This document shows, piece by piece, positions 1 through 64,000 of a DNA stretch of 64,000 nt (position 1 is the first letter of the stretch; each line of letters starts with the position of its first letter). Origin of the DNA: Falsiroseomonas ponticola (GTDB lineage: Bacteria > Pseudomonadota > Alphaproteobacteria > Acetobacterales > Acetobacteraceae); NCBI RefSeq assembly GCF_016805305.1, contig NZ_JAERQN010000003.1, forward strand, positions 434,001-498,000, read 5' to 3'. The notes beneath the pieces were generated by a model that was not told the DNA's origin, did no database searches, and saw only the letters and a program-made list of their open reading frames with translations. The position numbers and the translations under genes were made by a program.

Positions 1-121
1 TCTGCCCCGCCATGTAGTCGAGGCCGACCGGCCGCAGCCCGGCCATCACCTCCCCCAGCAGGCCGTAGCAGAGCAGGATTCGCGTGCCGGCGAGGTGGCT
101 GGCGAGGGCCTGGTCGTCCAT
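1..121 (-). CDS. Unidentified protein, N-terminal fragment cut by window edge
   Basis: Reading leftward from an ATG at 121-119, an open frame of 40 residues runs off the window without a stop (it begins MDDQALASHLAGTRILLCYG). Its start codon shares a base with the stop of the upstream oxidoreductase gene (TGATG), so the two are probably translationally coupled in one transcript. A hydrophobic stretch around residues 15-22 suggests the first beta strand of a soluble fold such as an alpha/beta hydrolase, but the fragment is too short to assign. The only positive support is the coupling and the absence of stops. Confidence 0.55.
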   Translation of the reverse strand, partial: MDDQALASHLAGTRILLCYGLLGEVMAGLRPVGLDYMAGQ

Positions 122-1137
122 CAATCGAGGGCGACGACCTGCTTGCCGAAGTTCCGCCCCTCCAGCATGCCGATGAAGGCGGCGGGGGCATTGGCCAGGC
201 CCTGGGCCACATCCTCCCGCCACTGCATCCGGCCGGCGGCCATGTGGCCCAGCATCTCCGCCCGGAAGCGGGCGTAGCGCTGCCAGCCCTTGTCGCTGAC
301 GATGAAGCCCTGGATGCGGAGCCGCTTGCGCACCACGGGGCCGAGATTGGGGCCGGGCGGCGCGCCGGCGGCCGCGGCGCCGCTGGCGGTGTTGTACTGC
401 GCGATCATGCCGCACATGACCATTCGGCCGAAATCATTGAGGCGCGGGAAGACGGCCGCCTGCACCGCGCCGCCGACATTCTCCCAATAGACGTCGATGC
501 CATCGGGGCAGGCGGCATCGAGCGCGGGGTCGAGCGCCGCGCGGTGGTCGATGGCGGCATCGAAGCCCAGCGTGTCCTTCACGAAGGCGCATTTGGCCTG
601 GCCGCCGGCGATGCCGATGACGCGGGCACCCCGGATCTTCGCGAGCTGCCCGACCACCTGGCCGACGGCACCGGAGGCCGCGGAGACGACGACCGTCTCG
701 CCGTCCTTCGGCTCCCCGATGTCTTCCAGGCCGACCCAGGCGGTGAGGCCCGGCATGCCGAGCACGCCGAGGGCGGTGGAGGGCGGCGCTTCCTTCGGGT
801 CGATGGCGATCAGCGCCCTGGCGGGGCGGGCGGAGAAGGCCTGCCAGCCATAGCCGCCCATGACCCAGTCGCCTTCCTTGAAGCGCGCGTCGCGGCTGGC
901 GGCGACCTGGCCGACGGCGCTGCATTCCATCACGGCGCCGAGCTCGACGGGCTTGGAGTAGGATTTCGCGTCATCCATCCGCCCGCGCTGGTAGGGGTCG
1001 AGCGAGATGAAGCGGTGGCGGACCAGCACCTCGCCCTCCGCCGGTTCGGGGATGGCGGATTCGACCAGCTTGAAGTCCTCCGGCACCGGGGCGCCCTTCG
1101 GGCGGCGGGCGAGGAGGATCTGGTGGTTGCTGGTCAT
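121..1137 (-). CDS. NADP-dependent oxidoreductase (MDR superfamily, leukotriene B4 dehydrogenase/CurA type)
   Basis: This 338-residue zinc-independent medium-chain reductase probably reduces an alpha,beta-unsaturated ketone or aldehyde with NADPH in the cytoplasm. The family signature LDPYQRGRM lies at residues 46-54, and the nucleotide-binding loop AASGAVGQVVGQ at about 153-164. No structural zinc Cys cluster is present, as expected for this branch. The ATG at 1137 is chosen because the protein begins there like its family (MTSNHQILLARRP) and a purine-rich AAAGAGA sits just upstream; the frame stays open further upstream only as a GC-rich extension. It follows the ferredoxin gene after a 98-base gap that holds two perfect hairpins. 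The true substrate cannot be read from sequence. Confidence 0.9.
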   Translation of the reverse strand: MTSNHQILLARRPKGAPVPEDFKLVESAIPEPAEGEVLVRHRFISLDPYQRGRMDDAKSYSKPVELGAVMECSAVGQVAASRDARFKEGDWVMGGYGWQAFSARPARALIAIDPKEAPPSTALGVLGMPGLTAWVGLEDIGEPKDGETVVVSAASGAVGQVVGQLAKIRGARVIGIAGGQAKCAFVKDTLGFDAAIDHRAALDPALDAACPDGIDVYWENVGGAVQAAVFPRLNDFGRMVMCGMIAQYNTASGAAAAGAPPGPNLGPVVRKRLRIQGFIVSDKGWQRYARFRAEMLGHMAAGRMQWREDVAQGLANAPAAFIGMLEGRNFGKQVVALD

Positions 1138-1164
1138 CGAGCGATCTCTTTCACTGGAGACGGT

Positions 1165-1220
1165 CCAGGGGCGTCTCGCCCCTGGCGGATGGGGTCCGGG
1201 GAAGGCGGCGCCTTCCCCGG
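1165..1220. repeat. Tandem perfect hairpins, REP-like element copy 1
   Basis: There are two back-to-back palindromes between the ferredoxin and oxidoreductase genes. The first has arms CCAGGGGCG (1165-1173) and CGCCCCTGG (1177-1185) around TCT. The second has arms CCGGGGAAGGCG (1196-1207) and CGCCTTCCCCGG (1209-1220). The same architecture, a CCAGGG hairpin followed about 10 bases later by a CCGGGG hairpin, recurs at 26627-26678. There is no T-run, so this is not a classic terminator. It could be a REP-type repeat or an mRNA-stabilising element at the ferredoxin 3' end. Confidence 0.7.
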
Positions 1221-1235
1221 GACAACGCGCCGTCG

Positions 1236-3281
1236 CTACTGCCGCTTCGCGCGCTCGGCCTCCCGCAGCCAATCCTCGGTGGTCTTGGTGGTGGGCCGCT
1301 CCGGCCCCGCATAGGGGTCCATCTTGCCGTCGGTCGCGGCGAAGGCGCGGCAATCCTCGCAGAGGCGGAGCAGCGCGAGCTGCTTGCCGTCCCTGAACAT
1401 CCAGTGGCCGCTGGCGGTCAGCTTGGCGGAGACGCGCTCGATCTGGCTCCGCACGCCAAAGGGCTTGGCGCAGCGTTCGCAGCAGAAGGGCTCCTCCTCC
1501 TTCACCACCGCGACCTGCGCGCTGGCGGGGGAGAGGTTGAGGCGCGGCTCCAGCGTGATGACCTTCTCCGGGCAGGTGGTGGCGCAGAGGCCGCATTGGA
1601 CGCAGGCGTCTTCCAGGAAGCGGAGCTGCGGCTTCTCGGGATTGGCCGAGAGCGCGCCGGTCGGGCAGACGGTGGTGCAGGCGACGCAGAGGGTGCAGCC
1701 GGACGTCTCGACCCTGGCAATGCCGAAGGGGGCGAGCGCCGGCATGGGGATGACGGCCTCGCGCTTCTCCGCGCCCTCGGCCAGCGCGCGGCCGGCCTGG
1801 CGCAGGATCTCCCGCGGCTGGCCGATGGCGGCGAAGGTGGCGGGGGGGAAGGGCAGGCCGCGGCGGGGCAGGGCGCGCAGCGCCTCCCCCATCGTGAAGG
1901 GGTCGTCGGTCTCGATCGCCGCGGCGCGGGGGGCGCCGTGGTCCTGCACGCCGAGGCCGGCCAGCACCGTGGTGGCGTAGTCGATGTTGCGGAAGACACC
2001 CTCCGCCCCATGGGCGCGCCGGCCCTTCATCAGCACGCGGATCTGCGCCGCGCCCCAGGCAAAGGCCGAGAGGAAGAAGGCGAGGTCGAGCTGCGAGACC
2101 TCGTTGACCCGCAGCGGCAGCACGCGGGCGGGCAGGCCATCGCCGTGGCGGGCCAGGGCGTCGATCAGCGGCTCGCCATGCTCGGCGTCATGCACCAGCA
2201 GGGCGGGCGCCTCCCCGCCCGCTTCCCGGTAGGTCAGCAGCAGGGTGCGGACGCGCCGCAGCAGCGCTTCGGAGGAGGGGAGCGCGTATTGCGCGGCGCC
2301 GGTCGGGCAGACGGCGGCGCAGGCGCCGCAGCCCGCGCAGATCTCCGCGCTGATCTGCACGCTGTCCTTGCCCGGCGTGATGGCGCCGGTCGGGCAGAGG
2401 TCGAGGCAGCGGGTGCAGGCGGTGCGGCGGTTGCGGGAATGGGCGCAGAGCGAGGCCTCGAAGCTGACGAAGCGGGGCTTGTCGAATTCCCCCACCAGGT
2501 CGCGGGCGCGGGCCACCAGGCGTTCCACCGCGGCGGCATCGGCGGGATCGGCGCGGAGGTAGCCCTGCCGGACCTCATGCGTCGGGAACAGGGGCGTGCC
2601 GCCCGTGAGGTCCACCAGCACGTCGCAGCGGCTGGTCGCGCCATCCCGCGCCGGGCCCCAGTCATAGGAGGCGCGGGAGGAGGGGCGGGGCATCGCGTAG
2701 CCATCCACCGTGACCTCGAAGGCGCCGAGCCAGCCGGTCGCGGCGCGGGCGCGGCCGCGGGCGACGGGGAAATCGGCGCTGCGCAGCGGCGCGACCTTGG
2801 CGCCGCCGGCCAGCAGCACCGTCACGTCCAGCGTCTCCGCCAGCCGGGCGGCGACCGTCAGCGCCGTCTCGTCCCGGCCGAGCACCAGGGTCACGCCCTC
2901 GCTCCGCAGGGGGACCAGGGCCGTGGCGGGCATGGGGACGGCGGCGGCGGCCAGCAGCGCGGCCATCTTGGGGCCGGCCGCCCTGGCGTCATCGGACCAG
3001 CCGGCCGTCTCCCGGATGTTCACGAAGGACAGGTCGCGGGTGAAGCCGGCGGCCTCGGCTTCCTGCTGGAACAGCGGCGCCTGGGCGGTGCAGGCGACGG
3101 TGACGGGGCGGTCCTCCGCCAGCGCGGCCAGGAAGCGGTCGAGCTGCGCCTGGCAGAGCTGCTCCGCCAGGCGGGGCTGGGTGGCGCAGCCGCGGGCGAT
3201 GGCGCGGCCATCGAGCGGCATCGTATCCTCGCAGGAGCAGACGAAGGTCGTGCGCCCGTTGCTGGCGGCGGTGCTGGTCAT
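1236..3281 (-). CDS. Multi-cluster 4Fe-4S ferredoxin-type protein (681 aa) next to the FDH operon
   Basis: This is a large cytoplasmic iron-sulfur protein that probably carries electrons to or from formate metabolism. Four ferredoxin-type cluster motifs are visible: C279/C289/C292/C296, C315/C318/C321/C325, C529/C532/C535/C539 and C560/C563/C566/C570, each pair followed by the usual CP. Two extra CxxC pairs near the C-terminus (C601/C604 and C641/C644) could bind zinc or another cluster. The N-terminal 270 residues are not recognisable, and the middle segment (about 385-430) faintly resembles MvhD-type domains. It is transcribed divergently from the FDH accessory operon, with only 110 bases between starts and a 16-bp palindrome in the gap. 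Proteins of this form are common beside alphaproteobacterial FDH clusters; the precise partner is inferred. Confidence 0.88.
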   Translation of the reverse strand: MTSTAASNGRTTFVCSCEDTMPLDGRAIARGCATQPRLAEQLCQAQLDRFLAALAEDRPVTVACTAQAPLFQQEAEAAGFTRDLSFVNIRETAGWSDDARAAGPKMAALLAAAAVPMPATALVPLRSEGVTLVLGRDETALTVAARLAETLDVTVLLAGGAKVAPLRSADFPVARGRARAATGWLGAFEVTVDGYAMPRPSSRASYDWGPARDGATSRCDVLVDLTGGTPLFPTHEVRQGYLRADPADAAAVERLVARARDLVGEFDKPRFVSFEASLCAHSRNRRTACTRCLDLCPTGAITPGKDSVQISAEICAGCGACAAVCPTGAAQYALPSSEALLRRVRTLLLTYREAGGEAPALLVHDAEHGEPLIDALARHGDGLPARVLPLRVNEVSQLDLAFFLSAFAWGAAQIRVLMKGRRAHGAEGVFRNIDYATTVLAGLGVQDHGAPRAAAIETDDPFTMGEALRALPRRGLPFPPATFAAIGQPREILRQAGRALAEGAEKREAVIPMPALAPFGIARVETSGCTLCVACTTVCPTGALSANPEKPQLRFLEDACVQCGLCATTCPEKVITLEPRLNLSPASAQVAVVKEEEPFCCERCAKPFGVRSQIERVSAKLTASGHWMFRDGKQLALLRLCEDCRAFAATDGKMDPYAGPERPTTKTTEDWLREAERAKRQ

Positions 3282-3332
3282 TGGGATCCCGGGCGTCCTC
3301 GGCAGGTGCCGGGTCTAGGCCCAGGCACAGGG

Positions 3333-3348
3333 CGCGCATATATGCGCG
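3333..3348. promoter_or_regulatory. Perfect 16-bp palindrome, candidate operator between divergent FDH genes
   Basis: CGCGCATATATGCGCG is fully self-complementary. Its AT-rich centre is unusual in this GC-rich DNA. It lies midway between the ferredoxin start (3281, minus) and the accessory-operon start (3392, plus), where a dimeric regulator could control both directions. The regulator is unknown. The TATAT core could also contribute to a -10 element. Confidence 0.5.
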
Positions 3349-3391
3349 TCCTCTCGCCGATGCGAGGGATGCCGGAGGAAGCGAGCCCGCC

Positions 3392-4114
3392 GTGGCGTCA
3401 GAACTGCCCGAATTGCCGTCCGTCTTCGATCCCGTGGTCGCGCTGCGCGAGGGGGGCGACGCCATGGCGCGCGCGGTCGCGCTGGCGCCCCGGCATGGGG
3501 CGGGGACGCTGGCCTGGGTGCGATCCGCGTCCCGCATCGAGGCCGCGGTGGTGCTGGAGCCCGAAATGCCGCTGGCCGCGGCGCGGGGCGCGATCTTCGC
3601 CGGCGCCAGCGCGCTGGGCGATGCGCTGGCGGCCTATGGCCCGCCGGAAGTGCCGCTGACCTTCCACTGGCCGGGGATCGTGCTGGTGAATGAGGGCCAG
3701 GTGGGGCGCATCCGCCTGGCCTGGCCGGAGGGCGCGGCCGAGGCGCGGGAGCCCGCCTGGCTGGTGCTGGGCATGGAGGCGCGGCTGTCCTTCCCGCGGG
3801 GCTGGGAGCCCGGCCACGGGTTGCAGCAGACCGCGGTGTTCGAGGAAGGCTGGTCGGAGGAGGAGGTCTCCGCCGCGCAGCTGACCGCCGCCTGGGCGCG
3901 GCACCTGATGGCGAACCTCGCGGAATGGCAGCGCACGGGGCCGGGTTCCGGCTTCTCCCGCATGGCGGAGCGCTACCTGGCCCGGCTGGCGCGCCAGGCC
4001 TGGATGGGGGAGGCGCGGCGGGGGATCGACCCGGCGACGGGCGACCTGGTGCTCGAGGATGAGGGGACGCGGAGCCGCTACCCGCTGGCCGATGCGCTGG
4101 CGGTGACGGCATGA
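3392..4114 (+). CDS. Biotin/lipoate--protein ligase family protein (DUF4444 type)
   Basis: This 240-residue protein is of the biotin/lipoate ligase-like group that carries a DUF4444 C-terminal region and occurs beside formate dehydrogenase genes in alphaproteobacteria. A GTG at 3392 is chosen because GGAGGAA (3374-3380) sits about 11 bases ahead; the frame extends further back, but only as an unlikely upstream peptide. The stretch LTFHWPGIVLVNEGQVGRIR resembles the ligase core, and the C-terminus ends in a conserved-looking TGDLVLEDEGTRSRYPLADAL segment. Whether it ligates a cofactor or is only structurally related is unknown. It starts the operon and overlaps the next gene by ATGA. Confidence 0.8.
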   Translation: MASELPELPSVFDPVVALREGGDAMARAVALAPRHGAGTLAWVRSASRIEAAVVLEPEMPLAAARGAIFAGASALGDALAAYGPPEVPLTFHWPGIVLVNEGQVGRIRLAWPEGAAEAREPAWLVLGMEARLSFPRGWEPGHGLQQTAVFEEGWSEEEVSAAQLTAAWARHLMANLAEWQRTGPGSGFSRMAERYLARLARQAWMGEARRGIDPATGDLVLEDEGTRSRYPLADALAVTA

Positions 4115-4674
4115 GCGGCCGCCTGCCGCGCACCCTGCGGCTCGACCCCTCCGACACCGTGATCTTCGAACAGGCGGCGGAGCCGGGCGAATGGGCCGTG
4201 CCCGGCGCCTTCGAATTCTGGGACGAGGATCCCGCCGGGATGGCGGGCAAGCGGCGGCAGGCCTTCCGGGGGGGCTTCCTCGGGCTTGCGAGCTTCGGCT
4301 GGTCCACGCTGGTGGAGGTGGCGCCGGCGACCGCCACGCAGCGGGAGGCGGCCATCGGCGCGCTGGCGCGGCATATCCGCGCGCAGCATGGCGCCCCGGA
4401 CGACGGCGCCGCCCGCGCGGCGGCGCTGGAGGAGATCGGCTTCGCGGAAAGCCTCTGCGAGGGGCATGAGGTCGGCACCGTGCTGGCGCTGTCCCGCAGC
4501 CTGGAGGAGGGGGAGGTGCGGGAGCGGTTCCGCACGCTCCACCTCCGCGACACGCCCCATGTCAGCTTCAACGCCCTTCCGGTCTTCGGGATGGTGACGG
4601 TGGAGGGCGAGGATGACCCGGTGGAGCGGCCTGACCTGATGAACCTCGGTACCCGCGGGGGTGACCGCGCATGA
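4111..4674 (+). CDS. DUF6505 family protein (FDH-associated)
   Basis: This is a 187-residue soluble protein with no signal peptide or membrane segment. Its sequence (starting MSGRLPRTLRLDPSDTVIFE) matches my memory of the DUF6505 family found next to formate dehydrogenase clusters. It contains a GAFEFWDEDPAGMAGKRRQAF segment but no recognisable catalytic motif. Its start overlaps the preceding stop as ATGA and its own stop overlaps the next start the same way, so the three proteins are likely made in matched amounts. Its role is unknown; a part in FDH maturation is inferred from position only. Confidence 0.82.
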   Translation: MSGRLPRTLRLDPSDTVIFEQAAEPGEWAVPGAFEFWDEDPAGMAGKRRQAFRGGFLGLASFGWSTLVEVAPATATQREAAIGALARHIRAQHGAPDDGAARAAALEEIGFAESLCEGHEVGTVLALSRSLEEGEVRERFRTLHLRDTPHVSFNALPVFGMVTVEGEDDPVERPDLMNLGTRGGDRA

Positions 4675-5738
4675 GCGGCAACACGCCGCCCGGGCTGATG
4701 CCCCCTGGTCTTCTGCCGGGCGATTTCTGGGTCGCCTCCGGCCACCACCTCTGCGACCGGGACGAGGAGGGGCGCATCCATGGCACGCCGGACCTCTGGC
4801 GCGCCTTCTGCGCCCGGCCGGAGCTGGTGCCGCCGGAGGAAGCCTGCGACGCGGAGCGGGCGCTGCATGCCTCGCTGATGGCGGAGCCGATGCGGGCGGT
4901 CAGCGAGGCGGAGATCGCGGCGCTGGCCGACCCCGACGCGCAGGAGAATTTTCGCGTCTTCCTCGGCTTCCGGGATCGCGTGGTGGCGGAGCCCTGCCTC
5001 GAAGCCGCCTGGCTGGCGCTGTACCGGCAGGGCGTGGCGGGAATCCCGCCGATCTTCCTGCAGATGCTGACGCATCTCGTGACGCGGTCCGCGCTGGAAG
5101 GCGTGGGCGATCCCTTCACGCTGCGCGCCGCGGAACTGCTGTTCCGCACCCAGCGCGTCGCGATCCACCAGGGCGCGCTGCTGGTGGCGGATGAGGAGAT
5201 CCTGGACCACAAGGGCGGCGATGGCGGCTATGGCGCGCTGGGACAGCTGCTGGTGGAGGCCGGCGCCCAGCCGCGGGAGGTCGAGGTCGATGTCCTCTCC
5301 GAGGATAATGGCCATCTCTATCCCGGCCGGTCGGATGCGCATGACTTCGCGCTGGACATCGCGGAGGGGCGGCCGGGGCAGCACGGGCTGGCCCGCGCGC
5401 TGGAACGCTTCATCGGCCATGTCATCGGCGAACAGGTGACGATCCGCCCCGTGCCCGTCATCGAGGACCGCAACTGGACCTGGCATGTCGGGCTGGATGC
5501 GGAGGCGACGGCGATCGCCAACGACCTCTGGCAGGGCAAGAAGGTGAAGCAGGCCAGGCTGGCGCGGATCATCTGGCTCGGCGTGCTCGACTTCGCGGAG
5601 GCGTCGCGCGTGCTGCCGCGCGTCGCGGGCAAGCCGGTGTACCTGGCGGTGGCGATGGATGCGGCGCAGAAGCTGCGGATGAAGCCGCAGAACCTGGTGG
5701 CCGGGCTGCCGCTGCGGGCAAGGGAGGATGCGGCGTGA
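4671..5738 (+). CDS. DUF6352 family protein (FDH-associated)
   Basis: This is a 355-residue soluble protein of unknown function. It begins MSGNTPPGLMPPGLLPGDFWVASGHHL, and the LLPGDFW...SGHHL segment looks like the family's N-terminal signature. It is largely helical in character and has no membrane segment or cluster-binding Cys array. It is coupled by overlapping stop/start codons to DUF6505 upstream and DUF3305 downstream, inside the FDH operon. Members of this family appear to travel with FDH genes, so a maturation, assembly or regulatory job is plausible but not shown. Confidence 0.82.
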   Translation: MSGNTPPGLMPPGLLPGDFWVASGHHLCDRDEEGRIHGTPDLWRAFCARPELVPPEEACDAERALHASLMAEPMRAVSEAEIAALADPDAQENFRVFLGFRDRVVAEPCLEAAWLALYRQGVAGIPPIFLQMLTHLVTRSALEGVGDPFTLRAAELLFRTQRVAIHQGALLVADEEILDHKGGDGGYGALGQLLVEAGAQPREVEVDVLSEDNGHLYPGRSDAHDFALDIAEGRPGQHGLARALERFIGHVIGEQVTIRPVPVIEDRNWTWHVGLDAEATAIANDLWQGKKVKQARLARIIWLGVLDFAEASRVLPRVAGKPVYLAVAMDAAQKLRMKPQNLVAGLPLRAREDAA

Positions 5739-6355
5739 GCGTGCCGCGCCACCCCGATTCCATCGCGGTGCCGGTCGCCGTCATCGCCGAACGCCGGCCG
5801 GGCGTGACGAAATGGGTGGAGCATGTCTGGCAGGCGGTGGAGGTGCTGGAGGATGCGCCCCCCGTGCCCGCCTGGACGAAGCTGCGGGAGGAGGGCGGCC
5901 GCGCGCTGTTCTTCGCCGGCGTCGCGGAGGTGGTGATGCACCCCACCGACACGGACAACTACAAGCACAACCTGGAATCCGCGCAGCCCCTGGTCTGGGT
6001 GCTGCTGCGACCGACGGAGGCCGAGCCGGGCATGGCGCTGCAATCGGTGCTGGTCGATCCCGGGGAGGCGCATCTGCACGCCGATGTCGGGCAGGACCTG
6101 CTGGAGGCGCTGCCCATGCCGCCGGGGCTGCGCGCCCTGGCGACCGACTTCGTCGCCCGCCACCACAAGGAACGCGGCTTCTACAAGCGCAAGCGCGACC
6201 AGGCGAACCCGGAGGCCCTCGCGCGGAGCGCGAATCCGGAGGCCCTCGCGCGCAGCGCGGATCCGGAGGCCTTCGCGCGGAGCGCGAATCCGGAGGCCCT
6301 CCCGCGGAGCGCGAAACCGGAGCAGGCGCGGCGGATGCCGGAGGATGAGGCGTGA
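5735..6355 (+). CDS. DUF3305 domain-containing protein with a repeat tail
   Basis: This 206-residue protein carries a DUF3305 domain over about residues 5-155; it opens with SIAVPVAVIAERRPGVTKWV and includes a central YKHNLES segment. DUF3305 genes sit upstream of FDH structural genes in many alphaproteobacteria; function unknown. The domain ends in a basic patch (FVARHHKERGFYKRKRDQ). After it comes a tail made of four 9-residue repeats of the NPEALARSA type, encoded by 27-bp units at 6206-6313. The tail looks like a lineage-specific expansion and is probably disordered. The stop overlaps the DUF3306 start (ATGA-type coupling). Confidence 0.88.
   Translation: MSVPRHPDSIAVPVAVIAERRPGVTKWVEHVWQAVEVLEDAPPVPAWTKLREEGGRALFFAGVAEVVMHPTDTDNYKHNLESAQPLVWVLLRPTEAEPGMALQSVLVDPGEAHLHADVGQDLLEALPMPPGLRALATDFVARHHKERGFYKRKRDQANPEALARSANPEALARSADPEAFARSANPEALPRSAKPEQARRMPEDEA
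6206..6313 (+). repeat. Four tandem 27-bp coding repeats in the DUF3305 gene
   Basis: Units run 6206-6232, 6233-6259, 6260-6286 and 6287-6313, with a fifth partial start after that. Each encodes a variant of NPEALARSA and differs from its neighbours at only a few bases. The unit contains a GCGCGGAGCGCG-like motif that can fold on itself. The near-identity points to recent slippage-type expansion. Confidence 0.9.
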
Positions 6356-7044
6356 GCGGCACGGAGGAGCCCGGCTTCCTCGGCCGCTGGTCCCGCCGCA
6401 AGCGGGGGATCGAGGCCGAGGCGCCGCCGCCGGCCGAGGCCGCCGCGGCGCCCGAAGCCGCCCCCGAACCCGCGCCGGTCGCGAAGTCCGGCACCTGCCC
6501 CATCCCGGGGATGGAGCCGATCGACCTTTCGACCCTGCCGCCGATCGAGGAACTCTCCGTCACCAGCGACCTGGCGCCCTTCCTGCGGCCCGGCATCCCG
6601 GCGGCGCTGCGGTCCGCTGCGCTGCGGCGGATGTGGAGCCTGGACCCGGCGATCCGGGACTATATCGGCCCGGTCGAATACCAATGGGACTTCAACACCC
6701 CCGGCGGGCTGCCCAATGGCTTCGCGTCGGAGCTGGTGGGCGATGTGCGCAAGCTGCTGGCCCAGGCGATCGGGGAGGTGGAGGAGAAGCCGCCGGCCCA
6801 GGAAACCGCCGAGGAAACCGCCCAGGAAACCGCCCCGGAAGCCGCCCCCGCGGAGGAGGCGCCTGGGCCCGCGCCGGCGGCCGCGCCACCCGCGCAGGCC
6901 CCGGCCATGCTGCCGCCGGACGCGACCCTGGCGGCGCCCGCGCCCACCGCCCTGCCTTCCGCCACGCTGGCCGCGCTGCCGCCGGAGGAGGGGGCACCGC
7001 CGCCAGCCCTGCGCCGCCGGCATGGCGGGGCCCTGCCGGCCTGA
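6352..7044 (+). CDS. DUF3306 domain-containing protein
   Basis: This 230-residue protein begins with the DUF3306 hallmark FLGRWSRRKRG, a positively charged N-terminus. The recognisable core (about residues 45-140) includes LRRMWSLDPAIRDYIGPVEYQWDFN. The last 85 residues are low-complexity Glu/Thr/Ala/Pro, including repeated QETAEETA-like units. No membrane segment or enzyme motif is visible. It pairs with DUF3305 in FDH gene clusters; the two are presumed to act together in assembly of the enzyme, but no activity is known. Its N-terminus overlaps the DUF3305 stop. Confidence 0.88.
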   Translation: MSGTEEPGFLGRWSRRKRGIEAEAPPPAEAAAAPEAAPEPAPVAKSGTCPIPGMEPIDLSTLPPIEELSVTSDLAPFLRPGIPAALRSAALRRMWSLDPAIRDYIGPVEYQWDFNTPGGLPNGFASELVGDVRKLLAQAIGEVEEKPPAQETAEETAQETAPEAAPAEEAPGPAPAAAPPAQAPAMLPPDATLAAPAPTALPSATLAALPPEEGAPPPALRRRHGGALPA

Positions 7045-7203
7045 CTTGGCGCGGGGCCGGCGCCGGGGCCGTGCTGTTTTTCGGGGCATGGCCGGCCTGC
7101 ATTCCGATCAGCCCGGTTGGATAATGTCGAAAAACTTGGTACGCTCTGGCGTGCGCTGGCGGAATCCGATAGGGGACCGCCGCTGGGGAAGCGTGACGGC
7201 GGG

Positions 7204-7803
7204 ATGACAAACGAGGAAAGCAGGGCCAGGGTCGATGCCGTGGATGCGGAACGGGCTCGCCTGTTCGCGCTTCTCGGGCGTCTCCTCGGGCATGCGCCGG
7301 ACGCGGCCCTGCTGGCGCGCCTCAAGCTGCTGCCGCCCGGGCCCGGTGAACTGGGGGAGGCCTATGCGGCGCTCTCCGCCGCCGCCGCCGCCACCACCGC
7401 CGAGGCCGCGGAGCGCGAATTCTTCGACCTGTTCATCGGCGTCGGGCGCGGGGAGCTGCTGCCCTATGCCTCCTACTACCTGACCGGCTTCCTGCATGAA
7501 CGGCCGCTGGCCGATCTGCGCGGCGACCTCGGGCGGCTCGGCGTGGAGAAGGCCGAGGGGATCGCGGAGCCCGAGGACCACATCGCCTTCGTCTGCGAGG
7601 TGCTGGCCGGGCTGATCGCGGGCGCCTTCGGGGCGGAGCCGGAGCAGGCGAACGAATTCTTTACCCGCCACATGCGCCCCTGGGCCGGGCGCTTCTTCGC
7701 CGACCTCGAACGCGCGGAGATGGCGGGGTTCTACAAGGCGGTGGGCCGGCTGGGCCGCACCGTGATCGAGATCGAGGCCGCGGCAGCCGACCTGCCGGCC
7801 TGA
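7204..7803 (+). CDS. TorD/DmsD-like molybdoenzyme chaperone
   Basis: This 199-residue all-helical protein is of the TorD family. These cytoplasmic chaperones bind the Tat signal of a molybdoenzyme and hold it until cofactor is inserted. The family features EREFFDLFIGVGRGELLPYASYYL and a later AEPEDHIAFVCEVLAGLI (the E-P-x-D-H-I signature) are present. I start it at the ATG at 7204 (MTNEESRAR); a TTG at 7117 would add 29 residues but lacks a ribosome binding site. The likely client is the formate dehydrogenase alpha subunit encoded just downstream, with its twin-arginine leader. Confidence 0.9.
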   Translation: MTNEESRARVDAVDAERARLFALLGRLLGHAPDAALLARLKLLPPGPGELGEAYAALSAAAAATTAEAAEREFFDLFIGVGRGELLPYASYYLTGFLHERPLADLRGDLGRLGVEKAEGIAEPEDHIAFVCEVLAGLIAGAFGAEPEQANEFFTRHMRPWAGRFFADLERAEMAGFYKAVGRLGRTVIEIEAAAADLPA

Positions 7804-7829
7804 TGGGTTTCCAAGGGGAGTTGGGTACC

Positions 7830-8054
7830 ATGAGCGAACAAGGGACGGAAAAGTCCATCCGCCGGGGCTTCCTGAAGGCGCTGGGCCTGGGCACGGCGGC
7901 AGCCGCCGCCGCGGCGCCCGCGCTGGCGCAGCGCGCGGATAGCGTGCCCTCGCGCGATGCGCGGAAGGAGAATGAGCAGCAGCGCCTGGCCGCCCGCTAC
8001 AAGGCGGATTCGGCGCATGTGCGGGCCTTCTACCGCACCAATGGCTACGAATAG
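7830..8054 (+). CDS. Formate dehydrogenase region Tat-target small protein
   Basis: This 74-residue protein has a twin-arginine-like leader (KSIRRGFLKALGLGTAAAAA) and an ALAQ cleavage site. It matches the small family described as 'formate dehydrogenase region TAT target'. The ATG at 7830 follows AAGGGGAG (7813-7820) at good spacing; an ATG at 7803 that overlaps the torD stop would place nine extra residues before the leader and is less likely. The mature part (about 45 residues, rich in Arg/Asp/Lys) has no known motif. It is probably exported to the periplasm alongside the FDH alpha subunit, but its role is unknown. Confidence 0.87.
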   Translation: MSEQGTEKSIRRGFLKALGLGTAAAAAAAPALAQRADSVPSRDARKENEQQRLAARYKADSAHVRAFYRTNGYE

Positions 8055-8072
8055 GAAACGGGGGACGCACGC

Positions 8073-10994
8073 ATGCTGATCAAGCGCTCCGAAGGCAAGG
8101 CCGCGCGCCAGCGCCTGGCCGCCGCCTACCAGGGTCTCTCCTCCGGCGGGCTCGACCGTCGCAGCTTCCTCCGCCAGGCGGGCTTCGGCGCCGCGGGTCT
8201 CGCGGCGCTGGGCGCCATGGGGCCGGGCCGCGCGCAGGCGAGTGGCGCGGCGACCGGCGTCGCCGACCTGTCCAAGCCCATCCAGCGCATCCGCAACATC
8301 TGCACCCATTGCTCCGTCGGCTGCACGGTGGTGGCCGAGGTGCAGAACGGCGTGTGGGTGGGGCAGGAGCCGGCCTGGGAAAGCCCGATCAACCGCGGCA
8401 CGCATTGCGCCAAGGGCGCCAGCGTGCGTGAGCTGGTGCATGGCGACCGCCGCCTGAAGTACCCGATGAAGCTCGTCGGCGGGCAGTGGCAGCGCATCAG
8501 CTGGGATGTCGCGCTGAACGAGATCGCCGACCGGATGATGAAGATCCGGGCGGAGAGCGGGCCGGACAGCATGTTCCTGCTGGGCAGCGCCAAGTTCTCC
8601 AACGAGGGCGCCTACCTGTTCCGCAAGTTCGCGGCCTTCTGGGGCACCAACTCCGTCGATCACCAGGCGCGCATCTGCCACTCCACGACGGTGGCGGGTG
8701 TCGCGAACACCTGGGGCTATGGCGCCCAGACGAACAGCTACAACGACATCCGCAATTCCAAGACCATGATCATCATGGGCGGGAATCCCGCGGAGGCGCA
8801 TCCCGTCTCGCTGCAGCATGTGCTGAGCGGCAAGGAGCGGAACCGCGCGAAGCTGATCGTCATCGACCCGCGCTTCACCCGCACGGCGGCGCATGCGACG
8901 GACTATGTCCGCATCCGCCCGGGCACGGACATCCCCATCATCTGGGGCATGCTGCACCACATCTTCGCCAATGGCTGGGAAGACAAGCAGTTCATCGCGC
9001 AGCGCGTCTTCGGCATGGATGAGATCCGCGCCGAGGTGGCGAAGTGGACGCCGGCCGAGGTCGAGCGCGTCACGGGCGTGCCGGGCGAGCAGCTGAAGAA
9101 GGTGGCGCAGACCTTCGCGACCGAGAAGCCCGCGACGCTGATCTGGTGCATGGGCGCCACGCAGAAGACGGTCGGCACGGCCAATGTCCGCGCCTTCTCC
9201 ATCCTGCTGCTGGCCACGGGCAATGTCGGCCTGGAAGGCACCGGCGCCAACATCTTCCGCGGCCACTGCAACGTGCAGGGCGCGACGGACTTCGGCCTCG
9301 ATGTCGGGACGCTGCCGGCCTATTACGGGCTGGACGAGGGCGCCTGGCGTCACTGGAGCCGCGTCTGGAACGTGCGCTACGAGGACATGGTGGCGCGCTT
9401 CGACAGCCCCGCCATGATGACCACGCCGGGCATCCCGACCACGCGCTACTTCGACGCCATCACCCTGCCCAAGGACCAGATCCAGCAGCGTGACCGGGTG
9501 AAGGGCATGCTGGTGGTGGGCCATGGCGGCAACACCGTCACCCGCATGCCGGAAGCGGTGAAGGGGCTGGAGGCGCTGGACCTGCTGGTCGTGGCCGACC
9601 CGCACCCCACCACCTTCGCGGTGCTCGGCAACCGGCGGGAGAACACCTACCTGCTGCCGATCTCGACGCAGTTCGAATGCGACGGCAGCCGCACCGCCTC
9701 CAACCGCTCCGTCCAGTGGGGCGCGAAGGTCGTCAACCCGATCTTCGAATCCAAGAACGACTACGAGATGATGTACCGGCTCTGCGGCGCGCTGGACGGC
9801 GCGGCGCAGCGCAGCAACCAGGCGATCCGCTTCCAGCAGGAGATCTTCAAGACCTTCGAGGTGCGGGACAACGCGCCGACGGCCGAGAGCATCCTGCGGG
9901 AGATCAACCGCGGCGCGCTGTCCACCGGCTATACCGGCCAGTCCCCGGAACGCCTGAAGCTGCACATGGAGCACCAGGACAAGTTCGACCTGGTGACGCT
10001 GCGCGGCCGCGCCGGCACGCCGGTGGAGAACGAGTTCTACGGCATGCCCTGGCCGTGCTGGGGCAAGGCGGAGTGGAAGCACCCGGGCAGCCACATCCTC
10101 TACAACACCAACCTGCATGTGAAGGATGGCGGCGGCACCTTCCGCCCGCGCTTCGGCGTGGAGCGCAACGGCGTGACGCTGCTGGCGGAAGGCAGCTGGT
10201 CCAAGGGCTCCGAGATCCAGGACGGCTACCCCGAATTCACCACCGCCGTGCTGCGGCGCCTCGGCTGGTATGACGACCTGACCGCCGAGGAGAAGAACTG
10301 GATCGAGAGCAACGGCGGCAACTTCTCCTGGGCCACCGACCTGTCCATGGGCATCATCCGCGTGGCCATGGAACATGGCTGCGTGCCCTACGGCAACGGC
10401 AAGGCCCGTGCGGTCGCGTGGAACCTGCCCGACCCCGTGCCGGTGCACCGCGAGCCGATCTACACGCCGCGCACCGACCTGATCGCGCAGTACCCGACGC
10501 TGCCGGACCGCCGCGGCTTCCGCATGCCGCATCTCGGCGTGACGGTGCAGAACCGCAGCCACCAGGTGGCGCGCGACTTCCCGATCATCCTCTCCTCCGG
10601 CCGCCTGGTCGAATACGAGGGTGGCGGCGAGGAGACGCGGTCCAACAAGTGGCTGGCCGAGCTGCAGCAGGACATGTTCGTCGAGATCAACCCGGCCGAT
10701 GCCGCGGCGCGGAACATCCGCGACGGCGGCTGGGTCTGGGTGACGGGGCCGGAGAACCAGGCCCGCGCCCGCATGAAGGCGCTGGTGACGGAGCGCGTGG
10801 GCCGGGGCGTGGCCTGGATGCCCTTCCACTTCGCCGGCCACTTCATGGGCGAGGACCAGCGGCGCCGCTACCCGCAGGGCACGGACCCGATCGTGCTCGG
10901 CGAAAGCGTGAATGCCGTCACGACCTACGGCTACGACCCGGTGACCTTCATGCAGGAAACCAAGGTCACTCTTTGCCAAATCCGCGCGGCCTGA
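8073..10994 (+). CDS. fdhA: Formate dehydrogenase alpha subunit, Cys-type, Tat-exported
   Basis: This is the 973-residue catalytic subunit, oxidising formate to CO2 at a bis-MGD molybdenum or tungsten centre. The Tat leader is at residues 27-50 (DRRSFLRQAGFGAAGLAALG). One 4Fe-4S cluster is ligated by C77, C80, C84 and C112. The metal ligand and its partner are C202-H203 (RICHSTTVAG), so this is the cysteine rather than the selenocysteine form. The bis-MGD and C-terminal molybdopterin-dinucleotide domains follow, up to ESVNAVTTYGYDPVTFMQETK near the end. The leader predicts a periplasm-facing enzyme, with the beta and gamma subunits downstream completing a membrane complex. It is preceded by its likely chaperone gene. 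Confidence 0.96.
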   Translation: MLIKRSEGKAARQRLAAAYQGLSSGGLDRRSFLRQAGFGAAGLAALGAMGPGRAQASGAATGVADLSKPIQRIRNICTHCSVGCTVVAEVQNGVWVGQEPAWESPINRGTHCAKGASVRELVHGDRRLKYPMKLVGGQWQRISWDVALNEIADRMMKIRAESGPDSMFLLGSAKFSNEGAYLFRKFAAFWGTNSVDHQARICHSTTVAGVANTWGYGAQTNSYNDIRNSKTMIIMGGNPAEAHPVSLQHVLSGKERNRAKLIVIDPRFTRTAAHATDYVRIRPGTDIPIIWGMLHHIFANGWEDKQFIAQRVFGMDEIRAEVAKWTPAEVERVTGVPGEQLKKVAQTFATEKPATLIWCMGATQKTVGTANVRAFSILLLATGNVGLEGTGANIFRGHCNVQGATDFGLDVGTLPAYYGLDEGAWRHWSRVWNVRYEDMVARFDSPAMMTTPGIPTTRYFDAITLPKDQIQQRDRVKGMLVVGHGGNTVTRMPEAVKGLEALDLLVVADPHPTTFAVLGNRRENTYLLPISTQFECDGSRTASNRSVQWGAKVVNPIFESKNDYEMMYRLCGALDGAAQRSNQAIRFQQEIFKTFEVRDNAPTAESILREINRGALSTGYTGQSPERLKLHMEHQDKFDLVTLRGRAGTPVENEFYGMPWPCWGKAEWKHPGSHILYNTNLHVKDGGGTFRPRFGVERNGVTLLAEGSWSKGSEIQDGYPEFTTAVLRRLGWYDDLTAEEKNWIESNGGNFSWATDLSMGIIRVAMEHGCVPYGNGKARAVAWNLPDPVPVHREPIYTPRTDLIAQYPTLPDRRGFRMPHLGVTVQNRSHQVARDFPIILSSGRLVEYEGGGEETRSNKWLAELQQDMFVEINPADAAARNIRDGGWVWVTGPENQARARMKALVTERVGRGVAWMPFHFAGHFMGEDQRRRYPQGTDPIVLGESVNAVTTYGYDPVTFMQETKVTLCQIRAA

Positions 10995-11012
10995 TCAGGG
11001 GGGACAGAACCA

Positions 11013-11609
11013 ATGGCTCGGATGAAGTTCCTCTGCGACAGCGACCGTTGCATCGAGTGCAACGCCTGCGTCACCGCCTGCAAGAACGAGCACGAGGTGC
11101 CCTGGGGCATCAACCGGCGCCGCGTCGTCACCATCAATGACGGCCGGCCGGGCGAACGCTCGATCTCCATGGCCTGCATGCACTGCACGGACGCGCCCTG
11201 CGCCGCCGTGTGCCCGGTGTCCTGCTTCTACACGACGGCGGATGCCATCGTGCTGCATGACAAGGATCTGTGCATCGGCTGCGGCTACTGCTTCTACGCC
11301 TGCCCCTTCGGCGCGCCGCAGTATCCGCGCGTCGGCAACTTCGGCGGCCGCGGCAAGATGGACAAGTGCACCTACTGCGCCGGCGGGCCGCAGCAGGACG
11401 GCACGCTGGTGGAATACACGCAGTACGGCTCCAACCGCATCGCGGAAGGCAAGCTGCCGCTCTGCGCGGAGATGTGCTCCACCAAGGCGCTGCTGGCCGG
11501 CGATGGCGAGATGATCGCCACCATCTACCGGGAGCGCGTGCAGAAGCGCGGCTATGGCGCGGGCGCCTGGGGCTGGCGCACGGCGTATCGCGAGAATGTC
11601 GCGGTCTGA
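11013..11609 (+). CDS. fdhB: Formate dehydrogenase beta subunit, four 4Fe-4S clusters
   Basis: This 198-residue electron-transfer subunit of the DMSO-reductase-family FeS type carries sixteen cluster cysteines, visible as C13/16/19/23, C55/58/63/67, C87/90/93/97 and C119/122/151/155. They form the expected wire from the molybdenum centre to the membrane cytochrome. It has no signal peptide and would be exported together with the alpha subunit. It is shorter than FdnH and has no C-terminal anchor helix, so the gamma subunit must provide attachment. The gene follows fdhA after 18 bases. Confidence 0.95.
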   Translation: MARMKFLCDSDRCIECNACVTACKNEHEVPWGINRRRVVTINDGRPGERSISMACMHCTDAPCAAVCPVSCFYTTADAIVLHDKDLCIGCGYCFYACPFGAPQYPRVGNFGGRGKMDKCTYCAGGPQQDGTLVEYTQYGSNRIAEGKLPLCAEMCSTKALLAGDGEMIATIYRERVQKRGYGAGAWGWRTAYRENVAV

Positions 11610-11625
11610 TCCCGGGGGAATGGCG

Positions 11626-12657
11626 ATGAACTGCATCACCCGGGCGCTTGCCGCCGCCGTCCTGGCCTTCGGCCTGGGCGGCCCGGCGCTGGCCCAGATC
11701 GGCGGGCCCGTGACGGGCACGCCGAGCAACCCGATCACCAGCCCCGGCACGGCCGATGAGCTGGAGCTGATGAAGGCGCTGAACGGCGGCCGCATCGCCG
11801 GGCGCGTCTCCATCCCCGATGCGCAATCCGCCAGCCTGATCCAGCCGGAAGGCCGGGAATGGCGCGACTTCCACAACAGGACGCTGACCTGGGTGGGTGG
11901 CATCGCCGTGCTCGGCATGCTCGGCATCCTGGTCGTCTTCTACATGACCAAGGGCCGCATCCGCATCGATGCCGGGCCGGCGGGGCGCACCATCAAGCGC
12001 TTCAACGGGTTCGAGCGCGCGGCGCATTGGATGACGGCGACGTCCTTCGTGGTGCTGGGGCTCTCCGGCCTCAACCTGACCTTCGGCCGCTTCCTGCTGC
12101 TGCCGGTGATCGGGCCGGAGGCGTTCACCGCCGTCAGCCTCTGGGGCAAGATCGCCCACAACTACCTGGCCTTCCCCTTCACGCTCGGCATCGTCCTGCT
12201 GTTCCTGGTCTGGGTGAAGGACAACATCCCGAATGCGCGCGACATCGCCTGGTTCAAGGCGGGTGGCGGGCTGCTGGGCCGCGGGCACAACCACCCGGAA
12301 GCCGGCCGCTTCAACGGCGGGCAGAAGATGGTGTTCTGGATCACGGTGCTGGGCGGCGCGCTGGTCGCGGCTTCCGGCTACATCCTGATCTTCCCCTTCA
12401 CGGTCACGGACATCGCGGGGATGCAGCTGGCGCACATCGTGCACGGCGTGCTGTCCGTGCTGATGGTGGCCGCGATGATCGCCCACATCTACATCGGCTC
12501 CGTCGGCATGGAAGGCGCCTTCGATGCCATGGGGTCGGGCGAGGTGGACCTGAACTGGGCCAAGGAACACCACTCCCTCTGGGTGGAGGAGGAGATGGCG
12601 AAGGCGCGGGAGACCATCGGCGGCCCCGCCGGCGCCAAGGCCGCTGGCGCGGACTGA
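11626..12657 (+). CDS. fdhC: Formate dehydrogenase gamma subunit, cytochrome b556-type membrane anchor
   Basis: This 343-residue protein has a cleavable signal (residues 1-22, ending PALAQ), a long periplasmic N-terminal stretch, an extra transmembrane helix at about 88-106, and the four-helix cytochrome b core. Candidate haem ligands are in ERAAHWMTA, AHNYLAF, LAHIVHG and IAHIYIG. It passes electrons from the beta subunit to quinone. I choose the ATG at 11626 because GGGGGA ends seven bases ahead; the ATG at 11620 would abut it. The gene ends the FDH operon, with a strong terminator beginning 19 bases after the stop. Confidence 0.93.
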   Translation: MNCITRALAAAVLAFGLGGPALAQIGGPVTGTPSNPITSPGTADELELMKALNGGRIAGRVSIPDAQSASLIQPEGREWRDFHNRTLTWVGGIAVLGMLGILVVFYMTKGRIRIDAGPAGRTIKRFNGFERAAHWMTATSFVVLGLSGLNLTFGRFLLLPVIGPEAFTAVSLWGKIAHNYLAFPFTLGIVLLFLVWVKDNIPNARDIAWFKAGGGLLGRGHNHPEAGRFNGGQKMVFWITVLGGALVAASGYILIFPFTVTDIAGMQLAHIVHGVLSVLMVAAMIAHIYIGSVGMEGAFDAMGSGEVDLNWAKEHHSLWVEEEMAKARETIGGPAGAKAAGAD

Positions 12658-12675
12658 CCCCGCGCCCTGCCAACC

Positions 12676-12710
12676 AGGCCGGCCGGGTTTCCCCCGCGCC
12701 GGCCTTTTTC
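12676..12710 (+). terminator. Rho-independent terminator of the FDH operon
   Basis: A perfect 8-bp stem AGGCCGGC (12676-12683) / GCCGGCCT (12698-12705) is followed by TTTTT (12705-12709). It falls right after fdhC and before mobB, so mobB-moeA should need their own promoter or read-through. Confidence 0.85.
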
Positions 12711-12727
12711 ATGTCTGGAACATGCCC

Positions 12728-13246
12728 ATGACGCGGTTGATCGGACTGGCCGGCTGGAGCGGCGCCGGCAAGACGACGCTGATGACGCGCCTGATCCCCG
12801 CCATGGCGGCGCGCGGCATCGGCGTCTCCACCCTGAAGCACGCGCACCACGCCTTCGACATCGATCGGCCGGGCAAGGACAGCTACGAGCATCGCGCGGC
12901 GGGGGCGCGGCAGGTGCTGGTGGCTTCCGCCCATCGCTGGGCGCTGATGACGGAGCATCGGGGCCAGCCGGAGCCGCCGCTGAAGGCGTTGCTGGCGCAG
13001 CTGGCGCCGGTGGACCTGGTGATCGTGGAGGGCTTCAAGCGCGACCACCACCCGAAGATCGAGGTGCATCGCGGCGCCAACGGCAAGCCCTGGCTGCACC
13101 CGGAGGACCCCCATATCGTCGCCATCGCCAGCGACGTCGCCCCGCCGGAGGCGCGGCTGCCGGTCGCGCATCTGGACGAGATCGAGGGGATCGCCGATCT
13201 GGTGCTGGGCCACGCGATTACGCTGGAGGCGTTTCTCCGGCGGTAG
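12728..13246 (+). CDS. mobB: Molybdopterin-guanine dinucleotide biosynthesis protein MobB
   Basis: This 172-residue P-loop GTP-binding protein assists MobA in attaching GMP to molybdopterin. Walker A is GWSGAGKTTL at residues 9-18, followed by the family motifs STLKHAHHAFDID, DSYEHRAAGA and VEGFKRDHHPKIEVHR. The ATG at 12728 is preferred over the one six bases earlier, because the GGAA at 12717-12720 is then properly spaced. It directly follows the FDH terminator and precedes moeA, which fits its job of supplying bis-MGD to the formate dehydrogenase. Confidence 0.94.
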   Translation: MTRLIGLAGWSGAGKTTLMTRLIPAMAARGIGVSTLKHAHHAFDIDRPGKDSYEHRAAGARQVLVASAHRWALMTEHRGQPEPPLKALLAQLAPVDLVIVEGFKRDHHPKIEVHRGANGKPWLHPEDPHIVAIASDVAPPEARLPVAHLDEIEGIADLVLGHAITLEAFLRR

Positions 13247-13258
13247 GGGAAGGGAGCC

Positions 13259-14506
13259 ATGGCGCAACTCAGCGATGACTGCTTCGCCTTCGGCGGGAAG
13301 CTGATGTCCGTGGAGGAGGCGCAGGCGCTGATCGAGGCGCGGATCCCGCCGGCCGGGGGACGGGAAAGCGTGGCGCTGCGCCAGGCCACCGGTCGCGTGC
13401 TGGCGGAGGATCTGCGCGCGCGCACGCCGCTGCCGCCCTTCTTCAACTCGGCCGTCGATGGCTATGCCTTCCGCCATGCCGACCTGGCGGCGGAGGGGCC
13501 GACGCGCCTGCCCATCGCCGCGCGGCTGCAGGCCGGGCAGGCGGCGGCGGGCCTTTCGCCCGGCACCGCCATCCGCATCTTCACCGGCGCGCCCATGCCC
13601 GATGGCGCGGATACGGTGATGATGCAGGAGGATGCGCGGGAGGAGGATGGCGCGGTGCTGCTGGTGCCCGGCCTCAAGCGCGGTGCCAATTGCCGCCCGG
13701 CCGGGGAGGATGTGGCCGCGGGCCAGGTCGCGCTGCCGGCGGGCACGCGGCTCGGCCCGGCGGCGATCGGGCTGGCCGCGGCGCTGGGTTTCCGGGACGT
13801 GCCGGTCAGGCCCCTGGTGCGCGTCGGCGTCTTCTCCACGGGGGATGAGCTGGCGGATCCCGGCATGCCGCTCGGCCCGGCGCAGACCTATGACAGCAAC
13901 CGCTTCACCCTGCTGGCGCTGCTGGCCGGGCTGCCGGTGGAGGCGCATGACCTCGGCATCCTGCCGGATGAGCCGGCGGCGACGGCGGCGGCGCTGGCGC
14001 GGGCGGCGGCGGGGCATGACCTGCTGCTGACCTCGGGCGGCGTCTCGACCGGGGAGGCCGACCATGTGAAGGCGGCGATCGGGCAGGGCGGGCGGCTGGT
14101 GTTCTGGCGGCTGGCCATCAAGCCGGGGCGGCCGGCGGCGATGGGGGTCGTCGAAGGCGTTCCCGTGGTGGGGCTGCCGGGCAACCCGGTGGCGGCCGTC
14201 GTCACCTTCCTGCACCTGGCGCGGCCGCTGGTGCTGCGCCTGGCGGGCGCGGCGCCGGACAGCCTGCCGCGCTTCACCGCGCGGGCCGACTTCGCCTATC
14301 GCAAGAAGGCGGGGCGGCGCGAATATGTCCGCGTCCGCCTGGCCTTCGGGGCGGGGCTGCCGGTGGCGCGGAAATATGCGCGGGAGGGGGCGGGGCTGCT
14401 GACCTCCCTGACCGAATCCGACGCCTTCGCGGAACTGCCGGAGGATGTGACGGCGGTCGCGCCGGGCGACGAGCTGCGCATCCTGCCCTTCCGCGCGGTG
14501 TTCTGA
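13259..14506 (+). CDS. moeA: Molybdopterin molybdenumtransferase MoeA
   Basis: This 415-residue protein inserts molybdate into adenylylated molybdopterin. The expected domains are present: the N-terminal segment with PFFNSAVDGYAF, the substrate-binding GAPMPDGADTVMMQE, the MoCF-type core with TYDSNRF and TSGGVSTGEADHVK, and LPGNPVA before the C-terminal beta domain. GGAAGGGAG lies just ahead of the ATG. It is 12 bases downstream of mobB and ends six bases before the convergent Ntn-hydrolase gene. Confidence 0.95.
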   Translation: MAQLSDDCFAFGGKLMSVEEAQALIEARIPPAGGRESVALRQATGRVLAEDLRARTPLPPFFNSAVDGYAFRHADLAAEGPTRLPIAARLQAGQAAAGLSPGTAIRIFTGAPMPDGADTVMMQEDAREEDGAVLLVPGLKRGANCRPAGEDVAAGQVALPAGTRLGPAAIGLAAALGFRDVPVRPLVRVGVFSTGDELADPGMPLGPAQTYDSNRFTLLALLAGLPVEAHDLGILPDEPAATAAALARAAAGHDLLLTSGGVSTGEADHVKAAIGQGGRLVFWRLAIKPGRPAAMGVVEGVPVVGLPGNPVAAVVTFLHLARPLVLRLAGAAPDSLPRFTARADFAYRKKAGRREYVRVRLAFGAGLPVARKYAREGAGLLTSLTESDAFAELPEDVTAVAPGDELRILPFRAVF

Positions 14507-14512
14507 GCGCCC

Positions 14513-15568
14513 TCAGGCGGCCTCGTCCCGCCGCGCCGGGTCGGCGCCGCCGGCGGCCAGGTGCAGCAGGGCGGTCACCTGCCGCTCACCCGCGAAGCCG
14601 GCGACGGAGAGGCGGCCGGCGGCCGGGCGCATCACGGCGGCGAGCCGCGTGCCGCGATTGACCAGGGGCGGGCGGAGCCAGGCCAGGCCCTCCGGCGGGC
14701 CAGCCTCCAGCAATCCGGCCATCATCGCCTGGCGCGTGCCGCTTTCCATCCAGCGCGCCGCGCCGGGCAGGCCGAGCCCGTCCCAGTGGTTGGCCATCGC
14801 CACCCGGGGGCCCCGGCGCTGCGCCTGGCCATCCGGGGTGCGTTCGATGCAGACGGCCTCGCCCGGCCTGGTGCCGGCCAGGGTGAAGGCGACGGGGGCG
14901 GCGAGCGGCGTGTCCCGCAGCATGGCGAGCGCCGTGCCGAAATCCGGCGCGGTGTCGCAGACCACCCTCAGCAGATGGGCGGGGGGCAGGGCGCGGCTGC
15001 GCCAGAGGGCGGGGCGGGAGGCCAGCCAATCCGCCGCGATGCCTGCCAGCCCCAGGCCCCGCGCGCGCGCCGCGGCGCCGAGGCGCGTCAGCGGCAGGGG
15101 CGGCTGGTTGATGGCGGCGGCGAAGCGGCCCGGCGCCAGGGCCGTGATGGTGCCGGCCAGGCCCGGCCAGCCGACATGCCACCATTCGCCGGCGGGGCCC
15201 GCCTGGCGGATGACGCACAGCGCCTCCCCCAGCCCCTCCATCGGCCAGTCCAGCACGCGCAGCATCACCGGCTCCCCGGTCGCCTCGATGCCGCAGGTGC
15301 AGGCCCATTCGTAGGAGAGGTTGAGCAGCCAGGCGCCGGGGCTGCCGATCTGCCGGGCGACGGCCGCGATCTCCGGCCCGAGGGGCGAGGCGTTGCGCGC
15401 CAGCCAGCGGCGCGACAGCGCATCGCCGAGGCGCAGCCCGGCCGCGGTGTGGCGGCGGCGCGCGATGGCGAGGATGGCGGCGACATCGGCGGCCTGCGCG
15501 GCCGCCGTCGCGGCGGCGGGGTGGGCGGCCCCGCGCGCATCCAGCAGCGGGATGCGGCGCGACGCCAT
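14513..15568 (-). CDS. Ntn-hydrolase-fold protein, acyl-6-APA acyltransferase/acid-ceramidase-like (C45 type)
   Basis: This 351-residue protein contains a Cys-Thr segment (WACTCGIEATGEPVMLRVLDWP at about 97-118) that resembles the autoprocessing nucleophile region of C45/choloylglycine-like Ntn hydrolases (C-T-x-G, then a conserved R..D). This suggests an amidase or acyltransferase acting on a lipid-like or amide substrate. No signal peptide is evident. The ATG at 15568 gives a compact protein; the frame extends upstream only through the neighbouring small gene. It follows the 41-residue membrane peptide gene by 16 bases on the same strand. The substrate is unknown. Confidence 0.72.
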   Translation of the reverse strand: MASRRIPLLDARGAAHPAAATAAAQAADVAAILAIARRRHTAAGLRLGDALSRRWLARNASPLGPEIAAVARQIGSPGAWLLNLSYEWACTCGIEATGEPVMLRVLDWPMEGLGEALCVIRQAGPAGEWWHVGWPGLAGTITALAPGRFAAAINQPPLPLTRLGAAARARGLGLAGIAADWLASRPALWRSRALPPAHLLRVVCDTAPDFGTALAMLRDTPLAAPVAFTLAGTRPGEAVCIERTPDGQAQRRGPRVAMANHWDGLGLPGAARWMESGTRQAMMAGLLEAGPPEGLAWLRPPLVNRGTRLAAVMRPAAGRLSVAGFAGERQVTALLHLAAGGADPARRDEAA

Positions 15569-15584
15569 GGCCCCCGCCCTCAGC

Positions 15585-15710
15585 TCAGAGGCGCACGCCC
15601 TCGGTCGTGAAGCGCTGGTCGGCGGTGCGCTGGAAGTTCTGGTCCAGCACGACATAGGCGCCGATGGCGATGACGACGGCCGCGAGGGCGCCGGTCAGGA
15701 CGGATTTCAT
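15585..15710 (-). CDS. 41-residue single-pass membrane peptide
   Basis: An ATG at 15710 preceded by GGGGAGAA opens a 41-codon frame: MKSVLTGALAAVVIAIGAYV, then VLDQNFQRTADQRFTTEGVR and a final L. Residues 4-22 form one membrane helix or an uncleaved signal, with a short polar periplasmic tail. The strong ribosome binding site and the sensible membrane topology support a real gene despite its size. It lies between mobA and the Ntn-hydrolase gene in the same orientation. I do not recognise a named family. Confidence 0.75.
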   Translation of the reverse strand: MKSVLTGALAAVVIAIGAYVVLDQNFQRTADQRFTTEGVRL

Positions 15711-15740
15711 GCGGGCGTTCTCCCCAGATACGCGAGACGC

Positions 15741-16391
15741 CTACTCTATCGGTGCAACATTGCCGGCTTGCAAGTGGCTGGCCGCCTGGGCGGCGATGCG
15801 CTCGGCCTCCGCCAGGTCTTCCGGGGCATTGGCGTTGAAGAAGGGGTCGAAGGGATCGGCCGGCCAATCGGCATGGGCGCAGCCATGGCGGGCGGTCCAG
15901 CGGTCGATCTTGCGCTCGCCGGCCAGCAGCGCGGCGCGGAGGTCATGCCGCAGCGCGACGGGCCAGAGGCCGATGGGCGGATGCGCCTGGCCGGCGGAGC
16001 GGGCGCAGGACAGCGTCACGCCGGCGGCTTCCCGGGCGGCGTGCAGGCGCGCCACCAGGTCGGCGGGGATGAAGGGCGCGTCGCCGGTCAGCGACACCAC
16101 CCAGGGCAGGCCCGGATGCGCCGCCGCCGCGTGATCGAGCGCGGCGAGGATGCCGGCCAGCGGGCCGGGATGGTCCGGCAGCGTATCCGCCACCACCGGC
16201 AGGCCATAGCTGGCGAAGCGGGCGGGATCGCCATTGGCGTTCAGGATGAGGGCCGGCACCTGCGGGCGCAGCCGGTCCAGCAGGTGGTCCAGCAGCGGGC
16301 GGCCGGCGACCAGGCGCAGCGGCTTGTCCCCGCCCCCCATGCGCCGCGCCAGGCCGCCGGCCAGGATGACGGCCAGCGTGTCACTCCGCAT
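15741..16391 (-). CDS. mobA: Molybdenum cofactor guanylyltransferase MobA
   Basis: This 216-residue nucleotidyltransferase transfers GMP from GTP to Mo-molybdopterin. It has the signature [20 protein letters not shown] at residues 6-25 (GTP loop), [25 protein letters not shown] and [10 protein letters not shown] with the metal-binding Asp. The ATG at 16391 overlaps the end of fdhD by 11 bases, so the two are cotranscribed; this fits cofactor delivery to formate dehydrogenase, whose operon is about 4 kb away. Confidence 0.95.
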
Positions 16392-17289
16392 CGCGCGCCG
16401 TCGCCTCCGCTTGGGCTTCCAGGCTGTTCTTGCGCCAGTGCTTGGCGCTTTCCTCCGGCACATAGGCGGGGTCGGCGTCGAAGACGATGCGGCTTTCGCC
16501 GGCGAGTGCCACGAAGCGCTTGCCCTTGCAGCGGCCGATCAGCGTCAGGTTGGCCTCCCGCGCCAGCTCCACCCCCCAGGCGGTGAAGCCGGAGCGCGAC
16601 ACCAGGATGGGGATGCCCATGCGGACGGTCTTGATGACCATCTCCGAGGTCAGGCGGCCGGTGGTGTAGAAGATCTTGTCCTCCGGCCCTTCGCCGTTGC
16701 GGAACATCCAGCCCGCGATCTTGTCCACCGCGTTGTGGCGGCCGACATCCTCCATGTAGACGATGGGCTGGTCCTGCCGGGCGAGGGCGCAGCCATGGAT
16801 GGCGCCGGCCTCGAGGTAGAGGCTCGGCAGCGTGTTGATCCGGTGCAGCAGGCGGTAGAGCCAGGATGTCCTGATCTCGGCTGACATCGGAAGCCGAGCC
16901 TGAGAAAAATCCTCCATGAGGTCGCCGAAGGCGGTGCCCTGGGCGCAGCCGGAGGTGAGGGTCTTCTTCTTCAGCTTCTCCTCGAAGTTCGTCCTGGCAT
17001 CGGTGCGGACGACGACGACCTGGAGATCCTCGTCATAGTCGATCGCGGCAATCCGGTCTTGCCGTTTCAGCATACCCTGGTTGAGGAGGTAGCCGATGGC
17101 GAGGTCCTCCGGCCGGTCGAGGATGGTCATCATCGTCACGATCTCCTGCCCGTTGAGGTAGAGGGTCAGGGGGCGTTCGACGGTGACGCTGGTCTCGATG
17201 GGCTGGCCGAGGTGATCGATGCCGGTGACACGGCGTGTCAGGCGCGGATCGGCGGGGTCGGGCTGCACGCGAAGCGGGGTATCGGTCAT
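16381..17289 (-). CDS. fdhD: Formate dehydrogenase accessory sulfurtransferase FdhD
   Basis: This 302-residue protein transfers sulfur from a cysteine desulfurase to the bis-MGD cofactor before it enters formate dehydrogenase. The conserved loop is [11 protein letters not shown] with C115; the second Cys of the usual CxxC pair is absent. Further family motifs are [41 protein letters not shown] and [13 protein letters not shown]. The ATG at 17289 is chosen because the family N-terminus (pairs of [11 protein letters not shown]) follows; no strong ribosome site is seen. A LuxR-type regulator is transcribed divergently 153 bases away. Confidence 0.95.
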
Positions 17290-17371
17290 GCCGTGCAGGG
17301 TGGGGTGGGGGCGGCCGGGCTGCAAGCGGGGCGGTCGGCCTGGCGGGGGCGGCACTTCCCGCGCGCAGAGC

Positions 17372-17385
17372 GGAACATCTGTTCC
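17372..17385. promoter_or_regulatory. Inverted repeat GGAACA-TC-TGTTCC, candidate operator
   Basis: GGAACATCTGTTCC has perfect 6-bp arms around a 2-base centre. It lies in the 153-base gap between fdhD (minus) and the LuxR-type regulator (plus), about 70 bases from the regulator start. The spacing suits a homodimer, so autoregulation or control of fdhD-mobA is plausible. Confidence 0.5.
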
Positions 17386-17407
17386 ACCATGACGCGCTTT
17401 TGGGACT

Positions 17408-17443
17408 GTAACAGGCGACGCGCATAGTGCTATTCTGTATTCG
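17408..17443 (+). promoter_or_regulatory. Possible sigma70-type leaderless promoter of the regulator gene
   Basis: GTAACA (17408-17413) and TATTCT (17431-17436) are separated by 17 bases. Each matches the consensus at four of six positions. Transcription from here would begin at about 17443, the first base of the GTG start codon, and no ribosome binding site precedes that GTG. Confidence 0.4.
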
Positions 17444-18597
17444 TGATCATCCGACCCGAGTTGCCTGATCCGGATGCCTTTGCGCTGGGCCTGTATGCCG
17501 CCGTCCTGGACGGCCGCAGCATTGCCAGCGCCCTCCTCGGCCTGTCGCGGCGCCTGGGCACCAGCACCCATGCGGTCCATCTGATGCGCTTCGCGCATGG
17601 CGCGCCGCGGGACAGCCGGTCCGAGGGCAGCCCCAACACCGCGCCGGAGGTGATGGCCGAATACGGCCGGTTCTGGATCCGCCACGACCCCTGGGCGCAG
17701 GCCGCGGCGCAGGCGCCGGACGGCGTGCTGAACATGGCCCGCGTGGTGGCGCCGGACCTGTTCCGCCGGACCCCGATCTGGAACGAATGGGCGGCGCCGC
17801 GGGACGGCGCCTTCAACTGCATGGCGGCGCTGGTGCATGCGCCGGGGGGAATCGTGGGCGGCGTCGCCTTCCACCGCTCGGTGCGCGCGGACGCCTTCTC
17901 CCGCACCGAGGAGGAGATGCTGCGCCCCTACTACCCCGCCATCCGCCGCGCCCTGGTGGCGGAAGCGCGGCTGGCGGCGGCGGGGTGGGAACAGGTGCGG
18001 GCGCTGCGGGCCGGCTTCGCGGCGCTGCGCCAGGGCGTGATGCTGCTGGACCGGCACCGCCGCATCATCGTCACCAACCCGGCGCTGGAGATGATGGTGG
18101 CGGAGGATGACGGCCTGTCCTTCGTGCCGGATGGCGGGCTGAGTTCCTTCGACCCGCAGGCGCGGCAATCGCTGGCGCGGGGCGTCGGCGCGGCGATCCT
18201 GGCGCTGGACGGCAAGGTGAAGATGATGCCGGACGCCGCCGGCCTGACCCTGCCGCGGCGGTCCGGCGCGGCGCCCTGGCTGGTGCAGGTGCTGCCGCTG
18301 CGGGGGCTGGAAGCCATCGGCATGCCGGAAGGCTTCACCGGCGTGATGCTGCTGGTGACGGATGACGAACAGCGCCCGCGGCCGCGCGCGCCGCTGCTGC
18401 GCCAGGCCTTCGGCCTGACGGCGGCGGAAGGCGCGCTGGCGGCCGCGCTGGCGGCGGGCAAGACGGTGGCGGAGCATGCGCAGGCACGGCGCATCGCCGT
18501 GACCACGGCGCGCAGCCAGCTGACCGCCATCCGCCGCAAGACCGGCTGCCGCCACCAGGCGGAGCTGACGGCGCTGCTGGCGCGGCTGACGGGCTGA
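17443..18597 (+). CDS. LuxR-family helix-turn-helix transcriptional regulator
   Basis: This 384-residue regulator has an N-terminal sensory region (about 1-190) that includes YGRFWIRHDPW, in the style of alphaproteobacterial PAS/GAF-LuxR proteins. A PAS-like segment around 195-310 follows (GVMLLDRHRRIIVTNPALEMM), then a C-terminal LuxR-type helix-turn-helix at about 325-384 (RQAFGLTAAEGALAAALAAG through RSQLTAIRRKTGCRHQAEL). The start is GTG at 17443 without a ribosome site. Being divergent from fdhD-mobA, it may regulate molybdoenzyme or formate metabolism, but the ligand is unknown. It ends three bases from a convergent membrane-protein gene. Confidence 0.85.
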   Translation: MIIRPELPDPDAFALGLYAAVLDGRSIASALLGLSRRLGTSTHAVHLMRFAHGAPRDSRSEGSPNTAPEVMAEYGRFWIRHDPWAQAAAQAPDGVLNMARVVAPDLFRRTPIWNEWAAPRDGAFNCMAALVHAPGGIVGGVAFHRSVRADAFSRTEEEMLRPYYPAIRRALVAEARLAAAGWEQVRALRAGFAALRQGVMLLDRHRRIIVTNPALEMMVAEDDGLSFVPDGGLSSFDPQARQSLARGVGAAILALDGKVKMMPDAAGLTLPRRSGAAPWLVQVLPLRGLEAIGMPEGFTGVMLLVTDDEQRPRPRAPLLRQAFGLTAAEGALAAALAAGKTVAEHAQARRIAVTTARSQLTAIRRKTGCRHQAELTALLARLTG

Positions 18598-18600
18598 GGG

Positions 18601-19056
18601 TCAGTCCCCCCGCAGCACGAAGGGGCGCAGCAGCATGGCGGTGCCCCAGCCCCAGGCGCCGTTCAGCAGCACCGCCCGCCAGATGGCGATGGAATTGCCG
18701 CCCGCCCACATCGGCAGGCCCTTCAGCTGCGCCACGATGGTCATGCCGACCACGGTCGCCGCCATGCCGATGACGAAGCCGCCCATCAGGTCCGGGATGC
18801 GGACCCAGCGGATCAGCCCGGCCAGCAGGATGCCCCAGAGGCCGCCCCAGAAGGCGAGGGAGACGACCTGCGGCACGCCGAAGGGCGGCACGCCGCGCAG
18901 GTTGAAGCCCTGCGCCGCCGGCCGGAAGGCATCGGCCGCGCCCGTCACCGCCTTGATCAGCGGGAACTGGTGGTACAGCACCCAGACCGTCCCCTGGTGG
19001 AAGACGATCACCGCGAGCGCCCCGCAGATGAACCCGAAGAGCAGGACCTTCTTCAC
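18601..19056 (-). CDS. Small multi-pass membrane protein, unknown function
   Basis: This 151-residue protein has about four hydrophobic helices (residues 4-26, 64-83, 90-110 and 122-142). It begins MKKVLLFGFICGALAVIVFH, so the first helix could be a signal anchor. A conserved-looking FNLRGVPPFGVPQVVSLAFWGG segment precedes helix 2. It resembles hypothetical inner-membrane proteins of Rhodospirillales, but I cannot name a family. It stands alone between the regulator (convergent) and the MFS-spermidine synthase gene (same strand, upstream). Confidence 0.78.
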   Translation of the reverse strand: MKKVLLFGFICGALAVIVFHQGTVWVLYHQFPLIKAVTGAADAFRPAAQGFNLRGVPPFGVPQVVSLAFWGGLWGILLAGLIRWVRIPDLMGGFVIGMAATVVGMTIVAQLKGLPMWAGGNSIAIWRAVLLNGAWGWGTAMLLRPFVLRGD

Positions 19057-19127
19057 GCAGCGACTCCGTCTTGGGGACAGGGCGAATCTAGAACGTGCGG
19101 CCCTGTCCCGCCAACCGATGCAGGCCC

Positions 19128-21398
19128 CTACCGATGCGCCGCGCGCAGCATCAGGTCCTGCGGCCGCGCCAGCGCCTGCGTCCCGGTGACGGTGTTGTTC
19201 AGGTAGAACTCGTCCCGCGGGAAGACATCCGTCAGCGTCGCGCCCACGCGCGGCGTGCCGGGCGCCCAGCTCAGCGCCGGGCGGCTGAACAGCCCCGCAT
19301 AGTCGCTGAAGCCGGTATTGCCCCGGCCGAGATGGGCCTGGACCGCGGGCTCCGCGAAGCGCCGCGCCAGGGCTTCCGCGTCATAGGGGATGGGCCGGTC
19401 GGAGCCGATGATGACGGAGGACGGCATCAGCAGCAGCGTGTGGGGGAAGACGGTGCTGAAGGTCTCCACCACGCGCTGGGTCGGCGCCCATTGCACATAG
19501 ATCCCGCCCGGGGCCAGGCGGCGGCGCACCTGCTGGAGGAATTCCTCGGAATAGAGGAGGCCGGAATGCGATCCCTCCGGCAGGATCGCGTCCGCCTGGA
19601 TCACGTCATAGAGCTGGTCGCCCTTCGACAGCGCGCGGCGGCCATCGCCGTATTCCAGCTGCCAGCGGGGGTTGCGGAACATCTCGGCGATCGGGCCGCG
19701 GGGATAACGCTCCCCGATCTGCTCCAGCGCCGTCAGCACCGGGCCCACCAGCTCGATCGCGCGGACCTGGTGCGTGGCGGCGGAGACGCCGGCCGCCCAG
19801 GGCGTGCCGCCCGACCCGATGCCGATGCAGAGCACCAACTTCGGGTCCGGATGGATCAGCGGGCCGACCGCGCCGAGGAACTGGTGGATCGGCAGGAAGG
19901 GGATCCGGCCCTGGGAGAAGCCCTGGATGAAGAAGGGGCCGTGCGGGCCATCCTGGCCGGGCAGGTTGTCGTCCCGGAAGAAGGCGACGCCGGAGCGGTC
20001 CTCCGCCCAGGCGACCTGGTGGCGGGGCTGTTCCGCATGCAGGCGGGACCAGAGCGCGGCATTGCCCGGCAGCGCCACCACGGCCAGGGCGCAGGCGGCG
20101 GCCAGCGCCATTTCGGGCCTGCGGCCGCGGCCTTCCTTCCACAGCCAGCCCAGCATCAGCAGCACCGACAGCGCGGCCAGCAGCTTCAGCGTGCCGGCGG
20201 TGCCGAGCAGGTGGAAGGTGACGATGCCCGTGCCGATGGACCCCGCCGCATTGCCCAGGATGTTGGCCAGCTGCACCCAGCCGACCCGCGCGCCGACCGA
20301 GGCCAGGTCCTGCTGCACCGCGCGCTGCACGAAGGGGAAGGTCATGCCGATGAGGAAGGAGGGCGGGCCCACCACGATCAGCGTCAGGATGACGGTGGTG
20401 GCCAGGCCGCCGCCGCGCAGCCGCTGCACATCGGCCGAGAGGAACTGGTTGATCGGCCAGTAGGGCAGGGCGATGAACAGCGCCAGGATGAGCACGGCAG
20501 CCAGGGCGAAGCCGCCGGCCTGGGTGATGAAGAAGGCCGGGCGGGGGTCCTTCAGCCTGCGCACCATCCGCGCCGCGACCGCCATGCCGAGCCCGTCCGC
20601 CAGCAGGAAGATGCCGAGCACGGTCGGGAAGAGGTAGGCGTGGTACTGGCCGACCTGGCCCAGCAGCCGCACCCAGACGATCTCCAGCGCCACGATCACG
20701 TAGCCCGACAGGAAGACCAGCAGGCACCAGAGCTTCAGGCTGCCGAAGGGCTCCGCCGCGCCGGCCGCCGCCGCGGCGCGGGGGGCGGGCTTCGGCACGT
20801 CCCGCCCCAGCGTCGGCAGCAGCGTCAGCGCCAGCACCGCCGCCAGCACATCGAGCCCCGCCGCCAGCACCAGCGCGCCGACGAAGCCGAGATTGCCGAC
20901 GATGAACCAGCCGCCGAGCAGCGCGCCGAGGCCGGCGCCCAGCGTGTTCAGGCCGTAGAGGCTGCTGATCCGCTCCGCCACCGTGTCGAGGCTGGTGGCG
21001 ATGGCGCGGGCCAGCAGGGGCAGGGAGGCACCCATGAGCGTGGTCGGCAGCACCAGGCCCGCGAAGCACAGCGCGAAGATGGCGATGGGGGCATCCACCA
21101 CGCCGGCCAGCTGCAGCGCGAGGAAGTCATAGAGGAAGAACTTGGAGAGCAGGGCGAAGAGGGCGACGCCACCCTCCGCCAGGGCGAAGCCGATCATCGC
21201 CTGGCGCGGGGAGAGGCGGTCCGCCAGCTTGGCGCCGATGATGGAGCCGAGGCCGAGCCCGGCCAGGAAGGCACCCACGACCAGCGCCGCGGAGATGGTG
21301 TCCGACCCCGCGAAGATGCCGAGCATGCGCTGCCAGACGATCTGGCAGAGCAGCGCGCCGAAGCCCGAGCAGAAGAATGCGATGGCCAAGCGTGGCAT
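19128..21398 (-). CDS. Fused MFS-type transporter/spermidine synthase-like protein
   Basis: In this 756-residue protein the first ~480 residues carry many transmembrane helices of transporter type, and the last ~270 form a spermidine-synthase-like SAM-binding fold (LVLCIGIGSGGTPWAAG, then a YGDGRRAL and YDVIQADA pair). In this family the soluble domain may bind decarboxylated SAM or a related aminopropyl donor. The ATG at 21398 has AAGGGG seven bases ahead; the frame continues upstream only through the divergent promoter region. It is single-gene and divergent from the TPP enzyme. The transported or modified molecule is unknown. Confidence 0.85.
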   Translation of the reverse strand: MPRLAIAFFCSGFGALLCQIVWQRMLGIFAGSDTISAALVVGAFLAGLGLGSIIGAKLADRLSPRQAMIGFALAEGGVALFALLSKFFLYDFLALQLAGVVDAPIAIFALCFAGLVLPTTLMGASLPLLARAIATSLDTVAERISSLYGLNTLGAGLGALLGGWFIVGNLGFVGALVLAAGLDVLAAVLALTLLPTLGRDVPKPAPRAAAAAGAAEPFGSLKLWCLLVFLSGYVIVALEIVWVRLLGQVGQYHAYLFPTVLGIFLLADGLGMAVAARMVRRLKDPRPAFFITQAGGFALAAVLILALFIALPYWPINQFLSADVQRLRGGGLATTVILTLIVVGPPSFLIGMTFPFVQRAVQQDLASVGARVGWVQLANILGNAAGSIGTGIVTFHLLGTAGTLKLLAALSVLLMLGWLWKEGRGRRPEMALAAACALAVVALPGNAALWSRLHAEQPRHQVAWAEDRSGVAFFRDDNLPGQDGPHGPFFIQGFSQGRIPFLPIHQFLGAVGPLIHPDPKLVLCIGIGSGGTPWAAGVSAATHQVRAIELVGPVLTALEQIGERYPRGPIAEMFRNPRWQLEYGDGRRALSKGDQLYDVIQADAILPEGSHSGLLYSEEFLQQVRRRLAPGGIYVQWAPTQRVVETFSTVFPHTLLLMPSSVIIGSDRPIPYDAEALARRFAEPAVQAHLGRGNTGFSDYAGLFSRPALSWAPGTPRVGATLTDVFPRDEFYLNNTVTGTQALARPQDLMLRAAHR

Positions 21399-21458
21399 CG
21401 GCCGCCCCTTATCCGTGATCCAGCCCGCCAGCCCCCCTGGTGCGGGTCCGGGATCAAT

Positions 21459-21475
21459 TGACGGAAACTGCGTCA
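21459..21475. promoter_or_regulatory. Inverted repeat TGACG-N7-CGTCA in the divergent promoter region
   Basis: TGACG (21459-21463) and CGTCA (21471-21475) frame seven bases. The site lies inside the 215-base gap between the MFS-spermidine synthase gene and the TPP enzyme gene. It is short, so chance occurrence is possible, but the location suits an operator for either gene. Confidence 0.35.
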
Positions 21476-21613
21476 GTATTACGGCGCTGTCACCCCTGGG
21501 TGGCGGCAGGCGCATGGCTGGGGGGGTGCGCCTTCGCCCTTCGCGGCCGGTCCCCTTGCGGCCTTCGCCGCGCCCGCGCACCCTCCCGGGCCATGGAATG
21601 GGGGAGCCCAAGG

Positions 21614-23155
21614 GTGAACGGAGCGGAAAGCCTGGTGCACACACTGCTGGGGGCGGGGGTGGATACCTGTTTCGCCAACCCCGGCACCAGCGAGATGCAT
21701 TTTGTCGCGGCGCTGGACCGCATCCCCGGAATGCGCTGCGTGCTGGGGCTTCAGGAGAATGTCGTCACCGGCATGGCGGATGGCTATTTCCGCATGGCGG
21801 GCAAGCCGGCGGCCACGCTGCTGCATTGCGGCCCGGGCCTCGCGAACGGGCTCGCCAACCTGCACAATGCCCGCCGGGCGCGGTCGGCCATCGTCAATTG
21901 CGTCGGCGACCAGGCCACCTACCACCGGCCCCTCGATGCCCAGCTGACCGCGGATACGGAAGGATTCGCGCGCGCCGTCTCCGGCTGGACGCGCACCGTG
22001 GCGCGGGCGGACGAGGTGGGGCGGGATGCCGCGACCGCCGTGCAGGCGGCGATGACCAGCCCCGGCCAGATCGCGACGCTGATCCTGCCCTCCGACACCT
22101 GCTGGGACGAGGCGCCGGGCGGCCCGGCCGCGGCGCTGCCCGTGCCGGCGCGGCCGCAGGCGGACCCGCATGCCGTGCGCAACGCGGCGAAGGTGCTGCG
22201 GGAGCGGTCCAACGTGCTGATCCTGCTGGGCGGCCTTGCCCTGACCGAGGAGGCGCAGGCGCTGGCCTGGCGCATTGGCCAGGCGACGGGGGCCAGCATC
22301 CTGGCCGAGATGTCCAACGCCAAGGTGGCGCGCGGCCGCGGGCGCATGCAGCTGGAACGCGTGCCCTATCCGGCGGACCTGGCGATCGAGGCGCTGAAGC
22401 CCTTCACCACCATCATCCTGGTGAACAGCAAGGCGCCGGTCGGCTTCTTCGCCTATCCCGGCAAGCCGTCCCGCCACCACCGGGAGGATGCGGACATCGT
22501 CCTGCTGACGCGCTACGAGGCCGACCCGATCCAGGCGCTGACCGCGCTGGCGGAGGAGCTTGGCGCCGGCGCTGCGGCGATCCCCGATGCCGGCCCGCGC
22601 CCCGATCCCGTGCGCGGCAAGCCGACGCCGGAGGGCCTGGCGCAGACGCTGGCGGCGCTGATGCCGGAGAACGCGGTCATCGCGGATGAAAGCGTCTCCT
22701 TCGGCCGCGGCTTCTACAAATTCACCCACAATGCGCCGGCGCATGACTGGGTGCACATCACCGGCGGCGCCATCGGCTGCGGCATCCCGCTCGCGACCGG
22801 CGCCTCCATCGGCGCGCCGGGCCGGCGCGTGATCAACCTGCAGGCCGACGGGTCGGGCATGTACACGCTGCAGGCGCTGTGGACCCAGGCGCGGGAGAGG
22901 CTGGCGATCACGACGATCGTCATCTCCAACCGCAAGTACCAGATCCTGCTCGGCGAATATCAGGGTGTGGGCGCCAATCCCGGCCGCACGGCGCTGGACA
23001 TGATGGACCTCGGCAATCCGGACCTGGACTGGGTGAAGCTGGCGAACGGCATGGGCGTGGAGGCGGCGCGGACGGGCACGCTGGAGGGGGTCGCGGACCT
23101 CATGCAGCAGAGCTTCGCCTCCGAGACGCCGTTCCTGATCGAGATGGAAGTCTGA
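21614..23155 (+). CDS. TPP-dependent acetolactate synthase large-subunit-like enzyme
   Basis: This 513-residue ThDP enzyme is of the acetolactate synthase/benzoylformate decarboxylase family. The catalytic Glu is in CVLGLQENVVTGMADGY. The diphosphate/Mg motif runs from QADGSGMYTLQALWTQAR to VISNRKYQIL. The GTG at 21614 is chosen because GGGGAG precedes it at proper spacing and the family begins (M)NGAESLVHTL; an in-frame ATG at 21593 would add seven residues. It lacks close ilvN neighbours and is followed by an SDR, so it is probably a catabolic 2-oxo-acid decarboxylase or carboligase rather than the valine-pathway enzyme. Confidence 0.88.
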   Translation: MNGAESLVHTLLGAGVDTCFANPGTSEMHFVAALDRIPGMRCVLGLQENVVTGMADGYFRMAGKPAATLLHCGPGLANGLANLHNARRARSAIVNCVGDQATYHRPLDAQLTADTEGFARAVSGWTRTVARADEVGRDAATAVQAAMTSPGQIATLILPSDTCWDEAPGGPAAALPVPARPQADPHAVRNAAKVLRERSNVLILLGGLALTEEAQALAWRIGQATGASILAEMSNAKVARGRGRMQLERVPYPADLAIEALKPFTTIILVNSKAPVGFFAYPGKPSRHHREDADIVLLTRYEADPIQALTALAEELGAGAAAIPDAGPRPDPVRGKPTPEGLAQTLAALMPENAVIADESVSFGRGFYKFTHNAPAHDWVHITGGAIGCGIPLATGASIGAPGRRVINLQADGSGMYTLQALWTQARERLAITTIVISNRKYQILLGEYQGVGANPGRTALDMMDLGNPDLDWVKLANGMGVEAARTGTLEGVADLMQQSFASETPFLIEMEV

Positions 23156-23157
23156 GC

Positions 23158-23937
23158 ATGGCGATGGAGATGGGCGTTGCCGGCAAGCGGGTGCTGGTCA
23201 CCGGCGGGTCGAAGGGGATCGGGCTGGCCTGCGCGGAGGGTTTTGCCCGCGAAGGCGCGGATGTGGTGCTGGTGGGGCGCGATCCCGCCGCGCTGGCCGC
23301 CGCCGCCGACAAGGTGCGGGGCAGCGCGCAGGTGCGGGTGGAGACGCTGGCGGCCGACCTCTCCAGGGCCGAGGAGCGGGAGCGGGTGCATGCCGCCCAT
23401 CCCGGCATCGACATCCTGGTGAACAATGCGGGCGCCATCCCGTCGGGCCGCCTGCAGGACATCCCCATCGCGCGGTGGCAGCAGGCCTGGGACCTGAAGG
23501 TCATGGGCTACATCCACCTGTGCCAGCTCTACCTGCCGGGGATGGAGGAGCGGCGCGCGGGCGTGATCTGCAACATCATCGGCATGGCCGGGCGCGCGCC
23601 GCGCATGGGCTATATCTGCGGCGGCGCGGGCAATGCGGCGCTGATCGCCTTCACCTCGGCGCTCGGCGGCGCCACCCAGGCCATGGGCGTGCGCGTCTTC
23701 GGCATCAACCCGGCCGCCACGCGGACGGACCGGATGGAGACGCAGGCGCGCGTCAACGCGAAGCTCAAGTTCGGCGACGAGGAACGCTGGGCGGAGACGC
23801 TGACGGGCCTGCCCTTCGGCCGCCCGATCGAGGCGGCGGAGATCGCGGACCTGACCGTGTTCCTGAGCGGCCCGCGCGGCGCCTATGTGAACGGCACCGT
23901 GGTGGATGTGGATGGCGGGGGTATGTTCCGGGGGTAG
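23158..23937 (+). CDS. SDR-family protein lacking the usual catalytic residues
   Basis: In this 259-residue Rossmann protein the NAD(P) motif TGGSKGIG is at residues 15-22, and NNAG at 89-92. The active-site region reads NIIGMAGRAPRMGYICGGAGNAAL. Tyr152 is present, but the Lys of YxxxK is replaced by Gly156, and no Ser stands at the usual position (Asn139). It may be a cofactor-binding non-enzyme or use a different mechanism. GGAAG precedes the ATG by seven bases. It follows the TPP enzyme by two bases, so the two form an operon and may act in sequence on a 2-hydroxy-ketone. Confidence 0.87.
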   Translation: MAMEMGVAGKRVLVTGGSKGIGLACAEGFAREGADVVLVGRDPAALAAAADKVRGSAQVRVETLAADLSRAEERERVHAAHPGIDILVNNAGAIPSGRLQDIPIARWQQAWDLKVMGYIHLCQLYLPGMEERRAGVICNIIGMAGRAPRMGYICGGAGNAALIAFTSALGGATQAMGVRVFGINPAATRTDRMETQARVNAKLKFGDEERWAETLTGLPFGRPIEAAEIADLTVFLSGPRGAYVNGTVVDVDGGGMFRG

Positions 23938-23943
23938 GAGGCG

Positions 23944-25140
23944 CTACCCGGCTGCGCGCGGCGCGCCTGGCGGGCGCGCCACCCATTCGCCGAAGCGCCG
24001 CGCCCAGCGAATGCCCGCCGCATCGACGATGGCCGCATAGGGCGCGGCGAGCGCCAGCACGACGGCGACATAGACCAGCAGGTTGACCAGCAGCGCGACA
24101 TCGCCCCGCGGCAGCGCCAGATAGAGGCCCGCGGAGAGCGAGCACAGCAGCGGCAGGTGCAGCAGGTAGCCGGCATAGGACAGGTCCCCCAGCCATTGCA
24201 GCGGCCGGGATGACAGCCAGCGCCCGGCGAAGCCCCGCGACACCGCCGCCACCAGGCAGACCGCCCCCAGCATGTTGTAGAGCGGCACGTTGAAGAAGAC
24301 CTGCTCCGGCGCGGTGAAGGGCGCCGGCAGCCAGGAATAGGGCGCGTGGCCCGGCAGGTAGGACCCGACGAACAGCCCGAAGACGGCCAGGAACGGCACC
24401 GCCCGCGCCGGCACCCGCACCGCATGCACCAGCGCACCGCCCAGCATCACCATCACGAAGATCGCGAAGGGGCCGAAGAGCAGCGCGACGAGGACGATGA
24501 AGGCCAGCACCGGCACCGCGCGCAGGCGATGCGGCATCACGAGGAACAGCGCCAGGATCATGAGCGCGCCGAGGAATTCGTAGCGCAGCGTCCAGAGCGC
24601 GCTGTTGAAATGCGTCTCCCCGGTCACCAGCACGTGCCAGGCCATGTCCCGCAGCGCGGCCGGAAGCGTCAGCTCCGCCGGCGGCATCTGCGTGCCGATG
24701 ATCACGGACCCCGTCTCCGCCGCCACGGCGCCCACGGCATAGAGGCCGGCCTGCGACAGCAGCCAGGACAGCAGGATCACCGGCGCCATGGCGACCGTCA
24801 GGCGGATGTAGCGACCCCAGAGCGTGACGCGCAGCCGATCCGCCCGGCCCTCGAAATAGGGCATCGTGACGACATAGCCCGACAGCGCCAGGAAGGTCAT
24901 GACCGCGAAATTGCCGCCGGTCAGCAGCGTCACGCCCGGCAGCTGCAGCCACGGCGTCAGCCAGTGCGGGTTCGCGGTGGGCGGAAAGAGGGCCGGGTTA
25001 TAGGGCGTCAGCGCATCCGGCAGATACGCCATGATGAAATGCACGATCATGATCTGCACGCAGAGGATGCCGCGCAGCCCGTTCAACCCGGCATGGCGCT
25101 GCCCCGCCACGACCGCCACCCCAGCGCCATCCAGCGCCAT
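23944..25140 (-). CDS. Membrane acyltransferase, acyltransferase 3 family
   Basis: This 398-residue integral membrane protein has about ten helices and the family's N-terminal LNGLRGILCVQIMIVHF with the conserved His. ALSGYVVTMPYFEGRADRLR and WGRYIRL follow, corresponding to the family's SGFLL...R.RR region. Such enzymes O-acetylate or O-acylate cell-surface sugars. The ATG at 25140 is preferred, with GGGGAG upstream; a GTG at 25161 is possible. It sits 42 bases downstream of murA on the same strand. Neighbours do not identify the acceptor. Confidence 0.87.
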   Translation of the reverse strand: MALDGAGVAVVAGQRHAGLNGLRGILCVQIMIVHFIMAYLPDALTPYNPALFPPTANPHWLTPWLQLPGVTLLTGGNFAVMTFLALSGYVVTMPYFEGRADRLRVTLWGRYIRLTVAMAPVILLSWLLSQAGLYAVGAVAAETGSVIIGTQMPPAELTLPAALRDMAWHVLVTGETHFNSALWTLRYEFLGALMILALFLVMPHRLRAVPVLAFIVLVALLFGPFAIFVMVMLGGALVHAVRVPARAVPFLAVFGLFVGSYLPGHAPYSWLPAPFTAPEQVFFNVPLYNMLGAVCLVAAVSRGFAGRWLSSRPLQWLGDLSYAGYLLHLPLLCSLSAGLYLALPRGDVALLVNLLVYVAVVLALAAPYAAIVDAAGIRWARRFGEWVARPPGAPRAAG

Positions 25141-25182
25141 GCCAACCACGCTCCCCGCCACGCCGTCCCGGAAGGCGCGCCC

Positions 25183-26436
25183 TCAGACGCGCTCGATCTC
25201 GGCCCCCACCGCGCCCAGCTTCCGCTCGATCGATTCATAGCCGCGGTCGAGGTGATAGACGCGGTTGACGATCGTCTCCCCCTGCGCCGCCAGGCCGGCC
25301 AGCACCAGGCTGACGCTGGCGCGGAGATCCGTGGCCATCACCGGCGCGCCGCTCAGCTTCGGCACGCCGCGCACGATCGCGCTCTGGCCGTGATACTTGA
25401 TGCGGGCACCCATGCGCATGAGCTCCGGCACATGCATGAAGCGGTTCTCGAAGATCGTCTCCGTGATCATCGAGGCACCCTCCGCCACGCACATCAGCGC
25501 CATGAACTGCGCCTGCATGTCGGTGGCGAAGCCGGGGAAGGGCTCCGTCATCACATCCGCGCCGCGCAGCCCGTTGAGGCGCGTGACGCGGAGCCCGCCA
25601 TGCTCCTCCGCAACATCGACGCCGGCCTCCCGCATCACGCGGACCACGGCGCCGAGATCGACCATCCGCGCGCCCTCCAGGAACACGGAACCGCCCGTGA
25701 TGGCGGCGGCGCAGGCATAGGTGCCGGCCTCGATCCGGTCCGGGATGATGGGATGGGTCGCGGCACCCAGGCTCTTCACGCCCTCGATCACCAGGCGATC
25801 GGTGCCGATGCCCTCGATCCGCGCGCCCATGCGCATCAGGCACATGGCCAGGTCGCCGATCTCCGGCTCCCGCGCCGCATTCACCAGCTCCGTCACGCCA
25901 TCGGCCAGGCAGGCGGCCATCAGCAGGTTCTCGGTCGCGCCCACGCTGACCTGGGGGAAGATGATGCGCGCCCCCTTCAGCCCCTGCGGCGCCTTGGCAT
26001 GCATGTACCCGCCTTCGAGGTCGAAGACGGCGCCCATCTGCTCCAGCCCCTTGATGTGCAGATCGACCGGCCGCGTGCCGATGGCACAGCCGCCCGGCAG
26101 GCTCACCCGCGCCTCCCCGAACCGCGCCACCAGCGGGCCCATCACCAGCACGCTCGCGCGCATCTTGCGCACGAGGTCATAGGGCGCCTCCAGGTTGCTG
26201 GCGGCACCCGACATGGTCAGCGTCCGCGCCGCCCGGTCATGCACCACCGTCAGCCCATGCTGCACCAGCAGATGCCGCATGGTCGCGATGTCCGCGAGAT
26301 CCGGCGCATTCTCCAGCACCAGCGGCCCGTCACTCAGCAACCCCGCCGCCATCAGGGGCAGCGTAGCGTTCTTGGCCCCCCCGATCGGAATGGACCCCTT
26401 GAGCGGCCTGCCCCCGCGAATGCGAATACGGTCCAT
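25183..26436 (-). CDS. murA: UDP-N-acetylglucosamine 1-carboxyvinyltransferase
   Basis: This 417-residue enzyme adds enolpyruvate from PEP to UDP-GlcNAc, the first committed step of peptidoglycan synthesis. [19 protein letters not shown] at residues 16-34 and the fosfomycin-target loop [17 protein letters not shown] are intact, with the catalytic Cys present. Its length matches the family. The upstream 263 bases carry several strong hairpins, but any promoter must lie there since no co-directional gene is closer than dcd. Confidence 0.97.
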
Positions 26437-26478
26437 GGCGCGTGGCCTCCGACTCTAGAGTGTGGCTCGGGTGAGTTG

Positions 26479-26528
26479 CGAGGGGCGCTGCCCCTCGCGC
26501 TCCCCGCCGAGGGGCAGCGGCCCCTCGG
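26479..26528. repeat. Two adjacent GC-rich hairpins upstream of murA
   Basis: CGAGGGGC (26479-26486)/GCCCCTCG (26490-26497) is followed by CCGAGGGGC (26507-26515)/GCCCCTCGG (26520-26528). Both stems are perfect with loops of 3-4 bases, and the two share the GAGGGGC motif, so they look like duplicated elements. Confidence 0.75.
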
Positions 26529-26538
26529 AACCCATGAG

Positions 26539-26615
26539 ATCGGTGGATGAAGGGAGGGGCCTGGAGCGACCGCTTGTTCGAAGCGCGCTCCGTGCCCCTC
26601 CCTTCATCCACCGAT
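26539..26615. repeat. 77-bp perfect inverted repeat with nested stem
   Basis: Arms of 21 bases (26539-26559 and 26595-26615; the left arm begins ATCGGTGGATGAAGGG) are perfectly complementary. The 35-base middle folds again through GGAGCG/CGCTCC and CGCTT/AAGCG around TTCG. The combined structure could span most of the 77 bases. It lies between dcd and murA and encodes nothing convincing. It could be a miniature mobile element remnant, a processed RNA structure, or a strong barrier to transcription. Confidence 0.8.
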
Positions 26616-26626
26616 AACCTCGCGGT

Positions 26627-26678
26627 CCAGGGTCCCGCTGGACCCTGGTGGGGGGTGCCGGGGGGCAAAGCCCCCTGG
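26627..26678. repeat. Tandem hairpins, REP-like element copy 2
   Basis: CCAGGGTCC (26627-26635)/GGACCCTGG (26640-26648) is followed by CCGGGGGGC (26658-26666)/GCCCCCTGG (26670-26678), the latter with one G-U pair. The order, spacing and core sequences mirror the element at 1165-1220. Confidence 0.72.
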
Positions 26679-26699
26679 CAAGGCCCCCCGCGCCACGCC

Positions 26700-27254
26700 T
26701 CAGAGCCGTGGCAGCGACACGCCGCGTTGGCGCATGTATTTGCCTTGGCGGTCGGCGTAGCTGGTTTCGGGGGCGCCGGCGCCTTGCAGGAACAGGAACT
26801 GGCAGATGCCTTCATTCGCGTAGATGCGGGCGGGCAGGGGGGTGGTGTTGCTGATCTCGATCGTGACCTGGCCTTCCCATTCGGGTTCGAGCGGGGTGAC
26901 GTTCACGATGAGGCCGCAGCGCGCATAGGTGGATTTGCCGAGGCAGATGACCAGCACGTCGCGCGGGATGCGGAAGTATTCGATGGTGTGGCACAGGACG
27001 AAGCTGTTGGGCGGGATGATGCAGGTCTCCCCGCGCCGGGTCACGAACCCCTGGTCCGAGAAGACCTTGGGATCGACGATCGCGTTGTCCACATTGGTGA
27101 AGATCTTGAATTCATCGGCCAGCCGCGCGTCGTAGCCGTAGGAGGAGAGGCCGTAGCTGATCACGCCCTCCCGTCGCTGGCTTTCGACGAAGGGTTCGAT
27201 CATGGCCTTGTCCTGGGCCATCTGGCGGATCCAGGTGTCGGGCATGATGGGCAT
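26700..27254 (-). CDS. dcd: dCTP deaminase
   Basis: This 184-residue homotrimeric enzyme deaminates dCTP to dUTP for thymidylate synthesis. Conserved features include [16 protein letters not shown], the KSTYARCGL nucleotide loop, and [19 protein letters not shown] with the catalytic Glu. Its length is typical. ATG codons at 27254 and 27245 are both possible starts; the longer is given. It stands 60 bases downstream of a small Lys/Arg-rich gene, and its 3' side runs into the hairpin-rich region before murA. Confidence 0.96.
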
Positions 27255-27314
27255 GGGGTGGGGCGGGCTCCAGCGCGTCGGGGCGGAGGGGTTACCCCAG
27301 CCGGGCCGGGGGGG

Positions 27315-27491
27315 CTAGCCCTTTGCGTCGTCCCCCGGGGGTGGCGGGGCTGCGGCGGGGGGTGGCGGGTCCTCCGCCCGGGCGCGGGCCTGGGCTTTCC
27401 GCTTGCGGAGATTCTCCCGCAGGGCGGCGGCCAGGCGGGCTTCGCGCTCGGCCTTGCTGCCGGGGGCGGGGGGTGGGGGCTTCGCGGCCAT
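27315..27491 (-). CDS. 58-residue basic helical peptide
   Basis: The ATG at 27491 opens a 58-codon frame ending at TAG. It has a Pro-rich start, then an amphipathic, strongly basic helix (SKAEREARLAAALRENLRKR and on to KAQARARAEDPP), then a Pro/Ala tail. Short proteins with an RxRLAxALRxNLxxRK core are common and conserved in alphaproteobacteria, usually with no assigned role. Its ATG overlaps the TGA of the TctC-like gene (TGATGG), so it is translationally coupled to it. RNA or DNA binding is conceivable but not shown. Confidence 0.75.
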   Translation of the reverse strand: MAAKPPPPAPGSKAEREARLAAALRENLRKRKAQARARAEDPPPPAAAPPPPGDDAKG

Positions 27492-28453
27492 CAATCCGCG
27501 CGGATATTGGCGGCCCGGACCACGGCGGCCCAGCGCGCGACCTCGGCGGCGATGAAGGCCGTGTATTCGGGGGCGGAGAGGCGGCGGGGGGTGGCGCCGG
27601 TCTCGACCAGGCGGGGCGCGATCTCGGGGGTCGCGAGGCCGGTCAGCACCTCGGCATTGAGGCGGGTCACGATCGCCTCCGGCGTGCCGGCGGGGGCGGA
27701 GAGGCCGAACCAGGTGGAGGCGACCAGGTCGGGGTGGCCGAGTTCCTTGAAGGTCGGCAGGTCCGGCCAGCCTTCCACGCGGCTGTCCGCGGTGACGGCC
27801 AGCAGGCGGAAGCGGTCATTGCGCCCGGCCTCCACCAGGGTGGTGATCATGGCGTCCACCGCGTTGGCCATCAGGTCGTTCATCATGGGCCCGCTGCCGC
27901 GATAGGGGACGTGGGTGGTCTCGATCCCCGCGGAGCGCTGCAGGATGGCCTGCTTGGCGTGGGAGGAGGTGCCGTTGCCCGGCGATCCGATGGTCATGCC
28001 GGGCCGCGCCTTCGCCGCCGCCACGAACTGCTCGAAGGTCCGGATGGGGGAGGAGGCGCTGACGGCGAGCACCGAGGGGATTTCCGCCATCACGGCGATA
28101 TGGGCGAAGTCCCGGACGGAATCGTAGGGCATGGAGCGATAGACGCTGGGCCCGACTCCGAAGCTCGCGATGTTGGAGACGACGAGGGTGTGGCCGTCCG
28201 GCGCGCTTTTCGCGACGAAGTCGGAGCCTACGGTGCCGCCGGCGCCGGCGCGGTTCTCGATCACGAAGGGCTGGCCGAGCACGGAAGCCAGGCGCTGGCT
28301 GACCAGGCGGGCGATGAAATCCGTGGTGCCGCCGGGCGGGAAGGGGACGACGACGCGCACCGGCCGGCTGGGGTAGCCTGCCTGCGCATGGGCCAGGCCC
28401 GGCAGGGCCAGCGGGGCCAGCGGCAGCAGGGCGAGCAGGTCGCGACGGCGCAT
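27491..28453 (-). CDS. Tripartite tricarboxylate transporter substrate-binding protein (Bug/TctC family)
   Basis: This 320-residue periplasmic binding protein has a signal (residues 1-24, MRRRDLLALLPLAPLALPGL...AHAQ), then YPSRPVRVVVPFPPGGTTDF, the family's opening strand and ligand loop. Genes of this family are numerous in such genomes and often lack their own TctAB membrane partners; none is seen here. It is divergent from an FAD monooxygenase, so the pair may share a promoter and a substrate such as an aromatic or dicarboxylic acid, but that is an inference. Confidence 0.93.
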   Translation of the reverse strand: MRRRDLLALLPLAPLALPGLAHAQAGYPSRPVRVVVPFPPGGTTDFIARLVSQRLASVLGQPFVIENRAGAGGTVGSDFVAKSAPDGHTLVVSNIASFGVGPSVYRSMPYDSVRDFAHIAVMAEIPSVLAVSASSPIRTFEQFVAAAKARPGMTIGSPGNGTSSHAKQAILQRSAGIETTHVPYRGSGPMMNDLMANAVDAMITTLVEAGRNDRFRLLAVTADSRVEGWPDLPTFKELGHPDLVASTWFGLSAPAGTPEAIVTRLNAEVLTGLATPEIAPRLVETGATPRRLSAPEYTAFIAAEVARWAAVVRAANIRAD

Positions 28454-28521
28454 GAGGGGGGTCCCGTTCCCGATTCCGGCGCGGAGCCTATAGCATGGCG
28501 GCCGCAGCGCGGAGGGGCGGG

Positions 28522-30150
28522 ATGGCGCCGGTCTTGATCGTGGGGGGTGGGCCGGTGGGGCTCTGCCTCGGCATCGCCCTGGCGCGGGCCGGTATCGCCG
28601 CGGTGCTGGTGGAGGAGCGGGAGGGTCCGACGCCGCACCCCAAGGCGACGCTGCTCGGCGCGCGGTCCATGGAGCATTTCCGCGCCTGGGACCGGCTGGA
28701 CCTGAAGGTGGCGGAGGCCGCGATGCGGCAGGAGGAGGACTATTTCATCCTCTTCTGCGACCGGCTGGCGGGGCATGAGCTGCACCGGTTCCGATCCCCG
28801 GGGCTGGAGGCGGTGCGGCGGCGGGCGCCGGAGGCGGTGGCGCGGTTCCGGGAGCTGGCCTGGTCCCCCTGGGGCAAGACGCAGATCGGCCAGCAGGCGC
28901 TGGAGCCGGTGCTGCTGGCGGAGGCGCGGCGGCAGCCGCTGCTGGAACTGCGCCATGGCTGGCGGCAGGTGGATTTCGCGCAGGACGGGGACGGCGTCAC
29001 TGCACAGGTGGAGCAGGTGGCGACCGGGCGGCGGGAGAGCTTGGCGGCGCGCTGGATGGTCGCCTGCGATGGCGGGGGCAGCGCGGTGCGGCGCAGGCTC
29101 GGCATCCGCATGGGCGGGCGCGGGCGGATGCGCAGCAATGTCAGCTACCTCTTCCGCTCGCCGGATTTCCTGGCCGCGCATGGGAAGGGGCTGGCGAACC
29201 TCTATTTCTGCCTGGCGCCGGATGCCTTCGGCGTCTTTACCGCCATCGACGGGCACAGCACCTGGAACTACCAGCATTACTGGGCGGACCCGACGCGGGA
29301 TGCGGGCCAGGATGATCCGGCGGCGGTGCTGCATCGCGCGATGGGCAAGCCCTTCGCCTTCGAGCTGCTGGCGACGACCCATTGGCACCACCACCAATCG
29401 GTCGCGCATCGCTGGCGGGATGGGCGCGTCTTCCTGGCGGGCGATGCCGCGCACCTCTTCGTCCCGACCGGCGGCGTCGGCATGAACACGGGCATTGGCG
29501 ATGCGGTGGACCTGGCCTGGAAGATCGCGGCGGTGGAGCAGGGCTGGGGCGGGGAGGGCTTGGTCGACAGCTATGAGGCCGAGCGCAAGCCCGTGGCCTG
29601 GCGCAACAGCGTCATCAGCGCCAACAACTCCGACCGCATCGACATGGTGATGGGGGAGGTGGCGCCGGATATCGCGACGTCGGAGGCGGCGCGGGAGGCG
29701 CTGCGGCAGCGCATCCTCTGGATGGCGAAGCAGTTCAACAGCGCGGGCACGCATCTGGGGTATCGCTATGCCGACAGCCCCATCGTGGTGCCGGATGGCA
29801 CGCCGGAGCCGCCGGATGATCCGGGGCAGGTGGTGCCCGGCACCTGGCCGGGCAGCCGCTTCCCGCATGGCTGGCTGGCGGATGGGACGAGCACGCTGGA
29901 CCTGGCGGATCGCGGCGGCTTCACGCTGCTGGCGGCGCCGGGGGCCGCCGCGCCCGGGCTGGCGGCGGCGATCCGCGCGGCGGGAATTCCGCTGACGGAG
30001 CGTGCGGTGGCCGATCCCGTCGCGGTGGACCTGATGCAGCGCCCCCTGGTGCTGCTGCGCCCGGACGGGCATGTCGCCTGGCGCGGCGAGGCGGACCCGG
30101 AGGGGGCCGCGGCGATCGCCGCACGCATTCGTGGAGGGGTAGCGGCATGA
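28522..30150 (+). CDS. FAD-dependent aromatic-ring monooxygenase (PHBH family)
   Basis: This is a 542-residue class A flavin monooxygenase. The FAD motif VLIVGGGPVGLCLGIALARAG is at residues 4-24, followed by the DG motif WMVACDGGGSAVRR and the GD motif GRVFLAGDAAHLFVPTGGVG. The C-terminal part is a thioredoxin-like domain ending VLLRPDGHVAWRG, typical of phenol-type hydroxylases. I choose the ATG at 28522 with GGAGGGG ahead; an ATG at 28495 is also possible. Its stop overlaps the next gene, an Asp/Glu-racemase-family enzyme, suggesting a short aromatic degradation operon. Confidence 0.92.
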   Translation: MAPVLIVGGGPVGLCLGIALARAGIAAVLVEEREGPTPHPKATLLGARSMEHFRAWDRLDLKVAEAAMRQEEDYFILFCDRLAGHELHRFRSPGLEAVRRRAPEAVARFRELAWSPWGKTQIGQQALEPVLLAEARRQPLLELRHGWRQVDFAQDGDGVTAQVEQVATGRRESLAARWMVACDGGGSAVRRRLGIRMGGRGRMRSNVSYLFRSPDFLAAHGKGLANLYFCLAPDAFGVFTAIDGHSTWNYQHYWADPTRDAGQDDPAAVLHRAMGKPFAFELLATTHWHHHQSVAHRWRDGRVFLAGDAAHLFVPTGGVGMNTGIGDAVDLAWKIAAVEQGWGGEGLVDSYEAERKPVAWRNSVISANNSDRIDMVMGEVAPDIATSEAAREALRQRILWMAKQFNSAGTHLGYRYADSPIVVPDGTPEPPDDPGQVVPGTWPGSRFPHGWLADGTSTLDLADRGGFTLLAAPGAAAPGLAAAIRAAGIPLTERAVADPVAVDLMQRPLVLLRPDGHVAWRGEADPEGAAAIAARIRGGVAA

Positions 30151-30917
30151 CGGTGGAATATGCGCCGAAGGGGCTGATCGGTGTGCTGACGCCGCAGGCG
30201 AACACCACGGTGGAGCCGGAATTCGCCATGCTCTGGCCGGCCGGCATCGCCATGCTGAATGCGCGCCTGACCAGCCCCAAGGACACCATCGTGGCGCGCC
30301 TGCTGGACTATCTGCGGGACCTGCCGGGCTCGGCCGCGCAATTCGCCAATGCGCCGATCGACGCCATCGCCTTCGCCTGCACCGGCGCCAGCTACTACGC
30401 CGGCGTGGAGGAGGAGGATGCGCTGGTGGCGCGGATGGAGGATCGGCTCGGCATTCCCGTCATCACCGCCGCGACCGCGGTGCGCGACGCCTTCCTTGCG
30501 GTGGGGGCGGAGCGGATCGGCCTCGTCTCGCCCTATCCTGATGACCTGACGGATGCCGCGACGGGATACTGGCGCGCGCGGGGCTTCGATGTGGTCGATG
30601 TCTCCCGCGGTGCGATGCAGGATGGCGCCTTCCACCCGATCTACGCCATGAACGCCGCCGGCGCCGCGGCGGCGTTGGCAGCACTTCCGGCGGGGCGTGC
30701 GCAGGCGGTGGCGATGCTGGGCACCGGGATGCCGACGCTGGGCGCCATATTGGAGAAACCCTTTGTGGGGGAGGCGCCGGTGACCTCCTGCATGCATGCG
30801 CTGGCCTGGCGCTGCGTGCGGGCGGTGACGAAGCAGGCGCCGGATGCGGAAAGCCTGCTGGCCTGGGTGCGCGGCGCGGATTGGGGCGCGCGGTACCGGG
30901 AGCGCATGGGCGCGTGA
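30147..30917 (+). CDS. Asp/Glu-racemase-superfamily enzyme (maleate isomerase/arylmalonate decarboxylase-like)
   Basis: In this 256-residue protein, Cys78 (AIAFACTGASYY) matches the first catalytic Cys of the family. At the position of the second Cys the sequence is AMLGTGMPTLGA, with no Cys, so only one of the pair is kept. The end has SCMHALAWR where relatives have an SSNQALLWH-like motif. Known relatives isomerise maleate to fumarate or decarboxylate arylmalonates. It overlaps the monooxygenase by four bases and the following binding-protein gene by a GTGA, so the three form an operon probably devoted to breakdown of one organic acid. Confidence 0.87.
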   Translation: MTVEYAPKGLIGVLTPQANTTVEPEFAMLWPAGIAMLNARLTSPKDTIVARLLDYLRDLPGSAAQFANAPIDAIAFACTGASYYAGVEEEDALVARMEDRLGIPVITAATAVRDAFLAVGAERIGLVSPYPDDLTDAATGYWRARGFDVVDVSRGAMQDGAFHPIYAMNAAGAAAALAALPAGRAQAVAMLGTGMPTLGAILEKPFVGEAPVTSCMHALAWRCVRAVTKQAPDAESLLAWVRGADWGARYRERMGA

Positions 30918-32104
30918 GGCGCCGCGCCTTCCTGCCCGCGCTGCCCGCGCTTCCCGCGCTGCTGGCGCGGCCGCTGCGGGCGCAGGCGGATCGGGTGGTG
31001 ATGCTGGGCGATGCGGCGACGCAGGCCATGCTGTCCGGGGGGCCGGGCGGCATGGTGGCGGGCGATGGCATCGTCTGGACGATCTCCGACACGCCGCATG
31101 AGCGCGCGCTGCGCGATGCCGGGCTGGCGCAGGGCAGCTACGACCTGGCGCTGCTGCCGCATCACCTGGTGACGCCCCGCGTCGCGACGCTGTTCCTGCC
31201 GCTGGAGGAAGCGGTGGAGGACATCCCGCCCGCCTTCCGCCGCGCCTTCACGCTGGATGGGCGGCTCTACGGCCTGCCCTTCGCGCAGGTGACGCAGGCG
31301 CTGTTCCGCAACACCGCCATCGCGCGGGACGCGCCGGCGCCCGGCACGGCCGCTGCCATGCTGGCGGCCTGCCGCGCGGCCGCCGGGCGGCGGCCGGATG
31401 GATCGGCCGTGGCGGGGCTGGTGGCGGATGGGCCGGGACTCGCCATCGACCTCGCGCGGCTCTGGGATGGGGATGTGCTGGATGCGGCGCTGGCGCTGCG
31501 GGTGACGGAGCCCGCCATGCTGCGGGGGCTGGAGGCGCTGTCGGCCCTGTTCGCGGAGGGCGCGCTGCCCCGCACCCTGCCGCGCTTCACGCCCGCCGAT
31601 GCGCTGCGGGACATGCAGGCGGGGCGCGGCGCCTTCGCGCTGGCGCCCTTCCTGCGCCACGGGCTGCTGAACCGCCCCGGCGCCAGCCGCGATGCCGGGC
31701 GGATCGAGGTTTCCGCCGTGCCGGGGGTGGAGGGCCAGGCGGCGCCGGTGACGGTGGCGCTGCGCGCGCTGGTCATCCCGCGCAACGCGGCGAACCCGGA
31801 TGGCGCGCGGCGCGCCCTGGGCCGGCTGGGCGGGGTGGAGGCGGCGGTGCGCGCGGGGCTGAACGGCAATGGCCCCACGCGGCTGGCGGCGCTGGCGGAC
31901 CCGCGCTACCGCGCCGCGGTGCCCTGGGCGGCGGCGGAGGAAGCGGCGGTGCGCGTCGCCCGCCCGGCCCTGCCGCCCTTCGCCCAGGCCGCGCGGGCGG
32001 AGGCGATCATCCGCGCGGAGGTGGAGGCGATGCTGGTGCGGCCGCGCACCGCCGCGGAGACGGCGGAGCGGCTGGCCTTCCGCCTGCGGCCGCTCCTCGC
32101 GTAA
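30914..32104 (+). CDS. Extracellular solute-binding protein (ABC transporter type 1 family)
   Basis: This 396-residue protein has a short Arg-rich, Tat-like or Sec leader (MRRRAFLPALPALPALLARP, cut near RAQA), followed by a two-lobed binding fold: FTLDGRLYGLPFAQVTQALF is the characteristic cleft segment of family 1 sugar or organic-acid binding proteins. The GTG at 30914 overlaps the preceding TGA; an upstream ATG at 30881 exists in a different context and would lengthen the leader. No permease genes follow, so it would have to serve an unlinked transporter. Confidence 0.82.
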   Translation: MRRRAFLPALPALPALLARPLRAQADRVVMLGDAATQAMLSGGPGGMVAGDGIVWTISDTPHERALRDAGLAQGSYDLALLPHHLVTPRVATLFLPLEEAVEDIPPAFRRAFTLDGRLYGLPFAQVTQALFRNTAIARDAPAPGTAAAMLAACRAAAGRRPDGSAVAGLVADGPGLAIDLARLWDGDVLDAALALRVTEPAMLRGLEALSALFAEGALPRTLPRFTPADALRDMQAGRGAFALAPFLRHGLLNRPGASRDAGRIEVSAVPGVEGQAAPVTVALRALVIPRNAANPDGARRALGRLGGVEAAVRAGLNGNGPTRLAALADPRYRAAVPWAAAEEAAVRVARPALPPFAQAARAEAIIRAEVEAMLVRPRTAAETAERLAFRLRPLLA

Positions 32105-32169
32105 CGCTTCCGAACTTCCGCGTCGCGGCCTGCGTTCCCGCGGGACCTGCAACCGGAGGAAACCACGCC

Positions 32170-32280
32170 ATGAGCGACCGTCATCCCCAGGGGCCGGCCA
32201 TGCCCTTCACCTTCCCGCTCGTCGCCGGCAGCGCGATCGTCGCCGTGCTGATCATGTACCTGCTGGAGAAGTCGCTGTAG
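32170..32280 (+). CDS. 36-residue membrane peptide
   Basis: A strong GGAGGAAA (32155-32162) is correctly spaced before an ATG that opens MSDRHPQGPAMPFTFPLVAG, then a helix (SAIVAVLIMYLLEKSL) ending in TAG. One transmembrane segment spans about residues 14-32, with a short polar N-terminus. The ribosome site and clean topology support expression. Its last 29 bases overlap, tail to tail, the convergent alpha/beta hydrolase gene. I do not recognise the family. Confidence 0.7.
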   Translation: MSDRHPQGPAMPFTFPLVAGSAIVAVLIMYLLEKSL

Positions 32281-33046
32281 CGCGCGCGAGGAAATCCAGC
32301 ACCATCGCGTTGAAGGCCGCCGGCGCTTCCCAGTTGATGGCGTGCCCGGCCTCCGCGATCACCTGGAATTCGTGGCGCCGCAGGTTGGAGGCCCAGAGCT
32401 GCATCAGCCGCGGCGGCGCGTAGAGATCCGCGCCACCGGCGATCACCAGCGCGGGCACGCCGATGGCCGCGACCTTGGCGAAGCTGTTCGGCGTGCGGAG
32501 CGGCTGCGCCACGCCATCGGCGCGCATGGCATGGCGGTCGATCTCGATCCAGCGCGCCAGGCCCGCGGGTTCGAAGCCGCGATAGCTGGGGCCGAGTTCG
32601 CGCATCTCGCTCGGCAGCGCCTTGAAGGCAGGCGTCGCGATGCGGCTGTAGGGTTCCGTGATGGCGGGGTCGATGAACTGGCCGTAGCTGGCCCCGACGA
32701 TGAGGGAGCGCAGCCGGTCGCCGCGCCAGGCCGCATAGTCCAGCGCCGCGAAGCCGCCGCCGGCCACGCCGAGGAGGTGGAAGCGCGGCAGGGCGAGGTG
32801 CGTGGCCAGCGCGTCCAGATCCTCCGCGATGCAGCCGGGCTGCGGGCCGGTATCGGGGCGCGGCACGCTGCGCGCCCAGCCGCGGCGGTCGAAGGCGATG
32901 ACGCGGTAGCCGGCCTCGGCGAAGGGGCCGAACTGATGGGCCCAGCTATCGGCATTGCCGGTATTGGCGTGCAGCAGCACCAGCGGCGCGCCATCGCCGC
33001 CGCTGTCGGTGTAGAAAAGATCGACGCCCGGGAGGGAGGCGATCAT
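32252..33046 (-). CDS. Alpha/beta-hydrolase-fold protein with Ser-to-Ala at the nucleophile
   Basis: This 264-residue protein has the full alpha/beta hydrolase layout: VLLHANTGNADSW (oxyanion loop), FDRRGWARS, a nucleophile elbow, IAGGADLYAP (acid) and EAGHAINWEAP (His). The elbow reads LLGVAGGGFAA, so residue 95 is Ala where the family has Ser, Asp or Cys. It therefore may not hydrolyse esters. The ATG at 33046 overlaps the stop of the upstream intact hydrolase gene (ATGA), and that gene is coupled to an acyl-CoA dehydrogenase, giving a three-gene operon. It may be a regulatory partner or use a non-hydrolytic reaction. Confidence 0.88.
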   Translation of the reverse strand: MIASLPGVDLFYTDSGGDGAPLVLLHANTGNADSWAHQFGPFAEAGYRVIAFDRRGWARSVPRPDTGPQPGCIAEDLDALATHLALPRFHLLGVAGGGFAALDYAAWRGDRLRSLIVGASYGQFIDPAITEPYSRIATPAFKALPSEMRELGPSYRGFEPAGLARWIEIDRHAMRADGVAQPLRTPNSFAKVAAIGVPALVIAGGADLYAPPRLMQLWASNLRRHEFQVIAEAGHAINWEAPAAFNAMVLDFLARATATSPAGT

Positions 33047-33867
33047 GCCAGCCACTCCCGCAGCAGCGCATTGACCTGCCCCGCGGCCTCATAGGCCACC
33101 CAATGGCCGGCGCCGGGCACCAGCGCGATGCGCGCATCGGGGCGCGCGCGCTTCAGCGCATCCGTCCGCAGCGAGATGTCGGGCATCGCCACCTGGTCGC
33201 GATCGCCCCAGATGGCGTTCACCGGCACGCCCTGCGCGCGCACCAGCGCATCCGCCAGCATCGTCGCGGTGGCGAAGGGGCGGCTGCGCAGGCGGGAATT
33301 GATGAAGGCGCGTTCCTGGATGGCCAGCGCCAATTCGTCGATCTTCGCGGCATCCGCGATCATCATGGAGCCGAGGTTGTGGCGATGCGCCGCGACGCGG
33401 TCGGCGCCTTCCTTGTCCCGGACTTTCATCAGTGGCACGGGATGCCGGGGCGTGCCCATGGAGCCGGCGCCGAGGATCGTCACGCTGCGCAGCCGGGGCG
33501 CCAGCAGCGCCGCGACATGGCCCGCGATGTTGGCGCCGAAGGAGAAGCCGGCGAGGTCCACGGTTTCCGTCGCCGGCACCAACTCGCGCAGCCCCGCCGC
33601 GACCACGGCGGCGACATTGGCAGGCGAATGCTCCCCGGGCGGGTTGGCGCTGTCGCCGAGGCCCGGCAGGTCCGGCGCCAGCACGGCGCGGGTCGCGGCG
33701 AAGGGCTCGATCTGCCGCGTCCAGTGCAGCCAGGACCCGCTGCCGCCATGCAGCAGCACCAGCGGCCGGCCCGCCCCCTCGTTCCAGCAGCGCCAGACCA
33801 TCGTGCCATCGCCGCATGGCGTCTCTCGCCTTGTGGCGCTGGCATCGAGGCGATCCAGGAACTCCAT
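33043..33867 (-). CDS. Alpha/beta hydrolase
   Basis: This 274-residue hydrolase has an intact triad: the oxyanion loop VLLHGGSGSWLHW, the nucleophile GFSFGANIAG (Ser), the acid IWGDRDQVAMPD and the His VPGAGHWVAYE. It is most like C-C bond or ester hydrolases of catabolic operons. It overlaps the acyl-CoA dehydrogenase stop (TGATG) and the downstream Ser-less paralogue (ATGA), so the three are made together. The substrate is unknown. Confidence 0.9.
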   Translation of the reverse strand: MEFLDRLDASATRRETPCGDGTMVWRCWNEGAGRPLVLLHGGSGSWLHWTRQIEPFAATRAVLAPDLPGLGDSANPPGEHSPANVAAVVAAGLRELVPATETVDLAGFSFGANIAGHVAALLAPRLRSVTILGAGSMGTPRHPVPLMKVRDKEGADRVAAHRHNLGSMMIADAAKIDELALAIQERAFINSRLRSRPFATATMLADALVRAQGVPVNAIWGDRDQVAMPDISLRTDALKRARPDARIALVPGAGHWVAYEAAGQVNALLREWLA

Positions 33868-35033
33868 CAGTAACTCCTCGGCAGTCCGAGCACGCGCTCG
33901 GCGATGTAGCAGAGAACGAGTTGCGGGCTGACCGGCGCGATGCGGGGAATGAAGCTTTCGCGCAGCAGGCGTTCCAGATGGTATTCCTGGGCGTAGCCAT
34001 AGCCGCCGAGCGTCATCACCGCCTGCTGGCAGGCGTTGAAGCCGGCCTCGCCCGCCAGGTATTTCGCGGCATTGGCCTCCGCCCCGCAGGGCATTCCCTG
34101 GTCGTAGCGCCAGGCGGCCTGCATCACCATCAGCCGCGCCGCTTCCAGCTGCATCCAGCAGGCGGCGAGGGGATGCTGGATGGCCTGGTTCTGGCCGATG
34201 GGGCGGCCGAACACCACGCGTTCCTTCGCATACTGGCTGGCGCGCGCGATGGCGGCGAAGCCGATGCCGACCGCCTCCGCCGCCACCAGGATGCGTTCGG
34301 GATTGAGGCCATGCAGGATGTAGTCGAAGCCCTTGCCTTCCTCCCCGATGCGGTCCTCCATCGGCACCTCCAGCCCGTCGATGAAGAGCTGGTTCGAATC
34401 GACGGCGTGGCGGCCCATCTTCGGGATCTCGCGCACCTCCACGCGGCTGCGATCGAGCCTGGTGTAGAACAGCGACAGGCCCTCGCTGCGCTTCCTCACC
34501 TGCTCCAGCGGCGTGGTGCGGGCCAGGATGAGCATGCGGTCCGCGACCTGCGCGGTGCTGATCCAGACCTTCTGGCCGGTGATGACGTAGCGGTCGTTGC
34601 GCTTCTCCGCGAAGGTCCTGAGCTGCGTGGTGTCGAGGCCCGTATTGGGTTCCGTCACCGCGAAGCAGGCGCGTTCCCGGCCTTCGATCAGCGGCGGCAG
34701 CATGCGCGCCTTCTGCTCGGCCGTGCCATGCACCACCACCGGCATGGGGCCGAAGATGTTCATATGAACAGCCGAGGCGCCGGACATGGCGGCGCCGCTC
34801 TGCGCGATCTCCTGCATCATGACAGCGGCCTCGGTCACGCCGAGGCCCGCGCCGCCCACTCCCTCCGGCATGCAGATGCCGAGCCAGCCATCGGCCGCCA
34901 GCGCCTGGTGGAATTCATGCGGGAAGGCATGCGCGCGGTCCTTGGCCAGCCAGTAGTCGTCGCCGAAGCGGCCGCAGATGCGGCCGATCGCCTCCCGCAG
35001 CGCCTCCTGCTCGGCCGAGAGCTGAAAATCCAT
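33867..35033 (-). CDS. Acyl-CoA dehydrogenase family protein
   Basis: This 388-residue flavoenzyme introduces a double bond into an acyl-CoA. Family signatures are CFAVTEPNTGLDTTQLRTFA (residues about 121-140), KVWISTAQVADRM, RPIGQNQAIQHPLA and a C-terminal GGYGYAQEYHLERLLRES, with the FAD/CoA contacts. The ATG at 35033 follows GGAGGAGACA. Its start is only 34 bases from the divergent aminotransferase start, so their promoters must overlap. Its operon continues with two alpha/beta hydrolases, which fits degradation of an acyl or ring-opened substrate. Confidence 0.93.
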   Translation of the reverse strand: MDFQLSAEQEALREAIGRICGRFGDDYWLAKDRAHAFPHEFHQALAADGWLGICMPEGVGGAGLGVTEAAVMMQEIAQSGAAMSGASAVHMNIFGPMPVVVHGTAEQKARMLPPLIEGRERACFAVTEPNTGLDTTQLRTFAEKRNDRYVITGQKVWISTAQVADRMLILARTTPLEQVRKRSEGLSLFYTRLDRSRVEVREIPKMGRHAVDSNQLFIDGLEVPMEDRIGEEGKGFDYILHGLNPERILVAAEAVGIGFAAIARASQYAKERVVFGRPIGQNQAIQHPLAACWMQLEAARLMVMQAAWRYDQGMPCGAEANAAKYLAGEAGFNACQQAVMTLGGYGYAQEYHLERLLRESFIPRIAPVSPQLVLCYIAERVLGLPRSY

Positions 35034-35067
35034 GCCCGTCTGTCTCCTCCGTGCGGAGCGTGCCAGC

Positions 35068-36204
35068 ATGGCCGCCAAGCGCAACCCCGAGGGCCCGCCC
35101 GTGCCGCTGTTCGACCCCGCCGCCTTCCGCCTGCCCGCCGGCGCGATCCATGTCTGCGCGGCCGGGGAGACGCCGGTGCTGCACGCCCAGGGCGCCGCGC
35201 TGGACCGCCATGCCGTGGACAAGTCCGAGGGCCCGGCCGGCCGTGCGCGGCTGGATGCGGAGGTGGAGCGGCTGCGCGCGCGGCTCGGCGCCTGGTGGAA
35301 GGTGGAGACGGCGGGCATCGGCCTCGTCTCCTCGGTCGCCGAGGGCATGTCCATGCTGGTGGAGAGCCTGGACTGGCAGCCGGGCGACGTGGTGCTGGTG
35401 GATGCGAAGGAATATGCGAGCGTCGTCGTGCCGCTGGCGATGCGCCCGGGCGTCGAGCTGCGCTTCGTGCCGATGAACGATCCGGCGGCGGTGGCGGCGG
35501 CCGCGACGGGGCGGGTGCGGATGATCGCGGTCTCCGCCGTCTCCTACCTCGATGCCGCGCGGCATGACCTGGTGGCGCTGCGCGCGGTGGCGGACCGCGC
35601 GGGGGCGATGCTGGTGGTGGACTACACCCAGGCCAATGGCTGGATGCCGATCGAGGCCGAGGTCGCGGACTTCGCCTTCTCCGCCTGCTACAAATGGATG
35701 CTGGGGCTGACGGGGCTGGCGGTGGCGTATTGGAACCGCGCGCGGCAGCCGGGCTGGGCGCCGGCGACGGCGGGTTGGTATTCCATCGTCACGGGGCCGC
35801 GGCCCGATTACGGCGCGCCCATCGCGCTGCGGCCGGATGGCGGGCGCTTCACCCGCGGCAATCCCGCCCATGCGGCCACCTATGCGCTGCATGGCGCGCT
35901 CGATTTCCTCGAGGCCATCCCGCAGGGCGTGGTGCAGCGGCATGTGCAGCGGCTGACCGTGGGCCTTCTGAAGCGCCTCGATGCCGCCGGCATCGCCTCC
36001 ATCACCCCGCCCGATCCCGCGCATCACGGCGCCAGCGTCTGCATCGCGCATGAACGGGCTTCCGCTGTCGTGGAGGGCATGGCCGCGCGCGGCGTGCTGG
36101 CCTGGAACGGGCGCGGGCGCATCCGCATCAGCTTCCACGGCTACAACGACGAACGCGAACTCGACCCGATCATGGCCGCGCTGACCGCCGCCATGGCTTC
36201 CTGA
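35068..36204 (+). CDS. Class V aminotransferase (PLP, cysteine desulfurase/isopenicillin-epimerase-like fold)
   Basis: This 378-residue PLP enzyme has the lysine in FAFSACYKWMLGLTGLAV and the Asp of the pyridine-ring pair in MLVVDYTQANGW. Such fold-I enzymes act as aminotransferases, kynureninase-like lyases or epimerases. The ATG at 35068, with GGAG about ten bases ahead, is preferred; an ATG at 35032 overlapping the divergent gene's start is also in frame. It is followed 15 bases later by a D-threonine-aldolase-like gene; the pair may handle an unusual or D-configured amino acid. Confidence 0.87.
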   Translation: MAAKRNPEGPPVPLFDPAAFRLPAGAIHVCAAGETPVLHAQGAALDRHAVDKSEGPAGRARLDAEVERLRARLGAWWKVETAGIGLVSSVAEGMSMLVESLDWQPGDVVLVDAKEYASVVVPLAMRPGVELRFVPMNDPAAVAAAATGRVRMIAVSAVSYLDAARHDLVALRAVADRAGAMLVVDYTQANGWMPIEAEVADFAFSACYKWMLGLTGLAVAYWNRARQPGWAPATAGWYSIVTGPRPDYGAPIALRPDGGRFTRGNPAHAATYALHGALDFLEAIPQGVVQRHVQRLTVGLLKRLDAAGIASITPPDPAHHGASVCIAHERASAVVEGMAARGVLAWNGRGRIRISFHGYNDERELDPIMAALTAAMAS

Positions 36205-36219
36205 GGAATAGGACAGAGC

Positions 36220-37329
36220 ATGCTCCAGCACCCCCCCGCCGAGCCCGGCATGCGCGAGGAGGATATCGACACCCCCGCGCTGGTGCTCGACCTCGACGCC
36301 TTCGAACACAACCTCGACACCATGGCGGCGCTGCTGGCGCCGACGGGCACGAAGCTGCGGGCGCACGCCAAGACGCATAAATCGCCGGTCGTCGCGCTTG
36401 CCCAGATGAAGCGCGGCGCCGTCGGGCAATGCGTGCAGAAGGTGGCGGAGGCCGAGGCGCTGGCCTGGGGCGGCGTGCCGGACATCCTGGTCAGCAACGA
36501 GGTGATCGCGCCCCGCAAGCTGGCGCGCCTGGCGGCGCTGTCCGGCATCGCCAAGGTCGCCGTCTGCGCCGATGACGTGGCCGGCATCGCCGCCATCGAA
36601 GCCGCGGCGGAACACGCCGGCATCCGCATGACCGTGCTGGTGGAGATCGATTGCGGCGCCGGGCGCTGCGGGGTGGAGCCGGGGCCGCAGGCGGTGGCGC
36701 TGGCGGAGCGGATCGCGGCGAGCCCGCACCTCATCTTCGGCGGGCTGCAATCCTACCACGGCAATGCCCAGCACCGCCGCACGCCGGAACAGCGCCGCGA
36801 TGCCATCGCCCATGCGGCGGAAGGCACGCGCCGCACCGTGGAACAACTGCGCCAGCGTGGCCTGGCCTGCGCCATCGTGGGCGGTGCCGGCACCGGCACC
36901 TTCCAGCACGAAGCGGCGTCCGGCATCTGGAACGAGATCCAGGCGGGCTCCTACGCCTTCATGGATGCGGATTACGGGCGGAACGAGGACCCGCCGCCCT
37001 TCCGCCACAGCCTTTTCGTGCTGTCGCAGGTGATGAGCGCGCCGCGGGACGGCTTCGCGGTGCTGGATGCCGGGCACAAGGCGGTGGCCGTGGATAGCGG
37101 CCTGCCGCTGGTCCATGGCCGGCCGGGGCTTGCCTATACCGGCGCTTCCGATGAGCACGGGAACATCAGGGCGGAGGATCCGTCGCTGGCGCCGAAGCTG
37201 GGGGAGAAGCTGCGCCTGGTCCCCGGCCATTGCGACCCGACGGTCGATCGCTACGACTGGTATGTCGGCGTGCGCCGCGGGCGCGTCGAATGCCTCTGGC
37301 CGATCGCGGCGCGGGGGGGAATGGCCTAG
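36220..37329 (+). CDS. D-threonine aldolase / 3-hydroxy-D-aspartate aldolase family enzyme
   Basis: This is a 369-residue fold-III PLP enzyme. The PLP lysine is in LRAHAKTHKSPVV. The barrel carries VLVEIDCGAGRCGVEPG and LQSYHGNAQH, and the divalent-metal site is near the C-terminus at VPGHCDPTVDRYDWYVG, with the conserved His and downstream Cys/Asp. It would cleave beta-hydroxy-D-amino acids to glycine and an aldehyde. It sits downstream of a class V aminotransferase, apparently cotranscribed. Confidence 0.92.
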   Translation: MLQHPPAEPGMREEDIDTPALVLDLDAFEHNLDTMAALLAPTGTKLRAHAKTHKSPVVALAQMKRGAVGQCVQKVAEAEALAWGGVPDILVSNEVIAPRKLARLAALSGIAKVAVCADDVAGIAAIEAAAEHAGIRMTVLVEIDCGAGRCGVEPGPQAVALAERIAASPHLIFGGLQSYHGNAQHRRTPEQRRDAIAHAAEGTRRTVEQLRQRGLACAIVGGAGTGTFQHEAASGIWNEIQAGSYAFMDADYGRNEDPPPFRHSLFVLSQVMSAPRDGFAVLDAGHKAVAVDSGLPLVHGRPGLAYTGASDEHGNIRAEDPSLAPKLGEKLRLVPGHCDPTVDRYDWYVGVRRGRVECLWPIAARGGMA

Positions 37330-37376
37330 CCCGCGGCGAGGCACTATGCCTGGGGGCGTTCAATCCAGGCGTGTGC

Positions 37377-38693
37377 ATGCTGAAGCTGGCGTTTCTTCTG
37401 ATTGGCCCGGCCTCCTTCCGGGGACATTGGCATGGTATCGCGGCGCTCGGCGCCGGCTTGATGGGCCTGGCGGCGCTGGTGGTGACGGATGTCGTGCCGG
37501 CCATCTCCGCCATCACCTACCACGCGCTCGGGCTCGCCTTCGCCGCCTATGGCGCGCTGGCGCTGGCCGCGGCGGTGGTGGCGCGGCGCGGCGCCGCGGC
37601 TTGCCTGGCGCCAGCCCTCTCCATGCTGGCGGGGCTGGCCATCCTGCTGGCGCCGATCGAAAGCGACCTGGCGCTGGCGCTGTTCTACGCCTTCCTCTTC
37701 GTGGTCGATGGCATCGGGCGGATCGTGCCCGCCATGGTCGGCCGCTTCGTCGGCTGGCGGCTGCATGTGGCGCTGGCGGTGGGGGAATTCCTGCTCGCCC
37801 TGCTGCTCATCGCCGGCTGGCCGATCCCGCGCAGCCATGCCGTGCATTTCTGCGTCGGCGTCTTCATCGGCGGCGCGGGGTGGCTGCTGCTCCGCCTCGG
37901 CCTGATGCTGCGGACGCTGGAGGAGGAGGTCGCGATCCTCATGCTGCCGCTCTTCGCCGGGCGCGGCTGGTACGAGCATGCGCCGATCCTGGTGGAGGAC
38001 GATGCCGGCGCGCGCCGGCAGGACAGGCCGATCCTGATCCGCGTCTGGACGCCGCGCGGCGCCGCCAACATCACCGACCGCATGCCCATCCTGGACCGCT
38101 ACATCGGCGCGGTGGACCGGGATGGCAGCATCTCCACCGGCCATTCCTCGCTGGAGGTCGCGCCGGATGTCTATATCAGCCACTACCCGAAGCAGGAGAT
38201 GACGCGGTCGAGCGACCACTTCCTGCACGCGCTGCGCGGAGCCAAGGAGAATGACGCGCCGGGCCTGTTCCAGCCGGACTACGCGACGGAGGTCGCGCAA
38301 TGGGTGGAGGCGGACCGGGAGGTGCGGTTCCACACCTACAATCCCCGCCGGCTGCGCGCCTTCTGGATCGGCTACCGGCAGGACAGCACCTACAACGTCG
38401 TGAACCGCAACTGCTCCACCGTCATCGCCGGCGCGCTGGATGCGGCGCTGGAAGGCGTGCTGGCGACGGACCGGCCCTGGCGGCGGCTGCTGGCGCTGAT
38501 GCTGAACCCCGACATGTGGCTGGCCGGCCTCATGCGGCTGCGTGCCGACAGCGCCACCTGGACCCCGGGCTTCCTGCTGGACTACGCGGTGCCGCTGGCG
38601 CGGATCGTGGACCGGCCGGACCTGTCCTGGCACCACCGCTTCGCCTGGTTCCTGGCGCGCTTCCGGCGGCCGGAGGAAGCGGGGGCGGATTGA
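37377..38693 (+). CDS. HdeD-like membrane domain fused to a predicted Cys/His hydrolase domain
   Basis: In this 438-residue protein, residues 1-185 are six membrane helices resembling HdeD-family acid-resistance proteins (GHWHGIAALGAGLMGLAALV, with a later VDGIGRIVPAMVGRFVGWRL). The soluble C-terminal ~250 residues carry H256 (STGHSSLEVAP) and C346 (YNVVNRNCSTVIAGALDAAL), an arrangement recalling permuted papain-like or NlpC/P60-type hydrolases. The ATG at 37377 has no strong ribosome site; the frame runs further upstream over the preceding gene. It could act on peptidoglycan, a lipoprotein or a lipid at the membrane; the assignment of the second domain is tentative. Confidence 0.72.
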   Translation: MLKLAFLLIGPASFRGHWHGIAALGAGLMGLAALVVTDVVPAISAITYHALGLAFAAYGALALAAAVVARRGAAACLAPALSMLAGLAILLAPIESDLALALFYAFLFVVDGIGRIVPAMVGRFVGWRLHVALAVGEFLLALLLIAGWPIPRSHAVHFCVGVFIGGAGWLLLRLGLMLRTLEEEVAILMLPLFAGRGWYEHAPILVEDDAGARRQDRPILIRVWTPRGAANITDRMPILDRYIGAVDRDGSISTGHSSLEVAPDVYISHYPKQEMTRSSDHFLHALRGAKENDAPGLFQPDYATEVAQWVEADREVRFHTYNPRRLRAFWIGYRQDSTYNVVNRNCSTVIAGALDAALEGVLATDRPWRRLLALMLNPDMWLAGLMRLRADSATWTPGFLLDYAVPLARIVDRPDLSWHHRFAWFLARFRRPEEAGAD

Positions 38694-38696
38694 GGC

Positions 38697-39923
38697 TCAG
38701 CCGGGCTTGCGGATGCGGTAGAGCCCGACATCGATGGCGCCCGTGCGGAAGCCGCCCTCGCAATAGGCGAGGTAGTAGCGCCAGAGCCGCTGGAAGCGCT
38801 CATCCAGCCCCATGGCGCCGATCTGCGGCTGCGCCGCCTGGAAGCGCGCATGCCATTCGCCGAGCGTGCGGGCATAGCTCTCCCCGAAGCATTCCTCCTG
38901 CTCCATCGCCAGCCCGGCCGCCGCGACATGGGCGCGGAGCACGGAGGGGGAGGGCAGCATGCCGCCCGGGAAGATGTGGGTCTGGATGAAGTCCGCGCCG
39001 CGGCGATAGGCCTCGAAGCGATCCTCCGCGATGGTGATGACCTGCAGCACCGCGATGCCGCCGGGGGCCAGGCGGTCCCGCACCGCCTGGAAGAAGGCGG
39101 GCCAATAGGCTTCGCCCACCGCCTCGAACATCTCGATGGAGATGATGCGGTCGAAGGTGCCGGTGACGTCGCGGTAGTCCCGCAGCATGAGCTCGGCGCG
39201 GGGCGCGAGGCCGGCGGCGGCCAGGCGCGCCGTGGCGTGGGCGAGCTGGCGCGGGGACAGGGTGATGCCGGTGAGGCGCGCATCGCTGGTGGTCAGCAGC
39301 CGCTCCGCCAGCCCGCCCCAGCCGATGCCGATCTCCAGCACGCGTTCCCCGCCGCCGAGGCCGAGCAGCGCGATCGCGCGGTCCTGCTTGGCGGTCTGCG
39401 CTTCCTCCAGCGTCGCGCCGGGGCGGCGATACAGGGCGGAGGAATAGGTCATGCCGGGGTCGAGCCAGGCGGCGAAGAACTCGTTCCCCAGGTCGTAATG
39501 GGCGATGATGTTGCGGCGGCTGCCGGCGCGCGTATTGGCGCGCAGCCGGTGGCGAAGCCGGTTCCACAGCCGGGCGAGGGGGGAGCCGACCACCAGCGGG
39601 TCGATGGTGGCGCCGTTCACGCAGGCCAGCGCCACCACCGTGGCGGGGTCGGGGCTGGACCAGTCGCCATCGCCATAGGCTTCCGCGAAGGCGACGTCCC
39701 CGCCCAGCGCCAGGCGGCGCACGGCGCGCCAGCGATGCAGCACCAGCGTCGCCTCCGGCCCCGGATGGGGGGCGCGGTGCCGCCAGGTGGCGCCGGCCGG
39801 CGTCACGATGGTCAGGCTGCCATGGCTGAGCCGGGCGGCGATGCGGCGGAGCAGGGCGCCGCGAAGGCCGAGGCGGTGGGTGGGCTCGGGCGCGGTCGCG
39901 CCGCCATCCAGGGTCTCGCTCAT
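38697..39923 (-). CDS. cfa: Cyclopropane-fatty-acyl-phospholipid synthase family methyltransferase
   Basis: This 408-residue SAM-dependent enzyme adds a methylene or methyl to unsaturated acyl chains of membrane phospholipids. It contains the typical IIAHYDLGNEFFAAWLDPGM, VLEIGIGWGGLAERL (SAM loop), and FDRIISIEMFEAVGEAYW motifs, with TAYCEGGF-like YLAYCEGGFRTGAIDVG near the end. Its 171-base upstream gap contains a perfect 9-bp hairpin (39971-39991). Convergent with the HdeD-like gene, whose stop is three bases away. Confidence 0.94.
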   Translation of the reverse strand: MSETLDGGATAPEPTHRLGLRGALLRRIAARLSHGSLTIVTPAGATWRHRAPHPGPEATLVLHRWRAVRRLALGGDVAFAEAYGDGDWSSPDPATVVALACVNGATIDPLVVGSPLARLWNRLRHRLRANTRAGSRRNIIAHYDLGNEFFAAWLDPGMTYSSALYRRPGATLEEAQTAKQDRAIALLGLGGGERVLEIGIGWGGLAERLLTTSDARLTGITLSPRQLAHATARLAAAGLAPRAELMLRDYRDVTGTFDRIISIEMFEAVGEAYWPAFFQAVRDRLAPGGIAVLQVITIAEDRFEAYRRGADFIQTHIFPGGMLPSPSVLRAHVAAAGLAMEQEECFGESYARTLGEWHARFQAAQPQIGAMGLDERFQRLWRYYLAYCEGGFRTGAIDVGLYRIRKPG

Positions 39924-39970
39924 CGCGTCGTCTGCCGGTTCCGCTCGCCTCGGTCGTGGTGCGGCCCGGG

Positions 39971-39991
39971 GCGGCGGGGGCGCCCCGCCGC
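39971..39991. other. Perfect GC hairpin in the cfa leader
   Basis: GCGGCGGGG (39971-39979) and CCCCGCCGC (39983-39991) flank GCG. It lies about 50 bases ahead of the cfa start, within the 171-base gap after the carboxypeptidase gene. It may stabilise or regulate the cfa leader. Confidence 0.45.
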
Positions 39992-40094
39992 AACCTGGCC
40001 GTCACCAAGTGTTAACCGATGGCGCCCGCGCCGCCAGCCCGTTGCGGGGCCGGGCGGCGCCAGGCGGGCGCGCGCCGCAAAGCGTGAGGGGCGT

Positions 40095-41252
40095 TCAGCG
40101 CGCCTCGGCCGTGCGGATGCGCGGGGCCGGGGTGGTGGGGGCGGTCGGGATGGGCACGGCGCGGTTCGTCGTCGTGCGCGTGGGCGGCGCGGCCGCGGGG
40201 CGCGGGGCCTGGCGGGTGGCGGCGGCCGGCGTGGGGCGCGCGGGGGTGGTGGCGCGGGCGGTGGTGGCCTGGCGGGGGCGGGGCGCGGCCTGGGCGGTGG
40301 CCGTGGTGCGCGCCACGGGCTGCTGGCGCGCCGGGGCCTGCGCCGTGGCGGGGCGGGGGCGCGGGGCGGGTGCGGCATCGGCGCTGCGCACCACGCCGGT
40401 GGTGGCGCGGGCCATCACGGGCCGCGGCGCGATCCCCATGCTGGTGAAGGACTGGTCGAGCAGGGCGGCCATGTGCTGGTCCCGCTCCACCCAGGAATTG
40501 CCGCCGAAGACGGCGCCCACCACCCGCTGCCCGCCGCGGCTGGCGCTGGTGACGATGTTGAAGCCGCTGTCGCGGATATAGCCGGTCTTGATGCCGTCCA
40601 CGCCCTCATACTCGCCGAGCATGCGGTTGTGGTTGCGCAGCCGGAGCCCGCGGAAGGCCGCGTGCTGCATGCCGAAATAGTGGTAGCGCTCCGGGAAGTC
40701 CTGGATCAGGCGGCGGCCGAGCGTCGCCATGTCCCGCGCCGTGGTCACCTGGTCCGGGTCCGGCAGGCCGGAGGCGTTGCGGAAGGTGGTGCGCGTCATG
40801 CCGAGCGAGCGGGCGCGCAGCGTCATCATCTGGGCGAAGCGTTCCTCGGAGCCGCCGAGCCGTTCGCCGACCGCGGCGGCCACGTCATTCGCCGATTTGG
40901 TGACCAGCGCCATGATGGCCTGCTCCACCGTCAGGCTCTGCCCCGGCGGGAAGCCGAGCTTGGAGGGGGGGCGGGAGGCCGCTTCCTCCGAGATCGGGAC
41001 GGCGGAGGTGAGGGAGAGCCGGCCTTCGCGCAGCGCCTCGAACACCATGTAGAGGGTCATCATCTTGGTGAGGGAGGCGGGGTGCCGCGTCTCGTCCGGG
41101 CTGGCGGCGACCAGCACGTTGCCGGTGCGGTTGTCGAGCACGATGGCGGAGTAGCGGTCGCTGCCGATCTGCGCCTGCGCCGCCGGGGCAGCGCCCAGCA
41201 TGGACAGGGCAAGGCCGACGAGTCCCGCACAGGTCCCGAGCCTGAAACGCAT
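40095..41252 (-). CDS. D-alanyl-D-alanine carboxypeptidase (S11, penicillin-binding protein) with disordered tail
   Basis: This 385-residue periplasmic enzyme trims the terminal D-Ala of peptidoglycan stems. It has a signal peptide at residues 1-28 and the three active-site motifs S60-L-T-K63, S120-A-N122 and K222-T-G. The catalytic core ends near residue 290, and the PBP5-type C-terminal domain is missing. Instead there are about 95 residues of Ala/Pro/Arg/Thr-rich repeats, which could tether it to the wall or envelope. GGGGGGA lies ahead of the ATG at 41252. Confidence 0.92.
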   Translation of the reverse strand: MRFRLGTCAGLVGLALSMLGAAPAAQAQIGSDRYSAIVLDNRTGNVLVAASPDETRHPASLTKMMTLYMVFEALREGRLSLTSAVPISEEAASRPPSKLGFPPGQSLTVEQAIMALVTKSANDVAAAVGERLGGSEERFAQMMTLRARSLGMTRTTFRNASGLPDPDQVTTARDMATLGRRLIQDFPERYHYFGMQHAAFRGLRLRNHNRMLGEYEGVDGIKTGYIRDSGFNIVTSASRGGQRVVGAVFGGNSWVERDQHMAALLDQSFTSMGIAPRPVMARATTGVVRSADAAPAPRPRPATAQAPARQQPVARTTATAQAAPRPRQATTARATTPARPTPAAATRQAPRPAAAPPTRTTTNRAVPIPTAPTTPAPRIRTAEAR

Positions 41253-41460
41253 GGATAGTCCCCCCGGCGGCACACCCCCCGTGCACCGCCACCCGCAACA
41301 ACCTAGGGAAGAATTGGCGCGCCTGTCCACGGGGGTGTTTGTGGAACATGGTGTAACCGCAAGGACTTAACGGCTTGTTTTGTAGCGGCTTCGCATGCCG
41401 TCGCGCGGTTGTGCGGCCCGGCCCGGGGAGGGTTCCGCATTTTTTCGGTCAATGAAATTG

Positions 41461-41470
41461 CTGCACTGCA
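41461..41470. promoter_or_regulatory. PhaR-like operator 1 upstream of phasin
   Basis: CTGCACTGCA contains the TGC-N3-GCA core described for PhaR, the repressor of phasin genes in alphaproteobacteria that senses polyhydroxyalkanoate. It sits in an AT-rich stretch 131 bases before the phasin start. Confidence 0.55.
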
Positions 41471-41516
41471 AAATAGTGCTTGCATCGGAATGCGAGCGTT
41501 GGCACATAGGCGTCGT

Positions 41517-41529
41517 GCTGCATCGCAGC
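41517..41529. promoter_or_regulatory. PhaR-like operator 2 upstream of phasin
   Basis: GCTGCATCGCAGC is a perfect inverted repeat matching the CTGC-N3-GCAG form reported for PhaR. It lies 72 bases before the phasin start and 46 bases after the first site. Confidence 0.6.
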
Positions 41530-41600
41530 AAATCCCCCGGGGCCGGGTTCCAGGCTCCCGCCGCGCCGGGTGCCGGCGAACCAGCTTGAGGAAGACCCCC

Positions 41601-42122
41601 ATGGCCACCGAGCCGAAGACCGAATCCAAGCGCAACATCGCGCTGGTCGAGAATGCCGCGACGCAGGGCGCCGCGCAGACCAAGAAGATCATCGACAATG
41701 GCGCCACGACGGCGCGTGCCGCAATGGAGAAGGGCATGGAACAGGCGACGAAGACGGCCGAGGGTTTCTTCAAGGCCGCCGAGGAGGCCGCTGAGTTCGG
41801 CCGCGGCAACATCGAGGCCTTCACCAAGGCGACGCAGACCCTGACGGTCGGCTTCCAGGACCTCGGCAAGCAGTACTTCGCCGTGTCCCAGGCCCTGACG
41901 GACCATGCGCTGGAAAGCGCGAAGGCCCTGGCCGCCGTGAAGTCCCTGAAGGAAGCCGCTGACATCCAGGCCGCCTTCGCCAAGGCCTCCCTGGAGCGCA
42001 CGATGAGCGAGGCGACGAAGCTGCAGGAGGCCGCCTACCGCCTGGCCGAGCAGGCCTCCGCCCCGCTCGCCGCCCGCGTGACGCTGGCGGTCGAGAAGAT
42101 GGGCAAGCCCCTCGCGGCCTGA
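41601..42122 (+). CDS. Phasin family protein
   Basis: This 173-residue amphipathic all-helical protein coats polyhydroxyalkanoate granules. It has the phasin-2 pattern of long helices: GRGNIEAFTKATQTLTVGFQDLGKQYFAVSQ at about 75-105, and ADIQAAFAKASLERTMSEATKL nearer the end. GAGGAAG precedes the ATG. Two PhaR-like operators lie upstream and a large nested terminator hairpin follows, so it is a single-gene unit regulated with PHA storage. Confidence 0.93.
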   Translation: MATEPKTESKRNIALVENAATQGAAQTKKIIDNGATTARAAMEKGMEQATKTAEGFFKAAEEAAEFGRGNIEAFTKATQTLTVGFQDLGKQYFAVSQALTDHALESAKALAAVKSLKEAADIQAAFAKASLERTMSEATKLQEAAYRLAEQASAPLAARVTLAVEKMGKPLAA

Positions 42123-42169
42123 CGCCGGGATGGCGGGGGGTGGACACGCCCCCCTCCTTCGCCCCGAAT

Positions 42170-42233
42170 GGCCCGCCCGGTGCCCGCAACCTGTCCCCCC
42201 GGGGGCCAGGGCGGGCATCGCGGCGGGCCTTTT
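42170..42233 (+). terminator. Nested-stem rho-independent terminator after phasin
   Basis: The outer stem GGCCCGCC (42170-42177)/GGCGGGCC (42222-42229) encloses TGCCCGC (42181-42187)/GCGGGCA (42211-42217) and an inner CCTG/CAGG-type stem, and TTTT follows at 42230-42233. It is long for a terminator, but the stems stack in register. Confidence 0.75.
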
Positions 42234-42352
42234 GCGTTTCCGGACCGCCGATTACGGGCTAGGCTAACGCCCGGGAAACCCTGGCGGGGGTCTTCTGCGG
42301 GAGAATTTCGTCAAGCCCTTCACTCCCGGCCCCTCGCTCCGATATCCTAGGC

Positions 42353-42374
42353 AGGACGACGACAGGACGACGAC
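42353..42374. repeat. Two exact 11-bp direct repeats before clpS
   Basis: AGGACGACGAC occurs twice in succession (42353-42363 and 42364-42374), 39 bases before the clpS start. It could be a slippage product in the leader; no function is evident. Confidence 0.5.
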
Positions 42375-42413
42375 GGGGGGCGTTCACATCCCCGGCAGGC
42401 AACCAAGGCAGGC

Positions 42414-42755
42414 ATGAGCGACAGCGACAAGCGCCCAGGACAGGGCAATGGGGCGGAGGGGCCGACCACCGGCGTGGTGGTCAAGGCGCGGCCACGCACC
42501 CGCAAGCCCTCCATGTACAAGGTGCTGATGCTGAACGACGACTACACGCCGATGGAATTCGTCGTGCATGTCCTCGAACGCTTCTTCCAGAAGAGCCGGG
42601 AGGAGGCGACGCGCATCATGCTGCACGTCCACCGCCGCGGCGTCGGCGTCTGCGGCGTCTATACCTATGAAGTCGCCGAGACCAAGGTCACCCAGGTGAT
42701 GGACCTGGCAAGGCAGAACCAGCACCCGCTCCAGTGCACGATCGAAAAAGAATGA
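42414..42755 (+). CDS. clpS: ATP-dependent Clp protease adaptor ClpS
   Basis: This 113-residue adaptor binds N-degron substrates and delivers them to ClpAP. After a disordered N-terminus, it shows the core [27 protein letters not shown] (residues about 33-59) with the N-end-binding NDD-T-P-M motif, and [17 protein letters not shown]. Typical length. It is followed by clpA after 159 bases that hold two hairpins. Confidence 0.97.
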
Positions 42756-42761
42756 TCGGGA

Positions 42762-42812
42762 CGCCGCCTTCGCTCGGGCGGCGGATGGAAGGAAGGCCGG
42801 GCAAAACGGCCT
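42762..42812. other. Two hairpins in the clpS-clpA gap
   Basis: CGCCGCC (42762-42768)/GGCGGCG (42777-42783), then AGGCCG (42794-42799)/CGGCCT (42807-42812). Neither is followed by a T-run. They may mark an mRNA processing or attenuation site that sets the ClpS:ClpA ratio. Confidence 0.45.
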
Positions 42813-42914
42813 GCGGGGGACTGTCGCAAGCAAGAGGGAGCGACCACATTGAGGGCAACCCGCGCCGCGGCGTTCCGTTGAACGCCCAGGCCACCCGATA
42901 GGGAGCGTCAGACC

Positions 42915-45269
42915 ATGCTGTCCCGCAACCTCGAGCAGACGCTCCACCGCGCCCTCGGCCTCGCCAATGACCGCCGGCACGAATACGCGACTCTCGAACA
43001 CCTCCTCCTCGCCCTCGCCGACGATACCGATGCGGCCACCGTGCTGCGCGCCTGCGGGGTGGACAACGACAAGCTGAAGCGCGACCTGGCCGAGTTCCTG
43101 GACAAGGACCTGGCCGGGCTGGTGTCCGACCGCGCCGGCGATGCCAAGCCGACCGCCGGCTTCCAGCGCGTCGTGCAGCGCGCCGCCATCCATGTGCAGT
43201 CCTCCGGCCGGGACGAGGTGACGGGGGCCAACGTCCTCGTCGCCCTGTTCTCCGAGCGCGAGAGCCACGCGGTCTACTTCCTGCAGCTGCAGGACATGAC
43301 GCGGCTGGATGCGGTGAACTTCATCAGCCACGGCATCGCCAAGGCCCCCGGCCGCAGCACCAGCCGCCCCGTGCAGGGCACCCCCCAGACGCCGGAGGAG
43401 ACCCCGGAGAAGGAGGAGAAGCCCCAGCGCGGCAATGCGCCGCGCGGCCAGGACGCGCTGACCAACTACTGCGTGAACCTGAACAAGAAGGCGCAGGCGG
43501 GCAAGATCGACCCGCTGATCGGCCGCGACTCCGAGATCGAGCGCACGATCCAGATCCTCTGCCGCCGCACCAAGAACAACCCGCTGTATGTGGGCGACCC
43601 GGGGGTGGGCAAGACCGCGATCGCCGAGGGCCTGGCCAAGCGGATCATCGAGGGCGACGTGCCGGAGGTGCTGGCGAAGTCCACCATCTTCGCGCTGGAC
43701 ATGGGCAGCCTGCTCGCCGGCACCCGCTACCGCGGCGATTTCGAGGAGCGGCTGAAGGCCGTGGTGTCGGAGCTGGAGCAGCAGCCCGGCAGCATCCTCT
43801 TCATCGACGAGATCCACACCGTGATCGGCGCCGGCGCGACCAGCGGCGGGGCGATGGATGCGTCGAACTTGCTGAAGCCGGCGCTGGCCCAGGGCACGCT
43901 GCGCTGCATCGGCAGCACCACCTACAAGGAATACCGCCAGCACTTCGAGAAGGACCGCGCCTTGGTGCGGCGCTTCCAGAAGATCGACGTGAACGAGCCG
44001 ACGCTGGAGGATGCGGTCAAGATCCTCCAGGGCCTCAAGACGAACTACGAGAAGCACCACAAGGTCCGCTACACGCCGGAAGCCATCCGCGCCGCCGTGG
44101 AACTCTCCGCCAAGTACATCCATGACCGGAAGCTGCCGGACAAGGCGATCGACGTGATCGACGAGGTCGGCGCCTCCCGCATGCTGCTGCCGGAGAACAA
44201 GCGCCGGAAGACGGTGACGCTGAAGGATGTGGAGGAGATCGTCGCCAAGATCGCCCGCATCCCGCCCAAGACCGTCTCCAACGACGACAAGGAGACGCTG
44301 CGCACGCTGGAGCGGGACCTGAAGTCGATGGTCTTCGGCCAGGACAAGGCGATCGATGCGCTCTCCGCCGCCATCAAGCTGTCCCGCGCGGGGCTGCGGG
44401 ATGCGGAGAAGCCGATCGGCAACTACCTGTTCAGCGGCCCGACCGGCGTCGGCAAGACGGAAGTGGCGAAGCAGCTGTCCAAGACCTTGGGCATCGAGCT
44501 GATCCGCTTCGACATGTCCGAATACATGGAGCGCCACAGCGTCTCCCGCCTCATCGGCGCGCCGCCCGGCTATGTCGGCTTCGACCAGGGCGGCCTGCTG
44601 ACGGACAGCGTGGACCAGCACCCGCATTGCGTGCTCCTGCTCGATGAGATCGAGAAGGCGCACCAGGACCTCTACAACATCCTGCTGCAGGTGATGGACC
44701 ACGGGAAGCTGACGGACCACAACGGCAAGACCGTCGATTTCCGCAACGTCATCCTCATCATGACCACCAATGCCGGCGCCGCCGACATGGCGAAGCCGAC
44801 CATCGGCTTCGAGCGCACGCAGCGGCTCGGCGAGGATGAGGAAGCGATCAAGCGGATGTTCACGCCGGAATTCCGCAACCGCCTCGACGCCGTCATCCCC
44901 TTCTCGGGCCTGACGCCGGAGATCGTGGCCCGGGTCGTGGACAAGTTCGTCATGCAGCTGGAGGCGCAGCTCGCCGACCGCAACGTGACGATCGAGCTGT
45001 CCAGCGCCGCCCGCGAATGGCTGGCGGAGCGCGGCTACGAGCCGCTCTATGGCGCGCGGCCGCTGGCCCGCGTGATCCAGGAAGTGGTGAAGAAGCCGCT
45101 GGCCGAGGAGCTGCTCTTCGGCCGGCTGGTGAAGGGCGGTTCCGTGAAGGTCGGCCTGAAGGACGGCGCGCTGGTCTTCGACTATGTCGAGGCCGCGCCC
45201 CCCGCCCTGCCCAAGCCCGAGGACAGCGGCGACGGCGAGGCGGAGAAGGAGCCCGAGACGGCCGAATAG
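42915..45269 (+). CDS. clpA: ATP-dependent Clp protease ATP-binding subunit ClpA
   Basis: This 784-residue AAA+ unfoldase feeds substrates to ClpP. The N-domain (residues 1-150) carries two Clp repeats. D1 has Walker [14 protein letters not shown] near 227-239 and [13 protein letters not shown]2 has Walker [14 protein letters not shown] near 506-518 and [10 protein letters not shown]. The ClpP-docking loop KPTIGFER is present, so it should work with ClpP. There is no ClpB-type middle domain. AGGGAG lies before the ATG. A terminator follows 31 bases after its stop. Confidence 0.97.
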
Positions 45270-45299
45270 ATTCTCCGGGCTGCCGCGGTCATAGTTGCG

Positions 45300-45333
45300 A
45301 AGGCGTCTCCCGGGTGGCCGGGAGGCGCCTTTT
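45300..45333 (+). terminator. Rho-independent terminator of clpA
   Basis: AAGGCGTCTCCCGG (45300-45313) pairs with CCGGGAGGCGCCTT (45318-45331), with one T-G wobble and loop GTGG, followed by TTTT at 45330-45333. It separates clpA from the AhpD-like gene, whose ribosome site follows immediately. Confidence 0.85.
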
Positions 45334-45352
45334 GCGTGTGTGGGAGAGAGCG

Positions 45353-45712
45353 ATGACCACGGATACCCGGATCACGGACTGGGACGAGTACAGCGGGGCG
45401 CTGCGCGAGCGCGGCAAGGAACTGGGGCAGCTGCATCCGGAACTGATGAAGGGCTTCGGCGCGCTGAGCCGTGGTGCCTCCACGACGAAGCACATCGACG
45501 CCAAGACCCGGGAATTCATCGCGCTGGCCGTCGCCGTCACCACCCGCTGCCAGGGCTGCATCGACGCCCATGTCCGCAAGGCCAAGGCCGCCGGCGCGAC
45601 GAAGGAGGAGATCGCGGAGGCGCTGGGCGTCGCCGTGGCGCTGAACGCCGGCGCGGCGCTGACCTATTCGATGCATGTGCTGGATGCGATGGACGGGGCG
45701 GGGCAGGGCTGA
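45353..45712 (+). CDS. Carboxymuconolactone decarboxylase / AhpD-like family protein
   Basis: This 119-residue protein is of the CMD family. The redox-type motif TTRCQGCIDAHVRKAKAAGAT carries the two cysteines C-x-x-C and His typical of AhpD-like peroxidase partners. GGGAGAGAG precedes the ATG. It follows the clpA terminator and probably has its own promoter. It is likely involved in thiol-dependent peroxide defence, but the partner protein is not adjacent. Confidence 0.92.
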   Translation: MTTDTRITDWDEYSGALRERGKELGQLHPELMKGFGALSRGASTTKHIDAKTREFIALAVAVTTRCQGCIDAHVRKAKAAGATKEEIAEALGVAVALNAGAALTYSMHVLDAMDGAGQG

Positions 45713-45739
45713 CCCTGCCTGTGCTAGGATGAGCGTGCC

Positions 45740-46066
45740 ATGCCGACCATCCAGGACATCGACCGGGCGGAGGCCGCCCACCTCGCCGCCGCCCGGGCGC
45801 CGCTGATCGCGGCGCTGACGGCGGCCGCGCAGGGCAGGCCCTGGCACTACATCCTGTTTGGCTCGCTCGCCCGCGGCACCGCGCGGCGGGGGAGTGACGC
45901 GGATATTGCCATCGTGGGTGCGGGGCGCGATTGGGCGGCGGCGGAAAGCGCGGCCTACGACGCCTGCCGGGCGCTGCGGCTCAGGGGCGATGTGATGCTG
46001 TGGGAGGATCTGGCAGAGTTCATCCAGGAGGAGGCGCAGCGTGACGGAATTCCCTGCGGCGCCTGA
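45740..46066 (+). CDS. Nucleotidyltransferase-domain protein, MNT-type antitoxin
   Basis: This 108-residue minimal nucleotidyltransferase carries the exact GSX10DXD active-site motif: G41-S42 and D53-A54-D55 in LFGSLARGTARRGSDADIAI. Proteins of this class, such as MntA, modify the neighbouring HEPN toxin by adding AMP and thereby silence it. The last 26 bases overlap the start of the HEPN gene, a linkage characteristic of the toxin-antitoxin pair. Confidence 0.88.
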   Translation: MPTIQDIDRAEAAHLAAARAPLIAALTAAAQGRPWHYILFGSLARGTARRGSDADIAIVGAGRDWAAAESAAYDACRALRLRGDVMLWEDLAEFIQEEAQRDGIPCGA

Positions 46067-46535
46067 CCCGCGTTGGACACCGATCCAGCGCCTCCGCGAT
46101 GCCGCGCTCGATGATCTCGGACTCGCCATCTCGCTCTGGGATGGCCACTCGGCGGAGGGGCCGGTTCGCGGGCGGCGGATCGAGGAAAAGGCCATCCAGA
46201 AATGTCTCCAGGATGCCTATGCCAGCATCGAGCAGGCGATGCTGCGGATGCTGGCCTATGCCGGCGACCCGAAGCCTGTCGGCGGCAACTGGCACGAGGA
46301 CCTGCTGGTCATGGCGACAAACGCGTCGCGCGGCCGCCCGGCCTTCGCGCGCCACCTGCATGCGGAGCTGGATGAGCTCCGGCGCTTCAGGCATGTGGCG
46401 GTGCATGGCTATATCGGCTTCAAGCTGATGCGCGCCGCCCCCGCCGTGCATGCGGGGCGCCGCCTGCTGGCCGGGCTCCCCGCGGCCTTCGATGCCTTCG
46501 GCCGCGATTTCGGCCTGCTGCCGCCCTCAGCCTGA
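46041..46535 (+). CDS. HEPN-domain protein, probable RNase toxin
   Basis: This 164-residue all-helical HEPN protein has the catalytic motif R117-x4-H122-x-Y124 (RFRHVAVHGY) in its last third. In HEPN-MNT systems this motif cleaves RNA and is blocked by AMPylation by the MNT partner. GTG at 46041 follows GGAGGAG. It overlaps the MNT gene by 26 bases and ends nine bases into the convergent esterase gene. Defence against phage or a stress switch is plausible, but unproven here. Confidence 0.88.
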   Translation: MTEFPAAPDPRWTPIQRLRDAALDDLGLAISLWDGHSAEGPVRGRRIEEKAIQKCLQDAYASIEQAMLRMLAYAGDPKPVGGNWHEDLLVMATNASRGRPAFARHLHAELDELRRFRHVAVHGYIGFKLMRAAPAVHAGRRLLAGLPAAFDAFGRDFGLLPPSA

Positions 46536-47366
46536 GGGCTGCAGAAACCCCACCACCGCCTCGAACACCGGCGCCTTCGCCAGCCCCAGCGCGCGCACCG
46601 GCGCCGCCATGGCGGAGAGCACGCCGACATGCTCCACACCGGGATAGACCTGCAGCGTCACCGGCCGCCCCGCCGCGCGCAGGTCCCGCGCCAGGTCCAG
46701 CGCGTGGAAGGGCCCCACCACCCGGTCATCCGCCCCGTGCAGCAGCAGCATCGGCGGCGCGCCTGCCAGATCCTCCGCCCGCGCCACCGCCGCGATCCTT
46801 CCGCCGGGGGCATTGGCGAAGATGCTGATGGTCGGCTCCTCATCCGGCTGCCAGGCGATGGGGGCGGCCAGCAGCACGCCGCCGGCCAGCGCGGCGCGCG
46901 ATGATCCCGCCGCCGAAAGCCAGCGCGGATCGAGCGCGAGCGCGGCCGCGATGAAGCCGCCGGCGGAGTGGCCCATGACGAACAGCGGCTGCGCCGGCAT
47001 CTCCGCCCGCAGCCAGGCGACGGCGCGCGCGCCATCCTCCACGAAATCGGGCCAGCGCCCCTCGGGGAACAGCCGGTAATCTGGCACCGCCACGGCGATG
47101 CCCGCTGCGGCCAGCGTCCGGGCGAGGAAGGCGTAGTCGCCGCGCCCGCCGCTGGTCCAGCCGCCGCCATGGAAGAAGACCACCAGCGGCGTGCGATCCG
47201 TCACCGTTTCCGGCAGCACCAGATCCAGCCGGTGGCGGGGCAGGGGGCCATAGGCCAGGCCCTCCCGCATCACGCTGCCACCGCGTGGCGTGAGCACCCC
47301 CGCGATCCGCGCCGGCGAACAGGCGGCCGCCAGAAGCGGCAGCCCCAGCAGGAAGCGCCGCACCAT
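46527..47366 (-). CDS. Alpha/beta hydrolase, HSL-like carboxylesterase, possible lipoprotein
   Basis: This 279-residue esterase has an N-terminal hydrophobic signal with a possible lipobox (LLAAAC, C16), the oxyanion HGGGW motif (VVFFHGGGWTSGGRGDYA), the GHSAGG nucleophile, the acid HGADDRVV and His in PGVEHVGVL. It would act at the envelope on short-chain esters. Its ATG overlaps the ppk2 stop (TGATG). Convergent with the HEPN gene. Confidence 0.88.
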   Translation of the reverse strand: MVRRFLLGLPLLAAACSPARIAGVLTPRGGSVMREGLAYGPLPRHRLDLVLPETVTDRTPLVVFFHGGGWTSGGRGDYAFLARTLAAAGIAVAVPDYRLFPEGRWPDFVEDGARAVAWLRAEMPAQPLFVMGHSAGGFIAAALALDPRWLSAAGSSRAALAGGVLLAAPIAWQPDEEPTISIFANAPGGRIAAVARAEDLAGAPPMLLLHGADDRVVGPFHALDLARDLRAAGRPVTLQVYPGVEHVGVLSAMAAPVRALGLAKAPVFEAVVGFLQPSG

Positions 47367-48244
47367 CAGGGGCCGAGATCCTCCCGCGCCTGGGCCAGCG
47401 CCGCGCGCTGCGCCTCCGTCACCTGCGGGTAGTGCAGGCCGAGGCCCTCCATCGCGCGGCCGATGGCGGCGGCGACCACCAGGCGGGTGAACCACTTCCG
47501 GTCGGCCGGCACCACGTACCACGGCGCCTCCTTCGTCGCGGTGGCGCGGATCGCGCGCTCATAGGCGTCCTGGTAGGCGTCCCAGTGCCGGCGCTCCTGC
47601 ACATCCGCCGCGCTGAACTTCCAGTTCTTCTCCGGCTCCTCGATGCGGGACAGGAAGCGGCGCTTCTGCTCCTCCGGGCTCACATGCAGGAAGAACTTCA
47701 GCACCACCGTGCCCTGCCGGCCGAGATACCGCTCGAAGGCCGCGATATCCTCCAGCCGCTCCTCCCAGATCTTCTTGCCCACCAGGCGCGGCGGCAGCTT
47801 CTGGTGTTCCAGGATGGTGGGGTGGACGCGCGCCACCAGCACTTCCTCGTACCAGCTGCGATTGTGGATGCCGATCTGGCCGCGCGACGGCAGGGCGATG
47901 ACGTGGCGCCAGAGGAAGTCGTGGTCCAGCTCCGTCGAGGTCGGCGCCTTGAAGGACACGACATGGCAGCCCTGCGGGTTCACGCCGGAGAAGACGTGCT
48001 TGATGGCGCCATCCTTCCCCGCCGCGTCCATCGCCTGGAAGATGCAGAGCACCGACCAGCGATCCTGCGCGTAGAGCATGTCCTGGTGCGCCGACAGCGC
48101 ATCGACGCCCTGCTTCAGCAGCGCGGCCGCTTCCTCCTTCTTCAGGTCGAGCCCGCCAGTATCGGCGGGGTCGAAATCCTTCAGCCGGAACTTGCCGCCC
48201 TCGACCCGGTAGCGGGACAGCAGCTTCTCGATCCGCTTTTCCAA
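47366..48244 (-). CDS. ppk2: Polyphosphate kinase 2 family protein
   Basis: This 292-residue P-loop kinase uses polyphosphate to phosphorylate nucleotides. The Walker A region is FQAMDAAGKDGAIKH, followed by VNPQGCHVVSFKAPT, the lid NRSWYEEVLVARVHP, and LRFFLH-type strand VLKFFLHVSPEEQKRR. Its length suits a single-domain (class I or III) PPK2. It is transcribed with the downstream esterase through an overlapping stop/start. The nucleotide specificity is not predictable. Confidence 0.94.
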   Translation of the reverse strand: MEKRIEKLLSRYRVEGGKFRLKDFDPADTGGLDLKKEEAAALLKQGVDALSAHQDMLYAQDRWSVLCIFQAMDAAGKDGAIKHVFSGVNPQGCHVVSFKAPTSTELDHDFLWRHVIALPSRGQIGIHNRSWYEEVLVARVHPTILEHQKLPPRLVGKKIWEERLEDIAAFERYLGRQGTVVLKFFLHVSPEEQKRRFLSRIEEPEKNWKFSAADVQERRHWDAYQDAYERAIRATATKEAPWYVVPADRKWFTRLVVAAAIGRAMEGLGLHYPQVTEAQRAALAQAREDLGP

Positions 48245-48257
48245 CCGATCCCTCCCG

Positions 48258-49481
48258 TCATCCGCGGCGGCCGGGCAGCAGCATCCAGCCGAGCGTCAGC
48301 GCCTGCAACGCGACCGTCATGCCCAGCGCCCAGCCGTAACCGGCGGGGTCCCAGCCGCCCGTCGCAACGCGCGGCCAGAGGTCCAGGATCCAGCCGATGG
48401 CATTCTGCAGCAGGAAGACCAGGCCGAGCATGGAGGCGTTGATGGCCGTCGCGACCCGCCCCGCCAGTTCCGGCCCGAAGCGCTGCCCGATGGCGGCATA
48501 GCCGGAAGGCCCGGCGGAGGCCGAGAGCGCGAAGGTGAACCACAGCACCCCCAGCGTCACCGGATCGCGCCAGGGCAGGAGGATCAGCAGCAGCTGCACC
48601 ACGGCAATGACGCCCATGGCCACCAGCGGCACCAGCATCGGCCCCGCGCCGCGGCGCTGGAGGAAGGAGGCCGCCTGGCCGGTGGCGGCGCTGCCCACCA
48701 TCAGCCCCGCCGAATAGGCCATCAGCAGCACCGCCCGGACACCGTCATCCAGCAGCGCCACGTCCCGCAGCCAGGGCCCGGCCCAGAGGCCCTGGTAGGT
48801 GAAGTTGAGGGAGGAGAGCAGCGCCACGGCGGGCGCGAAGCGCAGGAAGGCGGGATGGGCGAAGATCTTCCCGAATTCCGCGATCTCCCGCCCGAAGGAC
48901 CGGCGGGGCGGCGGCGCGGCGCCCGGGCCGCGATCGGGCACGCTGGTCCAGATCCAGCCCGCGACGCCGAGCGTCAGCAGCGACAGCACGACGAAGACGC
49001 CGCGCCAGCCGATCTCCGGCACCAGCAGCGCCACGGGCACGGTGGCCGCGACGCTGCCGCAGGAGCCCACGAAGATGCCGAGCCCCGTCATCCCCGCCAC
49101 GCGGTCCTTCGGGTACCACTGGGTGTTGACCTTGAGCATGGCGATCAGCCCGGCGGAAACGCCGAGCCCCGTCACCGCCCGCCCGACCGCGAGCCAGGCC
49201 GGCCCCGGCGCCACGGCGCAGATCACGAAGCCGCAGGCCGCGACGCAGCCCAGCACCGTCTGCACGCGGCGCGAGCCCCAGAGATCGATGGCCAGCCCGA
49301 TCGGCAGCTGCGCCAGGCCGTAGCCCGCGAAGAACACCGCGGCCAGCAGGCCGAGTTCACTGGCGCTGAGGCCGAATTCCAGCGCCAGCAGCGGCCCCAC
49401 CGTCGCGATCATGGTCCGCGAGGCCTGGTTGACGAAATTCAGCCCGGCGAGCGGGAGGGTGAGCCGGGCGAACATGCGCAT
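48258..49481 (-). CDS. MFS transporter
   Basis: This 407-residue protein has twelve predicted membrane helices. The loop between helices 2 and 3 reads GLAIDLWGSRRVQTVLG, the classical major-facilitator signature. It is related to the sugar-phosphate/nitrate-type MFS branch. The ATG at 49481 gives MRMFARL; a second Met two residues later is also possible. It ends 13 bases before ppk2 on the same strand. No substrate can be inferred. Confidence 0.9.
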   Translation of the reverse strand: MRMFARLTLPLAGLNFVNQASRTMIATVGPLLALEFGLSASELGLLAAVFFAGYGLAQLPIGLAIDLWGSRRVQTVLGCVAACGFVICAVAPGPAWLAVGRAVTGLGVSAGLIAMLKVNTQWYPKDRVAGMTGLGIFVGSCGSVAATVPVALLVPEIGWRGVFVVLSLLTLGVAGWIWTSVPDRGPGAAPPPRRSFGREIAEFGKIFAHPAFLRFAPAVALLSSLNFTYQGLWAGPWLRDVALLDDGVRAVLLMAYSAGLMVGSAATGQAASFLQRRGAGPMLVPLVAMGVIAVVQLLLILLPWRDPVTLGVLWFTFALSASAGPSGYAAIGQRFGPELAGRVATAINASMLGLVFLLQNAIGWILDLWPRVATGGWDPAGYGWALGMTVALQALTLGWMLLPGRRG

Positions 49482-49508
49482 GGCGCGATGGTGGCACGGC
49501 TTGCGCCG

Positions 49509-50378
49509 CTACGGCAGCCGCATCCGGACCGAAACGGGGCAATGGTCCGACAGGCGGTCGCGATAGCTCCTGTCACGCTCCCCATAGGCGAGCACGGCCA
49601 GGCTGCGCGGCACCAGCCATTCCCGCGCCGGGCCGCCGATCAGCAGATGGTCGATGAAGGGCCGCCCGCCCCGGGAATCCGCCCAGCAGGGGGAGGAGAG
49701 GCCCTCGGTCGGCCGTGCCACCGGCGCCGCCTCCTCCACGATACGCAGGAAGTCGTCATTGCCGCCCATGCGGCGGTTGAAGTCGCCGAGGATGGCGAAG
49801 GCCATGCCCTCCCGCCGCCGCGCCTCCGCCCATTGGGCGATGATCTCCGCCTGGCGCTGCAGGCCCTGGCAATCGCGGGAGGCGTTGGCGCCGAAGGCAT
49901 CCTCCCGGCACCCGGCATCGAGATGGACGGAGAGGAGCCGGAGGCGCGTGCCGTTCGGCGCCTCCACGATGATGTCGGCGCCCCGCCGCAGGCTGCGCCG
50001 CGCCCCGGCGCGGAGGTCGAGCGCCGCAAGGTCCCGCTGCGGGATCATCCGCAGCGAACGCCGCACCGCGAAGCCGGGGCGCTGGACGTCGTCCTCGTCG
50101 GTCAGGTGGATGGCGTAGGTGGCGGGGTCGAAGACGCGCGCGGCGGCCTGTTCGCCATCGATCTCCTGGATCGCGACGACATCGGCGGCGAGCCGCTGGG
50201 CATAGCCGCGCAGCAGCGCGAAGTCGCCGGGTTCGCGGACGCGCATGTCGCGCGGCAGGTCGGGGTGGCCGGCGGGCTTCAGCGTCAGCCAGGCGATGTT
50301 CCAGGTGGCGAGCTTGATCTCCGTCTGCGCCGCGGCGGGGGGCGCGAGGAGGAGGAGCAGGATCAGCAGGATGCGCAT
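49509..50378 (-). CDS. Secreted endonuclease/exonuclease/phosphatase family protein
   Basis: This 289-residue protein has a signal peptide (residues 1-18, MRILLILLLLLAPPAAAQ) followed by the EEP metal-dependent fold: KLATWNIAWL, VVAIQEIDG (Glu), LSVHLDAGC, FAILGDFNRR and the final SDHCPVSVRM (Asp-His). This indicates a secreted nuclease or phosphodiesterase. It follows the nuclease-helicase gene by 8 bases on the same strand. Confidence 0.9.
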   Translation of the reverse strand: MRILLILLLLLAPPAAAQTEIKLATWNIAWLTLKPAGHPDLPRDMRVREPGDFALLRGYAQRLAADVVAIQEIDGEQAAARVFDPATYAIHLTDEDDVQRPGFAVRRSLRMIPQRDLAALDLRAGARRSLRRGADIIVEAPNGTRLRLLSVHLDAGCREDAFGANASRDCQGLQRQAEIIAQWAEARRREGMAFAILGDFNRRMGGNDDFLRIVEEAAPVARPTEGLSSPCWADSRGGRPFIDHLLIGGPAREWLVPRSLAVLAYGERDRSYRDRLSDHCPVSVRMRLP

Positions 50379-50386
50379 GGGGGCGG

Positions 50387-52387
50387 CTATAGCAGCAGCG
50401 CGGGGGCTTCGTCCTGCGGGGCGGTTGCGGCGGGCAGGGGACGGGCGCCGCAGGCCTCGAGGAAATCCGCGATGGCGTCATAGGTCGCGGCGTCGCGGGT
50501 CGGGTCATGGAAGGGCGCGCCCGCCATGCTGCCGCGGGGGACCCAGATCACCGTCTCATAGCGGGCGCGGGTCAGCAGCACGCGGTAGGTGTTGCGGACG
50601 AAGGTGAATTCCTTGAGATCGCGCTGCCACGCCGCGCCCACGAAGCGCCTCGCCTGCCATTCGCCGGCGATCCGGATGAAATCGCCACCCCAGGCGAGCC
50701 CTGCCACATCCAGTTCCAGCCCCTGGCAATCATACTCCGTCGCGATGGTCTCCAGGGCGTCGGAGGCGCGGATGTCCGGCCAGCGGCGCAGGAACCAGTC
50801 CGCCACATCCTCCACCTGCACGCCAAGCCCATCCGCGCGCAGCCGCTTCGCGCCGGCGGCGGCGAGCAGCCCGGCCCGGCGCTGGCCGCGCGCCCGCTCG
50901 CGCAGGGCGGCGCGCATGGCGTCAAGGTCGCGGGTCAGCAGGAAGGGCAGCACCTCGCAGCCCGCCGCGATGTCGCGTGCCTCCACGACCGCGCCACGCA
51001 GCACCGCATCCACCCAGGCGGCGCCCGCGCTTTCCCGCACGCTGCGGATGGGGGTGGCGAGGTCGAGCGCGGCGTCGATCCGCAGCCAAGGGGCGCCCAT
51101 CCCGGCCAGGCGCTGCGCGGGCTCGGTGGCCTGCACGGCGCGTGGCGCGGCGATCGCCCGCCAGCGCGGATCGGCGGCGATGACGCGGCCCCATTCGGCC
51201 AGCCCGGCCTCCCCGGTGTTGATCTCCTGCCCGTTGCCGATGAGGGCGACCACCACCGCCCAGCCATCATGGCGGCCCATGATATCGAGCGTATGGGCGG
51301 GCTCGCTCATGGTGAGCGTGGAGGGCTTGTTGCGCGTGCCGAGCACGGCCTTCGCCTCGTTCCAGGCGCGCTGCGCCTCGTCGAAGACGATCAGGCGTTC
51401 GGGCGGCGGCGCCGCGAGGCCCGGGCGCGCATTGTCTTCGAGGAAGCGGTGCACGTTCTGCAGGGCGGCCTTCACCCGGCGCTCAGCTTCTGGCCGCTTG
51501 CACGCGCCGCGTGTCACCGCATCCCGCGCCAAGGCTGCGCGCAGTACCGTGACGAGGGGCGCATTGCCGGTGAGGAAGGCGGCGCCGTCCATCCGCGCCT
51601 CGCCGAAGATGGCGTTGAGACCGCAAAGCGTCTTGCCCGCGCCGGGGATGCCCGTGACGAAGACGACGAGCTTGGCGCCATCCCGCCGCGCTTCCGCCAC
51701 CGCGTCGCGGATCGCCTGCGCGGTTCGCGTGAGGTTGGCGGCGTCCGCCCGCGCCGTCGCGATCTCCCGCACCCCGTTGCGCGCGTAGAGCAGCGTCGCC
51801 GCCTCCACGATGGTCGGCACCGGGCGGTAGGGCGCCTCGAGCCAGGCCGGGCCATCCAGGGGCCGGGCCGGTTCCGGTGCAGTGGACTGCACCCAGCGCA
51901 GAAGCGCGCCGAGCCCGGCGCTGCCGCAGGCGATGGGCTGCGTCACGCCATGCCAGATCAGGGGCGGCTGCACCGGCGGTGCGAAGCCGCCGCCGCCCGC
52001 GACCAGCACCGGCACGATGGGATGGGCACGGCTGCCGGCGTGGAAGTCGCGCAGATCCAGCGCGTAATCCTCGGCCTCCGCCAGCGTGGCGTTGGTCGCC
52101 GCTGCGGTCTTGAACTCCATTGCGATGATGGCGCGGTCCGTCAGCACCACGGCGTCGATGCGCTTTTCCAGCCGCAGCAGGTCGTATTCCAGCGCGATGG
52201 TCCAGGCCTGGCCGCCGGCCTCCGCGATCGCCGCGGCCAGGGCGCGGAGCTGTCCCTGCCAGGCGAAATCCTGGTCGATGCTGCCGGCATAGCCACGGGA
52301 TTGCTGCGCGGCCGCCAGGCGCCCGATCGTGTCGCGCGGGTCGCGCGCCAGCAGCTCCGCCCCCGTGCAGGCGAACCAGGCCCTCAA
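50387..52387 (-). CDS. DUF2075-type helicase with an N-terminal nuclease-like domain
   Basis: This 666-residue protein has an N-terminal region (about 1-130) with a PD-(D/E)XK-like pattern: E67 (ALEYDL), D78 (KRIDAVV) and E91-F-K93. The ATPase carries Walker A GIPGAGKT at 246-253 and Walker B LIVFDEAQRAW with D336-E-A-Q. The C-terminal helicase segment has DCQGLELDVAGLAWGG and YRVLLTRARY. This is the Schlafen-group-3/DUF2075 layout. The start is a TTG at 52387, as no Met exists until residue 90; no ribosome site is clear. It follows DUF350 by one base, so it is in the GspS-like operon. A role in DNA repair or defence is plausible. Confidence 0.83.
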   Translation of the reverse strand: MRAWFACTGAELLARDPRDTIGRLAAAQQSRGYAGSIDQDFAWQGQLRALAAAIAEAGGQAWTIALEYDLLRLEKRIDAVVLTDRAIIAMEFKTAAATNATLAEAEDYALDLRDFHAGSRAHPIVPVLVAGGGGFAPPVQPPLIWHGVTQPIACGSAGLGALLRWVQSTAPEPARPLDGPAWLEAPYRPVPTIVEAATLLYARNGVREIATARADAANLTRTAQAIRDAVAEARRDGAKLVVFVTGIPGAGKTLCGLNAIFGEARMDGAAFLTGNAPLVTVLRAALARDAVTRGACKRPEAERRVKAALQNVHRFLEDNARPGLAAPPPERLIVFDEAQRAWNEAKAVLGTRNKPSTLTMSEPAHTLDIMGRHDGWAVVVALIGNGQEINTGEAGLAEWGRVIAADPRWRAIAAPRAVQATEPAQRLAGMGAPWLRIDAALDLATPIRSVRESAGAAWVDAVLRGAVVEARDIAAGCEVLPFLLTRDLDAMRAALRERARGQRRAGLLAAAGAKRLRADGLGVQVEDVADWFLRRWPDIRASDALETIATEYDCQGLELDVAGLAWGGDFIRIAGEWQARRFVGAAWQRDLKEFTFVRNTYRVLLTRARYETVIWVPRGSMAGAPFHDPTRDAATYDAIADFLEACGARPLPAATAPQDEAPALLL

Positions 52388-52388
52388 C

Positions 52389-52790
52389 TCAGGTGCTCAA
52401 ACACGCCGCGTTCAGCATCCCCACCGCGATCGCCACCGCCGCCTTCAGGATGGACCCGGCGCTGTCCCCCTTCTCCATCGCTGCGCGCCAGCCGCTGCCC
52501 AGCAGCTTCGCCACCACGAAGAAGGCCAGCAGCTGCACCATCAGCGCCACCACCGCCCAGACCGCGGCATCCAGGATGTTCACGCTGTGGGCGAAGGCGC
52601 TGGCGATGGGCAGGGCGAAGCCGATGATGGCGCCGCTGAAGCCGATGGCGGCGCCGGCATTGCCCGCGCGGATCAGCGCCATCTCGTCATGCGGCGTCAC
52701 GCGCAGATAGGTCGCCATGGCGAAGGCCAGCAGCGCGATGGCGACGACGAAATAGACCAGGAAGCCGGGCAGGTTGGCGAGGCTCGTCAC
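52389..52790 (-). CDS. DUF350 membrane protein
   Basis: This 133-residue protein has four membrane helices of the DUF350 (YjfL-type) family: FLVYFVVAIALLAFAMATYL, FSGAIIGFALPIASAF and later helices. The GTG at 52790 is chosen since GGAG lies ahead and it overlaps the GspS-like stop (GTGA); a longer frame is an out-of-place extension. In E. coli and others yjfL-like genes stand next to yjfC (GspS-like) and yjfM (DUF1190), the same trio as here. The function of the trio is unknown. Confidence 0.87.
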   Translation of the reverse strand: MTSLANLPGFLVYFVVAIALLAFAMATYLRVTPHDEMALIRAGNAGAAIGFSGAIIGFALPIASAFAHSVNILDAAVWAVVALMVQLLAFFVVAKLLGSGWRAAMEKGDSAGSILKAAVAIAVGMLNAACLST

Positions 52791-53923
52791 GGTGGGTTCT
52801 CCCCCTCGAAGAGGTGCGGCACGAAGCGGCTGGTGTCGCGCGTCACCGGCGTCGCATCCTCCCGGATGCCGATCCCGCAGGCGCGCCCGGCGATGATCCA
52901 GGACCCGATCACGGGATAGCGGCCGTCGAAGCAGGGCAGCTCCGCATATTCCTGCCAGAGGCGCGGCTGCGCGGCATAGGGGCCTGGGGTCTCGATCCCC
53001 GGGGCGACGATGTTGGCACCCTCCCGCCCCCAGAAAGGCTTCGAGATCTCCGGCCCGCCCGTCTTCCCGGATTCGAGAAAGGCGGGCAGCAGGTTCGGGT
53101 GGTCCGGGAACAGGTACCAGAGCAGCGAGAGAAAGGCCTTGGAGGCCGGGATCAGGCGCCAGCACGGCTCGATCCAGCGCGTCGGCGCCGTGGCGATGCT
53201 GGCGGCGAAGCGTTCCGCCAGCAGCCAGTCCCAGGGGTAGAGCTTGAAGATCGCGGCGATCTCCCGCTCCTCCATGTCCCGGAAGCGGCCGCGGCCCCAG
53301 CCGATCTCGTCCATGAAGAGGAAGGGCGCCTCGATCCCCGCCTGGATGGCGGTGTCGCGCAGGTAATCGACGGTGCCGCGATCCTCCGCATGGTCCCGCA
53401 CGCAGGCGAAGTGCACGCGCGGCGGCAGCGCCATCGCCGGCCAGGCGGCGATCAGCGCCTCATGGATGGAATTGAACTGGTCGGCGGGCCGGGCCTCGCC
53501 CTCGCTCCGGCATTGCAGCCATTCCCACTGGACCACGCTGGCCTCGAACAGCGCGGTGGGGGTGTCGGCGTTGTATTCCAGCAGCTTGGGCGGCCCGCTG
53601 CCGTCCCAGCGCAGGTCGAGCCGGCCATAGAGGCTGGGTTCCTGCCTCTCCCAGCTTCGCGTCACCAGCGGCCAGGCCCCGGCGGGGATGCCGAGCGGCC
53701 CGTGCATGTCGTGCCGCACGGCGTAGTCCACCGCCTCCCGGCTCCGCGCCTCGATCTCCGCCGTCGCGTCGTCCAGCACGTCGATCCCGGCGGCATCGAA
53801 GCGGTAGAAGGCGGTCTCGTCCCAATAGGGTTCGCCGGCGATCTCGGCGAAGGCGAAGCCCAGCCGCGCCGCGCGCGCCCGCAGGTCCGGCCGCGGGGCC
53901 GTCGGGACGCGCCGCATGCTCAT
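52787..53923 (-). CDS. Glutathionylspermidine synthase family protein (YjfC-like ATP-grasp)
   Basis: This 378-residue ATP-grasp ligase resembles the C-terminal synthetase domain of Gsp. It includes LRWDGSGPPKLLEYNADTPT, SVVQWEWLQ and SKPFWGREGANIV with the ATP lid. It lacks the N-terminal amidase. It probably joins a polyamine or amine to a peptide. The ATG at 53923 overlaps the stop of the small lipoprotein gene (ATGA) and its own stop overlaps DUF350's GTG, forming a conserved three-gene unit. Confidence 0.92.
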   Translation of the reverse strand: MSMRRVPTAPRPDLRARAARLGFAFAEIAGEPYWDETAFYRFDAAGIDVLDDATAEIEARSREAVDYAVRHDMHGPLGIPAGAWPLVTRSWERQEPSLYGRLDLRWDGSGPPKLLEYNADTPTALFEASVVQWEWLQCRSEGEARPADQFNSIHEALIAAWPAMALPPRVHFACVRDHAEDRGTVDYLRDTAIQAGIEAPFLFMDEIGWGRGRFRDMEEREIAAIFKLYPWDWLLAERFAASIATAPTRWIEPCWRLIPASKAFLSLLWYLFPDHPNLLPAFLESGKTGGPEISKPFWGREGANIVAPGIETPGPYAAQPRLWQEYAELPCFDGRYPVIGSWIIAGRACGIGIREDATPVTRDTSRFVPHLFEGENPP

Positions 53924-54195
53924 CCGCTGCTCGAGGCGGAGGAATCGCCGAATCCGCCGCGGGCGGAGGAGCCGGCGCTGCTGGCGGTATCCGTCGCGGT
54001 CCGGCCCTTGGTCCAGGAGGAGGAGGAGCCGCCGCGCGACCCGCTCTGCTGGCAGATCTGCTCCGCATTCGGGCGCATCTCCGCCCGCGCCCGCGCGCAT
54101 TCCGCGGCGCGGGCATCATCATCGCCGCAGGCCGCGAGGAGGGAGGTCACGCCGCCTCCCAGCAGCACCAGGCGAAGGGCTTTGGTTCGTCTCAC
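53920..54195 (-). CDS. Small lipoprotein with DUF1190/YgiB-like tail
   Basis: This is a 91-residue lipoprotein. The lipobox LAAC has the modified Cys at C23 (TSLLAACGDDD), so it should sit in an envelope membrane. The rest is short and charged, with AECARARAEMRPNAEQICQQ (two Cys), and it ends in a Gly/Ser tail ARGGFGDSSASSSG that strongly recalls DUF1190 proteins such as YgiB and YjfM. Those are encoded beside GspS-like and DUF350 genes, exactly the neighbours here, which supports the match despite the reduced length. Confidence 0.78.
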   Translation of the reverse strand: MRRTKALRLVLLGGGVTSLLAACGDDDARAAECARARAEMRPNAEQICQQSGSRGGSSSSWTKGRTATDTASSAGSSARGGFGDSSASSSG

Positions 54196-54241
54196 GCACC
54201 GAGCGTACCCGCTGCCGGCGCGGCTTGCGAAGGCTTTCGCG

Positions 54242-55123
54242 TCACCCCGCGCGGGGGCGTGAAGGCCAGGTCGCCAGCAGCATGCTGGCCGTCAGCAGCA
54301 CGAAGCCCGCCGCATGGGTGGCGGTGAAGACCTCCCCCAGGAAGCCGATCGCCACCAGCGCGGAGGTCGCGGGCAGGAAGGCGGTGAAGACGCCCGCGAT
54401 GCCCGCCGGCGCGCGCTTCAGCCCCTGGTACCAGAGCAGCAGGCAGAGGACCGAGGCCGTCAGCGAATGGAAGACCAGCAGCCCCGCCGTCGCGGGCTGC
54501 GCCAGCGCCACCACCGCGCCGGCCACGGGGATGCAGAAGGGCAGCAGCATCAGCGCGGAGAAGACCTGCATCCAGAGCGTCGAGGTGACGACCGGCGCGT
54601 GCCCCGCCAGGCGCTTGGCGAGCAGGACATACATCGCCTCCCCGCAGACGCCGCCGAAGACCAGCAGGTTGCCGAGCAGGCTGCCATGCGCGCCATCGCC
54701 GCCGAGGCGCGCCAGCGTGATCGCCGCCATGCCGAAGGCGGCCAGCGCCACCGCCGCCCATTGCCGCGGCGGCAGCCTCTCCCGCAGCCAGAGCGCGCTG
54801 CCGATGGCGACCACGGCCGGCAGCGTGGCCAGCACCAGCCCGGCTTCCAGCGCCGTGGTCAGGCGCAGCCCGGCGAGCAGCCCGGCATTGTAGATCACCG
54901 TGCCGAAGAAGGCCTGCAGCGCCAGGTTCCACAAGCCCCGGCGTTCGATCGAGGGCAGCCCCTCCATGGCTTTCGCCAGCGGCCACAGCACCAGCACGGC
55001 CAGCGCGCAGCGCAGGCCCGCGATCATGGGGATGGGCAGGTCCTGCGCCAGGAGCTTGGCGACGCCCACATTGGCGCCGACCAACGCCATGGAGAGGGCG
55101 AGCTGGAAGTAGGCGAGGATCAC
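54242..55123 (-). CDS. DMT-family (EamA) transporter
   Basis: This 293-residue exporter-type protein has ten membrane helices in two EamA halves: LSMALVGANVGVAKLLAQ early, and LTASVLCLLLWYQGLKRAPA in the second repeat, close to the FxxxxxxLxWxALxxxxa family motif. The start is a GTG at 55123; no ribosome site is evident, and a further upstream extension would overlap the GNAT gene. It lies ten bases downstream of that GNAT. The substrate (amino acid or metabolite efflux) is unknown. Confidence 0.85.
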   Translation of the reverse strand: MILAYFQLALSMALVGANVGVAKLLAQDLPIPMIAGLRCALAVLVLWPLAKAMEGLPSIERRGLWNLALQAFFGTVIYNAGLLAGLRLTTALEAGLVLATLPAVVAIGSALWLRERLPPRQWAAVALAAFGMAAITLARLGGDGAHGSLLGNLLVFGGVCGEAMYVLLAKRLAGHAPVVTSTLWMQVFSALMLLPFCIPVAGAVVALAQPATAGLLVFHSLTASVLCLLLWYQGLKRAPAGIAGVFTAFLPATSALVAIGFLGEVFTATHAAGFVLLTASMLLATWPSRPRAG

Positions 55124-55133
55124 GCGAAGGGGT

Positions 55134-55586
55134 CTACACCGGTTCGCGGCGTTCCATGAAGACGCTGAGCGGATCGGGCGCATAGCCCTCGAAGGCCGGG
55201 ATCTCGACGAAGCCGTGCCGGCGATAGAGCGCGATCGCGGCATGGCTGTGGATGCCGGTTTCCAGCCGCAGCAGGCCGATGCCGCGGCTGCGGGCGGCAT
55301 CCAGCAGCGCCGCGAGCATGGCGGCCGCCACGCCCTGGCCGCGCGACGCCGGCGCCGTCCACATGCGCTTCACCTCCGCCCAGTCGCCCTTCACCACGAT
55401 GGCGCCGGTGCCGATGGCGCGGCCGGCTGCGTCCCGGGCGACGTGGAAGAGCACGCCAGGCGCGCGCAGCGCGTCGAGCGGCAGGTGATGGTTGCTCTCC
55501 GCGGGGTAGAGGCTGGCGCTATGCGCCTCCCCTTCCTCCAGCATGGCGATGATCTCGGGCTGGGCGGGATCCTCGATGGCGATCAT
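55134..55586 (-). CDS. GNAT family N-acetyltransferase
   Basis: This 150-residue GNAT has the acetyl-CoA loop RMWTAPASRGQGVAAAMLAALLD with the R/Q-x-x-G-x-G/A signature, and motif B near LYRRHGFVEIPAFEGYAPD. The acceptor is unknown. It starts overlapping the stop of the alkyltransferase-like gene (ATGA), and the EamA transporter follows, so the three may be cotranscribed. Confidence 0.9.
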   Translation of the reverse strand: MIAIEDPAQPEIIAMLEEGEAHSASLYPAESNHHLPLDALRAPGVLFHVARDAAGRAIGTGAIVVKGDWAEVKRMWTAPASRGQGVAAAMLAALLDAARSRGIGLLRLETGIHSHAAIALYRRHGFVEIPAFEGYAPDPLSVFMERREPV

Positions 55587-55978
55587 CGGCGGCGCGGGGC
55601 TTTCGGGGCGGTGGCGGGGCGCGTCTGGCGTGGCACGCGATGCGGCAGGCTGTCCACCGCGGCCGCCCGCGTCACCGCATCGGTGATGCGCCCGTCGGTA
55701 TCGAAGGCCGCGCCCTCCGCTTCCAAAGCCGCCCGCTGCGGCGTGCCATCCGCGCCCGCCTTGGGCACGCCGAGCCGGCCATCCGCCGCCACCACGCGGT
55801 GCCAGGGCAGCGTCGCCTTCTCGATCTCCGACAGCGTCGCCAGGATGTAGGCGACATGGCGGGGCATGACGTCGAGATGCGCGCCGATATCGGCGAAGGT
55901 GGCGATGCGGCCGGGCGGGATGCTGGCCACGATCGCCAGCACGTCACCCTTGATCCGGGCGTAGAAGGGCGAGCCCAT
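55583..55978 (-). CDS. Alkyltransferase-like protein (ATL), MGMT family without the active Cys
   Basis: This 131-residue protein matches the DNA-binding domain of O6-alkylguanine-DNA alkyltransferase (ARIKGDVLAIVASIPPGRIATFADIG, PRHVAYILA). The PCHRV active-site motif reads PWHRVV at residues 58-63, with W59 in place of the acceptor Cys. ATL proteins bind O6-alkylguanine lesions and pass them to nucleotide excision repair rather than repairing them directly. The C-terminal ~35 residues are basic and low-complexity. It overlaps the COG3146 gene stop (TGATG). Confidence 0.9.
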   Translation of the reverse strand: MGSPFYARIKGDVLAIVASIPPGRIATFADIGAHLDVMPRHVAYILATLSEIEKATLPWHRVVAADGRLGVPKAGADGTPQRAALEAEGAAFDTDGRITDAVTRAAAVDSLPHRVPRQTRPATAPKAPRRR

Positions 55979-57144
55979 CAGCCCGCCTCGCCATCCCTCT
56001 TGAAGGGCGACATGTCCGCCAGCGCCTCGATCTCCCGCATCATCGCCGGGCGTTCCTGGTCGAGGAAATCGCCGACCGCGCGACGCAACCCGCGGTGTTC
56101 GATCCAATGGGCGGAGTAGGTCGGCACCGGCAGGTAGCCGCGCTGGATCTTGTGCTCGCCCTGCGCGCCGGCCTCGACCCGTGGCAGCTTGTGCTCGATG
56201 GCGAAGTCGATGGCGCGGTAGTAGCAGAGCTCGAAATGCAGGAAGGGCGCATCGACCAGGCAGCCCCAGTTGCGGCCGAACAGCGCCTCCTCCCCCAGCA
56301 GGTTCAGCGCGCCGGCGACGGGCTCCCCCTCCTGCTCCGCCACCATCAGCACGACGCGGTCGCCGAGCCTTTCGCCCAGCATCGGCCAGAAGGCCTTCTT
56401 CAGGTAGGCGCTGCGGCCCCATTTCTTGTCGGAGGTGGAGAGGTAGAAGCGGTGGAAGGCGTCCCAGTGGCGCGGCGTGATCTCATGGCCCCGCAGCGTC
56501 TTGAGGACGAAGCCGGAGGCCTCGGCATCGCGGCGCTCGCGCCTGATCTGCTTGCGCTTGCGCGATGACAACGCGGCCAGGAAGTCGTCGAAGCTGGTGT
56601 AGCCCGCATTGGTCCAGTGGAACTGCGTGCCGATGCGCTGCAGCCATCCCGCCTGGCCCAGCGCCTCCCACTCCGCGGCCTGGCAGAAGGTGACATGGAT
56701 AGAGGAGAGGTCGAGCTGCCCGCAGGCCTGCACCAGCCCCTGCGCCAGCGCGGCGATGCCGGCCTCGCAGCCCGGCCGCACCAGCAGCCGCGGCCCGGGT
56801 ACGGGGCTGAAGGGGGCGGCGACCTGCAGCTTCGGGTAGTAGCGGCCGCCCGCGCGTTCGAAGGCATCCGCCCAGCCATGGTCGAAGACGTATTCGCCCT
56901 GGCTGTGCATCTTCGCATACATCGGCGCGCAGGCGACCAGCCTGCCGCCTTCCTCCCGCAGCGCCGCGTGCTGCGGCAGCCAGCCCGTGCGCCCGCCGAC
57001 GCTGCCCGATTCCTCCAGCGCGAGGAGGAAGGCATGGCTGACGAAGGGATTCGCGGATCCCGCGCAGGCATCCCACTCCATCGCGGGGATCGCCGCGATG
57101 GAGGGATGGAGCGAGAGGCTCAGCGCGGGCGCCGTATCGGGCAT
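55978..57144 (-). CDS. GNAT-like protein of the COG3146/FemAB-related family
   Basis: This 388-residue protein has the family sequence ANPFVSHAFLLALEESGSV, HSQGEYVFDHGWADAFERAGG, YYPKLQVAAPFSP and EAGAQGEHKIQRGYLPVPTYSAHWI. COG3146 members are GNAT-fold proteins predicted to add an amino-acid or acyl group, but their acceptor is not established. It is coupled with the downstream ATL gene. Confidence 0.88.
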   Translation of the reverse strand: MPDTAPALSLSLHPSIAAIPAMEWDACAGSANPFVSHAFLLALEESGSVGGRTGWLPQHAALREEGGRLVACAPMYAKMHSQGEYVFDHGWADAFERAGGRYYPKLQVAAPFSPVPGPRLLVRPGCEAGIAALAQGLVQACGQLDLSSIHVTFCQAAEWEALGQAGWLQRIGTQFHWTNAGYTSFDDFLAALSSRKRKQIRRERRDAEASGFVLKTLRGHEITPRHWDAFHRFYLSTSDKKWGRSAYLKKAFWPMLGERLGDRVVLMVAEQEGEPVAGALNLLGEEALFGRNWGCLVDAPFLHFELCYYRAIDFAIEHKLPRVEAGAQGEHKIQRGYLPVPTYSAHWIEHRGLRRAVGDFLDQERPAMMREIEALADMSPFKRDGEAG

Positions 57145-57186
57145 GCAGGTCCAGCTTGGGTCGGCGGGCGGATGCTCAAGCCCGCC

Positions 57187-57654
57187 TCAGGCGATCTCGA
57201 ACATCCCTTCCACCTCGACGGCCGCATCGGCGGGCAGGGAGGGCACGCCGATGGTGGTGCGCGCATGCCGCCCGGCTTCCCCGAAGACGGCGACGGCGAG
57301 GTCGGAGGCGCCGTTCATCACCACCGCATGCTGCGTGAAGTCCGGCCCCGCCGCGATGAAGCCGCCGAGGCGCACCACGCGCTTCACGCGATCGAGGTCG
57401 CCCCCGCAGGCGGCCTTCACCTGCGCCACCAGGTTGATGAAGCAGATCCGCGCCGCTTCCTGCCCCTGTTCGATGCTGACGCCCGCGCCGACCTTGCCGG
57501 TCACGGCCACCTTGCCGTCCACGAAGGGGATCTGGCCGGAGACGACCAGCAGGTTCCCCACGATGTTGTAGGGGATGTAGTTCGCCACCGGCGCGGCCGG
57601 CACCGGCAGCGTGATGCCGAGCGTCGCGAGGTTGCCTTCGATGGTGCCAGCCAT
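57187..57654 (-). CDS. RidA family protein
   Basis: This 155-residue protein is of the YjgF/YER057c/UK114 group. It contains NLLVVSGQIPFVDGKVAV and CINLVAQVKAACGGDLDRVKR-type segments (here FINLVAQVKAACGG), with the trimer-interface pattern. Canonical RidA hydrolyses reactive enamines from PLP enzymes. The catalytic Arg in the C-terminal region is not clearly the canonical one, so it may be a side-branch member. It is flanked by unrelated genes. Confidence 0.9.
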   Translation of the reverse strand: MAGTIEGNLATLGITLPVPAAPVANYIPYNIVGNLLVVSGQIPFVDGKVAVTGKVGAGVSIEQGQEAARICFINLVAQVKAACGGDLDRVKRVVRLGGFIAAGPDFTQHAVVMNGASDLAVAVFGEAGRHARTTIGVPSLPADAAVEVEGMFEIA

Positions 57655-57708
57655 GGCGCGGTCTCCGTTCTTGCCGGGCGGGAGACTGCGTCGGGCGCGC
57701 GGAAAACG

Positions 57709-59241
57709 CTACCCGACCAGCTTGAACTGCCGCCGCCTGGCCCGCGGCGCGGGGGAGGAGGGCAGGTCCATCGGCAGCAGCGGCGCCTGTTCCGCGGCAT
57801 GCCCGGTGGCATCCGGCGCGCAATCGGCCTCCGACGGATCGGCCAGGTCGCGGCGGCCGAGATATTCCAGCGCCAGGCGCCGGAAGGCCCAGTCCAGCAC
57901 GCTGGTCGCGCGGCGGATGGCGGGGTCGCCCTCCACGGCGCCAGCGGGGCCGAAGCGGGTATAGGCGTGGGCCTCCACGTAATGGTCCAGCGCCACGCCG
58001 TGCTGCAGGCCGATGGAGACGGAGTGCAGCATCGCATCCATCAGGCTGCGATAGGCCGCGCCTTCCTTCGTCAGGGCGATGGAGACCTCGGACAGCTTGC
58101 CGGCGCCATCCTCCGTGGTGCGGAGCACGACCTTGTGGCCGCCGACCGAGACGCGCCAGACCGATCCGCCCGGCCGCGTCGGCAGCGCCGTGGCGCGGGC
58201 GGGCAGGGGGGCGGGCGCGCTGGCGGGCGCCGCGGCCGCCACCGGCATGGGCGGGGCCGCATGCAGGAAGGGGGCGATGCCCTGCGCCATGGCGATCCAG
58301 GCGGAATCCGGGGCCGGGGCGAGCAGCCGCTCGGCCTCTGCCCGGCCGAGTCGCAGCGCGGCGCGGGTCGGCACCTCCGCCACCCAGCCCTCGCGGTCCA
58401 GCGTCAGGCGCGTGGGCCCGCTGGCCGGGGCCAGGCCGCCGACCTCCGCGCCCAGCAGCCGTTCCACCGCATCGGGGGGCGCCAGGGCGACCAGCGCCTG
58501 GTGGCGCAGGCCGAGGCTGCCCGCGGCCTCATCCAGCGCGGCGCGCGCCGCGGCGGCCAGGCCCGGCACCACCGTCGCCTCGGGCGGGGAGGGGGCGATG
58601 AGGGCCACCGGTTCCCGCGCGCCCAGCCGCTCCGCGATCCGGCCCGACTCGGCCTCCGCCGCGCCGCGGGTGAGGGCGGCGATGGCGGCGCCGACGGCGC
58701 GGGCCTCCGCCGACTCATAGGCCAGGCCGAGCCCGGCCAGCAGCCCGGCCAGGTCGGCGAAGCCGATCGACAGGCGGGGGGACCGGGCGCCGGTCCAGAT
58801 ATCCAGCACCTGCACGCCGACGGCGACGGCGGCCGCATAGGCCGTGGCATCGAAGCCGCCCTCGGCATCCAGGAAGGCCGGCAGGTTCAGCACGAAGCGG
58901 CTGGCGGAGCGCGCATCGCCGCGCCAGATGCCAAGCCCCGGCGCCGCGGCGCGGGACAGCAGCAGGCCGCGCAGCGCATGGCCCAGCCGGTCCTGTTCCG
59001 CCGCATCGGCCAGGATGCCGAGCTGCCGGCCGCGGGCGAGGAGGGGGGCGATCCAGCCCTCCGCCAGGCGGGGCAGGGCGACGGGGGCCTGGCCCGGGGC
59101 GATGGCGGCGACGGCCTCCGCCGCCTCCTCATCCCAGGCGACGGGCAGGGCGACGGCGCGGGGCTTCGAATCCGGGTCCGGCGCGGCGCGCAGGCGCCAC
59201 AGAGCCATTCCGTCCCAGATCGTCCCGGCCATGCTTGTCAT
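57709..59241 (-). CDS. TSCPD-domain protein derived from class II ribonucleotide reductase
   Basis: This 510-residue protein has a C-terminal region (about 345-445) that is a TSCPD domain, as at the end of NrdJ: GGHKVVLRTTEDGAGKLSEV and SVSIGLQHGVALDHYVEAHAYTRF. The N-terminal part looks like a worn ribonucleotide reductase: RLSIGFADLAGLLAGLGLAYE parallels the RIGLGVMGLADLL motif of RNR. Scanning the sequence shows only one Cys, in the C-terminal ADCAPD, so the thiyl-radical and disulfide chemistry cannot operate. It is probably a regulatory or structural paralogue. Confidence 0.83.
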   Translation of the reverse strand: MTSMAGTIWDGMALWRLRAAPDPDSKPRAVALPVAWDEEAAEAVAAIAPGQAPVALPRLAEGWIAPLLARGRQLGILADAAEQDRLGHALRGLLLSRAAAPGLGIWRGDARSASRFVLNLPAFLDAEGGFDATAYAAAVAVGVQVLDIWTGARSPRLSIGFADLAGLLAGLGLAYESAEARAVGAAIAALTRGAAEAESGRIAERLGAREPVALIAPSPPEATVVPGLAAAARAALDEAAGSLGLRHQALVALAPPDAVERLLGAEVGGLAPASGPTRLTLDREGWVAEVPTRAALRLGRAEAERLLAPAPDSAWIAMAQGIAPFLHAAPPMPVAAAAPASAPAPLPARATALPTRPGGSVWRVSVGGHKVVLRTTEDGAGKLSEVSIALTKEGAAYRSLMDAMLHSVSIGLQHGVALDHYVEAHAYTRFGPAGAVEGDPAIRRATSVLDWAFRRLALEYLGRRDLADPSEADCAPDATGHAAEQAPLLPMDLPSSPAPRARRRQFKLVG

Positions 59242-59477
59242 GGGGTTACTCTAGGGGGGCGGGGCGCCCGGTGGAAGCCGTATGTGGTGGTGTTACGGGG
59301 CCGCAACCGCAACATCCTGTGGACAGAATCGCGGATGCGCGCCGCCGGCGCGGATGCCCCGCCGGGACCCCCTCGGGGATTTTGCGCTGCGGCAGCCGAT
59401 GTGCGAAACTGGCGCCGCCCGGTCATGGGCCCGCACCTGGCGGGCCGGCCTGCCCCGGGCCGCTGCGAGGATTCCCG
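59242..59477. other. 236-base divergent gap, no gene seen
   Basis: The stretch lies between the TSCPD gene (minus) and the NDUFA12 gene (plus) and must hold both promoters. I see no convincing repeat, terminator or ribosome-bound leader peptide; codon patterns on both strands look like noise. Confidence 0.5.
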
Positions 59478-59834
59478 ATGTCGGTGCTGCTGCGCCTCAC
59501 CTCCTCCCTGTCCGGCCGCAAGATCGGCACGGACCGCTTCGGCAATGCCTACTACGAGTCCAAGGCCGATTTCCGCGGCTATGGCCGCAAGCGCCGCTGG
59601 GTGCTGTTCAACGGCGCGGCGGAGGCCACGAAGGTGCCGCCGGAATGGCATGGCTGGCTGCACCACACCGCGCCCCAGCCCATGCCGGAGCAGAAGCGCC
59701 ACCTCTGGATGCTGGACCACCAGCCGAACCAGACGGGCACGGCCAATGCCTACCGCCCCGCGGGCCACGACTATGCCGGCGGCCGCCGCGCCGTGACGGC
59801 CGGGGACTACGAGGCCTGGACGCCCGGGACCTGA
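59478..59834 (+). CDS. NADH:ubiquinone oxidoreductase NDUFA12-family subunit
   Basis: This 118-residue protein of the complex I accessory subunit family (human NDUFA12/B17.2) is found in alphaproteobacteria. The hallmark GTDRFGNAYYESKADFRGYGRKRRWV and VPPEWHGWLHH are intact. It is thought to stabilise complex I. The ATG at 59478 has GAGG ahead; the frame continues upstream in an unlikely 81-residue extension. It begins the mlaD/DUF2155 block, cotranscribed in the order seen in relatives. Confidence 0.94.
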   Translation: MSVLLRLTSSLSGRKIGTDRFGNAYYESKADFRGYGRKRRWVLFNGAAEATKVPPEWHGWLHHTAPQPMPEQKRHLWMLDHQPNQTGTANAYRPAGHDYAGGRRAVTAGDYEAWTPGT

Positions 59835-59850
59835 TGCCGGGACCGCGCGC

Positions 59851-60372
59851 ATGAAGGGCCGTTCGATCGCGGAAGTGCTGGCCGGCGCCGTGGTGCTGCT
59901 GGTCGCCGCCGGCTTCCTGCTCTTCGCCGTCACCAATAGCGGGCGGTCCACCATGGCCGGCCCGGCGCTGACGCTGACCGCCAAGTTCGACCGGATCGAT
60001 GGCCTGGCGCCCGGCGCCGATGTGCGCATCGCGGGCGTGAAGGTGGGCTCCATCACCGGGCAGCGGATCGACCCGCAGAGCTTCCTCGCGGTGCTGACCA
60101 TGCGCATCGATGGCAGCCTGCGCATCCCCTCCGACAGCTCCGCCGAGATCGCGAGCGAGGGGCTGCTGGGCGGCCGCTTCGTCTCCCTGGTGCCGGGCGG
60201 GTCCGACCGCATGCTGCGCGACGGCGGGGAGATCACGATCACGCAATCCGCGATCAGCCTGGAGAGCCTGCTGGGCCGGTTCATCTTCTCCATGACCCAG
60301 GGCTCCTCCTCCTCCCCCGGCGGGCAGGCCCCGGAAGGCGCCGCCACGGGAACCGCCACCCCCCGGCCATGA
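59851..60372 (+). CDS. mlaD: Outer membrane lipid asymmetry maintenance protein MlaD
   Basis: This 173-residue protein has an N-terminal membrane anchor (EVLAGAVVLLVAAGFLLFAV) and one MCE domain (KFDRIDGLAPGADVRIAGVKVGSIT). MlaD forms the periplasmic hexameric ring that moves phospholipids. The C-terminal tail after residue 150 is low-complexity Ser/Gly/Pro. No mlaE or mlaF is adjacent, so the transporter partners must be elsewhere. It lies 16 bases downstream of the NDUFA12 gene. Confidence 0.93.
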   Translation: MKGRSIAEVLAGAVVLLVAAGFLLFAVTNSGRSTMAGPALTLTAKFDRIDGLAPGADVRIAGVKVGSITGQRIDPQSFLAVLTMRIDGSLRIPSDSSAEIASEGLLGGRFVSLVPGGSDRMLRDGGEITITQSAISLESLLGRFIFSMTQGSSSSPGGQAPEGAATGTATPRP

Positions 60373-60593
60373 CCACGCCGCTCGACCCGCCCGCCGCCTG
60401 GCCGGGCGCCGATGGCACGCCGCTGTCGTGCCGGGAAAAGCTGAAGGTGCTGGCGGAGAACCACCGGGAAGCCGCGCAGGTGCTGCGCGACGCCTTCGAG
60501 GATGCCGTGCTGATGGGGGTGGACGAGGCTGCGATGCGCCGCATCCTGGCCGAGATGGTGGCCGCGCTGCCGAGCCCGAAGCGCGCGGCATGA
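60369..60593 (+). CDS. 74-residue conserved hypothetical protein
   Basis: This small soluble protein starts MTTPLDPPAAWPGADGTPLS and is followed by a single helical section (CREKLKVLAENHREAAQVLR, then DAFEDAVLMGVDEAAMRRIL). It overlaps mlaD (ATGA) and, through ATGA again, the DUF2155 gene, so its reading frame is constrained on both sides and it is surely translated. No family name is known to me. A single Cys at residue 21 is notable. Confidence 0.8.
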   Translation: MTTPLDPPAAWPGADGTPLSCREKLKVLAENHREAAQVLRDAFEDAVLMGVDEAAMRRILAEMVAALPSPKRAA

Positions 60594-60964
60594 TCCGCAC
60601 CCTCGCCGCCGCGGCGCTGCTGGCCTGCGCGATCGCCGCCCCGGCCGCGGCGCAGGAATGGCGCCCGCAGCGCGTCGCGGTGCTGCAGGCGCTGGACAAG
60701 GTGACGGCGCGCGTCATCACGCTGCGCGCGACGCTGAACCAGCCCGAGCGCTTCGGCAGCCTCACCATCACCGTGCGGTCCTGCAACGCCCGCCCGCCGG
60801 ACGAGGTGCCGGACGCCGCCGCCTGGCTGGAGATCACGGACAGCCGCGCCCCGGCCAATGGCGCGGCGGTCTTCCGCGGCTGGATGTTCGCGGAAGCGCC
60901 GGGCGTGAACATGCTGGAACACCCCGTCTACGACATCCGCATCATGGAGTGCCGGGCGAGCTGA
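60590..60964 (+). CDS. DUF2155 periplasmic protein
   Basis: This 124-residue exported protein has a signal at residues 1-22 (MIRTLAAAALLACAIAAPAA, cut at AQ) and then the DUF2155 core VAVLQALDKVTARVITLRAT...FGSLTITVRSC, with a WLEI...GWMFAEAPGVNMLEHPVYDI segment. A Cys pair (SCNARPP and MECRAS) could form a disulfide. DUF2155 members sit near aat in alphaproteobacteria; their function is unknown. The ATG at 60590 overlaps the preceding stop. Confidence 0.92.
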   Translation: MIRTLAAAALLACAIAAPAAAQEWRPQRVAVLQALDKVTARVITLRATLNQPERFGSLTITVRSCNARPPDEVPDAAAWLEITDSRAPANGAAVFRGWMFAEAPGVNMLEHPVYDIRIMECRAS

Positions 60965-60970
60965 CCGGGC

Positions 60971-60988
60971 GCGGGGCCGCGGCCCCGC
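60971..60988. terminator. 18-bp perfect GC palindrome between convergent genes
   Basis: GCGGGGCCGCGGCCCCGC is fully self-complementary. It lies between the DUF2155 gene (plus) and aat (minus), where it could end transcription from both sides, though it has no T-run and may depend on other factors. Confidence 0.45.
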
Positions 60989-60997
60989 CGGCGGCCG

Positions 60998-61681
60998 CTA
61001 TTCGCCGCGGGAGGCGTCGCGCAGGCGGCGGACCTCGGCCTCGATGGCGGCGGGGGCGGGTTCGTCATCCCAGCGCGCCTGTTCCTCCACCGCCTCCGAC
61101 AGCAGGCGCTTATAGGCCTGGCGGGGAATCTCCGTGCAGCCGAACTGGGCCAGGTGGGTGGTCATGAACTGGCTGTCCAGCAGCGTGAAGCCGAAGAGGC
61201 GCAGCCGCGCCACCAGGTGCACCAGCGCGACCTTGGAGGCATCGCGCGCGCGGCTGAACATGCTCTCCCCGAAGAAGGCGCCGCCCAGCGCCACGCCGTA
61301 GAGGCCGCCGACCAGCTTCGGCCCGCCTTCCGCCGGCGCCCAGGCCTCCACCGAATGGGCATGGCCCATGCGGTGCAGCGCGCTGAACAGGCGCTCGATC
61401 TCCGGGTTGATCCAGGTATCCTCCCGCCCCGCGGCCGGCGCGGCGCAGCCGGCGATGACGCCGGCGAAATCGCGGTTGGTGGTGATCAGGTACTCCCCCG
61501 CCAGCACGGTGCGCGCCAGGCGGCGGGACAGGTGGAAGCCATCCAGCGGCAGCACGCCGCGCAGCTCCGGGTCCAGCCAGTAGAGCCGGTCGCCCCGCCG
61601 CGTCTCGGCCATGGGGAAGAGGCCCGCGCGATAGGCGCGGAGCATGAGTTCGGGGGTGATCTCGAACTGTCTTCGGCTCAC
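60998..61681 (-). CDS. aat: Leucyl/phenylalanyl-tRNA--protein transferase
   Basis: This 227-residue enzyme adds Leu or Phe from charged tRNA to proteins with N-terminal Lys or Arg, creating N-degrons for ClpS. The motifs [48 protein letters not shown] and [16 protein letters not shown] are conserved. Its length matches the family. The gene has no co-oriented neighbour within 50 bases upstream of accC's end, so it may be transcribed from the acc operon. Confidence 0.97.
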
Positions 61682-61739
61682 GGCGCCATCCTACCCGCCC
61701 CGGGCCTCCGGGGCGAGCGAATGAATCGGCCCCGTCGTC

Positions 61740-63083
61740 TCAGTGGCCCCGGCTGACGAACTTCTCCAGCCAGTGGATGGTGTAGTCGCCGGCCTGGAAC
61801 TCGGGATCGGCCACGATGCGCTGGTGGAGCGGCAGCGTGGTCTTGATGCCGCTCACCACCATCTCGTCCAGCGATCGCTTGAGGCGGGCGATCGCCTCCG
61901 ACCGTGTCTGGCCATGCACGACCAGCTTGGCCACCAGGCTGTCGTAGTGCGGCGGCACGGTGTAGCCGGAATAGAGCGCGCTATCGACGCGCACGCCGAG
62001 CCCGCCCGGCGCGTGGTACATGTCCACCCGGCCGGGGTTGGGGGCGAAGGTCTCGGGATCCTCCGCCGTGATGCGGCATTCGATGGCGTGGCCGGAGAAG
62101 CGGATATCGGCCTGGCTGTAGCCCAGCGGCTCCCCGGCCGCGACGCGGAGCTGTTCCTTCACCAGGTCCACGCCGCAGACCATCTCCGTCACGGGATGCT
62201 CCACCTGCAGGCGGGTATTCATCTCGATGAAGGCGAACTGGCCGTCCTGCCACAGGAATTCCAGCGTGCCGGCATTGCGGTAGCCGAGCTGCCGGAGGCC
62301 CTTCGTGACCTGCGCGCCGAGCGCATCGCGCTCCGCCGCCGTCAGCACGGGGCTGCCGGCTTCCTCGACCAGCTTCTGGTGGCGGCGCTGGAGGGAGCAG
62401 TCGCGTTCGCCGAAATGCACGACGTTGCCGTGCATGTCGGCCAGGACCTGCAGCTCGATATGCCGCGGGCGGTCCAGGTACTTCTCCATGTAGACGGCAT
62501 CGTCGCCGAAGGCGGCCTTGGATTCCGTGCGCGCGACGCGCCAGGCTTCCTCCAGCTCCTCCGCGCTGCGGGCCACCTTCATGCCGCGCCCGCCGCCGCC
62601 GGCGGCGGCCTTGATGAGGACGGGGTACTTGATCTCCTCCGCCACGGCGCGCGCTTCCTCGAAGCTTTCCAGCGCGCCGAGGCTGCCGGGCACGAGGGGC
62701 ACGCCGAGGGAGCGCATGGCGTCCTTGGCGGCGATCTTGTCGCCCATCATGCGGATATGCGCCGCCGTCGGGCCGATGAAGGCCAGGCCATGGGCCTCCA
62801 CCATCTCGGCGAAATTGGCGTTCTCCGACAGGAAGCCGTAGCCCGGGTGGATGGCGTCCGCGCCGGTGATGGCGGCGGCCGAGAGGATCGCCGCCATGTT
62901 CAGGTAGCTGTCCCGCGCGGAGGGCGGGCCAATGCAGACGCTTTCATCCGCCAGCCGCACATGCATGGCGGTGCTGTCCGCCGTGGAATGCACGGCGACG
63001 GTGCGGATGCCCATTTCCTGGCAGGCGCGATGGACGCGGAGCGCGATCTCGCCCCGGTTCGCGATCAGGACCTTGCCGAACAT
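61740..63083 (-). CDS. accC: Acetyl-CoA carboxylase, biotin carboxylase subunit
   Basis: This 447-residue ATP-grasp enzyme carboxylates the biotin on AccB, the first step of fatty acid synthesis. KVLIANRGEIALRVHRACQEMGI opens the protein, with the ATP loop KAAAGGGGRGMKVARSAEEL and EMNTRLQVEHPVTEMVCGVDL. Its length is typical. It follows accB after 82 bases and is preceded by aroQ. Confidence 0.98.
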   Translation of the reverse strand: MFGKVLIANRGEIALRVHRACQEMGIRTVAVHSTADSTAMHVRLADESVCIGPPSARDSYLNMAAILSAAAITGADAIHPGYGFLSENANFAEMVEAHGLAFIGPTAAHIRMMGDKIAAKDAMRSLGVPLVPGSLGALESFEEARAVAEEIKYPVLIKAAAGGGGRGMKVARSAEELEEAWRVARTESKAAFGDDAVYMEKYLDRPRHIELQVLADMHGNVVHFGERDCSLQRRHQKLVEEAGSPVLTAAERDALGAQVTKGLRQLGYRNAGTLEFLWQDGQFAFIEMNTRLQVEHPVTEMVCGVDLVKEQLRVAAGEPLGYSQADIRFSGHAIECRITAEDPETFAPNPGRVDMYHAPGGLGVRVDSALYSGYTVPPHYDSLVAKLVVHGQTRSEAIARLKRSLDEMVVSGIKTTLPLHQRIVADPEFQAGDYTIHWLEKFVSRGH

Positions 63084-63165
63084 AGCGCCTACTCCTCGCC
63101 GCTGCGCGGCGCATGGCCGGCCGATTCAGACCTCCAGGCCTGTGGCCTTCCAGTCATCGGACGGC

Positions 63166-63630
63166 TCATTCGATGATGAGAAGGGGTTCGCCGTATTCGA
63201 CCGGCGATCCGCTCTCGATCAGGATCCGTGAGACCACGCCGGCGCGCGGCGCGCGGATCTGGTTGAAGGTCTTCATCGCCTCGATCAGCAGCACGGTCTG
63301 GCCCTGCGCCACGCGCCCGCCGACGGTGATGAAGGGGGCGGCCCCGGGCTCCGGCGCCAGGTAGGCGACGCCGACCATGGGGGAGGTGACGGCGCCGGGA
63401 TGCGCGGCATCGCTGACCGGGGCGGGCGCGGCGGCCGGGGCGGGCGCCGCCGCGGCGGCGGGGGCCGGGGCCGGGCCGGCGGCGACGGTCGCCACCTGCT
63501 GCACCGTGATCTGCCGCGCCACGCGGATGCGGCTGTCCTTCTCGACCAGCTCGATCTCGGTCAGGTCGGTCTCGCGCAGGATCTTCGCGAGTTCGCGGAT
63601 CGCCGCGGGGTCGAATTGGACGCCCGACAT
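63166..63630 (-). CDS. accB: Acetyl-CoA carboxylase biotin carboxyl carrier protein
   Basis: This 154-residue carrier has an Ala/Pro-rich flexible linker (about 50-72) and a biotinyl domain with the target Lys120 in EAMKTFNQI. The usual Met after the Lys is Thr, but the E-A-M-K core is intact. The beta-thumb is GAAPFITVGGRVAQG. It starts one base from the aroQ stop, and accC follows. Confidence 0.97.
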   Translation of the reverse strand: MSGVQFDPAAIRELAKILRETDLTEIELVEKDSRIRVARQITVQQVATVAAGPAPAPAAAAAPAPAAAPAPVSDAAHPGAVTSPMVGVAYLAPEPGAAPFITVGGRVAQGQTVLLIEAMKTFNQIRAPRAGVVSRILIESGSPVEYGEPLLIIE

Positions 63631-64000
63631 TCAGGGCTCTCCTTCTGCGGCGACGATGTCCGCCATGGCGCGCAGCGCCAGCGCATAGCCCCGGATGCCG
63701 AGGCCCGCGATGACGCCCGTGGCCACCTTGGACACGTAGCTCAGGTGCCGGAATTCCTCCCGGCGGTGGATGTTGGAGATGTGGACCTCCACGATCGGCA
63801 GGTCCACGGCCTTCAGCGCATCCATCAGGGCGATGGAGGTGTGGCTGTAGGCGGCGGGGTTGATGACGATGCCGGCGGCGCGGCCGCGGCATTCCTGCAC
63901 CCAGGTCACCAGCTCGCCTTCCCCGTTGGTCTGGCGGAAATCGATCGCGAGGCCGAGCTGCTCGGCGGTTTCGGCGCAGAGCGCCTCCACGTCGTCCAGC
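63631..64000 (-). CDS. aroQ: 3-dehydroquinate dehydratase type II, 5' end cut by window edge
   Basis: The visible 122 codons carry the C-terminal four-fifths of the ~145-residue enzyme that converts 3-dehydroquinate to 3-dehydroshikimate in aromatic amino acid synthesis. GIVINPAAYSHTSIALMDAL and VEVHISNIHRREEFRHLSYVSK hold the catalytic His and substrate-binding residues. The N-terminus lies beyond the right edge. The stop abuts accB. Confidence 0.95.
   Translation of the reverse strand, partial: LDDVEALCAETAEQLGLAIDFRQTNGEGELVTWVQECRGRAAGIVINPAAYSHTSIALMDALKAVDLPIVEVHISNIHRREEFRHLSYVSKVATGVIAGLGIRGYALALRAMADIVAAEGEP

Follow-up and report, generated by a model that had tools for sequence, protein, structure and literature searches.

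Two gene modules that accompany a formate dehydrogenase of the cysteine-type tungsten group in Alphaproteobacteria and may serve its maturation

The five genes that lead a formate dehydrogenase (FDH) operon of Falsiroseomonas ponticola fall into two modules, and they may well encode accessory proteins that mature a membrane-bound, cysteine-type tungsten bis-MGD FDH. These families come and go with the catalytic subunit FdhA even where the genes are unlinked, and therefore they are probably helpers that build the FdhA enzyme. A sequence-only reading of the locus had proposed a shared assembly or repair step; assembly is likely, and repair finds no evidence here. The genes in the window (the whole 64,000-nucleotide stretch that was analysed) are as follows.

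1236..3281, minus strand: ferredoxin-type 4Fe-4S protein of 681 aa, divergently oriented (Pfam and neighbourhood recurrence)
3392..4114, plus strand: biotin/lipoate-ligase-like protein (PF16917, E 8.8e-46) in which the canonical motifs of ligases are absent, related to PDB 3bfm (Pfam, PDB sequence search, alignment)
4111..4674, plus strand: DUF6505 (Pfam PF20115, E 2.1e-57; low-confidence structure model)
4671..5738, plus strand: DUF6352 (Pfam PF19879, E 5.7e-69; confident model, PDB relative not recognisable)
5735..6355, plus strand: DUF3305 (Pfam PF11749, E 1e-31; NF011058 second-half match)
6352..7044, plus strand: DUF3306 (Pfam PF11748, E 3.4e-23)
7204..7803, plus strand: NarJ/TorD-type chaperone (PF02613, E 6.6e-31; start by our reading)
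7830..8054, plus strand: small Tat-signal protein, formate dehydrogenase region type (resembles TIGR02811, score under the cut-off)
8073..10994, plus strand: FdhA, catalytic subunit (Pfam; relative of 9vap_A, the tungsten enzyme SoFdhA)
11013..11609, plus strand: FdhB, FDH3 beta (NF038355 above cut-off; relative of 9vap_B)
11554..12657, plus strand: FdhC, cytochrome b subunit (TIGR01583 above cut-off; real start probably downstream of 11554)
12722..13246, plus strand: MobB (family match)
13259..14506, plus strand: MoeA with both MoeA1 tungstate-insertase pocket residues, KPGR and NPVA (motif reading)
15741..16463, minus strand: MobA (family match)
16486..17181, minus strand: FdhD sulfurtransferase domain (inside the open reading frame 16381-18555)

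Pfam confirms all six families that had been named ahead of the FDH alpha subunit, and the small Tat protein said to follow them matches TIGR02811 'formate_TAT' at 39 bits, short of the 48.45-bit cut-off; a PDB sequence search with the latter gave no convincing match. The overlapping stops and starts reported for the first five genes are also present, with four bases shared at each of four junctions (4111-4114, 4671-4674, 5735-5738 and 6352-6355). After DUF3306 the order on one strand is TorD-like gene, small Tat gene, FdhABC, MobB and MoeA, with MobA and FdhD 1-2 kb beyond MoeA on the opposite strand. The set as bounded at 3392-8054 was right in its genes and too short in its extent, as MobB, MoeA, MobA and FdhD lie beyond it. 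A GTG start at 3392, with GGAGGAA upstream, is plausible for the ligase-like gene; the more likely starts are 7204 for TorD, rather than 7117 of the longest open reading frame, and 7830 for the small Tat protein. The ferredoxin-type protein recurs beside FDH of the same type in other loci, and a promoter/terminator scan gave a result at chance level.

The five genes had been described as a single welded unit. This description was rejected because the set consists of two modules that part company in many genomes. The core module is DUF3305-DUF3306-TorD-Tat-FdhABC, and the accessory module is ligase-like-DUF6505-DUF6352, often with DUF6494 (68 aa). The stop/start overlap is kept at ligase-like/DUF6505 in 54/69 loci, at DUF6505/DUF6352 in 57/66 and at DUF3305/DUF3306 in 50/81; it occurs at DUF6352/DUF3305 in 42/65, where the genes are apart in 5 loci and on different strands in 1. 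Up to 50 of these loci (L001-L050) form one close-relative group, so the counts are not independent. In several genomes the accessory module adjoins the tungstate uptake (tup) genes or lies close to them, and on certain plasmids the gene set and the tup genes form a single block, such blocks including tup genes, MoeA, MobA or FdhD. DUF3305/DUF3306, as part of the core, are tied to MobA-FdhD. For example, the NCBI MobA-DUF3305 model NF011058, whose second half is matched by DUF3305, is covered jointly by the MobA and DUF3305 of the window, and genome G125, which is without FdhA, carries FdhD-MobA-DUF3305-DUF3306 consecutively. The TorD-like protein reaches 107.6 bits against PF02613 (cut-off 22.2) and falls below the NCBIfam TorD and DmsD equivalog cut-offs (54.3 vs 132 and 38.6 vs 162 bits), and thus is not TorD or DmsD proper.

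Co-occurrence was tabulated in 240 alphaproteobacterial genomes, FdhA being present in 36 and absent in 204. We took the counts from family searches and not from our gene-choosing procedure because the latter missed some true genes under long spurious overlapping frames. DUF3305 is present in all 36 FdhA genomes, DUF6352 in 30, the ligase-like gene, counted by its high-scoring group, in 24 and DUF6505 in 22, with at least one accessory-module gene in 33. Frequent occurrence of these families without any FDH, which would have spoken against the proposed shared step, was not found: each is above cut-off in 1 or 2 of the 204 genomes without FdhA, and DUF6352 occurs without FdhA of the same type in one (G007). 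Two DUF6505 matches under the cut-off (G091, G202) were dropped before counting. The PF16917 group was picked by hand by high score or by linkage to DUF6352 (G044, G233), and matches left out, such as G087 and G228:C31, are presumed to be ordinary ligases. A ligase-like profile rebuilt from trimmed domains (75 matches, 74 kept in the alignment) replaced a drifted one (143 matches), and a strict single-sequence search for FdhB (70 matches) was used in place of a drifted profile (230 matches).

When the 16 genomes with DUF6352 within 15 kb of FdhA were left out, FdhA was still found in 14/15 genomes with DUF6352 vs 6/209 without it (Fisher p 9e-17, or 1e-13 minus three fragmentary cases, values that take genomes as independent). 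Since the tie survives in these unlinked genomes, it is not mere hitchhiking. Among the matches listed, ten taxonomic families show a pair with and without FdhA, and DUF6352 and DUF3305 track FdhA in nine of them; in the tenth (f125), DUF3305/3306 occur in both G229 (with FdhA) and G125, and DUF6352 in neither. In a test that reached beyond the class, FdhA was present in 8/8 DUF6352 genomes, four of which belong to other classes of the phylum and have the genes far apart. The accessory module is not indispensable, because it is wholly missing from three FdhA genomes (G075, G194 and G229), and DUF6505 and the ligase-like gene are missing from 14/36 and 12/36, respectively.

Judged by its motifs, the ligase-like protein resembles a biotin ligase but no longer has the catalytic residues of one. 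It matches PF16917 (BPL_LplA_LipB_2) at 156 bits (cut-off 27) and is homologous to PDB 3bfm for the greater part of its length (E 2.4e-16). Catalytic biotin/lipoate ligases carry a KWPND motif with its lysine and a GRGRxG ligand loop. The fetched loci gave 74 ligase-like proteins for alignment, 49 of which are from the close relatives L001-L050; none has lysine at the KWPND position and none contains K[WL]PND or GRGRxG anywhere. In place of GRGRxG, most of the 25 commonest patterns show xGAGTLxW. The BirA-like protein of the same genome has both ligase motifs, with GRGRDGRAW as its loop.

DUF6352 gave a model of pLDDT 85.1 with no Foldseek match in the PDB at E <= 0.001 and a best VIA Z of 3.5 over 54 residues, and the DUF6505 model was of low confidence; neither model had an informative fold match in the PDB, nor did the DUF6352, DUF6505 and DUF3305 sequences have a convincing one. 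Cys59 of DUF6352 is conserved in 27/30 sequences with no CX2C pattern, and no cysteine of DUF6505 is conserved among 22 diverse rows. A likeness to FdhE was considered for both and rejected because neither conserves a CX2C motif. Operon position and co-occurrence would also suit further subunits, or electron-transfer or regulatory parts, of the FDH complex. Such a role is highly improbable, as DUF6352 and DUF6505 have no conserved redox-centre cysteine pattern and the description of the SoFdhAB structure gives it two subunits (PMC13397495). A search of open-access PMC literature found no role for DUF6505, DUF6352 or the ligase-like gene.

Sequence matches show that FdhAB belongs with the cysteine-type tungsten FDHs (FDH3/SoFdhAB type). 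FdhA scores 1230 bits against 9vap_A, with the next PDB chain at 297, and FdhB scores 317 bits against 9vap_B and 335 against NF038355 FDH3_beta (cut-off 240); PDB 9VAP is Shewanella oneidensis SoFdhAB, a solved Cys-W enzyme (PMC13397495). We read ICHS as the stretch likely to carry the metal cysteine. Tungsten as the metal in FdhA is suggested by these relatives, by MoeA and by TupA; the earlier reading of the locus did not mention the metal. MoeA of the window reads IKPGRP and NPVAA, which gives Arg for Lys in KPG[K/R] and Ala for Ser in NPV[S/A]; these are the two tungstate-pocket sites of Methylorubrum MoeA1 named in a passage of PMC13197769. Both residues occur in 33/33 MoeA proteins readable by pattern among 37 matches in the fetched loci (32 of the 37 from the close relatives L001-L050), and of the copies in the genome of the window, the one in the operon has both whereas 0/3 other readable copies do (two of six matches unread). 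These pocket residues suggest that the operon MoeA is a MoeA1-type tungstate insertase.

A TupA-like protein is present in 33/36 FdhA genomes vs 46/204 others. The own-genome copy (G000:C23:212112-212903) has NF041772 as its best and sole NCBIfam match at 207 bits, under the cut-off of 400, hence the label 'TupA-like'. In 13 genomes an FDH or DUF gene has TupA no more than 12 kb away, and in several loci the accessory module has DUF6494, a PBP-type regulator and tup genes among its neighbours. This arrangement would fit a module for tungstate sensing, storage or detoxification that is retained by any genome importing tungstate for an FDH. Such a role is improbable, however, as 50/79 TupA genomes are without DUF6352, and therefore most tungstate importers in the set manage without it.

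TupA accompanies FdhA in almost every genome, and so 'for tungsten' and 'for FDH3' cannot be told apart from the profiles. Genome G122 has the whole gene set with no TupA match and a molybdenum-type MoeA (RPGK/NPVS) near the operon, and G071 (82% complete) and G229 also have no TupA match; because of these three genomes a 'tungsten only' role is not claimed. It is a real possibility, though short of probable, that the DUF proteins are metal-blind FDH3 assembly or export factors that ready FdhA for Tat export by folding, loading or proofreading it, as FdhE is believed to do for other periplasmic FDHs, with tungsten being incidental. G122 fits such a role, as do the position of DUF3305 within 15 kb of FdhA in 33/36 genomes, beside TorD and the Tat gene, and the specificity of FdhE to periplasmic FDHs described in part of PMC10609526. 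What it fits less well are DUF copies without FdhABC in TupA genomes: DUF6352 of G007 adjoins TupA, and DUF3305/3306 of G125 sit behind FdhD-MobA and not behind an export substrate.

If the preferred reading of accessory proteins that mature a tungsten FDH holds, a chemical role can be proposed for each protein. Tungstate would enter via TupABC and be inserted by MoeA-MobB, MobA would form W-bis-MGD, FdhD would sulfurate it, and DUF3305/DUF3306 might act at the hand-off from MobA/FdhD to FdhA. The accessory module, built around the motif-less biotin-ligase fold, might bind an intermediate, either the W-pterin cofactor or apo-FdhA, as a non-catalytic carrier or checkpoint, and TorD would shield the Tat signal as long as FdhA is not yet loaded. 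A narrower and rather doubtful version is that ligase-like-DUF6505-DUF6352(-DUF6494) is a dedicated tungsten-cofactor hand-off complex of aerobic bacteria, in which a ligation-stripped biotin-ligase fold, with DUF6352 of unrecognised fold, holds the W-pterin (or the apo-enzyme) and W-bis-MGD is kept from Mo-bis-MGD en route to FDH. How tungsten and molybdenum are separated in cofactor assembly of aerobic bacteria is described as incompletely understood in a passage of PMC13197769, and a passage of PMC13396061 reports that production of the tungsten enzyme MeFDH1 in E. coli does not get past the alpha subunit despite general chaperones. Should the families be specific maturation factors, they would form a short candidate list for deletion and co-expression, and several orphan families, including the motif-less ligase fold solved as 3bfm, would be joined to one pathway.

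Comparison with known systems shows both likenesses and differences. The structure 3bfm is biotin protein ligase-like and titled 'of unknown function'. The presence of DUF3305/DUF3306 next to FDH is already known, having been noted in 2015 as putative membrane proteins without a tested role in the part of PMC4464133 that treats TorD/DmsD-fdh operons; these operons share DUF3305-DUF3306 upstream of FDH as well as ferredoxin-type and Tat genes with the window, whereas a search of that text returned neither DUF6505 nor DUF6352. FdhE is likewise an accessory protein of periplasmic FDHs, but a passage of PMC10609526 gives it four CX2C motifs and DUF6352 and DUF6505 conserve none. SoFdhAB is related to FdhA and FdhB over nearly their full length, with the ICHST cysteine stretch conserved; the window also has FdhC and the ligase-like/DUF6505/DUF6352 module. 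The Methylorubrum extorquens MoeA1-MobB-FdhD pathway serves the cytosolic MeFDH1, and none of the five families is tested in the part of PMC13197769 that describes it, but its moeA1-mobB-tupBCA genes find their counterpart here in MobB-MoeA with both pocket residues, MobA and FdhD nearby and a TupA-like protein elsewhere in the genome.

The five genes at the head of the operon constitute a real and well conserved accessory set for formate dehydrogenase (FDH), and the tie of this set to the enzyme is strong. The gene list of the sequence-only reading proved right when re-checked on the sequence and against family models, as did its overlapping stops and starts, with a 4-base overlap at each of the four junctions between the five genes. 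The same overlaps are present in most related loci, the majority of which come from close relatives. The extent of the operon stood as to genes and not as to length, since it runs further than had been described. The features are as follows.

1236-3281, minus strand, in front of the operon: divergent 681-aa ferredoxin-like protein with ferredoxin-type domains
3392-4114: ligase-like protein (PF16917)
4111-4674: DUF6505
4671-5738: DUF6352
5735-6355: DUF3305
6352-7044: DUF3306
3' of FdhABC, same strand: MobB, then MoeA
14513-15655, minus strand, between MoeA and MobA: C45-family autoproteolytic acyltransferase-like ORF, below cut-off
just past MobB-MoeA, opposite strand: MobA and FdhD

The 681-aa protein has many invariant cysteines and repeatedly adjoins FDH of this type in fetched loci. 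A WD40-repeat-like protein is repeatedly close to FdhC or the accessory genes in loci L096, L133 and L094 (Pfam run on L096 only), and the DUF6505 protein bears a faint resemblance to DUF7715 that stays below threshold (E 0.005). The genome is 6.7 Mb in size, and its DUF6352 is 95% identical to the F. algicola counterpart, which places it close to Falsiroseomonas.

Among 240 evenly drawn alphaproteobacterial genomes, the catalytic subunit FdhA (called at E <= 1e-150) is present in 36. DUF3305 and DUF3306 each occur in 37, namely all 36 FdhA genomes plus G125, and DUF6352 occurs in 31 (30 with FdhA, plus G007). DUF6505, leaving out two matches below cut-off, is found in 24 (22 with FdhA, plus G119 and G228). 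PF16917 as a whole reaches 156 genomes with ordinary ligases included; the ligase-like group, hand-picked from it by high score or linkage to DUF6352, comprises 25 (24 with FdhA, plus G228). Fisher tests of co-occurrence with FdhA, taking genomes as independent, gave 1e-19 to 5e-42. The association with FDH alpha proposed from gene order is thus borne out, with DUF3305 in 36/36 and DUF6352 in 30/36 FdhA genomes. G228 is probably no real exception, as this draft is 80% complete and an FdhC gene adjoins its ligase-like gene. The weak G119 match (locus L095, 5362-5793) has an internal stop in a genome with no FDH and appears to be a degenerating or remote copy.

Simple hitchhiking with FdhA would be expected to break down for distant genes, so unlinked copies served as a control. 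Of 30 genomes, 16 have DUF6352 no more than 15 kb from FdhA and 14 do not; for G157, G064 and G001, the apparent separation may only reflect contig ends. With the 16 linked genomes left out, FdhA is present in 14 of 15 DUF6352 genomes versus 6 of 209 without DUF6352. Ten taxonomic families include both FdhA states among the rows listed, with further ones possible in the remaining rows, and DUF6352 and DUF3305 track FdhA in nine; in the tenth, DUF3305/3306 are present in both G229 (with FdhA) and G125 (without), and DUF6352 in neither. A phylum-wide draw of 309 genomes contained 18 with DUF6352; all eight tested for FdhA were positive, including four from other classes, and four more, already in the first set, all have FdhA.

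The set appears as two modules. DUF3305-3306 keep company with FdhABC, DUF3305 being within 15 kb of FdhA in 33/36 genomes. The ligase-like gene, DUF6505 and DUF6352 move as a group (of the 20 genomes with both, 19 have the ligase-like gene together with DUF6505) that may be located away from FdhABC, often alongside a 68-aa DUF6494 and in some loci near an Mrp-type ATPase, a PBP-type regulator, MoaA-like or tup genes. Three FdhA genomes have no gene of this accessory module. DUF6494, a 63-68 aa family and a sixth uncharacterised partner of the module, was present in 16 of the fetched loci searched for it and was not found in the window. Examples, among others, are:

L130, 8763-8969: DUF6494
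L133, 15398-15604: DUF6494
L163, 11775-11966: DUF6494

A DUF3305-3306 pair is also present on an Azospirillum lipoferum plasmid (L175, 8881-10054), where the incomplete annotation shows no FDH up to 9 kb away.

A literature search of open-access PMC found no published role for DUF6505, DUF6352 or the ligase-like gene. Shewanella SO4504/SO4505 are presumably DUF3306/DUF3305. The genes reported as changed in one Shewanella regulator mutant include SO4503 (FdhD), SO4504 and SO4505 (both conserved hypotheticals), SO4506 and SO4509 (FdhA) (PMC2535785). Work from 2015 described DUF3305/3306 as partners of FDH operons, seen in 60% of those linked to dmsD (PMC4464133). In NCBI model NF011058, which stands for a MobA that includes a DUF3305 domain, the first half is covered by MobA of the window and the second half by DUF3305 of the window. 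G125 has FdhD-MobA-DUF3305-DUF3306 in a single row (L141, 8683-11030) with no FdhA in the fetched 20 kb. Together these point to DUF3305 perhaps acting at a step between MGD formation and delivery. The ligase-like protein is a homologue of 3bfm, a solved protein of unknown function. In 74/74 aligned relatives the catalytic lysine of biotin ligases is missing and a different sequence takes the place of the ligand loop, while both features are kept in the BirA-like protein of this genome; the ligase-like protein is thus probably no ligase but a binder. The DUF6352 structure model is confident (pLDDT 85.1) and gave no match on comparison with the PDB, and that of DUF6505 is weak; for these two, we infer roles from gene company. 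Mechanisms for individual proteins are offered as proposals.

A tie of the set to the tungsten cofactor is plausible. TupA-like matches occur in 33/36 FdhA genomes versus 46/204 others, and the four proteins tested have tungstate-binding TupA (NF041772) as best family, but at 190-239 against a cut-off of 400 bits. About 225 kb away, the window's genome encodes a TupA-like protein, with genes for an ABC ATPase next to it and for a PBP-type regulator. In G007, which lacks FdhA of this type, DUF6352 is immediately beside TupA, and a separate contig holds tup genes, FdhD, MobA and pieces of a NAD-type FDH; in G125, DUF3305-3306 follow FdhD-MobA, with TupA elsewhere. These are two draft genomes, and they suggest that the shared element might be tungsten and not FdhABC. 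Evidence to the contrary comes from G122, which combines the full set with no TupA match and a molybdenum-type MoeA nearby, and from G071 and G229, which have FdhA with no TupA match. In Sinorhizobium meliloti, plasmid pB (L177, 409500-433500), typed conjugative, has a tungsten-FDH block within one 24-kb stretch:

genes carried: MoeA-like, TupA/ABC/TupB-like trio, regulator, DUF6494, ferredoxin-like, all five genes
also carried: TorD, Tat, FdhABC, second MoeA (KPGR/NPVA), MobA, FdhD

With uptake, cofactor genes, accessory modules and enzyme together, the whole trait may transfer as a unit. On a Microvirga plasmid the operon has MobB, a KPGR/NPVA MoeA and MobA nearby; the operon on a Pseudosulfitobacter plasmid lacks DUF6352 and comes with tup genes and Mrp.

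The FDH of the operon is very probably tungsten-dependent. Among solved structures 9VAP is closest, its two chains matching FdhA at 1230 bits and FdhB at 317 bits; it is Shewanella SoFdhAB, described as an oxygen-tolerant cysteine-tungsten enzyme (PMC13397495). MoeA matches in fetched loci number 37, of which 32 are in one group of close relatives (L001-L050); pattern reading worked for 33, every one of which carries the two pocket residues of the tungstate insertase MoeA1. The other four are KPGR/NPAA (L107), molybdenum type (L108, from G122) and two cut off. The window's genome has six MoeA_N matches, one below cut-off, indicating several paralogues with differing pocket residues; of the four that were read, the three outside the operon show RPGK/NPVS, KPGK/NPVA, and KPGK plus a second site that has diverged. 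For Methylorubrum extorquens, the tungsten enzyme MeFDH1 is reported to need MoeA1, MobB and FdhD, all essential, with the MoeA1 gene clustered with mobB and tupBCA, and Arg291 and Ala312 setting MoeA1 apart from molybdenum insertases (PMC13197769). The window's MoeA has both of these pocket residues in common with M. extorquens MoeA1.
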